Assembly: GCA_030066085.1 (NCBI GenBank)
Contig: JASJCI010000019.1
Location: 1-54,322 of the forward strand
Reading direction: 5' to 3'
DNA length: 54,322 nt
DNA from: Gammaproteobacteria bacterium
Lineage (GTDB): Bacteria; Pseudomonadota; Gammaproteobacteria; GCA-001735895
Shown: in pieces, positions 1 to 54,322 of the stretch
Layout of the letters: each line of letters starts with the position of its first letter
Position numbering within the stretch: the first letter of the stretch is position 1
Notes under the pieces: generated by a model
Told to the model about the DNA's origin: nothing
Seen by the model: only the letters and a program-made list of their open reading frames with translations
The model's database searches: none
Program-made: the position numbers and the translations under genes

Positions 1-39
1 GTCATGCGCGAATACGGTCTGTTCGCGAAGGAGCTCTGA
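1..39 (+). CDS. 3' end of an unidentified gene (partial)
   Basis: The window opens inside a gene. Its last twelve codons (VMREYGLFAKEL) and a TGA stop at 37-39 are visible. Nothing in this tail identifies the product. It ends four bases before the acyl-CoA synthetase start on the same strand, so it is probably the preceding gene of the same operon. Confidence 0.5.
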   Translation, partial: VMREYGLFAKEL

Positions 40-43
40 AGCC

Positions 44-1636
44 ATGAATCTCTTTTCCCTGTTCAAACGCCAGGTCGACCTGCGACCCGATGCCGCCGCG
101 CTGATCGATGTCGGCGATAACCGCAGCTGGACCTTTAGCGAGATCGAGCGCGCGTCGCGCGACATGGCCGCGCGCCTCGCCGACGCCGGCCTCGCGCGCG
201 GCGACGGCGTGCTGCTGTTCGTGCCGATGTCGGTGCGCCTCTACGTTACTTTGCTGGCCTGCTTCCGCCTCGGCCTGGTCGCGATCGTGATCGATCCCTA
301 CGCCGGACGCGCGCATGTCGAGCGCTGCTGCCGGCGTTACCCGCCGCGGGCCATGATCGGCACGCCGAAGGCCCAGCTGCTGCGCCTGCGGATCCCGGCG
401 TTACGTCGCATCGAGCTGCACTTCAGCGGCACACGGTGGCTGCCGGCGACGTGCTGGCTGCCGCTGGTCGCCGAAACCACGGCCGAAGATCTTGCGGTCG
501 AACTGGCGCCGTCCGAGCCGGCGCTGGTGACTTTCACCAGCGGTAGCACCGCGCTGCCCAAGGTGGCGGTACGCAGTCACGGGTTTTTGCATCGCCAGCA
601 CTGCGTGGTCGACCGCAACCAGCAGTTGGTTGCGGGTGCCCGCAGCCTGACGTTGTTTCCGGTATTCGTGTTGTCGAGCCTGGCTGCCGGCATCACCAGT
701 ATCCTGGCCGATGTCGACCTGCGGCAGCCGCAGCGCATCGACCCGCGCAAGTTGCTGGCGACGATCGAGCGCTACCGCCCGGACAGTCTCGGTCTGCAGC
801 CGATCGTGATCGCGCGGCTGGCGGACTATTGCCGGCGCGAGCATGAGAAACTGCACGGTAACTTCGTGCTTTACAGCGGCGGCGCGCCGGTGTTTCCGGC
901 GGTACTCGAACGTTTCGGCGCGATCGCCCCGGACGCGCGCATGATCAGCGTTTACGGTTCCACCGAGGCCGAACCGATTGCGCTGAGCGAGATCGTCGAC
1001 GCCAGTGAAACCCGGGTCAGTCCGGTAAAAGGATTACTCGCCGGCCGACCGGTTAGCGAAATCGAACTGCGCATCCTGCCGTTCGACGATGACCAGCCCT
1101 TCGAAATGTCGCGCGCGCAGTTCGAGGAACTTGAACTGGCGCCGGGAGAGATCGGTGAAATTGTCGTGCGCGGTAAGCACGTGCTCGAATCGTATCTCGA
1201 TGGCGAGGGTGATCGCGACAACAAGTACCGCGTCGATGGCCAGGCCTGGCATCGTACCGGTGATGCCGGCAGCCTCGATCGCGCCGGCCGCCTGTGGCTC
1301 GCCGGTCGCTGCATTGCCCGCATCGACGATCGCCGCGGAACCTGTTACCCCCTCGGCATCGAGGCCGCGGCAATGCAGCTGCCGGCGGTGCAGCGCGCCG
1401 CGCTGGTGGCCCATGGCGGTGAACGCCTGCTGGTCGTCGCCTGCCGGCCCGCGCAGCGTGTCGCGACCGGGGCAAGCCTGCGCGAGCTGCTCGACGAGGC
1501 CGGCATCGACCGTGTCGAGTTCGTCGGCGAAATCCCGGTCGATCGCCGCCACAACGGCAAGGTCGACTACCCCCGCCTGCAAAACCTGCTGGGTCGGCAA
1601 CCGGATGCCGGGCTGACCCTGGAGACTTCATCATGA
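44..1636 (+). CDS. AMP-forming acyl-CoA synthetase / acid ligase
   Basis: ANL-superfamily adenylating enzyme of 530 residues. It should activate a carboxylic acid as acyl-AMP and transfer it to CoA or a carrier thiol. The ATP-binding loop TSGSTALPK is at about residues 165-173, the A5-type motif YGSTEAEP at about 305, the hinge region HRTGDAG at about 405, and the expected catalytic lysine in NGKVDY near residue 507. No signal peptide or carrier domain is visible. The stop overlaps the start of the next gene (ATG at 1633), so the two are translationally coupled, which suggests that the ligase product is passed to, or made together with, the diiron oxygenase. The acid substrate cannot be told from sequence. 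A fatty acid or an aryl or amino-aryl acid are all possible. Confidence 0.85.
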   Translation: MNLFSLFKRQVDLRPDAAALIDVGDNRSWTFSEIERASRDMAARLADAGLARGDGVLLFVPMSVRLYVTLLACFRLGLVAIVIDPYAGRAHVERCCRRYPPRAMIGTPKAQLLRLRIPALRRIELHFSGTRWLPATCWLPLVAETTAEDLAVELAPSEPALVTFTSGSTALPKVAVRSHGFLHRQHCVVDRNQQLVAGARSLTLFPVFVLSSLAAGITSILADVDLRQPQRIDPRKLLATIERYRPDSLGLQPIVIARLADYCRREHEKLHGNFVLYSGGAPVFPAVLERFGAIAPDARMISVYGSTEAEPIALSEIVDASETRVSPVKGLLAGRPVSEIELRILPFDDDQPFEMSRAQFEELELAPGEIGEIVVRGKHVLESYLDGEGDRDNKYRVDGQAWHRTGDAGSLDRAGRLWLAGRCIARIDDRRGTCYPLGIEAAAMQLPAVQRAALVAHGGERLLVVACRPAQRVATGASLRELLDEAGIDRVEFVGEIPVDRRHNGKVDYPRLQNLLGRQPDAGLTLETSS

Positions 1637-2628
1637 ACATCGAACATACCCCGCGGCGTGACATACAGTCGCTCGAACGCCTGAATCAACTGGCGCACAA
1701 GAATGCCTGGGCCCTCGAAGACCTGGACTGGTCGCTGACGGTCGATCGCGAACGGCTGTGGGCACCGCCGGAAATGTCCCCGCTGAGTTACCTGCCGAGC
1801 TTCGAACGCCTCGACGGGGTTCAACAGCGGCGCTACAACCAGATCTTCGCGCTCGCGATCTGCGAGCAGTTCATCTGGTTCGAAACCAACTTCCTGGTCG
1901 ACGCGATGGAGTCGGTGGTGCGCGACTTCGACGTGCCGGAGGAACTGGTGACAGCGGTGAACTTCCTGACCGAGGAAGAGGTCAAGCACACGCGGATGTT
2001 CTGGCGCCTGCTGGAAAAATGTGAACCCGACTGGTATCCGACCCGCGACTATCACCTGTTTCGGATGACGCCGACCCAGCGCCTGCTGACGAAAAGCATG
2101 CTGCGCTGGCCGCGCGAGCTGCTGGTCTGGATCTGGATCGCGATCTTCTTCGAGGAGCGCACCGGCGATTATTGCCGCCAGTACCTGCGCTACGAGCGGC
2201 GTAACCCCGGCGCGATCGATCCGTCATTCCTGCAGGTGCACCGGTTTCATTTTCGCGACGAGGCGCGTCACTTCCAGCTCGACCAGCACCTGCTCGGCTG
2301 GATCTACGATCGCGCGCCGCGCTGGAAATGCCGCCTCGCCGGACGGATGTTTTACCGGGTCATGCGGGGCTACACTTCGCCGCGCAACACCGCGCGGCAA
2401 ACCCTGCGCCAGCTCGGCCGCGAATTTCCGCAACTCGAGCGCGACGTGATTCCGGCGCTCGAGCGCGAGCTCCCGTTGCTGGGGCAGTCGAAGGAATATC
2501 ACCGGATGGCTTTTTCGCGCAAGGCGGTCGGCAACAGCCTCGCGCTGTTCGCCGAGTACCCGGAACTCGACCGCCTGTGGCCGCTGTTCCAGGTCGAGAC
2601 CAGGTCTGACAACCTGCGCCGCGCATGA
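1633..2628 (+). CDS. AurF-like non-haem diiron oxygenase
   Basis: Ferritin-like four-helix protein of 331 residues with the ligand pattern of the AurF (p-aminobenzoate N-oxygenase) family. The candidate ligands are E84 (WFET), E116-x-x-H119 (EEVKH), E174/E175 (FFEE), and H206 with E210-x-x-H213 (HFRDEARH). The H-x3-E-x2-H spacing of the last group is the same as in AurF. Characterised members N-oxygenate arylamines or hydroxylate carrier- or CoA-bound substrates with O2. The four-base overlap with the upstream acyl-CoA synthetase argues for a two-step pathway, perhaps oxidation of an activated acid. There is no carrier protein or reductase beside it in this window, so electron donor and substrate are unknown. 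The family call is fairly firm and the reaction is inference. Confidence 0.75.
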   Translation: MNIEHTPRRDIQSLERLNQLAHKNAWALEDLDWSLTVDRERLWAPPEMSPLSYLPSFERLDGVQQRRYNQIFALAICEQFIWFETNFLVDAMESVVRDFDVPEELVTAVNFLTEEEVKHTRMFWRLLEKCEPDWYPTRDYHLFRMTPTQRLLTKSMLRWPRELLVWIWIAIFFEERTGDYCRQYLRYERRNPGAIDPSFLQVHRFHFRDEARHFQLDQHLLGWIYDRAPRWKCRLAGRMFYRVMRGYTSPRNTARQTLRQLGREFPQLERDVIPALERELPLLGQSKEYHRMAFSRKAVGNSLALFAEYPELDRLWPLFQVETRSDNLRRA

Positions 2629-2870
2629 GCCGCTTCCTGCTATTTCAGCACCGGGGGCGGACGCCTTGAGTTCGCGAACCAGCGACCACAATCGGCCGGT
2701 AACGGGTTCCGGGGTTAAAAGGAAACTCCTGACAAAACGGTTTTTTTACATCATTCTTTTCTTGGATAATCAATTCATGGCTAAAGGGTTATCGATTGCG
2801 GGGGTGGCAGCGACCCCTGTTAAACGGATGAAATTCAAACAATAATTCATGCAACAGGTGGGGTTTAAAC

Positions 2871-4178
2871 ATGTGCTTGAGAAAAGTAAGTAATACATTC
2901 ATCGTTTCCTGCGCAGCATTTGTCATGGTTGCGTGCGCGTCTTCTTCGAAAGAGATTGCAGCGACTTACGTTTCACCCGCGGAATATGCATCGTTCAGTT
3001 GCGACCAGCTATCGCAAGAGCTGGCCCGTCTGAATAAAAAGAAGAACGACCTGGCTTTTGAGCTCGATGAAAAAGCAAGCAGCGACGAGGGATTGACCGC
3101 TGTCAGCGTGATCCTGTTCTGGCCGGCCGCCTTTGCATTGGGCGGTAATGAGGAACAGGAAGCAGAGTACGCTCGCATCAAGGGGGAGTATGATGCCGTG
3201 CAAAAAGCCGGGGTTGAGAAAAGCTGTAATCTCGATCCGGCCAGGGTTCAAATCGCGAAGATCGAGAAGCAAACGGGTTCGGGTGATTCGAGCTCGGCGA
3301 TAGAGTTCTACGGTGAAGCCGAGGAGGAGATCAACACTGGCTCATACGATAAAGATCTATGGGCCAAGGCACTGGTCGACGTGGAAGGAGATGAAAACAG
3401 GCGCAGGGCGAAATACATCGAGTTACGCGCAAACCAGCTTTACTCTGAAAAAGTGGGTGCTGTATCTGGAACCGTTATTCCACAAGAACCTGCGGTTGCT
3501 GAAGGCAGGATGATTCTCGATCTTTCGGGCAACTATCGGTCGAAAATCACGGGATCTTATCGGGTCAAATCTGCATTCGTGATCGAACAGGATGGTAATC
3601 GGATCAAGGGCATGTCCCTGAACAAGGACTGGGAGTTCGAAGGATCTCTGGAAGAAGATACGCTGGTGTTGAAGTGGTGGAGCCCTGGTAACAAGGGTAA
3701 AGGTAAATTTACTGTCGATCCCTATGGCAACATGGCTGGCTCGTACGTGGGTGACAGCTGGGGCAAGGGCGAGTGGGCTTTGGTCAGGAATGACGAGCCG
3801 CCGGGCATGATGATTATCGCGCCCGACTCGAATTCGAACCCGCAATACATCGCGAATATTTCAGGTACCTACATATCGGAAATCACGAGTAATTCCAAAT
3901 GGCAATTCACGAAACGATACCAAAACCTGAAGATTAAATTTCAGCAAGAAGGAAATAAAATTGTCGGGATTGACGAGAGATACGATACCAAAATTGAGGC
4001 CACCATTGCGGGTGACTCAGTCAAGTTTTACGTGTTGGCAGGCCAGGCGGCAGGTGGCTATGATGCCGAGGGCGAATGGAAAATCAGCGCCGATGGCACC
4101 CGGCTCGTGGGTAGCTGGAATTCGCCAGGTAGCGCCGACGCGGCTTCTGGTGAATGGATTCTCAGAAAGGTCCAGTGA
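2871..4178 (+). CDS. Predicted lipoprotein with two beta-rich repeats
   Basis: Protein of 435 residues that I do not recognise. It begins with a lipoprotein-type signal: a basic start, a hydrophobic stretch and a lipobox-like MVAC with the acceptor cysteine at 22, followed by ASSSKE. Residues about 40-180 are charged and helical, with one short hydrophobic segment (VSVILFWPAAFALGG). The C-terminal half holds two related modules starting at DLSGNYRSKITG (about 217) and NISGTYISEITS (about 329). Each has a GNRIKG/GNKIVG turn and ends in a GEW motif, which suggests tandem small beta-barrels. The gene and its 240-bp upstream region are clearly less GC-rich than their neighbours, and it stands alone, so it may have been acquired. 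The function is unknown. Confidence 0.7.
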   Translation: MCLRKVSNTFIVSCAAFVMVACASSSKEIAATYVSPAEYASFSCDQLSQELARLNKKKNDLAFELDEKASSDEGLTAVSVILFWPAAFALGGNEEQEAEYARIKGEYDAVQKAGVEKSCNLDPARVQIAKIEKQTGSGDSSSAIEFYGEAEEEINTGSYDKDLWAKALVDVEGDENRRRAKYIELRANQLYSEKVGAVSGTVIPQEPAVAEGRMILDLSGNYRSKITGSYRVKSAFVIEQDGNRIKGMSLNKDWEFEGSLEEDTLVLKWWSPGNKGKGKFTVDPYGNMAGSYVGDSWGKGEWALVRNDEPPGMMIIAPDSNSNPQYIANISGTYISEITSNSKWQFTKRYQNLKIKFQQEGNKIVGIDERYDTKIEATIAGDSVKFYVLAGQAAGGYDAEGEWKISADGTRLVGSWNSPGSADAASGEWILRKVQ

Positions 4179-4402
4179 TCGCCAGGGATGGAATACGGAA
4201 ACTGACCAGGGTTTTTCCGGCATCAGCATCGGCGTGATATCAGGGCCAGTCGCGTCATCCCCGTGGTCGACGTTGGGCAAGATCCAGGCGGGATCGATCT
4301 TCGAAAGGTCCAGCTGCCGAAGAGTAATGACCGGCTGCCTTTGCCGCGTTCGGACGGGTGTCTTTAAACTTAGCGGGGTTTACCCAACAACTCGAACCGG
4401 TA
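4179..4402. other. Gene-free stretch with possible minus-strand gene remnant
   Basis: No convincing gene is present between the lipoprotein stop and the ileS promoter. On the minus strand, a frame that is open from about 4378 down into the end of the lipoprotein gene reads naturally for some 50 residues (for example IDPAWILPNVDHGDDATGPD). It has no start or ribosome-binding site and could be the decayed end of a lost gene. This is a weak call based only on amino-acid texture. Confidence 0.2.
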
Positions 4403-4431
4403 TTGAAATTGTCGCTAAAAAACGGGAAAAT
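4403..4431 (+). promoter_or_regulatory. Candidate sigma-70 promoter of the T-box/ileS unit
   Basis: TTGAAA at 4403-4408 and GAAAAT at 4426-4431 are separated by 17 bp. Transcription would begin near 4438, just before the first T-box stem. The -35 match is good and the -10 match moderate. The position relative to the riboswitch is the main support. Confidence 0.5.
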
Positions 4432-4443
4432 CGCGCAAATTCA

Positions 4444-4742
4444 AGGCTATGAAAGGGACGAGTAGTCGGAGCACTTCGTCAGCACGAGCGATCAGGGGAT
4501 GGTGTGAGCCCTGAGCGGAGCCGAGCGAAAATCACCCTCGAGCCGCCAACCGAAAGGTGTCACCACCGAGTAGGCCTGGACGGATGATCCCCGATACCGG
4601 ATCGAAGTGATACCTGCTGTTGGACGAGGCGTCACTTCTCGAGTCCCCATCCGTGAGGATGTGGAGAAACCGGGTGGTACCGCGAAAGAAATCTCGCCCC
4701 GGATACGGTTGCAGATGCAACGGTATCCGGGGTTTTTTTTTT
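4444..4742 (+). promoter_or_regulatory. T-box riboswitch (tRNA-Ile sensing) of ileS
   Basis: A complete transcription-attenuating T-box leader. It reads an uncharged tRNA and lets RNA polymerase through only when the aminoacyl end is free. Visible parts in order are: the GA motif GGGACGAGTAG (4455-4465); a stem I apical loop with GGATGGTGTGAG (4497-4508); the specifier loop AAAATCACC (4528-4536) with an ATC isoleucine codon at 4531-4533; a stem II/pseudoknot-like segment GAGTAGGCCTGGACGG (4568-4583); stem III (CCCCATCC / GGATGTGG around a GTGA loop, 4645-4664); and the T-box core GGGTGGTACCGCG at 4672-4684. The acceptor-binding TGGT pairs with ACCA, meaning discriminator A73 plus CCA, as expected for tRNA-Ile. 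The antiterminator (CCGGG 4670-4674 with CCCGG 4698-4702) excludes the terminator that follows. Specifier, acceptor site and downstream gene all agree on isoleucine. Confidence 0.95.
4697..4742 (+). terminator. Intrinsic terminator of the T-box leader
   Basis: A strong hairpin has arms CCCCGGATAC (4697-4706) and GTATCCGGGG (4723-4732), an inner GTTGC/GCAAC stem and an AGAT loop, followed by ten T residues at 4733-4742. Its 5' arm overlaps the strand needed for the antiterminator, so the two folds are mutually exclusive. It ends 12 bases before the ileS start codon. Confidence 0.93.
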
Positions 4743-4754
4743 GGAGCTGCACAA

Positions 4755-7700
4755 ATGGTGCTTGAGACTGTAGACGGCCGCTACGACGGCCCCAAACTCG
4801 AACAGGACATCCTCGATTTCTGGCGCGAACACGACGTGTTCAACCAGACCCTTCACATGAGCGAGGGACGCCCGTTGTTCACGTTCAACGAGGGGCCGCC
4901 CACCGCCAACGGCAAGCCGGGGATCCACCACGTCCTGGCGCGCACGTTCAAGGATATTTATCCGCGCTACAAGACCATGCAGGGATTCCATGTGCCCCGC
5001 AAGGCGGGCTGGGATACCCACGGTTTGCCGGTGGAACACGAGGTCGAAAAGAAACTCGGTATCTTCGACAAGAAGGAAATCGAGGAAAAGGTGGGCATCG
5101 CCGAATTCACGCGCATGTGCCGTGAATCGGTCATGAACTATATCGGCGAATGGGAGCAAATGACCGAGCGCATGGGCTTCTGGGTCAACCTGGAAGAAGC
5201 CTATTACACGCTGGATAACAAGTTCATCGAATCGGTGTGGAACCTGCTGCAGCAGATCTGGGACAAGGGACTGATGTACCAGGGTTACAAGGTCGTACCC
5301 TACGATCCCCGCATCGGCGCGACCCTTTCTTCCCACGAAGTCGCCCAGGGTTACAAGGAGGTGGACGACCCGTCGGTCACGGTCCGGTTCAAGGTTACCG
5401 GCGAAGAAAACACCTCGTTCCTGGTATGGACCACCACCCCCTGGACCTTGCCGTCCAACCTGGCACTGGCGGTCGGGGAAGACATCGATTACGTCTACGT
5501 CGAATCGGAAGGGGAGACCTTTATCCTCGCGGCTGCCCTGCAGGAAGCGGTTCTCGGAGATCGGCCACAGAAAGTCGTCAAGACCGTGAAAGGCTCGGAA
5601 CTGGTCGGCATGCGCTATGAACGCCTGTTCGATTACCTGGAAGCCGAGGGCGATATCTGCCGGGTGTTGCCGGCGGACTTTGTCAGCACCGAGGATGGCA
5701 CCGGCATCGTGCACACGGCGCCGGCCTACGGTGTCGACGATCTCGAACTCGGGCAAAAGTTCGGTTTACCGGTGGTTCACGGTGTCGGCCTCGACGGCTA
5801 TTTCAAGCCGGAAGTCACCCCGGTGGCCGGCCTGTTCTTCAAGCAAGCCGACCACGTTCTGATCGAGCTGTTGCAGGAACGCGGCCTGCTGTTCAAGGCG
5901 CAAACCATCAGCCACAACTATCCCTTCGGCTGGCGTACCGGTGACCCGTTGATCTACTACGCCAAGAATGCCTGGTATATCCGCACCACCGACATCGCCG
6001 ATCGCATGGTGGCGCTGAACAAGACCATTAACTGGGTGCCAAAGACCATTCGCGATGGTCGCTTCGGCAACTGGCTGGAAAATAATATCGACTGGGCCCT
6101 GTCACGCGAGCGTTTCTGGGGAACGCCGTTGCCGCTATGGACGGATGGTGAGGGTAACTACGAATGCATCGGCTCGCTGCAGGAACTGGAAGAGCGCACG
6201 GGCAGAAGCTTGAGCGAACTGGATCTGCATCGCCCGGCGGTCGACGAGGTCACTTACGAAAAAGACGGCAAGACCTGGCGGCGGGTGCAGGAAGTCATCG
6301 ACTGCTGGTTCGATTCCGGCGCCATGTCCTATGCGCAGTGGCATTACCCGTTCGAAAACGAGGACGTATTCGAAAAGCACTTTCCGGTAGACTACATCTG
6401 CGAAGCCATCGATCAGACCCGCGGCTGGTTTTACACCCTGCATGCGATCGCCTCGCTGGTGTCTGACAGCGTGGCCTATCGCAACTGTGTCTGCCTGAGC
6501 CACATCGTCGACCAGTACGGCAAGAAAATGTCCAAGTCGCAGGGCAATATCGTCAACCCCTACGATGTATTCGACACCGTGGGTGCCGACGCATTGCGCT
6601 GGTTTTTTCTCGCTCGACTGGCGCCGGAAGTGCAAAAGCGTATTTCCGTCGACATCGTCGCCGACGTGGCCGCGTCCTTCGTCAATACGCTGTGGAACAC
6701 CTACGGCTTTTACGTCATGTATGCCAGGCTGGACGAGATCGATATTAACGACCAGGTGCCCGTCTCCGAGCGGCCGGAAATCGACCGCTGGGCGATCGCG
6801 TTACTCAACGACACCATCGACCGGGCTACCAGGGCGCTGGATGACTATGATGCCCGGGCCGCGGGCAGTGCCATCGAGGCCTTCGTCGACCAACTTTCCA
6901 ACTGGTACGTGCGGCGTAACCGTCGCCGGTTCTGGAAAGCGGAGGCCGGTGCGGACAAGCAGGCGGCGTACCTGACGCTTTACGAATGCCTGGTGGGCGT
7001 AACCCGCCTGATCGCGCCCTTCATGCCCTTCCTGAGCGAGGCGATGTATCAGAACCTGGTGAAGCGCCTGGATGACAGCGCGCCGATGTCGGTGCACATG
7101 GACCACTGGCCGAAGGCCGATACCAGCCTTATCGACCAGGAGTTGATTCACGGCATCGACGTCGTCCAGCGCGTGGTTGGACTGGGCCGCGCGGCGCGTG
7201 AAGCCAGCAAGGTTCGCGTGCGCCAGCCGTTATCACGCCTGCTGGTGCGCACGCCGGACCAGGTCACCCAGGCGGCGGTCGAGGACCACGCGGCGCAGAT
7301 TACCGAGGAACTCAATATCAAGGAGGTCGAGTTTCTGCCCGCGGATGCCGAATTGCTCGCTTATCGAGTCAAGCCGAAGTTGCCCGAGCTGGGCAAGCGT
7401 TACGGCAAACTGGTGCCGGCGATTCGAAATGCGCTGGCCGATTGCGATGGCATGGCCCTGGTCAAGGCACACGCTGCCGGTGAGTCGTTCGATCTCGAGG
7501 TCGAAGGACAGGTGCTTTCGTTTGCGGCAGACGACGTGTTGGTGGAATCAGAGTCCGCCGAGGGTTATGCCTGTGCCGAGGAAGACGGTTACCTGGTCGG
7601 ACTCGACACCCAGCTCAGCGAAGACCTGCTGGTCGAAGGATTGGCCCGCGAGCTGGTGCGCACGGTGCAGGATGCCCGCAAACACGGCGGCCTGGAGATT

Positions 7701-7892
7701 TCGGACCGGATCACGCTGCGTATCGAGGGCAGTGACCGGGTCGATCGCGCGCTCGAACAGTATCGTGACTACCTGATGAGCGAAACCCTGGCGACGCAAT
7801 GGGGCGACAGCGGATTTAGCGGGACCTGCAGTGCCGATCACACGCTGGGTGACGACCGCTGGTCCATTCAATTGAGTGTCACGCAAGACTAG
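4755..7892 (+). CDS. ileS: Isoleucyl-tRNA synthetase, type 2 (eukaryote-like)
   Basis: Class I synthetase of 1045 residues that charges tRNA-Ile, longer than the roughly 940-residue type 1 enzyme usual in gammaproteobacteria. The HIGH-region segment GPPTANGKPGIHHVLAR is at residues 47-63 and KMSKS at 591-595. The editing domain lies between them (TTTPWTLPSNLALAVG) and a long anticodon-binding C-terminus follows. GPPTANGKPGIHH and the overall length point to the type 2 / IleRS2 lineage, which includes eukaryotic cytosolic enzymes and, as known for that lineage, tends to be insensitive to mupirocin. The start at 4755 is chosen because GGAG at 4743-4746 is well placed and the terminator tract lies just upstream. 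The longer TTG frame from 4620 runs through the riboswitch. Expression should depend on the T-box. Confidence 0.95.
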   Translation: MVLETVDGRYDGPKLEQDILDFWREHDVFNQTLHMSEGRPLFTFNEGPPTANGKPGIHHVLARTFKDIYPRYKTMQGFHVPRKAGWDTHGLPVEHEVEKKLGIFDKKEIEEKVGIAEFTRMCRESVMNYIGEWEQMTERMGFWVNLEEAYYTLDNKFIESVWNLLQQIWDKGLMYQGYKVVPYDPRIGATLSSHEVAQGYKEVDDPSVTVRFKVTGEENTSFLVWTTTPWTLPSNLALAVGEDIDYVYVESEGETFILAAALQEAVLGDRPQKVVKTVKGSELVGMRYERLFDYLEAEGDICRVLPADFVSTEDGTGIVHTAPAYGVDDLELGQKFGLPVVHGVGLDGYFKPEVTPVAGLFFKQADHVLIELLQERGLLFKAQTISHNYPFGWRTGDPLIYYAKNAWYIRTTDIADRMVALNKTINWVPKTIRDGRFGNWLENNIDWALSRERFWGTPLPLWTDGEGNYECIGSLQELEERTGRSLSELDLHRPAVDEVTYEKDGKTWRRVQEVIDCWFDSGAMSYAQWHYPFENEDVFEKHFPVDYICEAIDQTRGWFYTLHAIASLVSDSVAYRNCVCLSHIVDQYGKKMSKSQGNIVNPYDVFDTVGADALRWFFLARLAPEVQKRISVDIVADVAASFVNTLWNTYGFYVMYARLDEIDINDQVPVSERPEIDRWAIALLNDTIDRATRALDDYDARAAGSAIEAFVDQLSNWYVRRNRRRFWKAEAGADKQAAYLTLYECLVGVTRLIAPFMPFLSEAMYQNLVKRLDDSAPMSVHMDHWPKADTSLIDQELIHGIDVVQRVVGLGRAAREASKVRVRQPLSRLLVRTPDQVTQAAVEDHAAQITEELNIKEVEFLPADAELLAYRVKPKLPELGKRYGKLVPAIRNALADCDGMALVKAHAAGESFDLEVEGQVLSFAADDVLVESESAEGYACAEEDGYLVGLDTQLSEDLLVEGLARELVRTVQDARKHGGLEISDRITLRIEGSDRVDRALEQYRDYLMSETLATQWGDSGFSGTCSADHTLGDDRWSIQLSVTQD

Positions 7893-7906
7893 CCCGCAGA
7901 CAAAAA

Positions 7907-7955
7907 TTATGGTGACAGTTAACTAAATTCCGAAATAGGTTAACTGTCACCATAA
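7907..7955. repeat. Perfect 17-bp inverted repeat after ileS
   Basis: Arms TTATGGTGACAGTTAAC (7907-7923) and its exact reverse complement (7939-7955) enclose a 15-nt AT-rich loop. It starts 15 bases after the ileS stop. There is no T tract, so it is a doubtful terminator. It looks more like a mobile or REP-type palindrome. The rest of 7956-8244 shows no gene apart from the GC-rich palindrome at 8051-8113. Confidence 0.8.
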
Positions 7956-8050
7956 CTTCCAAGTAATCAGGGAACAAGACAGCCGGCGGTTGTCGACCTA
8001 ACTTAGCCTCTCGCCTGGAAAATGAAGCGTAATGCCGCTTCGACGGACCG

Positions 8051-8113
8051 CCGCGCAAGCGGGAATCTTGCACTTCGCCCGAATCATGAGATCCCCGCTT
8101 GCGCGGGGATGAC
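8051..8113. repeat. Composite palindromic repeat, copy A (left end truncated)
   Basis: A degenerate left hairpin (CCGC-gcaa-GCGG, 8051-8062) is followed by a right hairpin ATCCCCGC-ttgc-GCGGGGAT (8091-8110) that ends in ATGAC. It belongs to the same family as the copies at 20752, 22187 and 30523 but lacks the left GTCAT terminus. Confidence 0.7.
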
Positions 8114-8244
8114 GCCGCAAAACGTTTCCTAATGGACGAGGGCCGCTGCTCACGGTTGCAAAACCAGTGTCCGTTCCGGGCACGAGAGAGCTATTGCTCG
8201 AATCGCGGCTGACCTGCGCGGGTTAGCCAACTGCCAGGCGGGAT

Positions 8245-8661
8245 TTACTTCGAAGGCTTGCCGAAGCGCCCGGTCACCAGTTCGACGATGCGGGTGAAAT
8301 CCGCGTTGCTGGCCCAGCCGAGGCTGATGATCTTTTCGCGCACCTGGCCGTCTTCCATCAGGGTCAGCTTGAGCGCGCGCATGACTCGCTCCGCGTTGCG
8401 GATGTTCTCCGCCGGGTAGAATTCACCGCAGTAGAGGCCTTTTTCGTCGAGCCCGAGGCGGGGCGCGCCGAGGCGCTGCTTGGCGTAGCGCATGCCGATC
8501 AGGCCGGTGATGAAGAAGGTGACGTAATGCGGCAGGGTTGGTGGCCAGGGCCACAGGCCGACCAGGTACAGCAGTACCGGCGCCAGCGCGATGTTGACCG
8601 CCATGTGGATGACGCGCGGCTTGCTCGAGAAAAAAACGTGTTCGGTTTCGGCTTCGCTCAT
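8245..8661 (-). CDS. Small inner-membrane protein of unknown function
   Basis: Protein of 138 residues with two hydrophobic segments near the N-terminus (VNIALAPVLLYLVGLW and the stretch around HYVTFFITGLIGM) and a soluble C-terminal half. I do not recognise the family. The start at 8661 (MSEAETEH) is preferred because an AGGAT-like site precedes it and it leaves a 16-bp gap after aceK. A start at 8694 would overlap aceK. It is the last gene of the minus-strand FAH-aceK group, so it may be co-expressed with them, but nothing connects it to isocitrate metabolism. Confidence 0.65.
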   Translation of the reverse strand: MSEAETEHVFFSSKPRVIHMAVNIALAPVLLYLVGLWPWPPTLPHYVTFFITGLIGMRYAKQRLGAPRLGLDEKGLYCGEFYPAENIRNAERVMRALKLTLMEDGQVREKIISLGWASNADFTRIVELVTGRFGKPSK

Positions 8662-8677
8662 GGCCTGCGATCCTGGT

Positions 8678-10465
8678 TCAGGTGCCCCCGGCAAACAGTT
8701 TGCAGCTGTCCGGGTAAACCTTGATTGCCGGCACCAGGTTCTGGCCGAGCTCGTTCTGCAGGTTGTCCCAGTACTGCATGGTCAGCAGGTCGCCGTGATA
8801 TTCGCGAAACAGCCGACGATGATCTCGGTTCCGGATACACAGCCCGGCCTCGATCTCCTCCGGCAGGAACACCACCCCTTCCTCGAAATACCAGTCCGGG
8901 ATGTCTTCCTCGCCGTCGATGCGATCGAGGTTACTGCGAATCTTGACGTCGAGGAAGTCTTCGAGTGCGTCGTAGTCATAGAGATAGACCTTCAAAAAGT
9001 GGCTGACGCCGTAATTGCGCGCATCGAGATCCTTGTTGAAGATGTTGGCGGCGGCATTGTTCTTGATGCAGTCGCCCAGGTTTTCGAGCACGTAGCGGAC
9101 CTGCCAGTCCTGCGCGGTTTCGAGGAACACCGGCAGCGGCGTCATGCGCGGCTGTACGATCAGGTACTTGAAAACGACGTTGTCCTCCTGCAGCGAGACG
9201 GTTTCGCTCGCCTGGGACAGCAGCTCTTCCAGCAGTTCGGGAGAAAACAGTTCCCGCTCCAGCGCGATGTTGAAGTAGATGATGTTGTCGAGCATGCTGC
9301 CGGTGCGGTTGATTTCGTGTACCCGGCTGTACTTTTGCTTGACCGCATCGATGCCTTCGAACTGGCCCCACTTGTAACCCGAGGTCGGGTGGTTGCGGAT
9401 AACCTTCAGGTTGTAGGCCGAGCCCGGGCCGGCAAAGCCGATCGCGACCGTGCCCGGTTCGCCGATCGCGGTGTCCAGCACGCCGTTGCTGGCAGCCAGC
9501 TCGCGCTTGAGCTCGCTGATCACCGCGACCTTGCCGACGTGGTTGTAGCCAATCGTCGAATAGTGCAGGCCGAGCGCGCGATTCGGCATCAGCGAATGCA
9601 GCCAGGCGCTGAGTTCGTGGTAGAAGCGGGTGGTGACGTGGAAATTGGCGAGGGTCGAGCTGAACAGGTTGTGCGCAAGGTGCTCGTCGAGGATGACGGC
9701 GTCACAGTAGACGCCGTCCTCGCCGTTGAGCAGGGCGATGATCAGCGGCGCGAAGCTCTCGTCGTCGAACAGGATCTTGCCGACCAGGTAGGCGCCGCGA
9801 TTGCGATAAAAGCCGGCGTCGATCATTTCCAGCGTCTCGATCCGCGCCTTGCGCCGGTGAGCCAGCCGGTTGATGCGCCAGGATATCGCCTCGGCGTCGC
9901 GCGCGGCGCTGCGCCAGGGGACCGACAACCCGGGAATCTGCAGGATTTCCTCGATCAGCCCGGTGGTGACCAGCTTTTCCACCGGGTAACGTCGCAGCAG
10001 CTCCGGCGGGTAATCGTGTTCGGCGTCTTCCTGGCTCATGAAACTGTATTCGACCGGTTTCCACTCGTCGCGGTAAACCATGCGCCGAATCGAATGCATG
10101 AATGCGTAGGCGACGTCGGCCTCGTAGCGATCCCGGACCATCTGCCAGAAACTGGCTTCGAGCCGGTTCAGAAAATCCACGTCCACCGAGATGTCGGGTT
10201 GTACGGCCTTGAGGTAGGCCCCCATGCGCGGAATGCGCGAACTGTATAACGACAGCCGGTAACGACTGAGCCAGATCGACGTGCTGTGGTGTTGCGCCTC
10301 GAAGGCCTGGCGCGCGAGGTAGGGCACTTCGAGGAACTCGCGGTAGAACTCCTCGAACTGCGACAGGACCCAGTCGGCCGTGAACTCGATGCGGTCGTCG
10401 CGGCGGGTGGCGCCGATCATGCGAAAGCTGAATGCCTGCTGGGCTTCCGTCGGGGCCGTGGTCAT
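8678..10465 (-). CDS. aceK: Isocitrate dehydrogenase kinase/phosphatase
   Basis: Bifunctional enzyme of 595 residues (E. coli AceK has 578). It phosphorylates and dephosphorylates isocitrate dehydrogenase and so diverts isocitrate into the glyoxylate bypass during growth on acetate, fatty acids or other C2 sources. The ATP-binding loop region AIGFAGPGSAYNLKVIRN, with the lysine in KVIRN, sits in the middle of the protein. The C-terminal kinase signature reads NIFNKDLDARNYGV followed by YLYDYDAL, matching the NIF-GD-KNFGV and VFYDYDE blocks of AceK. It follows the FAH gene by 18 bp. The glyoxylate-bypass genes aceA and aceB are not in this window, which is unlike the enterobacterial aceBAK operon. 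Confidence 0.9.
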   Translation of the reverse strand: MTTAPTEAQQAFSFRMIGATRRDDRIEFTADWVLSQFEEFYREFLEVPYLARQAFEAQHHSTSIWLSRYRLSLYSSRIPRMGAYLKAVQPDISVDVDFLNRLEASFWQMVRDRYEADVAYAFMHSIRRMVYRDEWKPVEYSFMSQEDAEHDYPPELLRRYPVEKLVTTGLIEEILQIPGLSVPWRSAARDAEAISWRINRLAHRRKARIETLEMIDAGFYRNRGAYLVGKILFDDESFAPLIIALLNGEDGVYCDAVILDEHLAHNLFSSTLANFHVTTRFYHELSAWLHSLMPNRALGLHYSTIGYNHVGKVAVISELKRELAASNGVLDTAIGEPGTVAIGFAGPGSAYNLKVIRNHPTSGYKWGQFEGIDAVKQKYSRVHEINRTGSMLDNIIYFNIALERELFSPELLEELLSQASETVSLQEDNVVFKYLIVQPRMTPLPVFLETAQDWQVRYVLENLGDCIKNNAAANIFNKDLDARNYGVSHFLKVYLYDYDALEDFLDVKIRSNLDRIDGEEDIPDWYFEEGVVFLPEEIEAGLCIRNRDHRRLFREYHGDLLTMQYWDNLQNELGQNLVPAIKVYPDSCKLFAGGT

Positions 10466-10483
10466 CGGGCTGGTCCGGGGGCG

Positions 10484-11263
10484 TCAGTCCGGGAAGTCGT
10501 CGAACCGGTTTTCGAGCGTGCCGATGCCCGGGATCGAGATATGGATTTCGCTGCCGGGTTTCATCGTGCGTGCCCCTACAGACGTACCGCAGCAGATCAG
10601 GTCGCCGGGTACCAGCGTCTGGTAAGTGGAGATCATCGCGACGATTTCCCGCGGACCGTAGATCATGTCGCTGACCGGGTAGTCCTGGCGGGTCTCGTCG
10701 TTCTGGATTGCGAGTATGCGCAGATCGTCCGGCGCGATATCGCTGTTGATGCACGGGCCGAGCGGGGTGAAGGTGTCGAAGCCCTTGCTGCGCGTCCACT
10801 GCTGGAACGCCTTGTCCTCGAACAGGAACTCGATCGCGGTGACATCGTTGACGCAGGTGTAGCCGAAGATGTAGTCATCGGCGTCGCTGGCGTCGATGTC
10901 GCGGCATTCGCGGCCGATGACGATGCCGAGTTCGGCCTCGAATATCACCCGCCCCGCGTGACCGCGCGGTCGATAAATGGTCTCCCCCGGACCGATTACG
11001 CTGGTCACCGGTTTCATGAAATACAGCGGGGTCACCGGGATCGTCTGCCCCTCGGCCTCGGCGCGCTCGTGGAAATTGTTCCACAGGGCGAGAATGGAAT
11101 TAGGCGTGAACGGCGCGAGCAGGGTCACGTCGCCGGCGTCGAGGGTTTCGCCGGTTTTGACCGCCGGCTCAAACAGCCGGTTGCTGCAGACCTCGATGCG
11201 GCCGCCATCCAGGAGCCCGAGATGTGTCGTGTCGCCGTGGCGGAATTTTACCCAGTTGCTCAT
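10484..11263 (-). CDS. Fumarylacetoacetate hydrolase (FAH) family protein
   Basis: Protein of 259 residues in the FAH/acylpyruvate hydrolase fold. The family cleaves C-C bonds or tautomerises 2-oxo acids such as acylpyruvates, fumarylpyruvate or oxaloacetate using Mg2+. The acidic metal-binding cluster is recognisable in IFEAELGIVIGR and CVNDVTA, and the C-terminal LVPGDLICCGTSVG and MKPGSEIHISIPGIG blocks are typical. The start at 11263 (MSNWVKF) is chosen over 11326 because the 21 residues before it look non-coding. It is the first gene of the minus-strand unit with aceK and is divergent from the reductase at 11483. The substrate is not predictable. Confidence 0.82.
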   Translation of the reverse strand: MSNWVKFRHGDTTHLGLLDGGRIEVCSNRLFEPAVKTGETLDAGDVTLLAPFTPNSILALWNNFHERAEAEGQTIPVTPLYFMKPVTSVIGPGETIYRPRGHAGRVIFEAELGIVIGRECRDIDASDADDYIFGYTCVNDVTAIEFLFEDKAFQQWTRSKGFDTFTPLGPCINSDIAPDDLRILAIQNDETRQDYPVSDMIYGPREIVAMISTYQTLVPGDLICCGTSVGARTMKPGSEIHISIPGIGTLENRFDDFPD

Positions 11264-11482
11264 TTTGCGTTCGTTGCCTGGCCAGAGTTGGAGGGCGCGA
11301 AATCTAGCATATCGCCACGCAAACACAAAACCGCCGCCGACCGGCGAAGGCGGCGCGAATAAATTCCACGGATACCCGGATTGGAAAATTTATATCGATT
11401 ATTAGGCTGGTCGCATGGACGCAACCGGTATCTTTGCGTAGAATTCGCCGTCCTTTTAAACCCCTGATTCTGTGAGGAAAAC

Positions 11483-12487
11483 ATGAAAGTTTGCGTGGTG
11501 GGAGCGGGCGCAATCGGCGGCATGATGGCGGTCAGGCTGGCGCAGTCGGGACACGAAGTTTCGGTTATTGCGCGCGGTGCGCACCTCGATGCGATCCAGA
11601 CCAACGGCCTCAAGTACATCGAAAACGGTGAAGAAACCGTGGCGCGGAACCTCACGGCGACCGCCGACATGAGCGAAGTAACCGGCCAGGACATGGTGCT
11701 GCTCGGCGTCAAGGCACACCAGATCGAGCCGATCGCCGACCAGCTGATGCCGATGCTGTCGGACACCGGCGTCATCGTCACCCTGCAGAACGGCATTCCG
11801 TGGTGGTACTTCCAGAAGCTCGAGGGCGATTACCGCGACAACATCGTGCGCACGGTCGATCCCGACGGCGCGATCGCGGCCGCGATCGATCCCGATCGCA
11901 TCATCGGCTGTATCGCCTTCCCGGCCGCGACCATCGACGAGCCCGGGGTGATTCGCCACATCGAGGGTAATCGTTTTCCGCTGGGCGAACTCGACGGCGC
12001 CGAATCCGAGCGCGTACTGGCGATTCGCGATGCCTTCGTCGAGGCCGGCTTCAAGTCGTTCGTGCTGCCGGACATTCGCTCCGAAATCTGGCTCAAGCTG
12101 TGGGGCAACCTGTCGTTCAACCCGATCAGCGCGCTGACCCACGCGACCCTGGTTGATATCTGCCAGTTCCCGCAGACGCGGGCCCTGGCCGCGCAAATGA
12201 TGACCGAGGCGCAGCAGATCGCCGAAAAACTGGGCGCGAGCTTTCGCGTCTCGCTCGAGCGCCGCATCGAGGGCGCCGAGGGTGTCGGCAAGCACAAGAC
12301 GTCGATGCTGCAGGACCTCGAGGTCGGCAAGGCGCTGGAAATCGACGGCATGCTGGGCGTCGTCATCGAGCTCGGCGAGCAGACCGATACGCCGACACCG
12401 GCGATCAATACCGTGTTCGCGCTGGTCAGCCTGCTGAACAAGACCGCGCAGGAAGAGGGTCTGCGCATCGCCGGCCAGCCGATCTAG
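11483..12487 (+). CDS. Ketopantoate reductase (ApbA/PanE) family dehydrogenase
   Basis: NAD(P)H-dependent 2-oxoacid reductase of 334 residues. The Rossmann loop GAGAIGG is at about residues 7-13, the family lysine sits in LGVKAHQ at about 77, and the C-terminal helical domain carries KLWGNLSFNPISALT and the GKHKTSMLQDLEVGKALEIDG block. Bona fide PanE makes pantoate for CoA synthesis, but many paralogues reduce other 2-oxo acids. Because a strong terminator follows and the next block is a carboxylate/CoA pathway, this could be either the pantothenate enzyme or a 2-hydroxyacid dehydrogenase, and I would not assign panE. A GAGG site sits 7-8 bases before the ATG. Confidence 0.85.
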   Translation: MKVCVVGAGAIGGMMAVRLAQSGHEVSVIARGAHLDAIQTNGLKYIENGEETVARNLTATADMSEVTGQDMVLLGVKAHQIEPIADQLMPMLSDTGVIVTLQNGIPWWYFQKLEGDYRDNIVRTVDPDGAIAAAIDPDRIIGCIAFPAATIDEPGVIRHIEGNRFPLGELDGAESERVLAIRDAFVEAGFKSFVLPDIRSEIWLKLWGNLSFNPISALTHATLVDICQFPQTRALAAQMMTEAQQIAEKLGASFRVSLERRIEGAEGVGKHKTSMLQDLEVGKALEIDGMLGVVIELGEQTDTPTPAINTVFALVSLLNKTAQEEGLRIAGQPI

Positions 12488-12536
12488 GTTGGTATCGATC
12501 GTGGTTGCGCCAACCCCCCAAGTTGGGTGAAACTAC

Positions 12537-12562
12537 AAACGCGCTCTCGGGCGCGTTTTTTT
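12537..12562 (+). terminator. Rho-independent terminator after the reductase gene
   Basis: AAACGCGC (12537-12544) and GCGCGTTT (12551-12558) form an 8-bp stem with a six-base loop, running into seven T residues that end at 12562. It separates the reductase from the sucCD unit. Confidence 0.85.
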
Positions 12563-12577
12563 ACAATGAAAAAAATT

Positions 12578-12594
12578 TGGTATACGGTATACCA
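12578..12594. promoter_or_regulatory. 17-bp palindromic operator upstream of sucC
   Basis: TGGTATAC-G-GTATACCA is a perfect palindrome. A candidate -35 (TTTACA, 12560-12565) lies upstream, and the palindrome covers the place where a -10 would fall (TATACG at 12581, spacer 15). Binding would therefore block the promoter. The almost identical site at 14868 precedes tctC. GntR/FCD regulators commonly bind short GTATAC-type palindromes, and one is encoded at 18216, so it is the natural candidate. That assignment is inference. Confidence 0.7.
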
Positions 12595-12626
12595 GAAATG
12601 GCCGGTCCCGGCCTTGGGGAGCGAAA

Positions 12627-13790
12627 ATGAAGATTCACGAGTATCAGGGCAAGGATATTCTGCGCGAATACGGCGTTGCCGTACCGCGCGGTAAAGCCTG
12701 TTTTTCGGTTGACGAAGCGGTCGCCGCGGCCGAGGAAATCGGCGGCAGCAAGTGGGTGGTCAAGGCGCAGATTCATGCCGGTGGTCGCGGCAAGGGTGGC
12801 GGCGTCAAGCTCGCCGACAGCATCGACGAGGTGCGCGAGCTCGCCGACCAGATCCTCGGCATGACGCTGGTCACGCACCAGACCGGGCCGGAGGGCAAGG
12901 AGGTCAAGCGCCTGCTGATCGAGGAAGGCGCCCCGATCCAGGACGAGCTGTACCTGGGCCTGGTCGTCGACCGCGCCGCGCAGCGGGTCGTGGTTATGGC
13001 CAGCTCCGAGGGCGGCACCGAGATCGAAACGGTTGCCGAGGAAACCCCCGAACTGATTCACAAGGTGCAGGTCGATCCGCAAGTCGGCCTGACGACGGTG
13101 GAGGCCGAGGACCTGGCGGGCAAGATCGGCATTCCCGCGGCTCTCGTTGCCGACGGCGGCAAACTGATGCAGGCGCTCTACCAGGCATTCTGGGACAAGG
13201 ATTGTTCGCTCGCCGAGATCAACCCGCTGATCGTGACCTCGGACAGCCGCGTGGTCGCGCTGGACGCGAAGATGAATTTCGACGAGAGCGCGATGTACCG
13301 CCATCCCGAGCTGCAGGAACTGCGCGACCTCGACGAGGAAGACGCGGACGAGATCGCGGCCTCGGAATTCGGCCTCAACTACATCTCGCTGGACGGCACC
13401 ATCGGCTGCCTGGTCAACGGCGCCGGGCTCGCGATGGCGACCATGGACATCATCAAGCTCTACGGCGCGTCACCGGCCAACTTTCTCGACGTCGGCGGCG
13501 GCGCGACCACCGAGCAGGTGACCGAGGCGTTCAAGATCATGCTCAAGAACGACAACCTGAAGGCCATCCTGGTCAATATCTTCGGCGGCATCATGCGCTG
13601 CGACGTGATCGCCGAAGGGCTGGTCAACGCGGCGCGCGAGGTCGATCTGAAGGTTCCGCTGGTGGTTCGCCTCGAGGGAACCAACGTCGAGCAGGGGCGC
13701 CAGATTCTGGCCGATTCGGGCATAGACATCATCAGCGCGACGACCATGGCCGACGCGGCCGAAAAAGTCGCGGCAGCAGCGGGGGCTTAA
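12627..13790 (+). CDS. sucC: Succinate-CoA ligase-like beta subunit
   Basis: ATP-grasp subunit of 387 residues (E. coli SucC has 388) of an ADP-forming acid-CoA ligase. The N-terminal ATP-grasp domain shows [20 protein letters not shown] at about residues 43-62, EINPLIVT follows in the middle, and the C-terminal ligase domain carries [24 protein letters not shown] and [10 protein letters not shown]. Overall it is closer to SucC than to the malate-CoA ligase MtkA, but it differs in places such as the insert [15 protein letters not shown]. It lies away from sucAB, carries its own operator, and leads into sucD two bases later. It is therefore probably a dedicated paralogue for the acid handled by this block rather than the housekeeping enzyme. 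GGGGAG precedes the ATG. Confidence 0.9.
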
Positions 13791-13792
13791 CC

Positions 13793-14671
13793 ATGACGAT
13801 ACTGATCAACAGGGATTCGCGCGTCGTCACCCAGGGAATTACCGGCAAGACCGGCCAGTTTCATACCCATCATTCGATTGCCTATGCCAGCGGCAAGGAC
13901 TGCTACGTCGCCGGCGTTACGCCGAAAAAGGGCGGCCAGGAAGTCGAGGGTGTACCGGTGTTCGATACCGTGGCGGAGGCCAAATCCGCGACCGGCTGCA
14001 ACGTGTCGGTCATTTACGTGCCGCCGCCGTTCGCCGCCGCGGCGATCGACGAGGCCGTCGACGCGGAAATGGAGGTCGTCATCTGCATTACCGAGGGTAT
14101 CCCGGTCAAGGACATGATCCGCACGCGCGATCGCATGCGCGGCTCGAACACGGTCCTGGTCGGGCCCAACTGCCCCGGGGTCATCACCCCCGAGGAACTC
14201 AAGATCGGCATCATGCCGGGCTACATACACCAAAAGGGACATATCGGAGTGGTTTCGCGTTCGGGTACACTGACCTACGAGGTCGTCGACCAGCTGAGCA
14301 AGCTGGGTCTCGGTCAGTCGACCTGCGTTGGCATCGGCGGCGATCCGGTCAACGGTCTCAAGCACGTCGACGTGATGAAAATGTTCAATGACGATCCCGA
14401 TACGCACGGGGTGGTCATGTGCGGCGAAATCGGCGGCACCGACGAAGAAGAGTGCGCCGCGTGGATCGCCGACAACATGACCAAGCCGGTGGTCGGCTTC
14501 ATCGCCGGCGTGACCGCACCGCCGGGCAAGCGCATGGGGCATGCCGGCGCGATCATCGCCGGCGGCAAGGGCACCGCGGACGAAAAGATTCGCGCCCTCG
14601 AGGCGGCCGGGGTCAGCGTCACGCGCAACCCCTCGGACATGGGCAAGCTGATGGCCGAGGCCCTGGGCTAG
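13793..14671 (+). CDS. sucD: Succinate-CoA ligase-like alpha subunit
   Basis: CoA-binding subunit of 292 residues (E. coli SucD has 289) that partners the preceding beta subunit. The N-terminal CoA domain starts [19 protein letters not shown]. The phosphorylated histidine lies in [12 protein letters not shown] near residue 245, and [11 protein letters not shown] and SRSGTLTYE are typical. An open frame continues upstream through sucC in another frame. The true start is the ATG at 13793, two bases after the sucC stop, which implies coupled translation of an equimolar complex. Confidence 0.92.
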
Positions 14672-14682
14672 ACAGCTTTTAC

Positions 14683-14703
14683 GGCACGATCGGGCATCGT
14701 GCC
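14683..14703. terminator. Hairpin after sucD (possible terminator)
   Basis: GGCACGAT (14683-14690) and ATCGTGCC (14696-14703) form a perfect 8-bp stem around a five-base loop, 11 bases after the sucD stop. There is no T run after it on the plus strand, so termination would be weak or factor-assisted. The rest of 14704-14830 holds no gene that I can support. Confidence 0.5.
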
Positions 14704-14830
14704 AACAGCCGTTCACGACCGGTTAAGGCCGTGAGGGCAATATGGTTGGGTTATATCGCGCAGGGGATTTTCGTTTTGCCCCGGAGAGGAGATGTAGACG
14801 CCGGATCGGCGGTTTCGATCCAAAAAAAGC

Positions 14831-14858
14831 TTTACACCTATCTCTTTAGTGGTATAAA
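14831..14858 (+). promoter_or_regulatory. Sigma-70 promoter of tctCBA
   Basis: TTTACA (14831-14836) and TATAAA (14853-14858) are spaced by 16 bp, a good match to the housekeeping consensus. Transcription would begin at about 14865, immediately before the palindromic operator, giving a leader of about 150 nt before tctC. Confidence 0.72.
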
Positions 14859-14867
14859 TTTCGGGAA

Positions 14868-14884
14868 TGGTATATTGTATACCA
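14868..14884. promoter_or_regulatory. Palindromic operator upstream of tctC
   Basis: TGGTATAT-T-GTATACCA is the same 17-bp design as the sucC site, with a single imperfect pair (T14875/G14877). It covers about +4 to +20 of the predicted transcript, a classical repression position. A half-site, GGTATAAA, coincides with the -10 box at 14851-14858. Confidence 0.7.
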
Positions 14885-15016
14885 GATTATCAAGACTCCA
14901 CTGTTCGGTTGTGAATGCAGTTTTCCGGACAGAAAAAACGAAGGGTCGACCAATCAGGTGCCGATGTTCGGCGCCGAAAGATGCAAGCACAATCATCAGG
15001 AGGAGTTCTTAGAACC

Positions 15017-16015
15017 ATGATTTCTAAAGCGAAAAAAACGGCAATAATGGCCATTGTGGCCCTGGTGTCGACGGGCATGTTCGCTTCGGCGGCGCACGCC
15101 GAATGGTCACCGAAAAAGCCGGTCGAGTTCATCATCATGGCGGGTACTGGCGGCGGCGCCGACCAGATCGCACGCCTGCTGCAGGGCCTGATCGAAAAGA
15201 AAGGACTGTCACCGCGTCCGTTCATTCCGATCAACAAGCCCGGCGGATCCGGCGCGGAAGCGCTGCGTTACCTGAAAGACAAGGAAGGTGACGATCACGT
15301 TGTGATGGTGACGCTGAACAGCTTCTACACCACCCCGATCATCCAGAAGGGCCTGGGCGTCGATCCGACGACCTTTACCCCGATCGGCCGCATGGCGCTG
15401 GATACTTTCCTGCTGTGGGTTCACAGCGATCGCAAGGACATCACCGACCTCGATTCCTACGTCAAGGCGGTCAAGTCCACCGGCAAGAGCTGGAAAGTCG
15501 GCGGCACCGGTTCCGGCCAGGAAGATTCTATCCTGACCGCGATGATGGAGAAGGAATTCGGCTACGAAGTCACCTACATCCCGTTCCCGGGCGGCGGCAC
15601 CGTGGCCAAGAACCTGATCGGTAACCACATCGACTCCACGGTCAACAACCCGGCCGAGCAGAACGAGTTCTACCGCGCGGGCAAGAGCAAGCCGCTGGTG
15701 CAGTTCACCGGCGAGCGGATGGCGGCTTACCCCGACATTCCGACCGCGAAGGAGCTGGGTGTCGACATCGAGTACTACATGCAGCGTTCCATCAACGGGC
15801 CTCCGGGCATGTCCAAGGAAGCGCAGGAGTGGTACATCAACCTGTTCAAGACCCTGTACGAGTCCGAAGAGTGGCAGAAATTCTGCGTGGATGACGGTCT
15901 CGACTGCACCGAATGGGTGGCCGGCAGCGACCTGGCTGAATTCCACCGCAAGGCCATCGTGGCGCACACCGACCTGATCAACTCCGTCGGCGCTGCAGCC
16001 ATTACCGGGGAGTAA
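15017..16015 (+). CDS. tctC: TTT-family (TctC/Bug) periplasmic substrate-binding protein
   Basis: Extracytoplasmic receptor of 332 residues for a tripartite tricarboxylate transporter. A Sec signal peptide is clear: basic ISKAKK, a hydrophobic core, and cleavage after ASAAHA at about residue 29. The mature protein starts EWSPKKPVEFIIMAGTGGGAD, the usual Bug first strand and carboxylate-binding loop, and later has the FPGGGTVAKNLIG ligand-loop block. Bug proteins bind carboxylates such as citrate, malate, aspartate or terephthalate, so the ligand here is open. Its place next to CoA-ligase and formyl-CoA genes suggests a small di- or hydroxycarboxylate. The start at 15017 is preferred over the in-frame upstream start at 14915 because the signal peptide and AGGAGG site fit it. 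Confidence 0.9.
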   Translation: MISKAKKTAIMAIVALVSTGMFASAAHAEWSPKKPVEFIIMAGTGGGADQIARLLQGLIEKKGLSPRPFIPINKPGGSGAEALRYLKDKEGDDHVVMVTLNSFYTTPIIQKGLGVDPTTFTPIGRMALDTFLLWVHSDRKDITDLDSYVKAVKSTGKSWKVGGTGSGQEDSILTAMMEKEFGYEVTYIPFPGGGTVAKNLIGNHIDSTVNNPAEQNEFYRAGKSKPLVQFTGERMAAYPDIPTAKELGVDIEYYMQRSINGPPGMSKEAQEWYINLFKTLYESEEWQKFCVDDGLDCTEWVAGSDLAEFHRKAIVAHTDLINSVGAAAITGE

Positions 16016-16046
16016 CTCTCCGCGGAGATTCGTCTCCATCTCCGGG

Positions 16047-16065
16047 CCCGCTCCGCAGGAGCGGG
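16047..16065 (+). terminator. GC-rich hairpin between tctC and tctB
   Basis: CCCGCTCC-gca-GGAGCGGG forms an 8-bp stem, extended by flanking GGG/CCC, about 30 bases after the tctC stop. No T tract follows immediately. Such hairpins after binding-protein genes usually act as attenuators or mRNA stabilisers, raising the receptor level relative to the membrane subunits. Here that role is inferred from position. Confidence 0.55.
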
Positions 16066-16127
16066 GCGGGCCCATCGCTCCAAGTTCGTTTGTTTTTTAG
16101 CGAAATTTCGATTTCGAGGGGGAAGTC

Positions 16128-16634
16128 ATGTCGGTAAGAACCGCCGAACTCGTGATGGCGATTTTCCTGGCGCTGTGTTCAGTGGGCCTGATGGTCAAGA
16201 GTGCCGAACTGAATATCGGCTGGGTGCCGGAGCGCGGTCCCGGCTCGGGCGCCTGGCCTTTCTGGCTGTCGGCCGGCATGCTGCTGTGCTGCCTCGCGAC
16301 GCTTTACCGCTGGTTCCGCGGCATAACCCCGGAATCGCGCAACACCAGTCTCTACATGACCAGCGATACCGTTGTCATTGTCGGCATTTCCGCCGGCGCG
16401 ATCCTGTTCCTGCTGGCGGCCACCCACTGGATCGGCCTGTACGCGTCACTGGTGCTGTTCCTGCTGTTCTACCTCAAGTTCATCGGCCGTCACTCGTGGC
16501 TCGTGACGATTGCGCTGACCATCGGCATCCCGATTTTCATCTTCTGCCTGTTCGAATGGGCACTCAAGATTCCGCTGCCGAAAGCGATTACCGAGCCGCT
16601 GTTCTATCCGATCTACGACCTGATGTACTCCTAG
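16128..16634 (+). CDS. tctB: TTT transporter small membrane subunit (TctB)
   Basis: Membrane protein of 168 residues with four predicted hydrophobic helices: MAIFLALCSVGLMVK, the GAWPFWLSAGMLLCCLATLY region, VVIVGISAGAILFLLAA, and the paired C-terminal segments around ASLVLFLLFYLKFIG and TIALTIGIPIFIFCLFEW. Size and layout match the poorly conserved TctB subunit. It works with TctA to move the carboxylate delivered by TctC, driven by an ion gradient. A strong GAGGGGGAAG site precedes the ATG. It is 31 bp upstream of tctA in the same operon. Confidence 0.85.
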   Translation: MSVRTAELVMAIFLALCSVGLMVKSAELNIGWVPERGPGSGAWPFWLSAGMLLCCLATLYRWFRGITPESRNTSLYMTSDTVVIVGISAGAILFLLAATHWIGLYASLVLFLLFYLKFIGRHSWLVTIALTIGIPIFIFCLFEWALKIPLPKAITEPLFYPIYDLMYS

Positions 16635-16665
16635 GTCCCGCACGAGTTTAAGCAAAGGTTCTGAT

Positions 16666-18195
16666 ATGGGCGATATACTTGGATTACTCGGCAGCGGACT
16701 GCTGCAGGCGCTGGAGCCGCTCAATTTCGCGATGATCATCATCGGCGTCGTGCTCGGCCTGCTGGTCGGCGCGATGCCGGGGCTCGGCTCCGTCAACGGG
16801 GTTGCGATCCTGTTACCGATCACCTTCCTGGTGCCGCCGACCGCGGCGATCATCTTCCTGGCCGCGATCTACTACGGCGCGATGTACGGCGGCGCGATCA
16901 GTTCGATCACGCTTGGCATTCCGGGGGCGTCGACCGCGGTGGCAACCGTGTTCGACGGGCGACCGCTGGCGCAGAAAGGCAAGGCCGACAAGGCACTGAC
17001 CGCGGCGGCGGTGGCCTCGTTCATCGGCGGCACCATTTCGATCGTGCTGTTCACGCTGTTCGCTCCGCCGCTGGCAGAGTTTGCGCTCAAGTTCGGCCCG
17101 GCCGAGGAGTTCGCGCTGATGGTGCTCGCGTTCGCGACCTTCATCGGCCTCGGCGGCGACGATATTCCGAAGACGATCTTCTCGATCCTGATCGGCCTGG
17201 TGCTCGCGACCATTGGCCTCGATATTATTTCCGGTCAGCCGCGGCTGGTCTTTTTCGACGTGACCGGTTTCCTGCGCGGCATCAATTTCCTCGTGCTCGC
17301 GATCGGCATATACGGCATCGGCGAAATGTTGTGGACCCTGGAACAGACCAAGGGCGAGGTCACCGTGCACAACGTCAAGCTGTCGATGAAGGAAATCTTC
17401 AAGGACATCAAGGACGTCAAGGAATACATCGGTACCACGTCGCTGGGTTCGGCGCTGGGTTACTTCGTCGGCACCCTGCCGGCGGCCGGCGCGACGCCCG
17501 CGTCGCTGATGTCCTATGGCCTGGCCAAGACCTTTTCCAAGGACCCGGACAGCTTCGGCAAGGGTAACGTGTCGGGCGTGGCCGCGCCCGAGGCGGCCAA
17601 CAACGCGGCCTCTACCGGTTCGATGCTGCCGATGATCACGCTCGGTATCCCGGGTTCGCCGACCACCGCGATCCTGCTCGGCGGCATGATTATCTGGGGC
17701 CTGCGCCCGGGACCGCTGTTGTTCACCGAGCACCCGGAGTTCGTCTGGGGCCTGATCGGTTCGCTCTATATCGCCAACCTGATGACGCTGATCATCAACC
17801 TGCTGTTCATCCCGCTGTTCGTCAAGATCCTGACCCTGCCGTTCACGATCCTGGCGCCGACGATCTATATCCTGTGCGTGGTCGGCGGCTATGCGCCGAC
17901 CCAGTCGATGCACGATGTCTGGCTGATGTTCCTGTTCGGCGTCATGGGTTACCTGCTGCGCAAGCTGAACTACCCGGTGGCCCCGGCGGTGCTCGCGATC
18001 GTGCTCGGACCGCTGGCCGAACGTTCGCTGCGGCAATCGCTGCTGGCGTCGCAGGGCGACCCGATGGTCTTCCTCGAGCGGCCGATCTCGCTGATCTGCA
18101 TCCTGATCGCGGTCGCGCTGGTGCTGGTGCCGGTATTCCAGAAAATTCGCCGTCGCCAGAAGGCCGCCGCTGACGGCCCGGAGCAGGCGGACTGA
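16666..18195 (+). CDS. tctA: TTT transporter large membrane subunit (TctA)
   Basis: Polytopic permease of 509 residues with about 11-12 hydrophobic segments, the transport channel of the tripartite tricarboxylate system. The diagnostic glycine-rich repeats are present: GAMPGLGSVNGVAILLPITF in the first half and GTLPAAGATPASLMSYGLAK in the second, together with ITLGIPGAST and ITLGIPGSPTTAILLGGM. These reflect the internal duplication of TctA. Length is as expected for the family (about 500). It is followed by the GntR gene after 20 bp, so regulator and transporter may be on one transcript. Confidence 0.93.
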   Translation: MGDILGLLGSGLLQALEPLNFAMIIIGVVLGLLVGAMPGLGSVNGVAILLPITFLVPPTAAIIFLAAIYYGAMYGGAISSITLGIPGASTAVATVFDGRPLAQKGKADKALTAAAVASFIGGTISIVLFTLFAPPLAEFALKFGPAEEFALMVLAFATFIGLGGDDIPKTIFSILIGLVLATIGLDIISGQPRLVFFDVTGFLRGINFLVLAIGIYGIGEMLWTLEQTKGEVTVHNVKLSMKEIFKDIKDVKEYIGTTSLGSALGYFVGTLPAAGATPASLMSYGLAKTFSKDPDSFGKGNVSGVAAPEAANNAASTGSMLPMITLGIPGSPTTAILLGGMIIWGLRPGPLLFTEHPEFVWGLIGSLYIANLMTLIINLLFIPLFVKILTLPFTILAPTIYILCVVGGYAPTQSMHDVWLMFLFGVMGYLLRKLNYPVAPAVLAIVLGPLAERSLRQSLLASQGDPMVFLERPISLICILIAVALVLVPVFQKIRRRQKAAADGPEQAD

Positions 18196-18215
18196 CCGCC
18201 GGGCGAGTGAAAACC

Positions 18216-18959
18216 ATGCAGAGCCTGGACAACATTACCGACAGCAATGCGAAGGATGCGAGCGAGGTCCACGTGATGCCGCTCGGCGCCACCCGCGTGC
18301 TCAAGGAGCAGGTCTACTCGGTATTGCGCGAAGCGATCAGCAACATGGATATCTATTCGACGCCGAAACCGCCGCGCCTGGACGAGCGCAGGCTCGCCGA
18401 CGAGCTCGGTGTGAGCCGCACGCCGGTGCGCGAAGCCCTGTCTCGACTCGAACAGGAGGGTTTCGTGCGCAACATCCCGCGGCGCGGCACTTTCGTCGTG
18501 CGCAAGAACAAGCGCGAGGTACTCGAAATCGTTTACGCCATGGCGGCGCTGGAGGGTATGGCCGCGCGCCTCGCCAGCGAACGCGCCAGCGACGCGGAAA
18601 TTGCCGCGCTGCACGACCTGATCGATCCCTACGACGACGAAGAGGCGCGCACGCACATCAACGAGTACTCCGACTCCAATGTCGAGTTTCATCAGCAACT
18701 GATTGGCCTGAGCCGCTGCGACCTGATCATTTCGATGGCCGGCAGCCTGTCGCTGCACATGCGCGCGATTCGGGCCGAGGCGCTCAAGGACCTGGAGCAC
18801 CACCGCTCGGACCAGTCGGTCGCGGATCACAGGCGTATCGTCGAAGCGCTCGAGGCGCGCGACGCAGACAAGGTCGAAACGCTGGTGCGCGAACACGCGC
18901 TCAGCCTCGGAAAACACATCGAGGAGTATGCTCCGTACCTCGACGCCGAAGAGGCGTGA
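18216..18959 (+). CDS. GntR-family regulator with FCD effector domain
   Basis: DNA-binding regulator of 247 residues. The winged helix-turn-helix lies at about residues 25-95 (LDERRLADELGVSRTPVREA, then FVRNIPRRGTFVV), followed by an all-helical FCD domain. Metal- or ligand-binding acidic and histidine residues are visible in NVEFHQQLIG, RSDQSVADHRRIVEAL and VREHALSLGKH. FCD regulators usually repress catabolic operons and are released by a small carboxylate. It lies inside the block it probably controls, and the GTATAC palindromes before sucC and tctC are its likely sites. I use the ATG at 18216 because GGGCGAG sits 8 bases upstream. The GTG at 18207 would lie inside that site. Confidence 0.88.
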   Translation: MQSLDNITDSNAKDASEVHVMPLGATRVLKEQVYSVLREAISNMDIYSTPKPPRLDERRLADELGVSRTPVREALSRLEQEGFVRNIPRRGTFVVRKNKREVLEIVYAMAALEGMAARLASERASDAEIAALHDLIDPYDDEEARTHINEYSDSNVEFHQQLIGLSRCDLIISMAGSLSLHMRAIRAEALKDLEHHRSDQSVADHRRIVEALEARDADKVETLVREHALSLGKHIEEYAPYLDAEEA

Positions 18960-18998
18960 GGCGGACCGCTCCGGGAATCCCTAAAGAGGTAAATAACC

Positions 18999-20747
18999 AT
19001 GGCAAGCACTGCACAATCCGTCAGCGACACCGCACACGATACCCTGGCCCAGAAGACCAAGGACGGCTCGGTCATATCCGGCGGTCACCTGGTCGCCAAG
19101 GCGCTCAAGGCCGAGGGTGTGGATACCATCTTCACCCTTTGCGGCGGACACATCATCGATATTTACGACGGCTGTCTCGACGAGGGTATCCGCATCGTCG
19201 ACGTGCGTCACGAGCAGACCGCGGCGCATGCCGCCGACGGTTATGCGCGCCAGACCGGTAAACTCGGCTGCGTGGTAACGACCGCGGGCCCGGGCTGCAC
19301 CAACGCGGTTACCGGTGTTGCCACCGCGTTTCGCTCGGAGAGTCCGATCCTGCACATCGGCGGGCAAAGCTCGCTGACGCAGCACAAGATGGGCTCGCTG
19401 CAGGACCTGCCGCACGTCGACATGATGGCGCCGATCACCAAGTTTTCGTCCGGCGTGTTTTCCACCGAGCGCGTTGCCGACATGATCTCGATGGCCGCGC
19501 GCGAATGCTTCAATGGCGCCTACGGACCGTCTTATCTCGAGATACCGCGCGACATTCTCGATGCCGAGGTGCCGATCGACAAGGCGGTCATCCCCGCGCC
19601 CGGTCACTACCGCGCGTCGACCCAATCGATCGGCGATCCGGCCGATATCGAGAAACTGGCGGATCTCCTGGTCAAGGCCGAGCGCCCCGCGGTGCTGTTC
19701 GGCCAGCAGGTCTGGGCCTGCCAGGGGCACGAGGCGGCGATCAGCATGGTGCGCGCGCTCGATATCCCGGCCTACATGAACGGCGCCAGCCGCGGCATGT
19801 TGCCGCAGGGCGATCCGCATCACTTCGATCGCACGCGTTCCGATGCGTTCAAGAACGCCGACGTGATCCTGATCGTCGGTACGCCGTTCGATTTCCGCAT
19901 GGGTTACGGCAAGCGCATCTCGCAGGATGCCACCCTGGTGCAGATCGACCAGAGCTACGCCACGGTCGGCAAGAACCGCGACATCAGCCTCGGCATCGCC
20001 GGCGATCCCGGCGCGATCCTGGCCGCGGTCGAGCAGGCGGCGTCGGGCCGCAGCGACAACGGCGCGCGCCAGGCGCGGCAGAAGTGGATGGCGGAGCTGC
20101 GCGAAATCGAGGCGACCAAGCTCGACAAGCTGATGCCGATGTTCACCACCGATCAGAACCCGATTCACCCGTATCGCCTGGCCTACGAGATCAACGAGTT
20201 TCTCGGCGAGGACACGATCTACATCGGCGACGGTGGCGACATCGTCACGATTTCGGCGCAGGCCGTGCGTCCGCGCAACCCGGGGCAGTGGATGGATCCG
20301 GGCGCGCTCGGTTCGCTCGGCGTCGGCACCGGCTTCGCGATGGCGGCCAAGCTCGCGCACCCGAACAAGGAGGTCGTCTGCCTGTACGGCGACGGCGCTT
20401 TCGGCATGACTTCGTTCGACATGGAGACCTCGCAGCGTTTCGGCGCACCCTATCTCGCGATCGTCGGCAACAACTCGGCAATGAACCAGATCCGCTACGG
20501 CCAGCTTGCCAAGTACGGCCAGGACCGCGGCGACGTCGGTAACAAGCTCGGCGACATTCCGTTCTCGAAGTTCGGCGAAATGATCGGCGGTTACGGCGAG
20601 GAAGTCACCGAGGCGAGCCAGATCCAGCCGGCGCTGCAGCGCGCGCGCGAGGCGATTGCGAAGACCGGCAACTGCGCCGTGGTCAACGTCTGGGTCGACC
20701 CGAACGAGTACGCCCCGGGCACCAAGGCGCAGACGATGTACAAATAA
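18999..20747 (+). CDS. ThDP-dependent lyase, 2-hydroxyacyl-CoA lyase 2 (ILVBL)-like
   Basis: Thiamine-diphosphate enzyme of 582 residues with the three-domain layout of acetolactate synthase and oxalyl-CoA decarboxylase. The catalytic glutamate is E72 in DVRHEQTAAHAADGYA. The ThDP/Mg motif is GDGAFGMTSFDME ending at GNNS (about residues 465-495). FTLCGGHIIDIYD, VRPRNPGQWMDPGALGSLGV and the C-terminal blocks resemble ILVBL/HACL2 more than canonical Oxc. HACLs cleave 2-hydroxyacyl-CoA to formyl-CoA and an aldehyde, while Oxc makes formyl-CoA and CO2. Either product fits the frc gene 128 bp downstream. An acetolactate-synthase role is less likely because no small subunit accompanies it. The fold is certain and the substrate is inferred. 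Confidence 0.82.
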   Translation: MASTAQSVSDTAHDTLAQKTKDGSVISGGHLVAKALKAEGVDTIFTLCGGHIIDIYDGCLDEGIRIVDVRHEQTAAHAADGYARQTGKLGCVVTTAGPGCTNAVTGVATAFRSESPILHIGGQSSLTQHKMGSLQDLPHVDMMAPITKFSSGVFSTERVADMISMAARECFNGAYGPSYLEIPRDILDAEVPIDKAVIPAPGHYRASTQSIGDPADIEKLADLLVKAERPAVLFGQQVWACQGHEAAISMVRALDIPAYMNGASRGMLPQGDPHHFDRTRSDAFKNADVILIVGTPFDFRMGYGKRISQDATLVQIDQSYATVGKNRDISLGIAGDPGAILAAVEQAASGRSDNGARQARQKWMAELREIEATKLDKLMPMFTTDQNPIHPYRLAYEINEFLGEDTIYIGDGGDIVTISAQAVRPRNPGQWMDPGALGSLGVGTGFAMAAKLAHPNKEVVCLYGDGAFGMTSFDMETSQRFGAPYLAIVGNNSAMNQIRYGQLAKYGQDRGDVGNKLGDIPFSKFGEMIGGYGEEVTEASQIQPALQRAREAIAKTGNCAVVNVWVDPNEYAPGTKAQTMYK

Positions 20748-20751
20748 AGAA

Positions 20752-20837
20752 GTCATCCCCGCCGGATGCGGAGCACTTGGCGGGGATCTTGTGGCGGCGC
20801 CGCCATTGCAAGATCCCGGCTCGGAGACCGGGATGAC
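20752..20837. repeat. Composite palindromic repeat, copy B
   Basis: Bounded by GTCAT and ATGAC. Three hairpins lie in a row: ATCCCCGCC/GGCGGGGAT (20755-20787), TGGCGGC/GCCGCCA (20792-20805) and ATCCCGG/CCGGGAT (20813-20834). CTTG and CAAG around the centre also pair, so the whole could fold as a cloverleaf. It fills the gap between the lyase gene and frc. Confidence 0.82.
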
Positions 20838-20875
20838 AGCGGCAAGATTTTTTGATTAGTTGATAGAGGTAAACA

Positions 20876-22126
20876 ATGTCTAAACCACTCGACGGTATAA
20901 GAATTCTGGACTTCACCCACGTCCAGTCTGGCCCCACTTGTACCCAGTTACTCGCATGGATGGGCGCCGATGTCATCAAAGTAGAGCGCCCCGGCGTCGG
21001 CGATGCCACGCGTAAACAGCTGGTGGACGTGGAAGGCGCCGACAGCCTCTATTTCACGATGCTGAATCACAACAAGCGTTCACTGACGCTGAACTCGAAA
21101 ACGCCCGAAGGTAAAGAGGTTCTGACGAAGCTGGTGAAAGAGTGCGACGTGCTGGTGGAAAATTTCGCCCCCGGCGCGCTCGACCGCATGGGTTTCGGCT
21201 GGGAAGCGATCCAGGACCTGAACCCGCGCATGATCATGGCCTCGGTCAAGGGTTTCGGTCCGGGGCCGTACGAGGAATGCAAGGTTTACGAAAACGTCGC
21301 CCAGTGCGCCGGCGGCTCGGCGTCGACCACCGGTTTTCGCGACGGCGTGCCGGTGGTTACCGGGGCGCAGATCGGCGACTCGGGTACCGGCTTGCACCTG
21401 GCTTTCGGCATTCTCGCGGCGCTGCTGCAGCGCGAGAAAACCGGTCGCGGCCAACGCGTGCTGGCGGCGATGCAGGACGGCGTGCTGAACCTGTGCCGGG
21501 TCAAGCTGCGCGACCAGCAGCGCCTCAAGGCCGGGCCGCTGAAGGAGTACTCGCAGTTCGGCGAGGGTATCCCGTTCGGCGAGGCGACGCCGCGCGCCGG
21601 TAACGATTCGGGCGGTGGACAGCCCGGACGAATCCTGAAGTGCAAGGGCTGGGAAACCGATCCCGATGCGTACACCTATTTCATCACCCAGGCCGCGGTG
21701 TGGGAAAAAATCTGCGACGTTATCGGCAAGCCGGAATGGAAAGAGGATCCGGACTACGCCACGCCTCCGGCGCGGCTGCCGCACCTGAACGAAATATTCG
21801 GCGCGATCGAGGACTGGACCATGACCAAGACCAAGTACGAAGTCATGGAAATCTGCAATCCGCTCGACATCCCGGTGGGCCCGATCCTGTCGATGAAAGA
21901 GCTGGCCGAGGAACCGTCGCTGCGCGAAACCGGCACCATCGTCGAATGCGATCACCCGGAGCGCGGACCCTACCTGTCGGTCGGCTGCCCGGTGAAGCTG
22001 TCGGATAACGACGTTACCGTGACGCGCTCGCCGCTGCTCGGCGAGCATACCGACGAGGTATTGTCGGAAGTGCTCGGCTACAGCGCCGAGGATATTGCCC
22101 GCTTCAAGCAAGCCGGTGCGGTATAG
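20876..22126 (+). CDS. frc: Formyl-CoA:oxalate CoA-transferase family protein
   Basis: Class III (CaiB/BaiF) CoA-transferase of 416 residues that moves CoA from formyl-CoA to an acceptor acid, releasing formate. It aligns by eye with Oxalobacter Frc throughout: [20 protein letters not shown] at the start, the catalytic aspartate D168 in [10 protein letters not shown] (D169 in Frc), the mobile glycine loop GGGQPG and the block [13 protein letters not shown]. These are features specific to Frc/YfdW rather than to CaiB in general, which makes oxalate a serious candidate acceptor. It follows the ThDP lyase gene and is flanked on both sides by palindromic repeats (20752 and 22187). An AGAGG site precedes the ATG. 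Confidence 0.92.
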
Positions 22127-22186
22127 GTACAGGTACCCGGTATGCGCGATCATCCTGCAAGTATCCAGATCTTTGTCGGGCCATGC

Positions 22187-22272
22187 TTGTCATCCCGCGG
22201 TTCAACCGCGGGATCCAGAATTCCGGTAACGCTCATTCGACTGGATACCGCGCTTGAACCGCGGTATGACAA
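22187..22272. repeat. Composite palindromic repeat, copy C
   Basis: Outer termini TTGTCAT/ATGACAA enclose a left hairpin ATCCCGCGGT/ACCGCGGGAT (22192-22214), pairing CCAG/CTGG arms and a right hairpin ATACCGCG/CGCGGTAT (22245-22267). It has the same architecture as copy B with different stem sequences, as expected when the stems co-vary. Confidence 0.82.
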
Positions 22273-22305
22273 CACCCCGATTTTGTTGGCTCAACGGAGG
22301 CAAGC

Positions 22306-23220
22306 ATGAAACTCATCGTTCACGGCCAGCAGGCCTACGGCAAGTCCGTACTCGAAGCCATTCTCGACAAGGGGGTCGACGAGGTGGTCGCGGTTTATTG
22401 CGCCCCCGACAAGGAAGGGCGTCCGCTGGATCCGCTCAAGGAGTTCGCGCTCGAGCGCGGCCTGCCGGTGCACCAGCCGGCGTCCTACAAGGATCCCGCG
22501 GTCTGGGAACAGCTCGCGACCCACGAGGCCGACCTCTGTGTCATGGCCTACGTGCTGCTGTTCGTGCCGGAAGAGGCGCTCAACGTACCGAAACATGGCT
22601 CGATCCAGTATCACCCGTCGCTGCTGCCGTGGCACAAGGGGCCGAGCTCGATCAACTGGCCGATCATCATGGGCAAGGACAAGACCGGTCTGTCGATCTT
22701 CTGGCCCGACAACGGGCTGGATACCGGGCCTATCCTGCTGCAAAAAGAGGTCGATATCGGTCCTGACGATACCCTGGGTTCGATCTACTTCGACAAGCTG
22801 TTTCCGCTCGGGGTGGAGGCCATGATGGAATCCATCGAGCTGGTGCGCGACGGCAACGCGCCGCGCGAGGTGCAGGATCCCGATGCCGGCAGCTACGAAG
22901 GCTGGTGCCGCAAGGAAGACGTCGAGGTCGACTGGAGCAAGGGCACCGAAGAAGTCTATAACCTGATCCGGGGCGCCAACCCCCAGCCGGGCGCCTGGAC
23001 CACGCACAACGGCGCCGAGCTCAAGCTGTTCGACAGCCGTAAAAGCGATGCGTCCGGCGCAGCGGGAACGGTGCTGTCGATCGATGAGAGCGGCGTCGAG
23101 ATCGCCACCGGCGACGGTTCCATTCGGGTCATGAAGGTCCGGGGCGCAGCGGGCAAGCTCGGCGCCGCCGATTATGCCGCCGAATCCGGGCTCGCGGTTG
23201 GCGATAAGCTGGGGGCCTGA
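22306..23220 (+). CDS. Stand-alone 10-formyl-THF hydrolase-like formyltransferase
   Basis: Protein of 304 residues that resembles the N-terminal hydrolase domain of 10-formyltetrahydrofolate dehydrogenase (ALDH1L1) more than Met-tRNA formyltransferase. Shared blocks are HGSIQYHPSLLPWHKGPSS (H103), SIFWPDNGLDTGPILLQKE (D139), PDDTLGSIYFDKLFPLG and the C-terminal NPQPGAWT. The His and Asp of the formyl-transfer site are present, while the Asn of the Fmt triad is not in its usual place, as in ALDH1L1. The aldehyde dehydrogenase and carrier domains are missing. Between frc and fhs, it could release formate from 10-formyl-THF or pass the formyl group between CoA and THF. Housekeeping fmt is unlikely because def and rsmB are absent. 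A GGAGG site precedes the start. Confidence 0.78.
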   Translation: MKLIVHGQQAYGKSVLEAILDKGVDEVVAVYCAPDKEGRPLDPLKEFALERGLPVHQPASYKDPAVWEQLATHEADLCVMAYVLLFVPEEALNVPKHGSIQYHPSLLPWHKGPSSINWPIIMGKDKTGLSIFWPDNGLDTGPILLQKEVDIGPDDTLGSIYFDKLFPLGVEAMMESIELVRDGNAPREVQDPDAGSYEGWCRKEDVEVDWSKGTEEVYNLIRGANPQPGAWTTHNGAELKLFDSRKSDASGAAGTVLSIDESGVEIATGDGSIRVMKVRGAAGKLGAADYAAESGLAVGDKLGA

Positions 23221-23274
23221 TTCGCTCCCGCAAAATAAACAAATGGCCGGGCCAACCGGTTGGAGGTAATGACA

Positions 23275-24942
23275 ATGAGCGATATCGAAATCGCCCGCGC
23301 GGCGACCGCGCAACCGATCCAGGAGATTGCCGACAAGGTCGGCATTCCGGCCGACGCGGTGCGCCAGTACGGCCAGACCAAGGCCAAGATCGACCCCGAC
23401 TTCATCGAGTCGCTGTCGGATCGACCCGATGGCAAGCTCATCCTGGTTACCGCGATTACGCCGACGCCGGCGGGTGAAGGCAAGACAACCACCTCGGTAG
23501 GCCTCAACGACGGTCTCAACCGCATCGGCAAGCAGTCGGTGGTCTGCCTGCGCGAGCCGAGCCTCGGTCCCTGCTTCGGCATGAAGGGCGGTGCCGCCGG
23601 TGGCGGTTACGCGCAGGTCATCCCGATGGAAGACATCAACCTGCATTTCACCGGCGACTTCCACGCTATCGGTTCGGCGCACAACCTGCTGTCGGCGATG
23701 ATCGACAATCATATCTACTGGGGTAACGAGACGGCACTCGACGCGCGCCGCATCGCGTGGAAGCGCGTGGTCGACATGAACGACCGCGCGCTGCGCTCGA
23801 TCGCCAATTCGCTCGGCGGCCCCGGCAACGGCTTTCCGCGCGAGGACGGCTTCGACATTACCGTCGCGTCCGAGGTCATGGCGATTTTCTGCCTGTCGGA
23901 CAACCTGAAGGACCTGCAGCAGCGCCTCAACCGCATCATCGTCGGCTATACGCGCGATCGCAAGCCGATCACAGCGGAGCAGATGAACGCGCCCGGCGCG
24001 ATGGCGGTATTGCTCAACGACGCGATTGCGCCGAACCTGGTACAGACCCTGGAAAACAACCCGGCCTTCATCCACGGCGGCCCGTTCGCCAACATCGCGC
24101 ACGGCTGCAACTCGGTAATCGCGACCAAGACCGCGCTCAAGCTGTCGGATTACGTGGTTACCGAGGCCGGTTTCGGTGCCGATCTCGGCGCCGAGAAATT
24201 TTTCGATATCAAGTGTCGCAGCGCGGGCCTCGAGCCCGACGCCGCGGTCATCGTCGCCACTATCCGCGCGCTCAAGATGCACGGCGGCGTCGAGCTCGGC
24301 AATCTCGGCGAGGAAAACGTCGAGGCCGTGGCCGCCGGCTGCAGCAACCTCGCGCGTCACATCCGCAACGTCAAGTCTTTCGGCGTGCCGGTGGTGGTGG
24401 CGATCAATCGCTTCAGCGCCGATACCGACGCCGAGGTCGCCAGGGTGCGCGAGGTTGCCGAGGCCAGCGGCGTGACCGCCATCGACTGTACCCACTGGGC
24501 CAACGGCGGCGCCGGCACCGAGGCTCTCGCGCAGCACGTGGTCGAGATGACCGACACGCAAAAAAGCCAGTTCACCCCGCTGTACGACAGCGATATGCCG
24601 CTGTGGGACAAGATGCGCACCATCGCCACGCAGATCTATGGCGCCGACGACATCATTGCCGACAAGAAAGTGCGCGACCAGATCGACCAGTTCCAGGAAA
24701 GCGGTTTCGGTAACCTGCCGATCTGCGTGGCCAAGACCCAGTACAGCTTTTCCACCGACCCGAACCTGAAGGGCGCTCCCAGCGGGCACGTGGTGCCGAT
24801 CCGCGAGGTACGCCTGTCGGCCGGCGCCGGTTTCCTGGTTTTCGTTTGCGGTGAAATCATGACCATGCCGGGCTTGCCGCGCGTGCCGGCGGCGGACAAA
24901 ATTCACATTGACGACGACGGCCTGATCCAGGGCCTGTTCTGA
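23275..24942 (+). CDS. fhs: Formate-tetrahydrofolate ligase
   Basis: ATP-dependent enzyme of 555 residues (family about 555-560) that makes 10-formyl-THF from formate and THF, feeding C1 units into purine, Met-tRNA and serine synthesis. The nucleotide-binding loop [12 protein letters not shown] is at residues 62-73, followed by the family blocks [33 protein letters not shown] and DNHIYWGN. The C-terminal [18 protein letters not shown] is also typical. The start at 23275 is preferred because GGAGG (23262-23266) is 8 bases upstream. In-frame ATGs at 23260 and 23269 are too close to, or upstream of, that site. In this block it captures formate made by the formyl-CoA enzymes. Confidence 0.95.
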
Positions 24943-24957
24943 TTCGAGGACTGAGCG

Positions 24958-25809
24958 ATGATCAAGATAATCCTGGTACCGCTCGACGGCGGTGAACGCA
25001 GTGCCGAGGTGCTGGATACGGCCCTCGTGATTGCCACGCGCTTCGATGCCCACATCAAGGTGGTACACGTGCGCGCAAAGGGCAAGGAACCCTACATGAT
25101 GACCGGGGTGCCGGAAAAACTGCGCGACCAGTTCGCCGAAATGAACCAGAAGATGGCGGGTTCGGTGGTGGATACCGTGCGCGTCCAGTTCAAGGCCTTT
25201 TGCGATGCGCACCGGGTTAACGTAACGCGCAAGCCATCGACCGCGAAAGGCGTGTCGGCATCGCTGCACATCATGGACGGCAGCCCGCGGGCGGTACTCG
25301 ACCAGGAGTCCCGCCTGGTCGACGTGATCGCGATGTCGCGCCCGTTCAAGCACCGCATCGGCGGTCTCGGCGTCGGCGAAATCCACGAGTCGCTGATGGT
25401 CAACTCCGGCCGGCCGGTGCTGATCGTGCCGCCCGAGTGGAAAGCGCGCCGCGCGGACCGCGCGGCGATCGGCTGGAACGAGAGCGTCGAGGCCAGCCGG
25501 GCGCTCGCGCTGACGCTGCCGTGGCTGATGCAGATGAAAAAGGTGACCGTGATCGTGTCGAAAAAACGCGAGCAAGCGGCCGGCGACGTGGTCGATTACC
25601 TCAAGCGTCACGGCTGCAAGGCGGATTACGCCACGATTTCGGGTGGCGGTAACATCGGCAAGAAGATGCTCGAGGTGTGCGACGATATCGAGGCCGAATT
25701 CCTCGTCGTTGGCGGTTTCAGCCACACGCGCACGCGCCAGCGCTTCTTCGGCGGCGTGACCAGCTACCTGCTGGCCAATACCGACCTGATCACGGTGATG
25801 GCGCATTAG
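24958..25809 (+). CDS. Universal stress protein, two UspA domains
   Basis: Protein of 283 residues with two tandem Usp folds. The first begins IKIILVPLDGGERSAEVLDT and ends near the segment VNSGRPVLIVPPEW. The second begins RADRAAIGWNESVEASRAL and ends FFGGVTSYLLANTDLITVMAH. The C-terminal ATP-loop pattern G-x2-G-x9-G is only approximate (GGFSHTRTRQRFFGG). It begins 15 bp after fhs with a GAGG site, so it belongs to the same transcript. A Usp in a formate-producing operon may respond to acid or energy stress, which is an inference from position. Confidence 0.85.
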   Translation: MIKIILVPLDGGERSAEVLDTALVIATRFDAHIKVVHVRAKGKEPYMMTGVPEKLRDQFAEMNQKMAGSVVDTVRVQFKAFCDAHRVNVTRKPSTAKGVSASLHIMDGSPRAVLDQESRLVDVIAMSRPFKHRIGGLGVGEIHESLMVNSGRPVLIVPPEWKARRADRAAIGWNESVEASRALALTLPWLMQMKKVTVIVSKKREQAAGDVVDYLKRHGCKADYATISGGGNIGKKMLEVCDDIEAEFLVVGGFSHTRTRQRFFGGVTSYLLANTDLITVMAH

Positions 25810-25924
25810 GACAGCCATTTGGCGTTTTCATATGTATTTGTCGCGGCTTCGTTGGGTTAGACTCGGGTGCCGCCGTCGGCGGCGGGCTATTCGTCGATAA
25901 CGCGCGAACAACAGGGTAAGCTCT

Positions 25925-27631
25925 ATGGCACAGGCCAATCTCAAATCAGGACCGGCCGACAAGCGCGGCAAACGCGGCCGCGGCAGGATCAAGGGCCGGG
26001 TCGTCGACCTCAACGCGCTGCTCGAGGTTCAGTCACTGCTCGGTGACGCGCCGCGCAGGCGCGATCTGTTGATCGAACACCTGCACAAGATCCAGGATCG
26101 TTACGGGCACCTGTCGGCAGCGCACCTGACCGCGCTGGCGAACGAGATGAAGCTCGCGACCACCGAGGTCTACGAGGTGGCGAGCTTTTACCATCACTTC
26201 GACGTCGTGCGCGAAGGTGACAGCGCGCCGCCGGAGCTGACCGTGCGCGTGTGCGATTCGGTCAGCTGCGAAATGGCCGGTGCCGAGGACCTGATCGCCG
26301 CGCTCGAAAGCGGTCTCGGCGACGGCGTGCGCGTGCAGCGCGTGCCCTGCGTCGGCCGCTGCGACAAGGCGCCGGTGGCGGTGGTGCGGCAGTATACCGT
26401 CGATAACGCCGATACGGACGCGGTCAGGGCCGCGGTCGACGGTGGCCAGCGCGAGCAGCCGCTGCCGCAAGACTGTATCTACTTCGACGACTACCGCCAG
26501 AACGGCGGTTACGCGCTGTACGACCGCCTGCTCGCCGGCGAGATCAGTGGCGACCAGATCATCGAAACCCTGTCGGGTACCCAGCTGCGCGGACTCGGTG
26601 GCGCCGGCTTCCCGGTCGGGCGCAAGTGGGGCATCCTGCGCGATCAGCCGGCGCCGCGGATGTGCGCGATCAACATCGACGAGGGTGAGCCGGGTACCTT
26701 CAAGGATCGCTACTACATGCTGTCCGATCCGCATCGTTTTCTCGAGGGTATGCTGATCGCGGCGCAGGTCATCGGTATCGACGCCTGCTACATCTATATC
26801 CGCGACGAGTACCCGTCGGTGATCGCGGTGCTCGAGCGCTGTGTCGACGAGCTGCGCGCGAAGTCGGGTTACGCACTGCCGCATATCGAGATCCGGCGCG
26901 GCGCCGGCGCCTACATCTGCGGTGAAGAGTCGGCCATGATCGAGTCGATCGAAGGTAAACGCGGCATGCCGCGCTTGCGCCCGCCCTATGTCGCGCAGGT
27001 CGGCCTGTTCGGCCGGCCGACGCTGGAGCACAACTGCGAATCGCTGTTCTGGATTCGCGACGTGGTCGACAAGGGCCCGGAGTGGTTCGACTCGCAGGGC
27101 CGTAACGGGCGCAAGGGCCTGCGCAGCTTTTCGGTATCCGGGCGCGTCAACAAGCCGGGCGTGCATCTCGCGCCGGCGGGCATCACGATCCGCGAACTGA
27201 TCGAGGAATACTGCGGCGGCATGCTGGACGGCCACCGCTTTTACGGCTATTTTCCGGGCGGGGCGTCGGGCGGCATCCTGCCGGCGAGCCTCGGCGATAT
27301 TCCGCTCGACTTCGACACGCTGCAGGAATACGGCTGCTTCATCGGTTCGGCCGCGGTAGTGGTGCTGTCCGACCAGGACAGCGCGAAGCAGGCCGCGCTG
27401 ACGTCGATGAAATTTTTCGCGCACGAATCCTGCGGTCAGTGTACGCCCTGCCGCGTCGGCTGCGACAAGGCGGTCAGCATCATGCAGACCGGCGACTGGG
27501 ATATCGAACAGTTGAACGACCTGTCGACCGTGATGGTCGACGCATCGATCTGCGGCCTCGGCCAGGCCGCGCCGAACCCGATCCAGTGCGTGATCAAGTA
27601 CTTCCCGCACGAACTCGGTATCGAGGAGTAG
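25925..27631 (+). CDS. NAD-dependent formate dehydrogenase beta subunit (NuoE-NuoF fusion)
   Basis: Diaphorase subunit of 568 residues that passes electrons from formate oxidation to NAD+. Residues about 30-170 are NuoE-like with [2Fe-2S] cysteines in VCDSVSC and PCVGRC. From about 200 on it is NuoF-like: the FMN loop GLGGAGFPVGRKWG at about 223, the NADH-site block DEGEPGTFKDR, then ICGEESAMIESIEG, and the [4Fe-4S] motif CGQCTPCRVGC at about 502. Length and fusion match the beta subunit of Methylobacterium FDH1 (about 570 residues), where FdsG and FdsB are joined. The alpha subunit gene starts six bases after the stop codon. Confidence 0.92.
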   Translation: MAQANLKSGPADKRGKRGRGRIKGRVVDLNALLEVQSLLGDAPRRRDLLIEHLHKIQDRYGHLSAAHLTALANEMKLATTEVYEVASFYHHFDVVREGDSAPPELTVRVCDSVSCEMAGAEDLIAALESGLGDGVRVQRVPCVGRCDKAPVAVVRQYTVDNADTDAVRAAVDGGQREQPLPQDCIYFDDYRQNGGYALYDRLLAGEISGDQIIETLSGTQLRGLGGAGFPVGRKWGILRDQPAPRMCAINIDEGEPGTFKDRYYMLSDPHRFLEGMLIAAQVIGIDACYIYIRDEYPSVIAVLERCVDELRAKSGYALPHIEIRRGAGAYICGEESAMIESIEGKRGMPRLRPPYVAQVGLFGRPTLEHNCESLFWIRDVVDKGPEWFDSQGRNGRKGLRSFSVSGRVNKPGVHLAPAGITIRELIEEYCGGMLDGHRFYGYFPGGASGGILPASLGDIPLDFDTLQEYGCFIGSAAVVVLSDQDSAKQAALTSMKFFAHESCGQCTPCRVGCDKAVSIMQTGDWDIEQLNDLSTVMVDASICGLGQAAPNPIQCVIKYFPHELGIEE

Positions 27632-27637
27632 AGAGTC

Positions 27638-30379
27638 ATGGCTGCCAATCCGGATAACATTTTCGAAACCATCGAGTTCACGCTCAACGGCCAGACCGTC
27701 GAAGCGCTGCCGGACGAGACTATCCTGCAGGCCGCGCAGCGTACCGGTACCGAGATCCCGCATCTCTGTTATACCGACGGCCTGCGCGCCGACGGCAACT
27801 GCCGCGCCTGCATGGTCGAGATCGACGGCGAGCGTGTATTGGCGCCGAGCTGCTGCCGCAACCCGAGCCCGGGCATGGTGGTCAACTCGGACAACGAGCG
27901 TGCGCGCAAGTCGCAGAAAATGGTGCTCGAGCTGCTGCTGTCCGACATGCCGGAAGACGCCTACACGCTCGACAACGAACTGACCTACTGGGCCGACAAG
28001 CTCGAGGTCGGCAGCCCGCGTTTCAAGCCGCGCCACCAGCCGCAAGCGGACCTGTCGCACCCGGCGATCGCGGTCAACCTCGACGCCTGCATCCAGTGCA
28101 CCCGCTGCCTGCGCGCCTGCCGCGAGGAACAGGTGAACGACGTCATCGGTCTCGCGCACCGCGGTCACCACGCCGAAATCGTGTTCGACATCGGCGATCC
28201 GATGGGTGAATCGTCCTGCGTCGCCTGCGGCGAATGTGTGGCTGCCTGTCCTACCGGCGCGCTGTCGAACGCGACCGGTGCGCACAAGGTCGAGGCCGAT
28301 CGCAAGGTCGAATCCGTCTGCCCCTACTGCGGCGTCGGCTGCCTGCTGACCTACCACGTGAAGGACGACAGGATCGTGCGCGTCGAGGGGCGTGACGGGC
28401 CGGCCAACTTCAGCCGTCTGTGCGTCAAGGGGCGCTACGGCTTCGATTACGTCAACCACCCGCAACGACTGATGAAGCCGCTGATCCGCAAGGAGGGCGT
28501 GCCCAAGGGACTCAACGAACACTTCGATCCGTCCGACCCGTCGAAGATGTTTCGCGAGGCCAGCTGGGACGAGGCGATGACGCTCGCGATCGGCGGCCTG
28601 AAGCAGATTCGCGATCAACACGGCGGCGCCGGCCTCGCGGGATTCGGCTCGGCCAAGGGCAGTAACGAGGAAGCCTACCTGTTCCAGAAGCTCGTGCGCA
28701 CCGGCTTCGGCACCAACAATGTCGATCACTGTACCCGCCTGTGCCACGCGTCCAGCGTTGCCGCGCTGCTCGAGGGTATCGGTTCGGGCGCGGTCTCGAA
28801 CCAGGTCGAGGACGTGCAGCACGCCGAGGTGTTCATCGTCATCGGCTCGAACCCGACCACCAATCACCCGGTGGCCGCCACCTTCATGAAGAACGCGATC
28901 AGGAACGGCAGCAAGCTGATCCTGATGGATCCGCGGCGGACCGACATGGCGCGCCACGCGACCCATTTCCTGCAGTTCAACCCGTCGACCGACGTGTCGT
29001 TGCTGAACTCGCTGCTGCACGTGATCGTCGACGAGGGCCTGACCGATGAAAACTTCATCGCCGAGCGCACCAGTCACTTCGAGGAAATCAGGGCCAACGT
29101 GGCCGACTACAGCCCGGAAAAGATGGAGTCGGTAACCGGCATTCCGGCCGCCACCGTACGCGAGGTCGCGCGCCTGTACGCAACCTCGAAAGCTTCGATG
29201 ATCTTCTGGGGCATGGGCATTTCGCAGCATATCCACGGCACCGACAATTCGCGCTGCCTGATCGCGCTGTCGATGATTACCGGCCAGGTCGGCCGCCCCG
29301 GCACCGGCCTGCACCCGCTGCGCGGTCAGAACAACGTGCAGGGCGCTTCCGACGCGGGCCTGATCCCGATGGTGTTCCCGGATTACCAGCGGGTCGACAA
29401 TCCGCAGGCGCACGCGTGGTTCAGCGAGTACTGGAACGCCGAGCTCGACGACAAGCCGGGCCTGACCGTGGTCGAAATCATGCACGCGGTGCTCGAGAAC
29501 CAGATCCGGGGCATGTACATCATGGGTGAGAACCCGGCCATGTCCGATCCGAACCTGAATCACGCGCGCGCGGCGCTGGCGGCGCTGGAGCACCTGGTGG
29601 TGCAGGACATGTTCCTGACCGAAACCGCGGCTTTCGCCGACGTCGTGCTGCCGGCATCCGGCTGGGCGGAAAAGGACGGCACCGTGTCCAACACCGACCG
29701 CCGCGTGCAGCTGGGCCGCGCCGCGGTGCCGCTGCCGGGCGAGGCGCGCCAGGACCTGTGGATTATTCGCGATATCGGCAAGGGCCTCGGCCTCGACTGG
29801 AATTACCAGCACGTGTCCGAGGTCTACGACGAAATGCGCGGCGCGATGAAGAGCATTACCGGCATCACCTGGGAGCGGTTGAATCAAAACCACTCGGTGA
29901 CCTATCCCTGCGACGATGCCGACGACCCGGGACAGGGCGTCGTGTTCATCGACGACTTCCCGACCGCCGACGGCCGTGCGCGGCTGGTGGCGGCGAAGGC
30001 GATTCCGCCGGACGAACAGCCGGACGACGAATTCCCGCTGATACTGATTACGGGGCGCCAGCTCGAGCACTGGCATACCGGTTCGATGACCCGCCGTGCA
30101 ACCGTGCTCGACGCGATCGAGCCGATGCCGGTGGTCTACGTCAACCAGAACGACCTGGCCAATCTCGGGGTCGAAGCCGGCAGCGAGATCGTCGCGCGCT
30201 CGCGCCGCGGCGAAATCCGCGCCTACGCGCGGCCCGACGGCGCGCTCAAGCAGGGCGAGGTGTTCATCCCGTTCTGCTACCACGAGGCGGCGGCCAACCT
30301 GCTGACCAACGAGGCGCTGGATCCGTTCGGCAAGATCCCCGAGTTCAAGTACTGCGCGATCAAGCTCGAAGCGGCCTAG
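27638..30379 (+). CDS. Formate dehydrogenase alpha subunit (Mo/W, NuoG-like N-terminus)
   Basis: Catalytic subunit of 913 residues oxidising formate to CO2 at a bis-pterin Mo or W centre. The N-terminus is NuoG-like: [2Fe-2S] cysteines C44, C55, C58 and C72. Two ferredoxin-type [4Fe-4S] motifs follow, CIQCTRCLRAC at 151-161 and CVACGECVAACP at 194-205. The FDH domain starts with its own cluster motif CPYCGVGC (228-235). By alignment with E. coli FdhF (Sec140-His) the active-site ligand is C369 in RLCHASS, followed by H370, so this is a cysteine rather than a selenocysteine enzyme. It completes a soluble NAD-linked FDH with the fused beta subunit. The accessory genes fdhD and fdsC/D and the gamma subunit are not present here. 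Confidence 0.93.
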   Translation: MAANPDNIFETIEFTLNGQTVEALPDETILQAAQRTGTEIPHLCYTDGLRADGNCRACMVEIDGERVLAPSCCRNPSPGMVVNSDNERARKSQKMVLELLLSDMPEDAYTLDNELTYWADKLEVGSPRFKPRHQPQADLSHPAIAVNLDACIQCTRCLRACREEQVNDVIGLAHRGHHAEIVFDIGDPMGESSCVACGECVAACPTGALSNATGAHKVEADRKVESVCPYCGVGCLLTYHVKDDRIVRVEGRDGPANFSRLCVKGRYGFDYVNHPQRLMKPLIRKEGVPKGLNEHFDPSDPSKMFREASWDEAMTLAIGGLKQIRDQHGGAGLAGFGSAKGSNEEAYLFQKLVRTGFGTNNVDHCTRLCHASSVAALLEGIGSGAVSNQVEDVQHAEVFIVIGSNPTTNHPVAATFMKNAIRNGSKLILMDPRRTDMARHATHFLQFNPSTDVSLLNSLLHVIVDEGLTDENFIAERTSHFEEIRANVADYSPEKMESVTGIPAATVREVARLYATSKASMIFWGMGISQHIHGTDNSRCLIALSMITGQVGRPGTGLHPLRGQNNVQGASDAGLIPMVFPDYQRVDNPQAHAWFSEYWNAELDDKPGLTVVEIMHAVLENQIRGMYIMGENPAMSDPNLNHARAALAALEHLVVQDMFLTETAAFADVVLPASGWAEKDGTVSNTDRRVQLGRAAVPLPGEARQDLWIIRDIGKGLGLDWNYQHVSEVYDEMRGAMKSITGITWERLNQNHSVTYPCDDADDPGQGVVFIDDFPTADGRARLVAAKAIPPDEQPDDEFPLILITGRQLEHWHTGSMTRRATVLDAIEPMPVVYVNQNDLANLGVEAGSEIVARSRRGEIRAYARPDGALKQGEVFIPFCYHEAAANLLTNEALDPFGKIPEFKYCAIKLEAA

Positions 30380-30413
30380 GCTTGCCAGGCACGGGTTTCC
30401 TGCCAGGGCCGGG

Positions 30414-30700
30414 TTTCCCGCAGGGCTCGCAGAGAACGCAGAGATTCGCCGAGGTTTATTGCTGGTTTATTCGGGGGTGCTGAGTGATTTCCGCCGTTAC
30501 GGATCACTCGCCCCTCGCCGCCGTCATTCCCGCGCAAGCGGGAATCTCCAGGCGCATGTTTCTGCGGCAGGTTCCGGATCGCGGGACCGCCGCTTACGCG
30601 CAAATGACTCGGGCCGCGGTCAAGGTGTGGGGAGATGGATCAACTATCCAGTCCCAATTCCCCGCGAAACTCCGCGCACCTCTGCGTCCTCTGCGGGAAA
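30414..30700. repeat. Element bounded by imperfect ~40-bp inverted repeats
   Basis: The left end reads TTTCCCGCAGGGCTCGCAGA and on to about 30460. The right end (about 30660-30700), read on the minus strand, begins TTTCCCGCAGAGGACGCAGA. The two ends share the CGCAGAG-ACGCAGAG core in opposite orientation. The 290-bp interval contains no gene but does contain palindromic copy D. The layout is that of a small non-autonomous (MITE-like) insertion. I saw no target-site duplication. The remainder of 30380-30728 holds nothing else. Confidence 0.5.
30523..30608. repeat. Composite palindromic repeat, copy D
   Basis: Bounded by GTCAT (30523-30527) and ATGAC (30604-30608), like copies B and C. The left hairpin ATTCCCGC-gcaa-GCGGGAAT (30526-30545) is perfect. 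The right hairpin is degenerate. Confidence 0.7.
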
Positions 30701-30728
30701 CGAATACTGAAGCGCAGCGTGGTCGGGA

Positions 30729-31715
30729 TCAGGCGCCGATGTCGAACACGATCTTGCCGAAATGGCCGCCGGTTTCCATCATGCGGTGGGCTTCGCCGGC
30801 CTCGGCCAGCGGAAAGCGTGCGCTGATCTCGGGTTCGATGCGGCCGTCGGCGAACAGCGGCATGACCGTCGCCTCGAATTCGGCGATGATCGCCGCCTTT
30901 TCCGCCAGCGGGCGCGAGCGCAGCACCGAGCCGATGATCCGCTGCCGTTTCACCATCATCGTCGCCAGGTTGAGCTCGGCCTTGATTCCGCCCATCACAC
31001 CAATCAGCATCAGGGTACCGGCGCGCGCCAGCGATTTCATGTTCGACTCGAGATACCTCGCGCCGATGTGGTCGAGGATGACGTCGACGCCGCGCTTGTC
31101 GGTCAGGCGGGCGATCTCGGCGGCAAAATCCTGCTCGCGGTAGTCGATCACGTGCTCGGCACCCTGCGCGCGCACGCGCTCGAGCTTGCCGCTCGACGCG
31201 GTGACGAACAGGGTGGTTGCCGGGGTCAACGCCTTGCACAGCTGGATCGCCGCGGTCGCGACACCACCGCCGCCGCCGTGGATCAGCGCCGCCGACTTGT
31301 CCTGCACCTCGCCGAGCATGAACAGGTTGAGGTAGGCGGTGATGTAGGTTTCGCAGATACAGGCGGCCTGCTCGAAGCTGACCGTGTCCGGGATCGCCAT
31401 CGCGTGCGACTCGTAGGCCACCGCGTACTCGGCATAGCCGCCGCCACCGACCAGGGCAACCACGCGGTCACCGGGTTGAAAGCGCTGCACCCCGGCGCCG
31501 ACGCTTTCGACCACGCCGGCTATTTCGAGGCCCAGGATCTCCGAATCCCCGGGCGGCGGCGGGTAATTACCCTGCCGCTGAATCACGTCCGGCCGGTTGA
31601 CCGACGAATTCACGACCCTGACCAGCAGCTGGTCGTCGCCGGCCGCGGGTATCTCGACTTCGCCGAGTGACATGACCTCGGGACCGCCGAATTCGCTCAG
31701 GATAATTGCCTTCAT
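30729..31715 (-). CDS. NADPH:quinone oxidoreductase, PIG3/zinc-less MDR family
   Basis: Medium-chain reductase of 328 residues. The N-terminal GroES-like domain (IILSEFGGPEVMSLGEVE, LGLEIAGVVESVG, FQPGDRVVAL) lacks the zinc-binding cysteines of alcohol dehydrogenases. The Rossmann domain carries a glycine-rich loop HGGGGGVATAAIQL where AXXGGVG is usual. These features match the PIG3-type quinone oxidoreductases, which reduce quinones by one electron with NADPH. It lies 24 bp after the gamma-glutamyltransferase gene on the same strand, so they may be co-transcribed. The physiological acceptor is unknown. Confidence 0.88.
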   Translation of the reverse strand: MKAIILSEFGGPEVMSLGEVEIPAAGDDQLLVRVVNSSVNRPDVIQRQGNYPPPPGDSEILGLEIAGVVESVGAGVQRFQPGDRVVALVGGGGYAEYAVAYESHAMAIPDTVSFEQAACICETYITAYLNLFMLGEVQDKSAALIHGGGGGVATAAIQLCKALTPATTLFVTASSGKLERVRAQGAEHVIDYREQDFAAEIARLTDKRGVDVILDHIGARYLESNMKSLARAGTLMLIGVMGGIKAELNLATMMVKRQRIIGSVLRSRPLAEKAAIIAEFEATVMPLFADGRIEPEISARFPLAEAGEAHRMMETGGHFGKIVFDIGA

Positions 31716-31739
31716 AATGTATTACCGTCTTCCAACCTG

Positions 31740-33329
31740 TCAGTAACCGAGCGCGCAGCCATCCTTGCGCGGATCCGAACCACCGACGAGAACACCCTTG
31801 TCCCAGTCGACCACGATTCCCTGGCCGCCGCCGTGCGGGCCGTCGAGTTCGACGACCTTGTGGCCCTTGTCGGCGAGGCCCTTGCGCGTCGCGACCGGGA
31901 TGCCGACCTCGACGTCGAGTACGCCGTCGTAGAGCAGGAAGCGCGCGGCGTCGAGCGCCTGCTGGATGTCCATACCGTAGTCGATCCAGTTCGACAGCAC
32001 GTAGGTCTGCCCCATCGCCTGGTACTGGCCGCCCATGACACCGAAACCGAGCACCGGTTTACCGTCGCGGTAAACCACCGCGGGGATGATCGTGTGCATC
32101 GGCCGCTTGCCGGGCTGCAGTCGATTGAAATGGCCTTCCTCGAGCACAAAACCGGCGCCGCGGTTCTGCAGGCTGATACCGGTATTGCCGGCAACCAGGC
32201 CGCTGCCGAAGGAGAAAAAGGTGCTGTTGATGCACGAGCAGACGTTGCGGTCCCGGTCGACGACCGTCAGGTAAACGGTGTCGGGATGCTTCGGCAGCGC
32301 CGATGCCACCGGTTGCGCCAGCGCGCGCTGCATATCGATACGCGCGAACTGCGCGCGGGCAAATTCCTCGGATAACAGCTGCTCGACCGGAACCTCGGCA
32401 AAGGCGGGATCGGCAACATAGCGGTCGCGTTCGGCCATCGCCAGGGTAAACGCCTCGCTCAGCAGGTGGACGTGGTCGGGCGAATGGTAGGGCAGATCGC
32501 CGACCCGGGTCTGTTCGAGAATGTTCAGCGCCATCAACACGGTGATGCCCTGCGCGTTGGGCGGAATCTCGCAGACCTCGTAACCGCGGTAAGTGTCGCG
32601 CACCGGCTCGACCCATTCCGACTCGTGCGCGGCGAAGTCGTCCAGGCTTAGCAGGCCGTCGACACTCTGGCTGTAGCGCACGATTTCTTCCGCGATCGCG
32701 CCGCGGTAGAAGGCTTCGCTGCCGCCCGCGGCAATCGTGCGCAGGCTGCGCGCCAGGTCGGGCTGGCGATGAATCGTGCCCGCGGCAGGCGCGCGCCCGT
32801 CGACCAGGTAAGCCGCGCTCGCCTCGGGCGTCTGCGCCAGCAGCGCTTCGCATTTCTGCCAGTTCCACGCGATCACCGGCGACACCGCGTAGCCCTGCTC
32901 GGCGTAATCGATCGCGGGCTGCAGCAGGGCCTCGAAGTCGAGCGCGCCGAAACGCTGGCTGGCCTGGTACCAGGCGTCGATCGCGCCCGGCACGGTTACG
33001 CTGTGAATACCCTGTTCCGGCATCTGCGTATGGCCGCGTGCGCGCAGCGCGTCGATGCTGGCCGCGGCCGCTGAGCGGCCGCTGCCGTTGAGCGCGTGCA
33101 AGCGGTCCTCGGCGGCCTGGTGGTAGAGCATGTAACAGTCGCCACCGATGCCGGCCGAATAGGATTCGACCACGGCGAGCGTGGCGCTGGCGGCGATGGC
33201 CGCGTCCATTGCGTTGCCGCCTTCGCGCAGGATCCGGATCGCGGTCTCGGTGGCAAGCGGTTGGCTGGTCGCGGCCATGCCGTTGGTGGCATACACCGGC
33301 GAGCGGCCGGGAAGCTGGTGATTTCGCAT
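31740..33329 (-). CDS. Gamma-glutamyltransferase family protein
   Basis: Ntn-hydrolase precursor of 529 residues. The large-subunit part holds GGNAMDAAIAASATLAVVES and SAGIGGDCYMLYH near the start, and FYRGAIAEEIV in the middle. The autoprocessing threonine is probably the one in DTVYLTVVDRDRN, with the small-subunit motifs INSTFFSFGSG, GKRPMHTIIPA and GPHGGGQG after it. Family members hydrolyse gamma-glutamyl bonds of glutathione or related amides, or act as cephalosporin acylases. The start at 33329 (MRNHQLPG) is used because it opens directly into the conserved domain. There is no obvious signal peptide, so it is probably cytoplasmic, unlike E. coli Ggt. Confidence 0.88.
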   Translation of the reverse strand: MRNHQLPGRSPVYATNGMAATSQPLATETAIRILREGGNAMDAAIAASATLAVVESYSAGIGGDCYMLYHQAAEDRLHALNGSGRSAAAASIDALRARGHTQMPEQGIHSVTVPGAIDAWYQASQRFGALDFEALLQPAIDYAEQGYAVSPVIAWNWQKCEALLAQTPEASAAYLVDGRAPAAGTIHRQPDLARSLRTIAAGGSEAFYRGAIAEEIVRYSQSVDGLLSLDDFAAHESEWVEPVRDTYRGYEVCEIPPNAQGITVLMALNILEQTRVGDLPYHSPDHVHLLSEAFTLAMAERDRYVADPAFAEVPVEQLLSEEFARAQFARIDMQRALAQPVASALPKHPDTVYLTVVDRDRNVCSCINSTFFSFGSGLVAGNTGISLQNRGAGFVLEEGHFNRLQPGKRPMHTIIPAVVYRDGKPVLGFGVMGGQYQAMGQTYVLSNWIDYGMDIQQALDAARFLLYDGVLDVEVGIPVATRKGLADKGHKVVELDGPHGGGQGIVVDWDKGVLVGGSDPRKDGCALGY

Positions 33330-33446
33330 GCGGTTCTCGTTGTCGGGCAGGCTCGCCCAAAGGAGACGATTATAACGCTTTTCGCTGCCCCGCGGCACGG
33401 CGCCGGCGCGTTGCGCGCGCGGTTTTCCACCCGCGAGTCTGGTAAA

Positions 33447-35300
33447 ATGACGATCTGCGTGCAACCGGGTATCTTCTCCGCGAACATGACGACGGCGACT
33501 CTCGACCACGACGAACAGGACGCCGGTGCCTGGCAGCCCGGCATTCGCTCGGCGCTACCCGCCGAGTACCTGCCGCTGTCGACGCTGTACCGCCCGGAGA
33601 ACGTTTCCACCGATCTCGACGCGGTGCGTGAGCTGCACGGTTTCACCGGCCTGCCGATGGAGCAGCTCGTTCGCTTTCGCCCCGAGCGGCTGGTCGTGCA
33701 CGAGCTGCTGATTCGCGTATCGGCCGATATCTTCGTTACCGACGGTTCCCGCTACGAAGACCTCGGCGTCAATTTTCGCGGTGTCGTCGACCGCATTCTG
33801 TCGACCTACATCGAGCCGCACATGGCGGCAATCCTGGCCGATTTCGACTCGCTGCGCGAAAACGCGCTGGCGCTGGCGACCACCGAGCTCGAGCGCCTGT
33901 CGACAACAGCGGATACGCCCGCGCCCGCCGAAGCACGCGGATTCAGCCTCGGGCGCCTGTTCGGCCGCAAACCGCGGCCGCCGGCACGCGCGCCGGTCGA
34001 AAGTCTCGAGCAGCGGCACGCCAACCTCGTTGCCGACTGGAAGCAGCGCTCCGGGGCGGACAGCGATGCGCTCGCGCGCGCGGTCTGCGATGCGCTCGCC
34101 CGTCTCGGCAACGCGCTATTGATCAAGCACGGCCGTATCGTCGGCGCCCCGGACCTGCTGGCGACGCTGGCCAGCGGGATGGTCTGTAACCGCCACGGCA
34201 GCGAAACCATCGGCGAGGCCATTGCGCCGCTGGTCATGCAGGCCGCGGCCGCCGAGGGTTACCGCGTGCTGCCGGTGCAGGCAGAGCCGGTGGTGGTCAA
34301 CGTCAAGGGCGCCTCGGCATCGGGCAAGAGCACCATGCGGCCGCTGCAACGCCTGCACGTCGAGCGGCTCGGCCTGCAGTGGGAGGATTTTGCCCTGATC
34401 AGCCCGGATATCTGGCGCAAGTACCTGCTCGACTACGATTCGCTGGGCGAAGCCGCCAGGTACGCCGGCACGCTGACCGGTGACGAAGTCCCGATCATCG
34501 ACGCCAGGCTCGACCGCTACATCGCCAACAAGGCGGCCGAGGGTCGGCTCTCGCACCTGCTGATCGACCGCTTTCGCTTCGACAGTTTTGCCCCCAGCCC
34601 GGGCTCGGAGGAGGGCAGTAACCTGCTGACCCGCTTCGGCCACACCGTGTACATGATCTTCATGGTGACACCGCCGGCGTCGACCGTCGAGCGCGCCTGG
34701 CTGCGCGGCCTGCAGGTCGGGCGTTTCAAGGCGGTGGATGACCTGCTGTATCACAATATCGAGGCCTTCACCGGCATCCCGGTGCTGTTTTTCACCTGGG
34801 CCCTGCATCGCGACAAGCGCGTCTACTACGAGTTTCTCGACAACAGCGTGCCGCACAAGCAGTCACCGCGCACGATAGCATTCGGCATGAACGGTGCAAT
34901 GTACGTGGTCGATTTCAAGTGTATGCTCGACATCGTGCGCTATACCAAGATCCGCATCGACGCGAGCCGCCCGGAAGACGTCTATCCCGGCGACGAGGCG
35001 ATGGCGCCGGAGCAGAACACCGGCTTCATCGAGCAGTGTGCGGCCCGGATTCCGCGTATCGGTTTCGTCGATCGCCACAGCGGCAGGATCTACGCCGAGA
35101 TGGAAGCGGGGCAGCTGCGCTGGATCGACCGCGAGCTGTTTGCGCGCGTGCGCGAAGACGCGGATGCGCGTGCGGCGCTGGATGCAATCGCGCCGGAAGT
35201 CGTCGCCGACCTCGCCAGGGTCGCAGCCGCCAGTGCCAAACCGCTACCGGTCGAGGCGTTGAGTCATATCATGGGCGAACTGCTGCCGGAACAGGCGTAG
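33447..35300 (+). CDS. P-loop kinase-like protein of unknown function
   Basis: Protein of 617 residues that I cannot assign to a named family. A Walker A motif, GASASGKST, lies at about residues 288-296, followed by ISPDIWRKYLLDY and LLIDRFRFDS, which recalls the small-molecule/zeta-toxin-like kinase fold. The N-terminal 270 residues are helical and acidic with a basic linker (RLFGRKPRPPARAP). The C-terminal 170 residues contain FGMNGAMYVVDFKCMLDIVR. No signal or membrane segment is seen. An in-frame ATG at 33486 is an alternative start, and neither has a clear Shine-Dalgarno site. It is divergent from the gamma-glutamyltransferase gene and convergent with putA, so context gives no hint. Confidence 0.7.
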   Translation: MTICVQPGIFSANMTTATLDHDEQDAGAWQPGIRSALPAEYLPLSTLYRPENVSTDLDAVRELHGFTGLPMEQLVRFRPERLVVHELLIRVSADIFVTDGSRYEDLGVNFRGVVDRILSTYIEPHMAAILADFDSLRENALALATTELERLSTTADTPAPAEARGFSLGRLFGRKPRPPARAPVESLEQRHANLVADWKQRSGADSDALARAVCDALARLGNALLIKHGRIVGAPDLLATLASGMVCNRHGSETIGEAIAPLVMQAAAAEGYRVLPVQAEPVVVNVKGASASGKSTMRPLQRLHVERLGLQWEDFALISPDIWRKYLLDYDSLGEAARYAGTLTGDEVPIIDARLDRYIANKAAEGRLSHLLIDRFRFDSFAPSPGSEEGSNLLTRFGHTVYMIFMVTPPASTVERAWLRGLQVGRFKAVDDLLYHNIEAFTGIPVLFFTWALHRDKRVYYEFLDNSVPHKQSPRTIAFGMNGAMYVVDFKCMLDIVRYTKIRIDASRPEDVYPGDEAMAPEQNTGFIEQCAARIPRIGFVDRHSGRIYAEMEAGQLRWIDRELFARVREDADARAALDAIAPEVVADLARVAAASAKPLPVEALSHIMGELLPEQA

Positions 35301-35310
35301 CCGGTTCGGC

Positions 35311-38300
35311 TCAGCCGGCAGCGATCAGGCTGGCGTTGCCGCCGGCGGCGGTGGTGTCGATACACAGGTGCCGTTCCAGCACCAGGCGTTCGCCATCATC
35401 GTGCTCCGCGATCAGCGGAACGATCACGCCGGCACGCCGCGCGAGCGCGAGGCGGTATGCGCGCCTGGTCTCTGCGTCGGCGTTCGTCAACACCGCGTCG
35501 AAACCGTCGACATCCGCCAGCGCCGCGGGATAGATACTGCCGTCGGCACCGTGGGCGGCAAAACCTGCCGCCGCCAGCGCGGCGCCGAGCGCGGCACCTT
35601 CCCGGGCAACGATAGTGACCGCGTTTTGCGTGGCGAGCGCCGCCAGCGCCTGCGCCAGCGCGGTCTCTCGATCGGGGCCGATACAGAGCACCCGGCCGCG
35701 CGGATGGGTCGACAGCTGGTTGTTTTCGCCGGTCGGGCCGGGCATGTCGATGATTGCCGGCGATACGTCGATCGGCAGCGCGACGCCGCGTTCGTCGGCA
35801 AAGGCGCGCAGCCGCGCCGTGTCGATACCGGCGGCCATGCGCGGGCTGGCGTCCAGCACTTGCTGCAACGCTGGCGCGTCGATATCGGGCGCCGCGGCGG
35901 TTCGACCCGTGCCATTGGCGCGGCTGGCGAACCGCGGCAGGTAGGACGGTCCGCCGGCCTTGGGGCCGGTGCCGGACAGGCCCTCGCCGCCGAACGGCTG
36001 GGTGCCGACCACGGCACCGATCTGGTTGCGGTTGACGTAGATATTGCCGGCGCGCACACGCTTGACGACCTGCTCGACGCGCGAGTCGACGCGCGTATGC
36101 ATGCCGAAAGTCAGGCCGTAGCCCCTGGCGTTGACCGCATCGATGACCGCGTCGATCTGCTCCGCCTCGAAACGTACCACGTGCAGCACGGGGCCGAAGA
36201 TTTCTTCGTCGAGCTGCTCGATGCCGTCGAGCTCGATCACGGTCGGTGCAACGAAGATGCCCCGCGCCGGTACCGCCAGCGTCTTGCGTACGCGAGCCGC
36301 GGCCGCCATGCGATCACAGTGGGCGACGATACGTTCCCGCGCTTCATCGTCGATCACCGGGCCGATATCGGTTGCCAGGTACCAGGGATCACCGATGCGC
36401 AGCTCGTCCATCGCGCCGTAGAGCATCTCCAGCACCTTGTCGGCGACGTCGGCCTGCAGGTAGAGCACGCGCAGCGCGGAACAGCGCTGGCCGGCGCTCT
36501 GGAAAGCCGATGCGAGCACGTCGCGCACGACCTGTTCGGGCAGCGCGGTCGAATCGACCAGCATCGCGTTGAGCCCGCCGGTCTCGGCGATCAGCGGCGC
36601 ATCGGCCGGCATGGCCGCGGCCATGCTGCGGTGGATGTGCTGCGCGGTTGCGGTCGAGCCGGTGAAACAAACGCCGGCCAGCCGGGAATCGGCGGTCAGG
36701 CGGGCACCGACGTCGCCGCCACCCGGCAGCAGCAGCAGCGCGGCTGGCGGGATTCCGGCCTCGTGCATGAGCCGTAGCGCGAGGCTGGCGACCAGGCAGG
36801 TCTGCTCGGCGGGCTTGGCGATGACGCAGTTGCCGGCCGCGAGCGCGGCAAATACCTGCCCGCTGAAAATCGCCAGTGGAAAATTCCACGGCGAGATACA
36901 CAGCATAGTCCCGCGTGCACCGAGATCGTCGTCGAGCCGGGTCGCCTGTTGCGCGTAGTAGCGCGCAAAATCGACCGCTTCCCGTAACTCGCCGACCGCG
37001 TCCAGCCAGGTCTTGCCGGCCTCGCGCGCGAGCAGGGCGAAGATCTCCGCCGCATGCGCCTCGTACAGGTCGGCTGCCCGCCGCAGGCATTCGGCGCGTG
37101 CCGCGGTCGGCCGCGCCGACCAGCGGGGGAACTCGGCCGCCGCGGCCGCGATCGCCTGCTCGATCTGCGCGTCATCGGCAGCGTAAACCTCGCCGACGAT
37201 ATCGTCGCGGTCGGCCGGGTTGGTAACCAGCCGCGGATTGGCGCCGGGAGTCCCGGCCTGCCAGCGGTGGCCGCGTAACAGTTCCCGTTCCGCGTCGACC
37301 GCGTGCAGCGCGGCCAGGTCGGTGATGTCCCAGCCGCGGCTGTTGCGCCGGTCGTCGCCGTAAAGCGCGGCCGGCGCCGGAATGTTCGGGTTGGCGACCG
37401 CGGCGCCGAGTTCGGATAGCGCGTCGACCGGGTCGCGCGCAATCGATTCCGGGGTGATGCTGGTGTCGACGATCTGGTTGACGAACGACGAGTTGGCGCC
37501 GTTTTCGAGCAGGCGCCGGACCAGGTAAGCCAGCAGGTCCTGGTGCTCGCCGACCGGCGCGTAGATGCGGCAGCGGGTGCCGCGCTCGCGGTGCACGCGG
37601 TCGTGCAGCGCTTCGCCCATGCCGTGCAGGCGCTGGAATTCGAAGTTGTCGTTGCCGTCGGCCAGCTCCAGCACGGCCGCTACCGATTGTGCATTGTGGG
37701 TCGCGAACTGCGCGTAGATGCGATCCGACATTTGCAGCAGGCGACGCGCGCAGGCGAGGTAGGAGATATCGGTGTTGACCTTGCGCGTGAACACGGGATA
37801 GTCGGCGAGGCCGAGGACCTGCGCGCGCTTGATCTCGGTATCCCAGTAGGCGCCCTTGACCAGGCGCACCATGATTTTGCGGTCGAGCCGCTTGGTCAAT
37901 GCGTAGAGCCATTCGAGCACCGGCAGCGCGCGTTTACCGAAGGCCTGCACGACGACGCCAAAGCCGTCCCAGCCGGCCAGCGCCGGGTCTGTCAGCAGGG
38001 CCTCGATCACGTCGAGCGAAATATCGAGCCGATCGGCCTCTTCGGCGTCGATGTTGAAGCCCATGTTGGCCGAGCGTGCGAGCTGTGCCAGCGACGCGAC
38101 CCGCGGCACCAGCTCGTCGAGCACGCGCCGGTGCTGGCCGATCTCGTAGCGCGGGTGCAGCGCCGACAGCTTGATCGAAATGCCGGGGTTGGCGCGGATG
38201 TCGGCATGCTTGCAGTCCTGCGCCAGCGCGGTGATCGCGTCCGAGTAGGCGAGGTGGTAGCGTCGCGCGTCATCCTCGGTGCGCGCGGCCTCGCCGAGCA

Positions 38301-38943
38301 TGTCGTAGGAATAGGTGTAACCCGCGCCCTCCAGTTCGCGCGCGCGGCCGCGGGCATTGTCGATGTGCGTACCGAGTACGAAGTGGCGCCCGAGTTCCTT
38401 CATCGCCTGCGCCACCGCACCGCGCACCACCGGTTCGCCGAGGCGTCGGACCAGGCCCTGCAGCGTGCGGCGCAGGCCTCTTTCTTCCTCGTCGGCGATG
38501 ATCTTGCCGGTCAGCAGCAGTGCCCAGGTCGATGCGTTGACCAGTGGCGAGTCGGAATGACCGAGGTGCTCGCCCCAGTTACCGTGCGAGATCTTGTCTT
38601 CGATCAGCTCGTCGATGGTGTAGTTATCCGGAACGCGTAACAGCGCCTCGGCAAGACACATCAGGGCCACTCCCTCGCTGGTCGACAGGCCATACTCGGC
38701 GAGAAAGTTTTCCATCATCGTCGGCGTACTATCGCGGCGCACGCGCCGCACCAGGTCGGCCGCGTGATCGCTGATGCGCGCGCGGCGCGCGGGCTCGAGC
38801 GCGAGCGTGTCGAGCAGCGCGGCCAGCACGTCGCGCTCGGGTTTGAGGTAGAAATCACGGATGGCGGCGCGCAACGGATCGTTATGCAGCGGCGGGATCA
38901 CGGGCTCGGGCATGACTTTTACCGGGCTGGCTAAAAGTCTCAT
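35311..38943 (-). CDS. putA: Bifunctional proline dehydrogenase / P5C dehydrogenase
   Basis: Enzyme of 1210 residues converting proline to glutamate in two channelled steps. The FAD-dependent proline dehydrogenase barrel occupies roughly residues 180-480 (SIKLSALHPRYE, IDAEEADRL, VRLVKGAYWDTEIKRAQ). The NAD-dependent aldehyde dehydrogenase follows (SPWNFPLAIFSGQVFAALAA, ETGGLNAML, catalytic cysteine in SAGQRCSAL at about 821). A C-terminal ALDH-like extension of about 200 residues completes it. The N-terminal ribbon-helix-helix repressor domain of E. coli PutA (1320 residues) is absent, so regulation must come from elsewhere, most likely the divergent Lrp-type gene. GGAG lies 7-8 bases before the ATG. 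Confidence 0.95.
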   Translation of the reverse strand: MRLLASPVKVMPEPVIPPLHNDPLRAAIRDFYLKPERDVLAALLDTLALEPARRARISDHAADLVRRVRRDSTPTMMENFLAEYGLSTSEGVALMCLAEALLRVPDNYTIDELIEDKISHGNWGEHLGHSDSPLVNASTWALLLTGKIIADEEERGLRRTLQGLVRRLGEPVVRGAVAQAMKELGRHFVLGTHIDNARGRARELEGAGYTYSYDMLGEAARTEDDARRYHLAYSDAITALAQDCKHADIRANPGISIKLSALHPRYEIGQHRRVLDELVPRVASLAQLARSANMGFNIDAEEADRLDISLDVIEALLTDPALAGWDGFGVVVQAFGKRALPVLEWLYALTKRLDRKIMVRLVKGAYWDTEIKRAQVLGLADYPVFTRKVNTDISYLACARRLLQMSDRIYAQFATHNAQSVAAVLELADGNDNFEFQRLHGMGEALHDRVHRERGTRCRIYAPVGEHQDLLAYLVRRLLENGANSSFVNQIVDTSITPESIARDPVDALSELGAAVANPNIPAPAALYGDDRRNSRGWDITDLAALHAVDAERELLRGHRWQAGTPGANPRLVTNPADRDDIVGEVYAADDAQIEQAIAAAAAEFPRWSARPTAARAECLRRAADLYEAHAAEIFALLAREAGKTWLDAVGELREAVDFARYYAQQATRLDDDLGARGTMLCISPWNFPLAIFSGQVFAALAAGNCVIAKPAEQTCLVASLALRLMHEAGIPPAALLLLPGGGDVGARLTADSRLAGVCFTGSTATAQHIHRSMAAAMPADAPLIAETGGLNAMLVDSTALPEQVVRDVLASAFQSAGQRCSALRVLYLQADVADKVLEMLYGAMDELRIGDPWYLATDIGPVIDDEARERIVAHCDRMAAAARVRKTLAVPARGIFVAPTVIELDGIEQLDEEIFGPVLHVVRFEAEQIDAVIDAVNARGYGLTFGMHTRVDSRVEQVVKRVRAGNIYVNRNQIGAVVGTQPFGGEGLSGTGPKAGGPSYLPRFASRANGTGRTAAAPDIDAPALQQVLDASPRMAAGIDTARLRAFADERGVALPIDVSPAIIDMPGPTGENNQLSTHPRGRVLCIGPDRETALAQALAALATQNAVTIVAREGAALGAALAAAGFAAHGADGSIYPAALADVDGFDAVLTNADAETRRAYRLALARRAGVIVPLIAEHDDGERLVLERHLCIDTTAAGGNASLIAAG

Positions 38944-39080
38944 GATAACTCCGCTTGCCAGGTCGTATTTCCTGAATTTATACAGAAATTATGAATTAAC
39001 TCCTGAAATTGTTTAAATATTAGGGTTTTATAGGTATATTTTTACTGTTTTTAGGTAAATAGACTAAATTTGGAGAGATA
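38944..39080. promoter_or_regulatory. AT-rich divergent promoter region of putA and its regulator
   Basis: This 137-bp gap is strikingly AT-rich for the window, with runs such as GTTTAAATATTAGG and TATATTTTTACTG. Divergent promoters and Lrp/AsnC-type sites, which are AT-rich and degenerate, are expected here. I cannot place exact -35 and -10 boxes with confidence. Confidence 0.5.
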
Positions 39081-39533
39081 TTGAGCGGACTCGACCGTAT
39101 CGATCGCGCTATCGTCGATGAGTTGCAGCGCGATGCGCGCCTGACGATTACCGAGCTCGCGGCCCGGGTAGGCCTGTCGAAAACGCCCTGCCAGCTGCGC
39201 AAGCGCAGGCTGGAGGACGAGGGTTATATCCTGCGCTATACCGCGCAGGTCAATCACAACAAGCTCGGCAACCCGCATATCGCGTTCGTGCAGGTTACCC
39301 TGAGCGATACCCGCACCCGTGCGCTCGACGCCTTCAATCGCGAGATCCGCAAGATTCCCGAGGTCGAGCAATGCCACATGATCGCCGGCGGCTTTGATTA
39401 CCTGCTCAAGGTGCGCACCAGCGATATGGCCGACTACCGTGCGCTGCTCGGGGAAAAGATATCGAGCCTGCCGGGCGTGACCCACACGTCGACCTTCGTC
39501 GTCATGGAAGCGGTCAAGGATTTCGCCGCCTGA
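39081..39533 (+). CDS. Lrp/AsnC-family regulator (probable PutR)
   Basis: Transcription factor of 150 residues. The helix-turn-helix is at about residues 20-45 (LTITELAARVGLSKTPCQLR) and the RAM/ligand-binding domain follows (VQVTLSDTRTRALDAFN, IAGGFDYLLKVRTSD). It starts with TTG at 39081. GGAGA 5-6 bases upstream supports this, and no ATG is available. Being divergent from putA, it probably activates putA in response to proline, as PutR/BkdR-type Lrp proteins do in other proteobacteria. The effector assignment is inferred from position. Confidence 0.88.
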   Translation: MSGLDRIDRAIVDELQRDARLTITELAARVGLSKTPCQLRKRRLEDEGYILRYTAQVNHNKLGNPHIAFVQVTLSDTRTRALDAFNREIRKIPEVEQCHMIAGGFDYLLKVRTSDMADYRALLGEKISSLPGVTHTSTFVVMEAVKDFAA

Positions 39534-39669
39534 GGTCGCAATCGGCTGTGACCCCCGGCGCGCGGTTCGCCCGGTCGAAACCCCGTTCGACAGCCGGGCG
39601 CCCTTTGTGTGAGGATAGGCACATCGGCCGAAGAATCCGACAGGCAGGGCCGGACGGGAACCCGCAACC

Positions 39670-40116
39670 ATGAAACAACTGTTATTGTCATTGCTCCTGT
39701 TATTGCCGCTGACGCTGCCGGCCCTGGACCTGCAGGTATTGACGGTGGACGAGCGTCATATCCAGATCGGTCACGACAACGGCGAGCAGGGCGATTTTTA
39801 TGCCATCGAATCCGCCAGCGAGATCGAGATCGATGCCACCGGCTACGATTTTCGCCACTACGAGGGGATGCAGAGCAACCAGCCCAACCTGATCCAGGTC
39901 GTTATCGACGACGAGCGCCAGTACTTCGTGCGCTGGCAGGCGGGTGTCACGCGTTATCGCCTGAACCGCAGCACGATGGTGCCGCGGGCGCGGGAATTCG
40001 ACGGTTTCATGCCGGGCGACCGCTTCGTCATCGCGATCGGACAGCTCGGCCTCGACGCTGCGAGTGAACAGGTTTTCATGGTGCAGTGGGCGGGTATCGG
40101 CGAGGTGCAACGCTAG
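39670..40116 (+). CDS. Secreted protein of unknown function
   Basis: Protein of 148 residues with a strong Sec signal peptide (KQLLLSLLLLLPLTLPALDL, likely cleaved around residue 18-20). The mature part is rich in beta-prone and acidic segments (HIQIGHDNGEQGDFYAIE, FVIAIGQLGL) with no cysteines and no motif I recognise. It is probably periplasmic. It has no operon partner: the putR-type gene ends 136 bp upstream and the next gene is convergent. The Sec signal makes a real gene likely even though the family is unknown. Confidence 0.65.
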   Translation: MKQLLLSLLLLLPLTLPALDLQVLTVDERHIQIGHDNGEQGDFYAIESASEIEIDATGYDFRHYEGMQSNQPNLIQVVIDDERQYFVRWQAGVTRYRLNRSTMVPRAREFDGFMPGDRFVIAIGQLGLDAASEQVFMVQWAGIGEVQR

Positions 40117-40161
40117 CCGCGCCGCCGGCGAGTGGCCGCAGCCGGGGTGGTGATGTCGGTG

Positions 40162-40494
40162 TCAGTTGCGGCGGGCGCGCCAGCGCAGCCACAGCTCGTA
40201 GGCGGCGTTGCTGAACGGACGCACCAGCGGCCAGCCGAGGACGCGCCACAGTCCGCGGAACGGCGTGTGGTGCCAGGCCCGGATATTGGCGTCGAGGCCG
40301 GTCAGCCACTGCCCGTCGCCGGTACGCAGGTGCAGGCGCGCCAGCAGGGTCTCGCGATCGGGTACGGACTCGTCGCCGTCCATCTGGTGGATGTCCACCA
40401 GGCACAGGTTTTCCCTGCTGTGGCGTTCGAGCTTGCCGATCTCGGCGCGGCACAGCGGGCAGGCGCCGTCGTAGTAGAGCGTGTCTTTTTCCAT
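40162..40494 (-). CDS. DCC-family (DUF393) thiol-disulfide oxidoreductase-like protein
   Basis: Protein of 110 residues beginning MEKDTLYYDGACPLCRAEIG. The D9-G-x-C12-P-L-C15 motif is the signature of the DCC family, a thioredoxin-like fold with a predicted CxxC redox centre. The C-terminus has the usual WHHTPFRGLWRVLGWPL block. Function in the family is largely unknown. The start at 40494 sits directly before the DCC domain. A longer frame to 41262 runs antisense through the antiporter gene and is not believed. Ribosome-binding site evidence is weak. Confidence 0.8.
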   Translation of the reverse strand: MEKDTLYYDGACPLCRAEIGKLERHSRENLCLVDIHQMDGDESVPDRETLLARLHLRTGDGQWLTGLDANIRAWHHTPFRGLWRVLGWPLVRPFSNAAYELWLRWRARRN

Positions 40495-40639
40495 GCGGTT
40501 GATACGCAGTCCGGTCGCGATCGGACCAGTACCGCGGACCTGTCCGGGATCAAGGTGGCGGCGCTCGCCGCTTGCTAGGCTGGAATACATGGTGCGCGCT
40601 GCGCATCGTCCTTGAGCCAGGCTAAACTCCGAAACGACC

Positions 40640-41812
40640 GTGTTCGAATCGTTCAACTTTTTGCTCACTCTCGGCCTGCTGTTCCTGGTCGGCCTGAGCT
40701 GCCATGAACTCGGCAGGCGCACCCACGTGCCGCGGGTAACGCTGCTGCTGGTAGTGGGAGCGCTCGCGAGTCCGCAGGTACTCGACCTGGTGCCTGGCGG
40801 GGCGCATGCGCTGTTTCCGCAGGTCAGCCAGATTGCGCTGTGCATGGTCGGCTTCCTGCTCGGTGAACAGTTCATCCACAGCCAGTTGCATCGCTCGGGC
40901 CGAATCGTCTGGTCGATCACGCTGTTGCAGGCGCTGGCCACCGCGATGGTCGTGTTCCTGGCATTGATAGCGATCGGCGTCTCGCCGGTGCTCGCGCTGC
41001 TGCTCGCCGGCATTGCGCCGACCACCGCACCGGCGGCGACGGTCGACGTGGTGCACGAAGGCGAGTTCAGCGGTGATCTGCCCGGCGTGCTGCTCGAAGT
41101 GGTTGCGATCGATGACGCGATCGGCATCGTGCTGTTCGGCATCTGCCTGTCGATCGCGCAGACGATCAACGGCGACGCCGCCAATTTCCAGTTTGTCGAT
41201 GCACTGTGGGAAGTTGTTGGCGCGGTGCTGATCGGCGGCGCGCTGGGCTGGCCGATGGCCAAGCTTACCGGCCGCCTGTCGCCGGGAGAACCGACCCTGA
41301 TCGAGGCGCTGGGTTTTGTGCTGTTGTGCGGCGGGCTGGCGGAACTGCTGCACTGTTCCTACCTGCTCGCCTGCATCACCATGGGCGCGGTCGTCGCTAA
41401 CGTCGCCAGCCATCATGACCGCCCCTTCCATGCGATCGAAGGTATCAGCACGCCGTTCCTGATCATCTTTTTCCTGATGGCCGGTTTCCAGTTCGATCCG
41501 GGCGCGATGCTTGCGATCGGTGCCGCCGGCGGCGTCTACATCCTGGCGCGCACCGCCGGCAAGGTCGGCGGCGGCTACCTCGGCGCTCGCCTGGGTGGCG
41601 CCGACCCGGTCCTGACGCGGGCCGTGGGCTGGTGCCTGCTGCCGCAGGCCGGTGTTGCGCTCGGGCTGGCGCTGATGGCGGCGCAGACCTTTCCCGAACT
41701 TGCCACGCCGCTGCTGTCGCTGCTGGTCGGCAGCACGATCCTGTTCGAACTCGTGGGTCCATTGATCACGCGGCGCGCGCTCGAGCACGCGGACCGCGCC
41801 GCGTCTCGCTGA
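40640..41812 (+). CDS. Kef-type (CPA2) cation:proton antiporter
   Basis: Membrane protein of 390 residues with about 11 hydrophobic segments and the Na+/H+-exchanger fold. The paired aspartates typical of the family's ion site appear in LEVVAIDDAIGIVLFGICLS in the middle of the protein, after the unwound-helix region APTTAPAATVDVVHE. There is no C-terminal TrkA-N/RCK domain, so it is shorter than KefB/KefC and probably not glutathione gated. The start is GTG at 40640 (MFESFNFLL), the only one that gives the full first helix. Substrate (Na+ or K+) is undetermined. Confidence 0.85.
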   Translation: MFESFNFLLTLGLLFLVGLSCHELGRRTHVPRVTLLLVVGALASPQVLDLVPGGAHALFPQVSQIALCMVGFLLGEQFIHSQLHRSGRIVWSITLLQALATAMVVFLALIAIGVSPVLALLLAGIAPTTAPAATVDVVHEGEFSGDLPGVLLEVVAIDDAIGIVLFGICLSIAQTINGDAANFQFVDALWEVVGAVLIGGALGWPMAKLTGRLSPGEPTLIEALGFVLLCGGLAELLHCSYLLACITMGAVVANVASHHDRPFHAIEGISTPFLIIFFLMAGFQFDPGAMLAIGAAGGVYILARTAGKVGGGYLGARLGGADPVLTRAVGWCLLPQAGVALGLALMAAQTFPELATPLLSLLVGSTILFELVGPLITRRALEHADRAASR

Positions 41813-41900
41813 GCAGCTAACCTGCAGCGCGCGAAAATCCGACGGAATCCCCGCTGCGTATTGCGGTCTAACGCAGCAATCATTTTTCGGAGAAGCGCTT

Positions 41901-42407
41901 ATGAACAGACGAAATTTCATCGCCGCGGCGATTGCCGCAACTTTCGCCGCGGGAGCAAGCAGGGGGCTGCTAGCCTCCGGGGATGGCAACATGAAGCTCA
42001 AAAAGAGCGCCGACGAGTGGCGCGTGCTGCTCGGCGAAGCGCGTTACAAGGTATTGTTCAAGGAAGCTACCGAACGGCCCTGGAGCAGCCCGCTGAACGA
42101 CGAAAAGCGAGACGGCACCTATATCTGCGCGGCCTGTAACCAGCCGCTGTTCCTGTCTTCAGCCAAGTTCGACAGCGGCACCGGCTGGCCCAGTTTCTAC
42201 CAGCCGATCGACGATGACGCCATCGGCACCAAGAAAGACTTCAAGCTGCTGTTGCCGCGCACCGAGTACCACTGTTCGCGATGCGGCGGTCACCAGGGAC
42301 ACGTGTTCAACGACGGTCCCGAACCGACCGGCCAGCGCTGGTGCAACAACGGGCTTGCCCTGCAGTTCGTACCCGAGGGTGAAGCCCTGCCGGAGCTGCG
42401 CAGCTAG
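41901..42407 (+). CDS. msrB: Peptide-methionine (R)-S-oxide reductase with Tat-like signal
   Basis: MsrB of 168 residues that repairs methionine-R-sulfoxide. The structural zinc cysteines are C77/C80 (CAAC) and C125/C128 (CSRC), the substrate-site block is FDSGTGWPSFYQPI, and the catalytic cysteine is C148 in QRWCNNGLAL. The N-terminus MNRRNFIAAAIAATFAAG is a twin-arginine-like signal, so the enzyme is probably exported folded with its zinc, to protect envelope proteins. Most MsrB proteins are cytoplasmic, so this is a secreted variant. RWCNNG replaces the more usual RYC(I/V)NG. Confidence 0.93.
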   Translation: MNRRNFIAAAIAATFAAGASRGLLASGDGNMKLKKSADEWRVLLGEARYKVLFKEATERPWSSPLNDEKRDGTYICAACNQPLFLSSAKFDSGTGWPSFYQPIDDDAIGTKKDFKLLLPRTEYHCSRCGGHQGHVFNDGPEPTGQRWCNNGLALQFVPEGEALPELRS

Positions 42408-42461
42408 GCGAGCCTCGGTGTTGCGCGAGCGGGTCGTCGCGCGGCTGCGCCCGCGATTCGA

Positions 42462-43232
42462 TCAGTGTGTGGTTGCGCGCGTCTCGGCTTTGTCGCTGTC
42501 TTCTGGCAGCGGTGCGGTCGCATCGGTCTGATCAGCGGATTTTTCCAGCGCCACGTCCAGCGCGTCGACGTTGAGCACGGGCTCCGACCCATCGCCGGGT
42601 GCTTTCGCATCCTTAACTTCCGAGGGTTCTTGTGCCGCTGTGGATTGTTCGGCCGCGGCCTGCTGTTCGGGGGTTTCGCTGCCGGCCCCGGTCTGCGCGA
42701 TCCCCGGTTCGTCGCCGCCTGCTGCCGCGGCGGGTTCGCCAGGTTGCTCGAGCGCGGCGGCGGGTTCGCCAGGTTGCTCCGCCGTGACCTCGGGCGCAGC
42801 GGCCGTGTTAAAGGCCTCGGCATGTTCATCGGCCGCTGCCGCCGGCGCCGCGGCAACAATCGATTCGGGTGCCACCCCGGGAGTCGTGCGCGTGTTCTCG
42901 TCGAGCGCGATGGAAACCCGTCCGGGCTGCTGTTCGAGCAGGTTGTTGAGGGTTTTGCTGTCGCCGAGCGTCTGCGCGCCTTCGGCCAGGTGCTGGTATA
43001 CGCGTACGTAGTTGTGGGTCAGGTCGTTGACCAGCTCCGAGGTCTTGTCGAAGTGCTGGTTGACGCTTTCGCGGTATTGCTTCAGTTCCTGTTGTGCGCT
43101 GTCCCGCGCCTGCCTGAGTTGCTCGGTTTCGCGGCTGGAGCGCGCCAACAGTCGCTGACCGAGGATGCCGGCCGCGAGGCCGATGAGCAGTGCAATAATG
43201 CCGATTTGCCAGACCGAATCCAGGTATTCCAT
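42462..43232 (-). CDS. zapG: ZapG (YhcB)-like membrane protein with long low-complexity tail
   Basis: Protein of 256 residues. One N-terminal membrane helix (QIGIIALLIGLAAGILGQRL) is followed by a coiled coil (ETEQLRQARDSAQQELKQYR), and then VNQHFDKTSELVNDLTHNYVR, the signature of YhcB/ZapG, a cell-envelope and division factor found in gammaproteobacteria. E. coli YhcB has about 132 residues. Here an Ala/Glu/Pro/Gln-rich acidic tail of about 130 residues has been added, including a recent 27-bp-period duplication (42727-42776). The start at 43232 has a GGGGGAA ribosome-binding site. Convergent with msrB. Confidence 0.82.
   Translation of the reverse strand: MEYLDSVWQIGIIALLIGLAAGILGQRLLARSSRETEQLRQARDSAQQELKQYRESVNQHFDKTSELVNDLTHNYVRVYQHLAEGAQTLGDSKTLNNLLEQQPGRVSIALDENTRTTPGVAPESIVAAAPAAAADEHAEAFNTAAAPEVTAEQPGEPAAALEQPGEPAAAAGGDEPGIAQTGAGSETPEQQAAAEQSTAAQEPSEVKDAKAPGDGSEPVLNVDALDVALEKSADQTDATAPLPEDSDKAETRATTH
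42727..42776. repeat. 23-bp direct repeat inside the zapG tail
   Basis: The same 23 bases (starting GCGGCGGGTTCGCCAGG) occur at 42727-42749 and 42754-42776, a period of 27 bp. In the protein this gives EQPGEPAAA twice. The identity of the copies indicates a recent slippage duplication. Confidence 0.85.
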
Positions 43233-43346
43233 GATTCCCCCGCTGTGCGCCACGCCTGGCGGCATTATACGCGAGGCTTTCGTGCAATCCTATCGGTGCA
43301 TCGATTTTCGCCTGCGGAAGGCTGTTTTTCCTGCCGCGTCAAGGGT

Positions 43347-43375
43347 TTGACACCTTTTTTTGGTACCGGAATATA
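43347..43375 (+). promoter_or_regulatory. Upstream promoter P1 of the RHH-kinase unit
   Basis: A perfect TTGACA (43347-43352) is followed after 17 bp by AATATA (43370-43375), with TATAGT at 43372 as an alternative -10 at spacing 19. It would give a leader of about 90 nt. Confidence 0.5.
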
Positions 43376-43406
43376 GTCCCTTTTTTGGTTCATTCAGGTA
43401 AAATGC

Positions 43407-43435
43407 TTGAGACTGTCGAGTCCCGGGCTTATAAT
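43407..43435 (+). promoter_or_regulatory. Promoter P2 of the RHH-kinase unit (near-consensus sigma-70)
   Basis: TTGAGA (43407-43412) and a perfect TATAAT (43430-43435) are separated by exactly 17 bp. Transcription would begin near 43442, about 30 nt before the RHH start codon. It is the best sigma-70 match seen in the window. Confidence 0.8.
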
Positions 43436-43472
43436 TTTCGCCCTGTAGTGTGTATCCAATGGCGACACAAGC

Positions 43473-43655
43473 ATGAAAACAGCAGCCCTGCGCATTCGCA
43501 TCGAGCCCGATCTGCATAAAAAATTTCTCGATACCTGCAAGGAACACGATGTCCCGGCGTCGCAGGTTCTGCGCGAATTCATGCGCCAGTTCGTGACCAG
43601 TCACGAGCATTCCATGCAGATGGACTTTTTCCAGTCCGGCGGGCGCGCCGACTGA
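43473..43655 (+). CDS. Small ribbon-helix-helix (CopG/Arc-like) protein
   Basis: Protein of 60 residues. The N-terminal strand (KTAALRIRIEPDLHKKFLD) and following helices (VPASQVLREFMRQFV) fit a ribbon-helix-helix DNA-binding dimer of the CopG/Arc type. The C-terminal tail SMQMDFFQSGGRAD is short. It sits behind two good promoters and ends 20 bp before the kinase start, so it may be an autoregulator of that unit. There is no toxin-like partner directly downstream, which argues against a standard toxin-antitoxin pair. Confidence 0.75.
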   Translation: MKTAALRIRIEPDLHKKFLDTCKEHDVPASQVLREFMRQFVTSHEHSMQMDFFQSGGRAD

Positions 43656-43675
43656 GCGTGGACGAGCGAGGAACA

Positions 43676-45085
43676 ATGGGCAGAAGGCCTGTCAAGATCG
43701 GCAAGTACCAGGTCCGGAAAACCCTGGGCCAGGGCGCGACCAGCCTCGTGTACGAGGCGTTCGACCCCGATATCAAGCGTCGCGTCGCGATCAAGATCCT
43801 GCGGCCGAACCTGATCGACGGGCAGGTTGGCGAGGAACTGCTGGCGCGCTTTCGCCGCGAGGCGATCTCGGCCGCACGCTGTACCCATCCCAACGTGGTC
43901 GCGATTCTCGAGTACGGCCAGTACCGCAACACGCCGTTCATCGTCATGGAATACGTCGACGGCATTTCGGTGCACCGCCTGATCAAGCACCGGCTGCAGC
44001 AGGGCCGCGGTATCAGCCTGCGTCGCACCCTGACCATCATTTCGCAACTGCTCAAGGCGTTGCACGCCGCGCACGAACTGCACATCGTGCACCGCGATAT
44101 CAAGGCGTCCAACGTGCTGATCGCGCGTCGCGGCGGCGAGGTCAAGCTGGCCGATTTCGGTATGGCGAGGCTGGAGGAAAACTCCGACCTGACGATGATC
44201 GGCAGCATGATCGGCACACCGAGGTACATGGCGCCCGAACTGCGGGTCGGTCTCGAAGCCGACGTTCGCGCCGACATCTTCTCGGCCGCGAGACTGTTTC
44301 TCGAACTGCTGCGCATGCTGCCGGAATCCACGCGCATACCGCGCGCGCGGCTGCCGCAGATTTCGAACCTGCCGCCCGGTAACCGCATCGACTATTCCGC
44401 CAACTATCCCACCGCGCTGATCCCGGTGCTGATCAAGGGGCTCGAGGTCGACCGCGACAAGCGTTACCAGTCGGTGCTCGAATTCATGCGCGATATCAAG
44501 CGCGCGCTGCCCGACCTGCACGTCAAGCCGGCGGCCAAGAAAGAAACGGTTGCGGCCACCGCGCGGGGTGTCGAGGGAGACATACCGGTTAGCGAGGACG
44601 AGCTCGATTCGATGCTGATGCTGCTGTCGGATTTTGTCGGACCGATCGCGTCGATCATCATGGAAGAGCACGAAACCCGCAGCGCTTCGGCGCACAATCT
44701 AGCGATCGAAATCGCGAAGGAGATCCCGGAACGGGAGCGCCAGGAGGAATTCCTGCGGCGCTGGGAGCGGATGAGCGAATCGCGCCGCATGTGGATCAAC
44801 CATCGCAAGACGGACAGCGATGCGCCCGAGGTCGAAACCGAAGCGGAACTGGAAGCCGAGGACGAGTTATCGCTGCTGCCGCCGCAGACCAGCGTACCGG
44901 GCGAAATGCTGGATCGAATCGGCAACGACTTCGCGCACTATATCGGTCCGATCGCCAAGACCCTGATGAAACACTACAGCTCGATCACCAGCGATACCGA
45001 CCAGCTCGTCAAGTACCTGGGGCAGGAGATTCCCGATCGCAAGAAGGGCCAGAAATTCATCAAGTCCTGGCTGCGAAACCGCTAG
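43676..45085 (+). CDS. Ser/Thr protein kinase with duplicated C-terminal module
   Basis: Cytoplasmic Hanks-type kinase of 469 residues. Kinase landmarks are all present: glycine loop LGQGATSLVYEAF (17-29), K40 in VAIKIL, the catalytic loop HRDIKASN with D141, DFG at 160-162, and GTPRYMAPE (180-188). No transmembrane segment or sensor domain follows. Instead two related modules occur at 311-363 and 411-465, each with the pattern F-x(2-3)-GPIA...H...EIP-(E/D)-R-x5-F-x2-W, joined by an acidic linker. The duplicated module may mediate oligomerisation or substrate docking. The start at 43676 has an AGCGAGG site. The GTG at 43658 would lie upstream of it. Substrates are unknown. Confidence 0.9.
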   Translation: MGRRPVKIGKYQVRKTLGQGATSLVYEAFDPDIKRRVAIKILRPNLIDGQVGEELLARFRREAISAARCTHPNVVAILEYGQYRNTPFIVMEYVDGISVHRLIKHRLQQGRGISLRRTLTIISQLLKALHAAHELHIVHRDIKASNVLIARRGGEVKLADFGMARLEENSDLTMIGSMIGTPRYMAPELRVGLEADVRADIFSAARLFLELLRMLPESTRIPRARLPQISNLPPGNRIDYSANYPTALIPVLIKGLEVDRDKRYQSVLEFMRDIKRALPDLHVKPAAKKETVAATARGVEGDIPVSEDELDSMLMLLSDFVGPIASIIMEEHETRSASAHNLAIEIAKEIPERERQEEFLRRWERMSESRRMWINHRKTDSDAPEVETEAELEAEDELSLLPPQTSVPGEMLDRIGNDFAHYIGPIAKTLMKHYSSITSDTDQLVKYLGQEIPDRKKGQKFIKSWLRNR

Positions 45086-45274
45086 CCAGTAGCCGCCACG
45101 CGGCGAGTTCGATCGTATTTCCCCGGCCACTCGCTGCCGACCCGAAGGTAACCCGCGCCCCGATTCGGTGCATCAGCCGAGGTAAATCCCCCGCGGACGA
45201 AGTCCCGTGCCGGACTTGCCGCACCCGGCGAGCAAGTTTGTTATGCTCGATCGCCCTTTAGCCGGCGAGAGTCG

Positions 45275-46108
45275 ATGGCCGCAACCGCAGTCGCAACGAA
45301 GAACTGGGCAGCGCTGCTGCAGCTCGAGCTGCGTCGCTGCGCCGACCGCACCCGGCTGGTGCCGCTGCGGCGTTACGGTCCGCTGTCGGTGCAGCGACCG
45401 TTTTACCCCGAGTCCGACTGCTGCCATGTCTACCTGCTGCATCCACCGGGTGGCGTGGTCGGCGGCGATTCACTCGAACTGCGGGTTGCGCTGAAGCCCG
45501 GCGCGCAGGGCCTTTTCACCGCGCCCGGCGCGGCCAAGTTTTACCTGAGCGCCGGTCCGACCGCGCTGGTCGAGCAGCATTTTACGGTCGCCCCCGGCGC
45601 GGGCCTCGAATTCCTGCCACAGGAGAACATTTACTTCCCCGGCGCCGAGGTCGATAGCCGCACCCTGCTCGAGGTCGAGGCCGGCGGTCGCCTGCTGCTG
45701 TGGGAGAAGCACTGCTTCGGGCGCCCCGCCAACCACGAGCCTTTTGCCCATGGGCGGTTGCGCTCGCGGATCGAGCTGCGCCTCGACGGCCAGCTGGTTC
45801 AGCATGAATTCCAGCGCGTCGACGCCGACGAAATCGCGCGCGCCAGCGGCATGCGCGGACAGCCGGTTTGCGGCACGCTGCTGGCCGCGGGTACCGAGTT
45901 CGGCGACGCCACCGTCGCTGCGCTGCAGCAGGTCATGCCCGACTCCGGCTGGGGCGGGGTGTCGCGCCCGCGCCCGGACCTGCTCGTGGCGCGCTACCTC
46001 GGCCCCGACAGTGCCGAGCTCGATCGTTATTTCATTCGCCTGTGGGAACGCCTGCGGCCGCCGCTGCTCGCGCGCGCTGCCTGTCGCCCCCGAATCTGGA
46101 ACACCTGA
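45275..46108 (+). CDS. ureD: Urease accessory protein UreD
   Basis: Protein of 277 residues that binds the urease apoprotein and, with UreF and UreG, delivers nickel. The family block [18 protein letters not shown] is at about residues 55-72, followed by [22 protein letters not shown] and the [15 protein letters not shown] segment. It is the first gene of the urease operon, 20 bp upstream of the fused structural gene. No clear ribosome-binding site precedes the ATG. Confidence 0.93.
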
Positions 46109-46128
46109 CCCGAACGCGGAACCGAGTT

Positions 46129-46755
46129 ATGGAATTATCCCCCCGAGAAAAAGACAAGCTGCTGGTTTTTACCGCCGCCTTGCTGGCGGAACGGCGCATG
46201 GCCAGGGGACTCAAGCTCAACTACCCGGAAGCGGTCGCCTTTATCAGCGCCGGCATCCTGGAAGGCGCGCGTGAAGGCAAAACCGTGGCCGAGCTGATGG
46301 ACTTCGGCCGCACGCTGCTGACCGCCGCCGACGTGATGGACGGCGTCGCCGAAATGATCCACGACGTGCAGGTCGAGGCGACCTTTCCCGACGGCACCAA
46401 GCTGGTGACCGTGCACGAACCGATCGTCGGCGCCGGGACGCCCGACGTGATCGCCGGCGAACTGATTGCGGAACCCGGCGAAATCGAGCTCAACGCGGGT
46501 CGCGAGACCCTCGAAATCGAGGTTGCCAATACCGGCGACCGGCCGATCCAGGTCGGTTCGCATTACCACTTCTACGAGACCAACAGCGCACTGCAGTTCG
46601 ATCGGGGCCCGTGCAAGGGTTTTCGCCTGGATATTCCGGCCGGCACCGCGGTGCGCTTCGAGCCGGGGCAAAGCCGCAAGGTCACGCTGGTGAAGTATGC
46701 CGGCGAGCAAAAGGTGTACGGCTTTAATGCCGAAATCATGGGTGAGGTGGACTAG
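46129..46755 (+). CDS. ureAB: Urease gamma-beta fusion subunit
   Basis: Structural urease subunit of 208 residues in which gamma (UreA, residues 1-99, [19 protein letters not shown] to TVHEPI) and beta (UreB, about 105-208, from [18 protein letters not shown]) are joined by a short linker, VGAGTPDV. The beta part keeps [19 protein letters not shown] and [13 protein letters not shown]. Most proteobacterial ureases have separate ureA and ureB genes. Fused forms are known from Helicobacter and some actinobacteria. The stop TAG is followed immediately by the ureC ATG. The frame extends upstream of 46129 but only as an overlap with ureD. Confidence 0.93.
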
Positions 46756-48459
<1,704 letters not shown>

Positions 48460-48461
48460 TC

Positions 48462-48926
48462 ATGCTCCGCTTCGACCACGTTATCGAACACGCACACGCG
48501 CTTTACGGCAGCGTGACCCTGACCTACGACCAGCGCTCCCGCGCACGGCAAAAGATCGAACTCGACAGCGGCGAAACCGCCGGCCTGTTCCTGCCACGCG
48601 GGCGCGTGCTGCGACCGGGGCAGAAAATTGCCGCGGACGGTGGCGAGGTGATCGAGGTCCGCGCCGCCGCCGAGGCGGTGAGCACGATCTACGTCGACGA
48701 TCCGCTACTGCTCGCGCGTGCCTGTTACCATCTCGGCAACCGGCACGTGGCACTGCAGATCGAAACCGGTTGCGTGCGTTACCAGCGGGATCACGTGCTC
48801 GACCAGCTGGCCGCCGGGCTCGGGCTCGCGGTAGAACACGAACAGGCGCCGTTCGAACCCGAAGCGGGCGCCTACGACAGCACTGGCCATTCCCATGGCC
48901 ATGTACACCATGACCATGAACACTGA
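48462..48926 (+). CDS. ureE: Urease nickel chaperone UreE
   Basis: Metallochaperone of 154 residues. The N-terminal beta domain has LTYDQRSRARQKIELDSGE and the C-terminal domain has YHLGNRHVALQIE, with the conserved His of the dimeric nickel site in GNRHV. The tail ([12 protein letters not shown]) is a nickel-storing histidine-rich stretch. The start is the ATG two bases after ureC. The 3' end overlaps the beginning of ureF. Confidence 0.93.
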   Translation: MLRFDHVIEHAHALYGSVTLTYDQRSRARQKIELDSGETAGLFLPRGRVLRPGQKIAADGGEVIEVRAAAEAVSTIYVDDPLLLARACYHLGNRHVALQIETGCVRYQRDHVLDQLAAGLGLAVEHEQAPFEPEAGAYDSTGHSHGHVHHDHEH

Positions 48927-49596
48927 TGGCAACGACCTTGCGCTCACGCGCCTGCTACAGCTGATCAGCCCGTCGCTGCCGATCGGTGGTTATACCTGGT
49001 CGCAGGGTATCGAATGGGCGGTCGAGGCGGGCTGGATCGGCGATGCGCCGGAACTGCAGGCCTGGCTCGACGGCCTGATGCGGACCAGCCTGCATTACCT
49101 CGAGCTGCCGTTGCTCAAGCGTATGCTCGGCGCCTGGGCGCACGACGACCTCGCGTGGCTGCACGAGCTGAACCAACTGCTGGTTGCGAGCCGCGAGACC
49201 CGTGAGCTGCGCCTGGAGGAAAGCAGCCGCGCACGCGCTTTTTGCGACCTGCTGTTATCGCTGCAACCCGACGCGGCCGGGTTGCAGCAACATTTGCGCC
49301 AGTCGCAGCTGGCCTGCTTCAGTTTCGCCTGCCACCGCTGGGGTATCGACTATGCGCGCGCCGGCCAGGGGCTGACGATGAGCTGGCTCGAAAACCTCGT
49401 GCTGTCCGCGGTCAAGATCATTCCGCTGGGGCAGACCGCCGGCCAGCAGGTTATCTTCGATCTCGGTACGCAGATTCCCGCGCTGGTCGCCTCGGCCGGT
49501 CACGTCGACGACGATCAAATCGGCGCGTCGTCGATGGCGATGGCAATCGCGAGCGCCCGCCACGAAACCCAGTACACCAGACTTTTTCGTTCCTGA
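48895..49596 (+). CDS. ureF: Urease accessory protein UreF
   Basis: All-helical protein of 233 residues in the longest form, which acts with UreD and UreG in nickel loading. Typical blocks are [21 protein letters not shown] at the start, [14 protein letters not shown] in the middle and [15 protein letters not shown] near the end. The start is uncertain: ATGs at 48895, 48901, 48910 and 48916 are all in frame within the ureE tail and none has a clear Shine-Dalgarno site. The conserved domain begins after the last of them. Translation is probably coupled to ureE termination. Confidence 0.92.
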
Positions 49597-49606
49597 GGAG
49601 TTACCC

Positions 49607-50248
49607 ATGTCGACTGAACAACCCCTGCGCCTCGGTATCGGCGGCCCGGTCGGATCCGGCAAGACCGCGCTGCTGGACCGGCTGTGCAAGAACATGCGCG
49701 ATCGCTTCGAGATCGCGGTCGTGACCAACGACATCTACACGCGTGAAGATGCCGAGTTCCTCGTGCGCAGCGAGGCGCTCGAAGCGGAACGTATCGTCGG
49801 CGTCGAAACCGGCGGCTGCCCGCATACCGCGATTCGCGAGGACGCGTCGATGAACCTGGCCGCGGTGCAGGACCTGAGCCAGAAGTTCGCCGGACTCGAC
49901 GTCGTGTTCATCGAGAGCGGCGGCGATAACCTGTCGGCGACCTTCAGCCCGGAGCTCGCCGACCTGATGATTTATGTCATCGACGTTGCCGAGGGGGAAA
50001 AGATTCCGCGCAAGGGCGGCCCCGGCATTACCCGTTCCGACCTGCTGGTCATCAACAAGATCGATCTTGCCCCCCATGTTGGCGCGTCGCTAGAAGTCAT
50101 GGAGTCCGACACCCGCCGCATGCGCGGCGACAAGCCATTCGTGTTCACCAACCTCAAGGACGGCACCGGCCTGGACACCGTGATCGATTTCATCGTCGAC
50201 CAGGGCATGCTCGCCGCAGATCATCAGGGTGATTTGCCCGCTGCATAG
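49607..50248 (+). CDS. ureG: Urease accessory GTPase UreG
   Basis: SIMIBI GTPase of 213 residues that drives nickel insertion into urease. P-loop GPVGSGKT at residues 13-20, the [15 protein letters not shown] and [19 protein letters not shown] blocks with the nickel-binding CPH motif, and the guanine-specificity NKID. It begins 10 bp after ureF behind a GAGGAG site and is the last gene of the operon. No urea transporter gene follows. Confidence 0.96.
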
Positions 50249-50384
50249 GATCTTGTGCGCCAGGCTGGTGCGATAGCGGTATAAAAAGGGGCGTAAATTT
50301 TCGCAAAAGGCGATTTATGCGTATGCTTGGTGCGTTTTTCGGCGATACGCAGTTGGGCACTTTCGCTGAAACATTCCGTTTAAA

Positions 50385-51821
50385 GTGATCGGCGTGGGAA
50401 AGGAAGGCGAATTTTTCGACGAGATGTTCGGCTACGGCGAGCGGCCGCGCAAGCCGTACCGGGCCTATAATCGCTGGATCAAGGGCGAGGACGTCGCGCG
50501 GCTGCAGAAAAAGTCGGTCGAGGCCGAGCGCGTATTTCGCCGTACCGGGATAACCTTCAACGTCTACGGCGAGGAAGAGGCCACCGAACGCCTGATTCCG
50601 TTCGATCTCGTGCCGCGCGTGCTGGCGGCTACCGAGTGGGCGCGGCTCGAGCGCGGCATCAAGCAGCGCGTACGCGCGATCAACGCTTTCCTGCACGATA
50701 TCTACCACCGCCAGGAAATCCTGCGCGCCGGCCGTATCCCGGTCGACATGGTCGCGCGCAACGAAGCTTTCCTGCCGCAGATGATCGGCGTCGAGCCGCC
50801 CGGCGGGGTCTACACCCATATCGTCGGTATCGATCTCGTACGCACCGCCGCCAACCAGTTCTACGTACTCGAGGACAACGCGCGCACGCCGTCGGGGGTG
50901 TCCTACATGCTGGAAAACCGCGAGACCATGCTGCAGATGTTCCCCGACCTGTTCAGCCAGATCCCGGTGCAGGTAGTCAGCAACTACCCGCAGAACCTGC
51001 GCCGCTCGCTGGCCGCGAGCGCGCCGAAGGCGTGCAAGGGCAAGCCGGTGGTAGCGGTGCTGACACCCGGCATCCACAACTCGGCCTATTACGAACACTC
51101 GTTCCTGTCCGACCAGATGGGCGCCGAGCTGGTCGAGGGGCACGACCTGCGCGTGGTCGACGGACGTATCGCGATGCGCACCACCGAGGGTTACAAACCG
51201 ATCGACGTGCTGTACCGCAGGGTCGACGACGATTATCTCGACCCGCTCAACTTCAAGCCTGAATCCATGCTCGGCGTGCCCGGCGTGTTCGACGTCTACC
51301 GTGCCGGCGGAATTACGCTGGCCAACGCGCCCGGTACCGGTATCGCCGACGACAAGGCGATTTATTCCTATATGCCGGAGATCGTCGAGTTTTACACCGG
51401 CGAGAGCCCGATCCTGAAGAACGTGCGGACCTGGCGCTGCGGCGAACCCGATGCGCTCAGGTACGTGCTCGAACACCTGTCCGAGCTGGTGGTGAAAGAG
51501 GTCCACGGTTCGGGTGGCTACGGCATGCTGATCGGCCCCGCCGCGAGCAAGCGCGAACTGGCCGAGTTCGCGAAAAAACTCGAGGCCCGGCCGGCCAACT
51601 ATATCGCGCAACCGACGCTGTCGCTGTCGACCGTGCCGATACTGACCCGCGAGGGGCTGGCGCCGCGTCACGTCGACCTGCGCCCGTTCGTGCTGGTGGC
51701 GCCCGACAACATCGCCGTGACCCCGGGCGGCCTGACCCGCGTCGCGCTGAAAAAAGGCTCGCTGGTGGTCAATTCCAGCCAGGGCGGCGGCACCAAGGAT
51801 ACCTGGGTGCTGGAAGAATAA
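50385..51821 (+). CDS. Circularly permuted ATP-grasp protein
   Basis: Protein of 478 residues of the circularly permuted ATP-grasp family (formerly DUF404/DUF407). Landmarks: FFDEMFGYGERPRKPYRAYN at the start, RAINAFLHDIYHRQEIL, DLVRTAANQFYVLEDNARTPSGVSYMLENR and the C-terminal VVKEVHGSGGYGMLIGP with NSSQGGGTKDTWVLEE. ATP-grasp enzymes join a carboxylate to an amine, so this is a predicted peptide or amide ligase. The substrate is unknown. The start is uncertain: GTG at 50385 or 50394. The ATG at 50424 would cut off conserved FFDEMF. The first gene of the Anbu operon. Confidence 0.88.
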   Translation: MIGVGKEGEFFDEMFGYGERPRKPYRAYNRWIKGEDVARLQKKSVEAERVFRRTGITFNVYGEEEATERLIPFDLVPRVLAATEWARLERGIKQRVRAINAFLHDIYHRQEILRAGRIPVDMVARNEAFLPQMIGVEPPGGVYTHIVGIDLVRTAANQFYVLEDNARTPSGVSYMLENRETMLQMFPDLFSQIPVQVVSNYPQNLRRSLAASAPKACKGKPVVAVLTPGIHNSAYYEHSFLSDQMGAELVEGHDLRVVDGRIAMRTTEGYKPIDVLYRRVDDDYLDPLNFKPESMLGVPGVFDVYRAGGITLANAPGTGIADDKAIYSYMPEIVEFYTGESPILKNVRTWRCGEPDALRYVLEHLSELVVKEVHGSGGYGMLIGPAASKRELAEFAKKLEARPANYIAQPTLSLSTVPILTREGLAPRHVDLRPFVLVAPDNIAVTPGGLTRVALKKGSLVVNSSQGGGTKDTWVLEE

Positions 51822-52762
51822 TGCTCGGGAAAACCGCCGGCGGCCTGTACTGGATGTTTCGCTACCTCGAGCGCAGCGAGAACACCACGCGCCTGCTCGA
51901 GGCCGGTATGCGCATCGCGGTCACGCGCTCGAGCGCAGCGGTCAACGAATGGTCGTCGATCGTCACCACTGCCGGCGCGCGCGATGCCTATCTTGCGCGC
52001 CACGACGATTTCGAGGCCGGCAAGGTGATCGATTTCCTGCTGCGCGATCGCGCCAACCCGTCGAGCGTTTTGTCCGTGGTCGAGGCCGCGCGCAACAACG
52101 CGCGCCTGGTGCGCACCGCGCTGACGCGCGAGGTCTGGGAAGCGACCAACGAGTGCTGGATGACGCTCAAGGCCACGCTCGCGCGCCCGGTATCGGCCAA
52201 GAACCTGACCGAAGTGCTGGCCACGATTCGCCAGCAGAGCGGCCTCGTGCGCGGCGCACTGCACGGCACCATGCTGCGCAACGACATCTACAACTTCACC
52301 CGCCTCGGCACCTTCATCGAGCGCGCCGACAGCACCGCGCGCATTCTCGACGTCAAGTACTACGTGCTGCTGCCGTCGGTGTCGCACGTCGGTTCGTCGC
52401 TCGACAACGTGCAGTGGGAGACCATCCTGCGCTCGGTTTCGGGCATGCGGGCCTATCGCTGGAAGCACGGCGGCGAGGTGACGCCCAACGGCATCGCCGA
52501 GTTCCTGATCCTCGATCCGCAGATGCCGCGCTCGCTGGCGTTCTGTTTCGGCAAGGTCGTCGAGAACCTCGGTTACCTCGCGATGAACTACGAAGAGCGT
52601 CATGCTTGCCACGCTCTCGGGGACAAGATGCAAAAGCGCCTGGGCAAAACGACCATCACGTCGATCTTCGATTACGGCCTGCACGAGTTCATCGTCGATT
52701 TCCTGCGCGACACCAACGCGCTGGGGCGCCAGATCGAGCAGGACTACCGTTTCACCGAGTAA
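51821..52762 (+). CDS. Alpha-E domain protein
   Basis: All-helical protein of 313 residues (formerly DUF403). It starts MLGKTAGGLYWMFRYLERSENTT, the family's usual opening, and has MTLKATLARPVSAKN, FTRLGTFIERADSTARILD and FGKVVENLGYLAMNYE further on. Its ATG overlaps the last base of the ATP-grasp stop. This protein is nearly always encoded beside the permuted ATP-grasp and a transglutaminase-like protein, and the three have been predicted to act together in a peptide-modification system. The alpha-E role is unknown. Confidence 0.88.
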   Translation: MLGKTAGGLYWMFRYLERSENTTRLLEAGMRIAVTRSSAAVNEWSSIVTTAGARDAYLARHDDFEAGKVIDFLLRDRANPSSVLSVVEAARNNARLVRTALTREVWEATNECWMTLKATLARPVSAKNLTEVLATIRQQSGLVRGALHGTMLRNDIYNFTRLGTFIERADSTARILDVKYYVLLPSVSHVGSSLDNVQWETILRSVSGMRAYRWKHGGEVTPNGIAEFLILDPQMPRSLAFCFGKVVENLGYLAMNYEERHACHALGDKMQKRLGKTTITSIFDYGLHEFIVDFLRDTNALGRQIEQDYRFTE

Positions 52763-52765
52763 GCC

Positions 52766-53566
52766 ATGCGCCTGAAAATTCATCACCAGACCAGTTACGA
52801 TTACGACGCGCCGGTGCAGTACGGCCTGCAGCAGCTGCGCCTGCGGCCGAAGTCCGGTCACGGCCAGCAAATCATTTCCTGGAACCTGGCCGTCGAAGGC
52901 GGCCGGGTCGAGCTCGATTTCGAGGACCAGCATCACAACCACGTCGACCTGGTCGGCATCGATCCGGGGCATCACCAGGTCAGGATCGTGTGCGAGGGTG
53001 AAGTCGAAACCGCGGACAATGCCGGCGTCATCGGCCAGCACAAGGGTTTTGCGCCGCTATGGCTGTTCCGCCAGTCGACGCCGCTGACCCGGCCCGGGCC
53101 GCAGAGTCGCCGGCTGGTGAAACAGCTGGGCGGCGAATTCGACAGTGAAATCTCGCGCCTGCACGCGCTGTCGAACCTGGTGCTCGAAAGCGTGAGCTAC
53201 GAGGTCGATCGTACCCATGCGCAAACCACCGCCGAGGAAGCGCTGGCCGCCGGCCACGGCGTGTGCCAGGACCACGCGCACGTGTTCGTTACCGCCGCGC
53301 GCCTGCTCGGATACCCGGCACGCTACGTCAGCGGTTACCTGATGATGACCGACCGCGTCGAGCAGGACGCCAGCCATGCCTGGGCCGAGGCCTGCCTCGA
53401 CGAGATCGGCTGGATCGGTTTCGACGTCGCCAACGGTATTTCGCCGGACGAGCGCTACGTGCGCATCGCCACCGGCCTCGACTACCGGGACGCCGCGCCG
53501 ATCTCCGGCCTGCGCTACGGCGACAGCGACGAATCCATGCTGGTTTCGGTGCAGGTGGAGCAGTAA
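52766..53566 (+). CDS. Transglutaminase-like cysteine peptidase
   Basis: Protein of 266 residues with an N-terminal beta domain (residues 1-90, starting RLKIHHQTSYDYDAPVQYGL) and a papain-like transglutaminase core. The triad is C167 (GHGVCQDHAHVF), H204 (ASHAWAE) and D220 (IGFDVANG). No signal peptide is present, so it works in the cytoplasm, probably cleaving or forming the amide made by the ATP-grasp partner. It starts 3 bp after the alpha-E gene and is followed by anbu at 33 bp. Confidence 0.9.
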   Translation: MRLKIHHQTSYDYDAPVQYGLQQLRLRPKSGHGQQIISWNLAVEGGRVELDFEDQHHNHVDLVGIDPGHHQVRIVCEGEVETADNAGVIGQHKGFAPLWLFRQSTPLTRPGPQSRRLVKQLGGEFDSEISRLHALSNLVLESVSYEVDRTHAQTTAEEALAAGHGVCQDHAHVFVTAARLLGYPARYVSGYLMMTDRVEQDASHAWAEACLDEIGWIGFDVANGISPDERYVRIATGLDYRDAAPISGLRYGDSDESMLVSVQVEQ

Positions 53567-53599
53567 ACTGCGCCGGGTGCAAAGCCAGGTGTTGCTGTC

Positions 53600-54322
53600 A
53601 TGACCTATTGCGTCGGTCTCATGCTCAATCGCGGGCTCGTGTTCATGTCGGACACGCGCACCAACTCGGGTGTCGACAATATTTCCACCTATCGCAAGAT
53701 GTACAGCTGGTCGACGCCGGGCGAGCGTGTCATCACGCTGCTGACCGCGGGCAACCTGGCCACCACCCAGGCCGTGATCAGCCTGCTCGACGAGCGCAGC
53801 AAGATCCCGGCGGAGCGCAACCCCTCGCTGCTCGAAGCGCCATCGATGTTCCAGGTCGCGAGCCTGGTCGGTGAAACCCTGCGCGAGGTGATCGCGTCGA
53901 CTTCGCCCGGTGACGAGACCGCGGACTCGAGTTTCGCCGCGACCATCATACTCGGCGGCCAGATCGCGGGCGGGGAACCGCGCCTGTTCCTGATTTATCC
54001 CGAGGGTAACTTCATCGAGGCAAGCAGCGACACGCGTTATTTCCAGTCGGGCGAAACCAAGTACGGCCGGCCGATCCTGGTGCGTGCGATCGACCCGGAC
54101 ATGTCGTTCGAGGAAGCGGTCAAGCTGCTGATGGTGTCGTTCGATTCGACGCTGAAGGCGAACCTCTCGGTGGGTATGCCGCTCGACCTGCAGATCTACC
54201 AAAAGGACAGCTTCAAGCCGGGCCCGGAGCGGCGTTTCGAGGCCAATGATCCCTACTACCAGGCAATCTCCGCCGGCTGGGGCGAAGCGCTCAGGAACGC
54301 GCTCGGCGCGCTACCGGATTTC
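53600..54322 (+). CDS. anbu: Anbu, proteasome-related peptidase (3' end cut by the window)
   Basis: The open frame runs 241 codons from the ATG at 53600 to the window edge without a stop. It starts MTYCVGLMLNRGLVFMSDTR, continues TNSGVDNISTYRKM, and has the glycine-rich FAATIILGGQIAGGEPRLFLI strand pair of proteasome beta-type Ntn hydrolases. This matches Anbu, the HslV/20S-related bacterial protein, with T2 as the expected nucleophile after Met removal. Anbu proteins are about 240-250 residues, so only a few codons are missing. No ATPase partner is encoded in the visible part. The neighbours (ATP-grasp, alpha-E, transglutaminase) are the standard Anbu context. Confidence 0.9.
   Translation, partial: MTYCVGLMLNRGLVFMSDTRTNSGVDNISTYRKMYSWSTPGERVITLLTAGNLATTQAVISLLDERSKIPAERNPSLLEAPSMFQVASLVGETLREVIASTSPGDETADSSFAATIILGGQIAGGEPRLFLIYPEGNFIEASSDTRYFQSGETKYGRPILVRAIDPDMSFEEAVKLLMVSFDSTLKANLSVGMPLDLQIYQKDSFKPGPERRFEANDPYYQAISAGWGEALRNALGALPDF

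Follow-up and report, generated by a model that had tools for sequence, protein, structure and literature searches.

The window analysed here is the whole of a 54,322-nucleotide stretch of DNA from Gammaproteobacteria bacterium (assembly GCA_030066085.1, contig JASJCI010000019.1, positions 1-54,322 of the forward strand). It carries a T-box leader and, directly downstream, a gene predicted to encode a type-2 isoleucyl-tRNA synthetase (IleRS2). The features at the locus are as follows, with strand and evidence in brackets (the last two are unstranded).

4403-4431 (+): candidate weak sigma-70-like promoter, TTGAAA-17-GAAAAT (one site against 0.3 expected in shuffles)
4440-4704 (+): T-box leader RNA, full RF00230 match (covariance model)
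4454-4538 (+): stem I with apical GGUGNGA loop motif (model match, alignment, covariation)
4531-4533 (+): specifier codon ATC (Ile), then purine A4534, inside stem I (sequence reading, model match)
4543-4601 (+): stem II with GAAA...AGTA motif and the next short helix, stem IIA/B region (model match, consensus, helices 6-8)
4644-4665 (+): stem III (model match)
4670-4702 (+): antiterminator with T-box bulge TGGTACC at 4675-4681 (sequence reading, model match, consensus)
4697-4742 (+): intrinsic terminator, hairpin 4697-4732 and ten T at 4733-4742 (sequence reading, fold)
4743-4746 (+): ribosome-binding site GGAG (sequence reading)
4755-7892 (+): ileS2, predicted type-2 (eukaryote-like, MupA-like) isoleucyl-tRNA synthetase, 1045 aa (profile and structure-sequence matches)
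4920-4931 (+): non-canonical class I motif GIHH, residues 56-59 (sequence reading; PMC10485003)
7904-8117: dispersed intergenic repeats, an inverted repeat at 7904-7958 and an element at 8022-8117 (own genome and genus comparison)
8263-8309: junction between a native right side, syntenic with congeners, and a left side with T-box-ileS2 that has no DNA-level counterpart in the genus (genus DNA comparison)

The T-box leader and its synthetase gene

A first-pass annotation of this DNA had claimed a complete tRNA-Ile T-box, with an ATC specifier at 4531-4533, an antiterminator opposed by a mutually exclusive ten-T terminator and a TGGT site matching the ACCA end of tRNA-Ile, and had proposed an Infernal search with RF00230. 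This search returned a match at 4440-4704 on the plus strand, covering the full model (1-219 of 219) with 82.3 bits and a genome-wide E of 4.5e-18. It was the only T-box in the 4.39-Mb genome, and lies a short way before ileS, the start codon of which is the ATG at 4755. The score is below the Rfam gathering score for RF00230 (93 bits), and a default Rfam scan of the window accordingly lists no T-box; absence at that threshold therefore proves little. Weak Rfam overlaps with NsiR1, anti-hemB and ClpQY_promoter at the terminator were taken as chance matches to a GC hairpin followed by a U-run, and rejected.

All elements named in the annotation were found, at most 1-2 bases from where it had placed them, and the specifier lies exactly at 4531-4533, within stem I and followed by A4534. 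Two antiterminator helices were read from the sequence (4670-4674/4698-4702 and 4682-4685/4694-4697). The terminator stem is formed by 4697-4706/4723-4732, and the terminator piece folds at -32 kcal/mol. Since this hairpin reuses antiterminator bases 4697-4702, the two structures are mutually exclusive (class I), as had been proposed. The TGGT of the bulge (4675-4678) is complementary to a tRNA 3' ACCA. A congener encodes tRNA-Ile(GAT) with the matching anticodon, A73 and an encoded CCA end (...ACCA), in agreement with the pairing claimed for tRNA-Ile. A tRNA-Ile search of the host's own draft assembly found only a CAT-anticodon tRNA and no tRNA-Ile(GAT), presumably because the rRNA operon is unassembled.

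Conservation of the leader was assessed on an alignment (A1) of 12 diverged leaders from other genomes, each in the equivalent position ahead of ileS2 (at L015, with a short gene in between). The RNAalifold consensus recovered stem I, stem II, the next helix and the antiterminator. Compensatory changes affecting both sides were present in 30 of 46 pairs, against 16.5 expected from shuffles, none of which (0/500) reached 30; 93.7% of cells were paired, a value that dropped to 51% after a one-column slide. This provides strong evidence of selection on structure. The ATC specifier was kept in all 12 leaders, and both the T-box bulge and the 5-bp antiterminator helix were invariant.

From this anatomy we infer that the window T-box binds tRNA and controls termination. 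The anticodon of uncharged tRNA-Ile(GAU) would pair with the specifier AUC of stem I, and the ACCA end of the same tRNA with the UGGU bulge; this would stabilise the antiterminator (4670-4702) and block the terminator (4697-4742), allowing RNA polymerase to read into ileS2. The end of charged tRNA-Ile could not pair, and transcription would stop. The sub-threshold Rfam score and the finding of only a weak promoter-like site would also suit a vestigial leader, which came with ileS2 and no longer regulates, either through constitutive read-through or through failure to recognise host tRNA-Ile. We consider this unlikely, however, as all functional elements are intact (specifier, bulge and ten T after the -32 kcal/mol hairpin), leaders only 55-66% identical to that of the window still keep pairing, and the tRNA-Ile(GAT) of the congener has the matching anticodon and ACCA end.

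The product of the downstream gene scored 937 bits with TIGR00392 (ileS) and 854 bits with the MupA model. Its best PDB relatives were the 1032-aa isoleucine--tRNA ligases 8c8u, 8c8v, 8c8w and 8c9d (~890 bits), which we take to be the Priestia megaterium IleRS2 structures of PMC10485003. The best 921-aa PDB chain, read as IleRS1, scored 383 bits, and congener IleRS1 was only ~32% identical to the window enzyme. Judged by these matches, the gene is predicted to encode a type-2 IleRS, closer to IleRS2 and eukaryote-like enzymes than to IleRS1. The GIHH motif is also found in all gammaproteobacterial relatives of the clade that have that region present. The G/AXHH motif of IleRS2 has been linked by mutagenesis to mupirocin hyper-resistance (PMC10485003), and the window IleRS2 may be mupirocin-tolerant.

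Replacement of the native ileS1

The host assembly is a draft in 85 contigs (4.39 Mb, 96.55% completeness, 1.8% estimated contamination). The view that the window is gammaproteobacterial held up: the host's rpoB is 93-94% identical to those of congeners and nests within the genus, its product is most similar to gammaproteobacterial RpoB, with chains including E. coli RpoB as closest solved relatives, and window 8295-14000 (5.7 kb) is syntenic with most congeners at 74-85% nucleotide identity. This synteny establishes the contig as native. Left of ~8263, including T-box-ileS2, no DNA-level counterpart was found in the genus, save dispersed repeats and short conserved coding stretches. The repeats at 7904-7958 (an imperfect palindrome) and 8022-8117 are of two types, both scattered over genome and genus.

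The genome contains a single ileS, namely ileS2; weaker matches fell in frames of valS/leuS-like size. The window enzyme was absent from the other 40 species genomes sampled from the order, where best matches were about 30-44% identical and mostly ~945-aa IleRS1. A distant IleRS2-like fragment (42-44% identity, motif HYGN) accompanies IleRS1 in one congener (L087, G007:C179) and is either a second copy or a contaminant.

In congener G030 the gene order is murJ-ribF-ileS1-lspA, with ileS1 intact. On the host's own contig C61, in contrast, all that lies between ribF and lspA is a remnant of ileS1, in which 59 bp from the start of the gene abut its final ~115 bp, so that ~2.65 kb is missing relative to congeners. 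Native ileS1 is thus reduced to a deletion scar between ribF and lspA, showing that T-box and ileS2 replaced the native gene. Furthermore, the equivalents of window position 8263 and of position 145 of C61 lie only 90 bp apart in G030, and the foreign segment was therefore inserted between genes ~5 kb from native ileS1. Both the scar and the insertion are read from the assembly of an 85-contig draft; absence of ileS1 could partly reflect the 96.55% completeness, against which the scar speaks. Since the cell needs one working IleRS throughout, we infer that insertion came first and deletion of ileS1 second. Replacement of an essential gene is thus caught with its steps visible, as insertion beside the old locus, deletion and a scar left behind.

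Distribution and origin of the T-box-ileS2 pair

Relatives were sought by an IleRS2 scan over 84,980 species genomes. This identified a gammaproteobacterial set 65-77% identical to the window enzyme, followed by Chloroflexota near 50%; the nearest relatives outside Gammaproteobacteria were Anaerolineae with T-box-ileS2 (about 50% identity). Exactly one T-box each, before ileS2, was found in ten gammaproteobacterial genomes from the scan. Three Gammaproteobacteria-labelled genomes, SAT1331, jk18x7bins.8 and an Oceanococcus MAG (L009, L013 and L044), have IleRS2 with no detectable T-box; the pair can therefore come apart.

A class-wide draw under strict filters detected a T-box in 2 of 369 genomes, the second being G242. 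Within the order of G242, which is a different one from that of the host, 40 of 196 sampled genomes had one T-box each, 39 of them in a single family; this number counts T-box-bearing genomes (at least 39) and is not a fraction of the family. As in the window, most of these matches (31/40) fell below the 93-bit gathering score. At all 20 sampled loci of the family ileS2 lay directly downstream of the T-box, with 69-78% identity to that of the window. We take this family to be Woeseiaceae on the basis of submitters' titles, since one of its T-box-bearing records is so titled. In one member, G494, the assembly consists of a single contig (4,059,891 bp), which removes binning as a general explanation of the pair. 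A genome of another family of the same order (G502) also has one T-box, again before ileS2. We conclude that the T-box-ileS2 pair is stably maintained in one gammaproteobacterial family. The first-pass statement that T-boxes are not a normal feature of Gammaproteobacteria has to be corrected for the at least 39 genomes of this family and for scattered other lineages. Routine ileS T-boxes were found only at the level of this family, a different one of the class, and not in the host's own order, where 40 of the 41 species sampled are without the pair.

Several of the related loci depart from the layout of the window. The leader of L007 (4906-5001; UBA7447) has no U-run terminator; its core and start codon are instead separated by a long hairpin, which may be an altered or a translational expression platform. 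At L015 (4268-5001; Arenicellales IP29b) a glutathione S-transferase-like ORF (MYKLILGNKNYSSWSLRPW...) comes next after the T-box and ileS2 starts ~730 bp later, so that T-box control may extend to a second gene. In L022, L174 and L185, long near-perfect palindromes that look like inserted mobile repeats enlarge the terminator stem immediately behind the T-box core, with the base of the stem left in place.

In trees obtained by quick searches, the gammaproteobacterial IleRS2 formed one clade (15 sequences, 99% SH-aLRT) among Chloroflexota groups, many of which bear T-boxes before ileS. The window IleRS2 was sister to that of Bin_32 (99% SH-aLRT; 91 in a shorter alignment), with 77% identity. 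The rpoB of the two hosts are only 67% identical and belong to separate lineages. This discordance, together with absence of the enzyme from the rest of the order, supports a recent transfer within the Gammaproteobacteria, presumably into this host. Its immediate source was probably another member of the class and not a Gram-positive. Identity between leaders was uninformative as a donor marker (64% for Bin_32 against 55-66% for others). A deeper step from Chloroflexota is plausible. The earlier notion of a transferred riboswitch was thus right as to horizontal transfer, and has to be amended in that the riboswitch did not travel alone, since the synthetase came too and host ileS1 was lost, and in that it is no isolated oddity.

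The reading that we hold with considerable confidence is that a class I tRNA-Ile T-box controls ileS2, and that the pair was acquired, likely from a gammaproteobacterium, after which native ileS1 was deleted. Horizontal transfer, with another gammaproteobacterium as the most likely source, would have brought in T-box and ileS2 at once, as a pair ultimately related to the T-box-ileS2 of Chloroflexota. Insertion ~5 kb from native ileS1 would have been followed by deletion of ileS1, leaving ileS2 as the sole isoleucyl-tRNA synthetase gene.

The single, well-supported clade of gammaproteobacterial ileS2 (99% SH-aLRT) and the presence of the pair in several lineages might alternatively reflect a common ancestor of these Gammaproteobacteria that had T-box-ileS2, with loss from most lineages including this order. 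Such an ancestral origin is quite improbable, however, given that 40 of the 41 species sampled from the order are without the pair and most have IleRS1, that ribF-ileS1-lspA is intact in G030 and mostly deleted in the host genome, that 77% identity in ileS2 stands against only 67% in rpoB for the same two genomes, and that a T-box was detected in only 2 of the 369 genomes drawn from the whole class.

The draft state of the assembly (85 contigs, 1.8% estimated contamination) and the lack of a DNA-level counterpart of window 1-8294 in the genus would be expected if a T-box-ileS2 contig from another organism had been misplaced in the genome by binning or assembly. The chance of this is very slight: the contig continues with 5.7 kb for which many congeners show synteny (74-85% identity), genus-typical repeats stand right after ileS2, the genome has in place of ileS1 only a scar, located on a different contig between ribF and lspA, and the pair recurs in many genomes, one of them a single contig of 4.06 Mb. 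Contamination was accordingly rejected on the rpoB placement, the synteny of the contig and the ileS1 scar. Direct transfer from Chloroflexota or Gram-positives into the genus, independent of other Gammaproteobacteria, is just as improbable. The Anaerolineae with T-box-ileS2, as the nearest relatives outside Gammaproteobacteria (about 50% identity), would speak for it, but it was rejected on the IleRS2 tree, where all 15 gammaproteobacterial sequences group together (99%); these are 65-77% identical to that of the window.

Relation to known T-boxes and a possible role in tolerance

In the literature, T-boxes belong to Bacillota, Actinomycetota, Chloroflexota and a few other groups, and have been regarded as almost confined to Gram-positives. 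Surveys list Firmicutes, Actinobacteria, Chloroflexi, Deinococcus-Thermus and Geobacter/Pelobacter as hosts (PMC2494555, PMC3766115), with T-boxes in 2 of 125 proteobacterial genomes, of deltaproteobacterial type, in 2008 (PMC2494555). The main text on TBDB (23,535 sequences) makes no mention of proteobacteria (PMC7778990). Naville and Gautheret (2010; PMC2965389, Figure 5c) reported a T-box-like hisS attenuator in isolated Gammaproteobacteria, and transfer into this class had therefore been suspected before. We found no literature linking Woeseia to riboswitches.

The window leader resembles the class I tRNA-Ile ileS T-boxes of Bacillota and Chloroflexota in its stem I with AUC, stems II/III, UGGN bulge and antiterminator/terminator switch before ileS. 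It differs from them in its gammaproteobacterial host, G+C-rich stems and sub-cut-off Rfam score, and in being the only T-box of its genome. The deltaproteobacterial-type T-box likewise occurs in what were then Proteobacteria, but at a leucine gene of biosynthesis, whereas that of the window precedes a synthetase gene (PMC2494555). The hisS attenuator likewise points to a possible transfer of a T-box into Gammaproteobacteria, and it too precedes a gene for an aminoacyl-tRNA synthetase; in the part of that paper available, however, it was called an unknown attenuator resembling T-boxes, one possible transfer, and was presented without covariance-model evidence or a survey (PMC2965389).

As for the enzyme, the window IleRS2 is of type 2 with GIHH, as in the mupirocin hyper-resistant group (PMC10485003, PMC4861432). 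Housekeeping use of IleRS2 as sole enzyme is known (Nat Commun 2023, PMC10485003; J Biol Chem 2016, PMC4861432). Proteobacteria generally have IleRS1, with transfer noted for some alphaproteobacteria; the present case differs from those described in being gammaproteobacterial and in coming with a T-box (PMC10485003, PMC4861432). The T-box element thus belongs to a known family, in a lineage that is little documented. What is new, as far as checked, is the regular occurrence of T-box-ileS2 in a gammaproteobacterial family together with a visible replacement of ileS1. The presence of the pair across one family, and its fresh arrival in a genus whose other sampled species are without it, indicate that Gammaproteobacteria have kept a class I T-box, which probably functions alongside their own RNA polymerase and tRNA.

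Tolerance of mupirocin-like inhibitors, as suggested by the GIHH motif, would be a testable reason for the replacement. We tentatively suggest, as a possibility for which the odds are rather against than for, that T-box-ileS2 in Gammaproteobacteria is a self-contained, drug-responsive tolerance unit which spreads between lineages, senses the uncharged tRNA-Ile that accumulates under mupirocin-like inhibition of IleRS, and displaced the sensitive ileS1. If true, it would constitute a transferable, riboswitch-controlled replacement of an essential gene outside the usual T-box phyla.

Two further observations concern other parts of the window. Its first 384 bp are 95% identical to the last 384 bp of contig C51 of the same genome, both being contig ends. 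MMPL-, BtaA- and acyltransferase-like genes are found on C51, and the first genes of the window are those of an acyl-CoA ligase and an AurF-like oxygenase; in view of this gene content, a biosynthetic cluster may adjoin T-box-ileS2. Finally, an Rfam match to 5_ureB_sRNA (46905-47191, minus strand, 112 bits) lies antisense to the urease alpha gene (46756-48459) and probably reflects conserved coding sequence, not an RNA.

Follow-up and report, generated by a model that had tools for sequence, protein, structure and literature searches.

A stand-alone formyltransferase encoded behind formyl-CoA transferase and predicted to link formyl-CoA and tetrahydrofolate in Proteobacteria

Described formyltransferases and the protein of this study

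In the full-length enzyme, the hydrolase domain of ALDH1L1 is described as transferring the formyl group of 10-formyl-tetrahydrofolate (10-formyl-THF) to the thiol of 4'-phosphopantetheine, and the isolated domain needs millimolar mercaptoethanol (PMC4388273, in excerpt). According to the same excerpt, the amine formyltransferases carry Asn at a position where ALDH1L1 carries Ile104, and the I104A and I104N variants retain about 50% and under 10% of the hydrolysis, respectively (PMC4388273). A second relative, HypX, has been proposed to transfer the formyl group from 10-formyl-THF to CoA itself, and its contacts with the CoA diphosphate (R9, Q15 and R131) were reported not to be crucial (PMC6802093, in excerpt). 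Our search of CC-licensed full texts found no known gene for formyl exchange between CoA and folate and no description of such a CoA/folate formyl exchanger, and an older subscription paper may hold one.

This study was concerned with a formyltransferase gene in the window, which is the whole 54,322-nucleotide stretch of gammaproteobacterial DNA that was analyzed. The gene, here called FT, is an intact ORF at 22306-23220 (+) with an ATG start and GGAGG within 20 bases upstream, and it encodes a protein of 304 residues which is predicted, from its sequence and its neighbors, to be a formyl-CoA:tetrahydrofolate formyltransferase. It starts 179 bp behind the end of frc and ends 54 bp before fhs, all on the same strand. 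An earlier note on this DNA was correct in placing a stand-alone protein between formyl-CoA transferase and formate-THF ligase.

The product matched Formyl_trans_N (E 9.6e-29) and Formyl_trans_C (E 7.4e-20) in the Pfam search and contained no ACP-like, aldehyde dehydrogenase or crotonase-like domain. Its PF00551 score of 100.8 bits, against a gathering score of 26.1, places it in the Formyl_trans_N superfamily. It fell under the curated cut-offs for Fmt (TIGR00460, 148.6 versus 201.5 bits) and PurN (48.7 versus 150.1 bits), and PurU (TIGR00655) was absent from its list of curated-family matches; FT has no N-terminal ACT domain, whereas PurU has one. Among PDB sequences the top matches were chains of the ALDH1L1 hydrolase domain (E 2.8e-58 to 1.6e-56), followed by Fmt (E 2.7e-43) and then by ArnA, HypX and PurN. 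Thus, the earlier statement that FT matches only the ALDH1L1 hydrolase domain holds for the best match by sequence, but four other families match as well and the fold comparison described below ties with Fmt.

The genome from which the window comes holds three further PF00551 genes and no PurU over the cut-off. One is PurN (L001), which lies behind a purM-like gene and scores below the PurU cut-off, and another is a separate Fmt (L002). The third (L004:1408-2052, -) is a short formyltransferase-like gene of 214 amino acids with the motif LNLHPSCLP, directly behind a deformylase-like gene.

Residues, tree and fold of the FT family

Relatives of FT were collected by a scan of a genome collection with three aligned orthologues. 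The best 80 of 188 were kept, with 51-91% identity; these are the most similar loci, and the choice favors conserved gene order. Because there are 188 relatives and the gene order is conserved, the FT ORF is not a chance ORF. Adding L035 and L036 and removing the duplicate L049 gave 81 loci, mostly from Gamma- and Alphaproteobacteria, and record titles also name SAR324 (L048, L078, L085) and Opitutia (L077); many of the genomes are metagenome assemblies. The 81 loci were aligned with the window.

The catalytic residues H103, S105 and D139 are invariant in all 82 rows of this alignment. Position 101, which is Gln in the window and corresponds to the Asn of the amine transferases, is Cys in 46 of the 82 rows and Gln in 36, and never Asn. 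A second alignment of 49 rows showed Asn at this position in 11 of 11 Fmt rows and in PurN, and Ile or Val in ALDH1L1 and two HypX rows. W118 was found in all 34 FT rows of the second set, in ALDH1L1 and in both HypX, and in only one of the 11 Fmt. C201 appears to be specific to the family, as it was present in 34 of 34 FT rows and in none of the 15 others, one of which is gapped there. The Fmt stretch RPAGRGRKL, the tRNA-binding loop, is absent from FT and likewise from ALDH1L1 in the alignment.

ALDH1L1 resembles FT over nearly the full length (34-37% identity in structure alignments), shares the SxxNW motif and has the same catalytic triad, with His106, Ser108 and Asp142 corresponding to H103, S105 and D139. 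It differs in Ile104, where FT has Gln or Cys, and in its ACP-like and ALDH domains, whereas FT is free-standing, is found in bacterial oxalate clusters and has free CoA as its predicted partner. HypX likewise has no Asn, shares the Trp of the NW/DW motif, and has been proposed to exchange formyl between folate N10 and CoA (PMC6802093, in excerpt). Unlike FT, HypX is fused to a crotonase-like domain which makes CO, has Asp80 in place of the Ser of the triad, and is only about 20% identical. The HypX residues R9, Q15 and R131 align with FT Q9, K13 and F162 (hand-counted numbering); since these CoA-diphosphate contacts are not kept, no CoA site is recognizable in the FT sequence. Fmt shares the fold and the C-terminal Formyl_trans_C domain with FT, but only Fmt has the Asn and the RPAGRGRKL loop.

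A quick tree without HypX split FT and ALDH1L1 from the 11 Fmt sequences with an SH-aLRT support of 100. ALDH1L1 fell inside FT on a long branch in this tree, and the exact branching order is unsure. A tree that included HypX gave a support of 94 for the split and was set aside, as its long branches are unstable. The structure model of FT (mean pLDDT 95, pTM 0.90) matched ALDH1L1 4qpd with a Foldseek E of 7e-35 and a Z of 35.4, Fmt 5uai with the same Z of 35.4, and HypX with a Z of 22. Since Fmt and ALDH1L1 scored equally, fold comparison was rejected as a guide to function. By sequence, FT is a distinct family of its own, mostly proteobacterial.

Gene neighborhoods of FT

FT belongs to a same-strand series of genes (+) in the window, in the order PanE-family reductase, SucCD-like ligase, Tct-type transporter, GntR regulator, ThDP enzyme, Frc, FT, Fhs, UspA and formate dehydrogenase. 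The PanE/ApbA-family reductase (11483-12487) scored 446.8 bits against a cut-off of 223 (NF005089). It is possibly an oxalyl-CoA reductase, or another oxalyl-CoA/glyoxylate enzyme, since a PanE2-like CoA-acylating glyoxylate dehydrogenase adjoins frc-oxc in Cupriavidus (PMC7486775, in excerpt). It is followed by a sucC-sucD-like ADP-forming CoA ligase (12627-14671, with genes at 12627-13790 and 13793-14671; NF001913 and NF004230, over cut-off), by tctCBA-type transporter genes (15017-18195, with genes at 15017-16015, 16128-16634 and 16666-18195), which were named from sequence and an annotated relative, and by a GntR/FCD regulator (18207-18959).

The next gene (18999-20747) encodes a ThDP enzyme at the position of oxc which is not a canonical Oxc. 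It scored 228 bits against the Oxc cut-off of 557, is 23-27% identical to the canonical Oxc of related loci, does not keep the YE pair of Oxc in the alignment, and has 2-hydroxyacyl-CoA lyases as its nearest solved structures. Window-type and canonical Oxc enzymes alternate at the same operon place. Oxalate is the presumed substrate of the cluster, an assignment which the enzyme family makes secure for clusters with a canonical Oxc (1033 bits in L055) and not for those with the window-type ThDP enzyme.

The frc gene (20876-22126) encodes a formyl-CoA transferase of CaiB family III and scored 708.7 bits against a cut-off of 504.2 (TIGR03253). The gap between frc and FT contains a palindromic repeat pair (22187-22272) with 32-nt arms that are 91% complementary; a 28-base unit of it matches twice in the window, with none expected by chance. 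Behind FT are fhs, the gene for formate--tetrahydrofolate ligase (23275-24942; NF010030, 925.7 bits versus a cut-off of 652), a UspA-family gene (24958-25809; PF00582) that is often kept in the cluster, a NuoE/NuoF-like fused subunit of an NAD-linked formate dehydrogenase (25925-27631), and FdhA, the alpha subunit of formate dehydrogenase (27638-30379; TIGR01591, 749.3 bits versus a cut-off of 666.25).

Among the loci collected by similarity, 77 offered 700 bases or more in front of FT, and 67 of these have frc upstream on the same strand, at a median distance of 48 bp (range 12-2971). At the 77 loci, the ThDP enzyme was of the window type in 43 and of the canonical type in 25, was not found in six and was unreadable in three; FT accompanies frc with either type. 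In the same set, fhs is directly behind FT in 41 of the 70 loci with room for it. Nine of the ten loci without an upstream frc were checked, and eight have frc elsewhere in the genome over TIGR03253, the ninth (L088) being without it.

These loci were picked by similarity, and samples drawn by taxonomy were therefore counted as well: 289 genomes of Alphaproteobacteria (the class of L107's genome) and 274 of Gammaproteobacteria (the class of the window). FT was present in 21 alphaproteobacterial genomes and frc in 24, with both in 18, where fewer than two are expected by chance (9e-21 in the Fisher test, which, like all those used for co-occurrence, ignores genome kinship). Thus, frc is present in 18 of 21 genomes with FT versus 6 of 268 without it, and the link within the fhs-carrying genomes is 3e-16. 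The frc gene adjoins FT in 11 of the 21 genomes, is elsewhere in seven and is absent in three. FT was present in three gammaproteobacterial genomes and frc in five, and all three FT genomes are among the five. No frc over the cut-off was found in those three of the 21 alphaproteobacterial FT genomes or in L084 and L088.

The fhs gene was present in 20 of 21 alphaproteobacterial FT genomes versus 109 of 268 without FT, and in 39 of 46 FT genomes of a separate set. Several of the FT genomes in which it was not found (7 of 46 and 1 of 21) are small or broken assemblies; for example, the contig of L098 stops some 60 bp past FT. The missing fhs was considered as proof of the direction of the reaction and rejected because the assemblies are incomplete, with just L083 and L106 being mildly informative. 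At L083, FT adjoins folD in a genome with frc and no fhs found. Two genomes, those of L099 and L102 (G306 and G308), gave four and five fhs matches, copies or fragments that lie at the ends of several contigs and may be real duplicates or assembly breaks.

Several individual loci showed other arrangements. Two alphaproteobacterial genomes of 1.4 Mb (L140 and L141) hold the transporter, GntR, ThDP enzyme, frc and FT in one cluster and have fhs at another site, which suggests that the module matters in streamlined genomes. At L079 (9567-10004, 4123-6401) the start of FT overlaps a YbgC-type thioesterase gene by four bases, genes nearby resemble the alpha and beta subunits of oxalate oxidoreductase, under the cut-off, and PanE is on the opposite strand. 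Two further genes are closely packed with FT: one at L150:779-1420 (-), which follows it after about 17 bases, and one for a CitE-like lyase at L052:10918-11784 (+), which overlaps its end.

The slot behind frc is occupied by a different gene in some clusters without FT. For example, a gammaproteobacterial genome with the ThDP enzyme and frc and no FT at the threshold used (G055) has the order GntR, ThDP enzyme, frc, X, UspA, CitE-like, and the FT carrier L035 has GntR, ThDP enzyme, frc, FT, fhs, UspA, PanE, CitE-like. Gene X encodes 722 amino acids with ATP-grasp, CoA-binding and CoA-ligase domains, the Pfam composition of the ADP-forming acyl-CoA synthetase family, and failed all specific-family cut-offs. 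Its counterpart is behind frc in the alphaproteobacterial genomes G325, where it is 76% identical and accompanied by a canonical Oxc, and G378, where it is 71% identical and accompanied by the window-type enzyme. Genes of this synthetase lie directly behind frc in FT-less clusters at L127:3579-5747 (-), L164:1156-3294 (-) and L165:5435-7543 (-). Among eight FT-less genomes with frc, the synthetase is present in three and absent in G557, G595 and G601, and the contigs of G265 and G542 end soon behind frc. The same-genus genome G265 (frc, no FT found) was rejected as a counter-example, as its contig (L126) stops some 146 bp past frc.

No copy of the synthetase at 60% identity or more was found in 102 FT loci, two of which have 30-32% relatives further off. 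Among the matches listed for plasmid records (12 and 20 rows), the synthetase immediately follows frc, in the same orientation, in six, from Skermanella mucosa, S. rosea, three Azospirillum and Caballeronia sp. M1242, and is further from frc in two Phyllobacterium and one Paracoccus record. FT and fhs occupy that slot in CP031587.1, the only plasmid with FT at 50% identity. Thus, an ATP-linked CoA ligase alternates with the FT-Fhs pair in the place behind frc, which is a positional argument and not proof. This alternation would be expected if FT-Fhs does the same net job via 10-formyl-THF, and a hydrolase would not fit it. The synthetase itself is, from its domains, a candidate formyl-CoA or oxalyl-CoA synthetase.

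Predicted reaction and competing functions

FT is, in our judgment with somewhat better than an even chance, a free-standing and reversible formyl-CoA:THF formyltransferase. This prediction extends from the observed gene, family, residues, co-occurrence and slot replacement to a putative acceptor, reversibility and direction. In the proposed reaction, His103, Ser105 and Asp139 of Formyl_trans_N would hold the formyl carbonyl while the group moves from N10 of THF to the CoA thiol or back, with Gln or Cys in place of the Asn that amine acceptors would need. FT would join the folate pool to the pool of CoA-bound formyl groups, which the ThDP enzyme would supply and Frc would use, and together with Fhs it would allow a folate-mediated interconversion of formyl-CoA and formate coupled to ADP/ATP. 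Towards folate, the pair would supply C1 units without ATP cost, or Fhs might run backwards and make ATP; towards CoA, formyl-CoA would be primed or refilled for Frc when oxalyl-CoA is drained. A thioester is the higher-energy form, so transfer from formyl-CoA to folate should be downhill.

The exchange reaction is favored for several reasons. First, FT is coupled to frc. Secondly, its residues fit, and ALDH1L1 and HypX provide precedent; as CoA has the same thiol arm as phosphopantetheine, a free FT domain beside formyl-CoA enzymes would most simply be a CoA/folate exchanger. Third, FT and fhs replace the synthetase in the slot behind frc. Lastly, FT adjoins folD at L083. Several observations count against it: in both precedents the formyl group goes from folate to the thiol, the HypX step being proposed only; the CoA-diphosphate contacts of HypX are not kept in FT; the choice of the most similar loci favors conserved gene order; Gln or Cys at position 101 differs from the Ile or Val of ALDH1L1 and HypX; PurU is missing in 40 of 40 FT genomes, as a substitute hydrolase predicts; comparison of the modeled fold does not separate FT from Fmt; the window ThDP enzyme is only a putative producer of formyl-CoA; some FT genomes have no frc over the cut-off; and the folD neighbor at L083 would also suit a hydrolase. 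The formyl-CoA/THF link proposed in the earlier note is the best-supported reading, on evidence beyond that of the note, namely the frc coupling, the lost amine-transfer Asn and the slot replacement, and the transfer may run in either direction. The note's description of it as a new activity for the fold was overstated in view of ALDH1L1 (PMC4388273) and the HypX proposal (PMC6802093), as excerpted. Overall, the idea is plausible and testable, within a known fold and with chemistry foreshadowed by both relatives.

It is unlikely that FT is instead a 10-formyl-THF hydrolase, a PurU substitute which sets THF and formate free, perhaps assisted by CoA or a small thiol, and balances the folate pools under the formate flood from oxalate. 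In its favor, the closest relative by sequence bears the name of a hydrolase domain, the folD neighbor at L083 is a place where PurU-like draining of 10-formyl-THF makes sense, and FT and PurU, which may have a common role, shared no genome in 40 cases. This reading was taken seriously. PurU was found in 65 of 289 alphaproteobacterial genomes, 0 of 21 with FT versus 65 of 268 without (p 0.0056). However, PurU is rarer with fhs (16 of 129 genomes versus 49 of 160 without fhs), and within fhs-carrying genomes it was found in 0 of 20 with FT versus 16 of 109 without, which is not significant (p 0.13). Because fhs confounds the comparison and the frc link persists in the same genomes, the exclusion is weak, though not nil, evidence for a hydrolase. 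Such an enzyme would also waste ATP beside fhs. The futile cycle raised in the earlier note applies to a plain hydrolase only, as fhs with an exchanger would form a reversible ATP-linked bridge. Finally, a hydrolase would leave unexplained why FT is tied to frc and formyl-CoA and why it has a slot in common with the ADP-forming acyl-CoA synthetase, and the mercaptoethanol requirement of the isolated ALDH1L1 domain also argues against it (PMC4388273, in excerpt).

A formyl-CoA hydrolase (EC 3.1.2.10), in which water and not THF takes the formyl group, is quite improbable. The position of FT right behind frc and the ThDP enzyme would suit this activity, which has been stated without a gene since 1963 (PMC10192776, in excerpt) and would then gain one. 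But FT keeps the folate-enzyme catalytic triad and an ALDH1L1-like sequence, its fhs and folD neighbors point to folate, and hydrolysis would waste the thioester used by Frc.

Rather less probable still is an FT that works one way only, using 10-formyl-THF from Fhs to form the formyl-CoA that primes Frc, and never in reverse. This is the direction of both precedents, the PanE and SucCD-like ligase of the window would drain or feed CoA esters, and priming could be the role of the ADP-forming synthetase found in the slot behind frc. However, fhs was not found in some FT genomes, several of them incomplete assemblies, and thermodynamics favor the opposite direction.

It is very improbable that FT is an ordinary paralogue of Fmt or formylates another amine: it shares the Fmt fold and its best Z and is annotated fmt_2 in strain La 6, but the window's genome has its separate Fmt, FT is below the Fmt cut-off, and both the Asn and the Fmt loop are missing.

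Returning to the reversible formyl-CoA:THF formyltransferase, we propose more tentatively, at somewhat less than an even chance, that FT and Fhs replace an ADP-forming formyl-CoA synthetase (formyl-CoA + ADP + Pi = formate + CoA + ATP, via 10-formyl-THF) and that FT is the first free-standing CoA/folate formyl exchanger. If so, oxalate users would reach the C1 pool without spending ATP, or would make ATP by substrate-level phosphorylation; the acyl-CoA synthetase at the same place in other oxalate operons would be explained as well. Formyl-CoA has few known fates, and through a direct, reversible folate bridge the breakdown of oxalate would be tied, without ATP, to the assimilation of C1 units. 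The energy balance currently credited to marine Proteobacteria that use oxalate would change, and synthetic C1 pathways that make formyl-CoA would gain a direct door to folate.

Cultured carriers of FT exist, with an orthologue in Roseivivax sediminis and another in the marine strain La 6, in which one stretch holds ppc, sucCD, oxc, frc, FT, fhs, a transporter, ketopantoate reductase and glyA2, a gene set that suits C1 assimilation via serine. Its FT (L163:9001-9918, protein QEW23307.1) is annotated as fmt_2, a methionyl-tRNA formyltransferase, and scored 132 bits against the Fmt cut-off of 201.5. Annotation of the family as Fmt, as seen in La 6, probably needs correcting if FT is a formyl exchanger.
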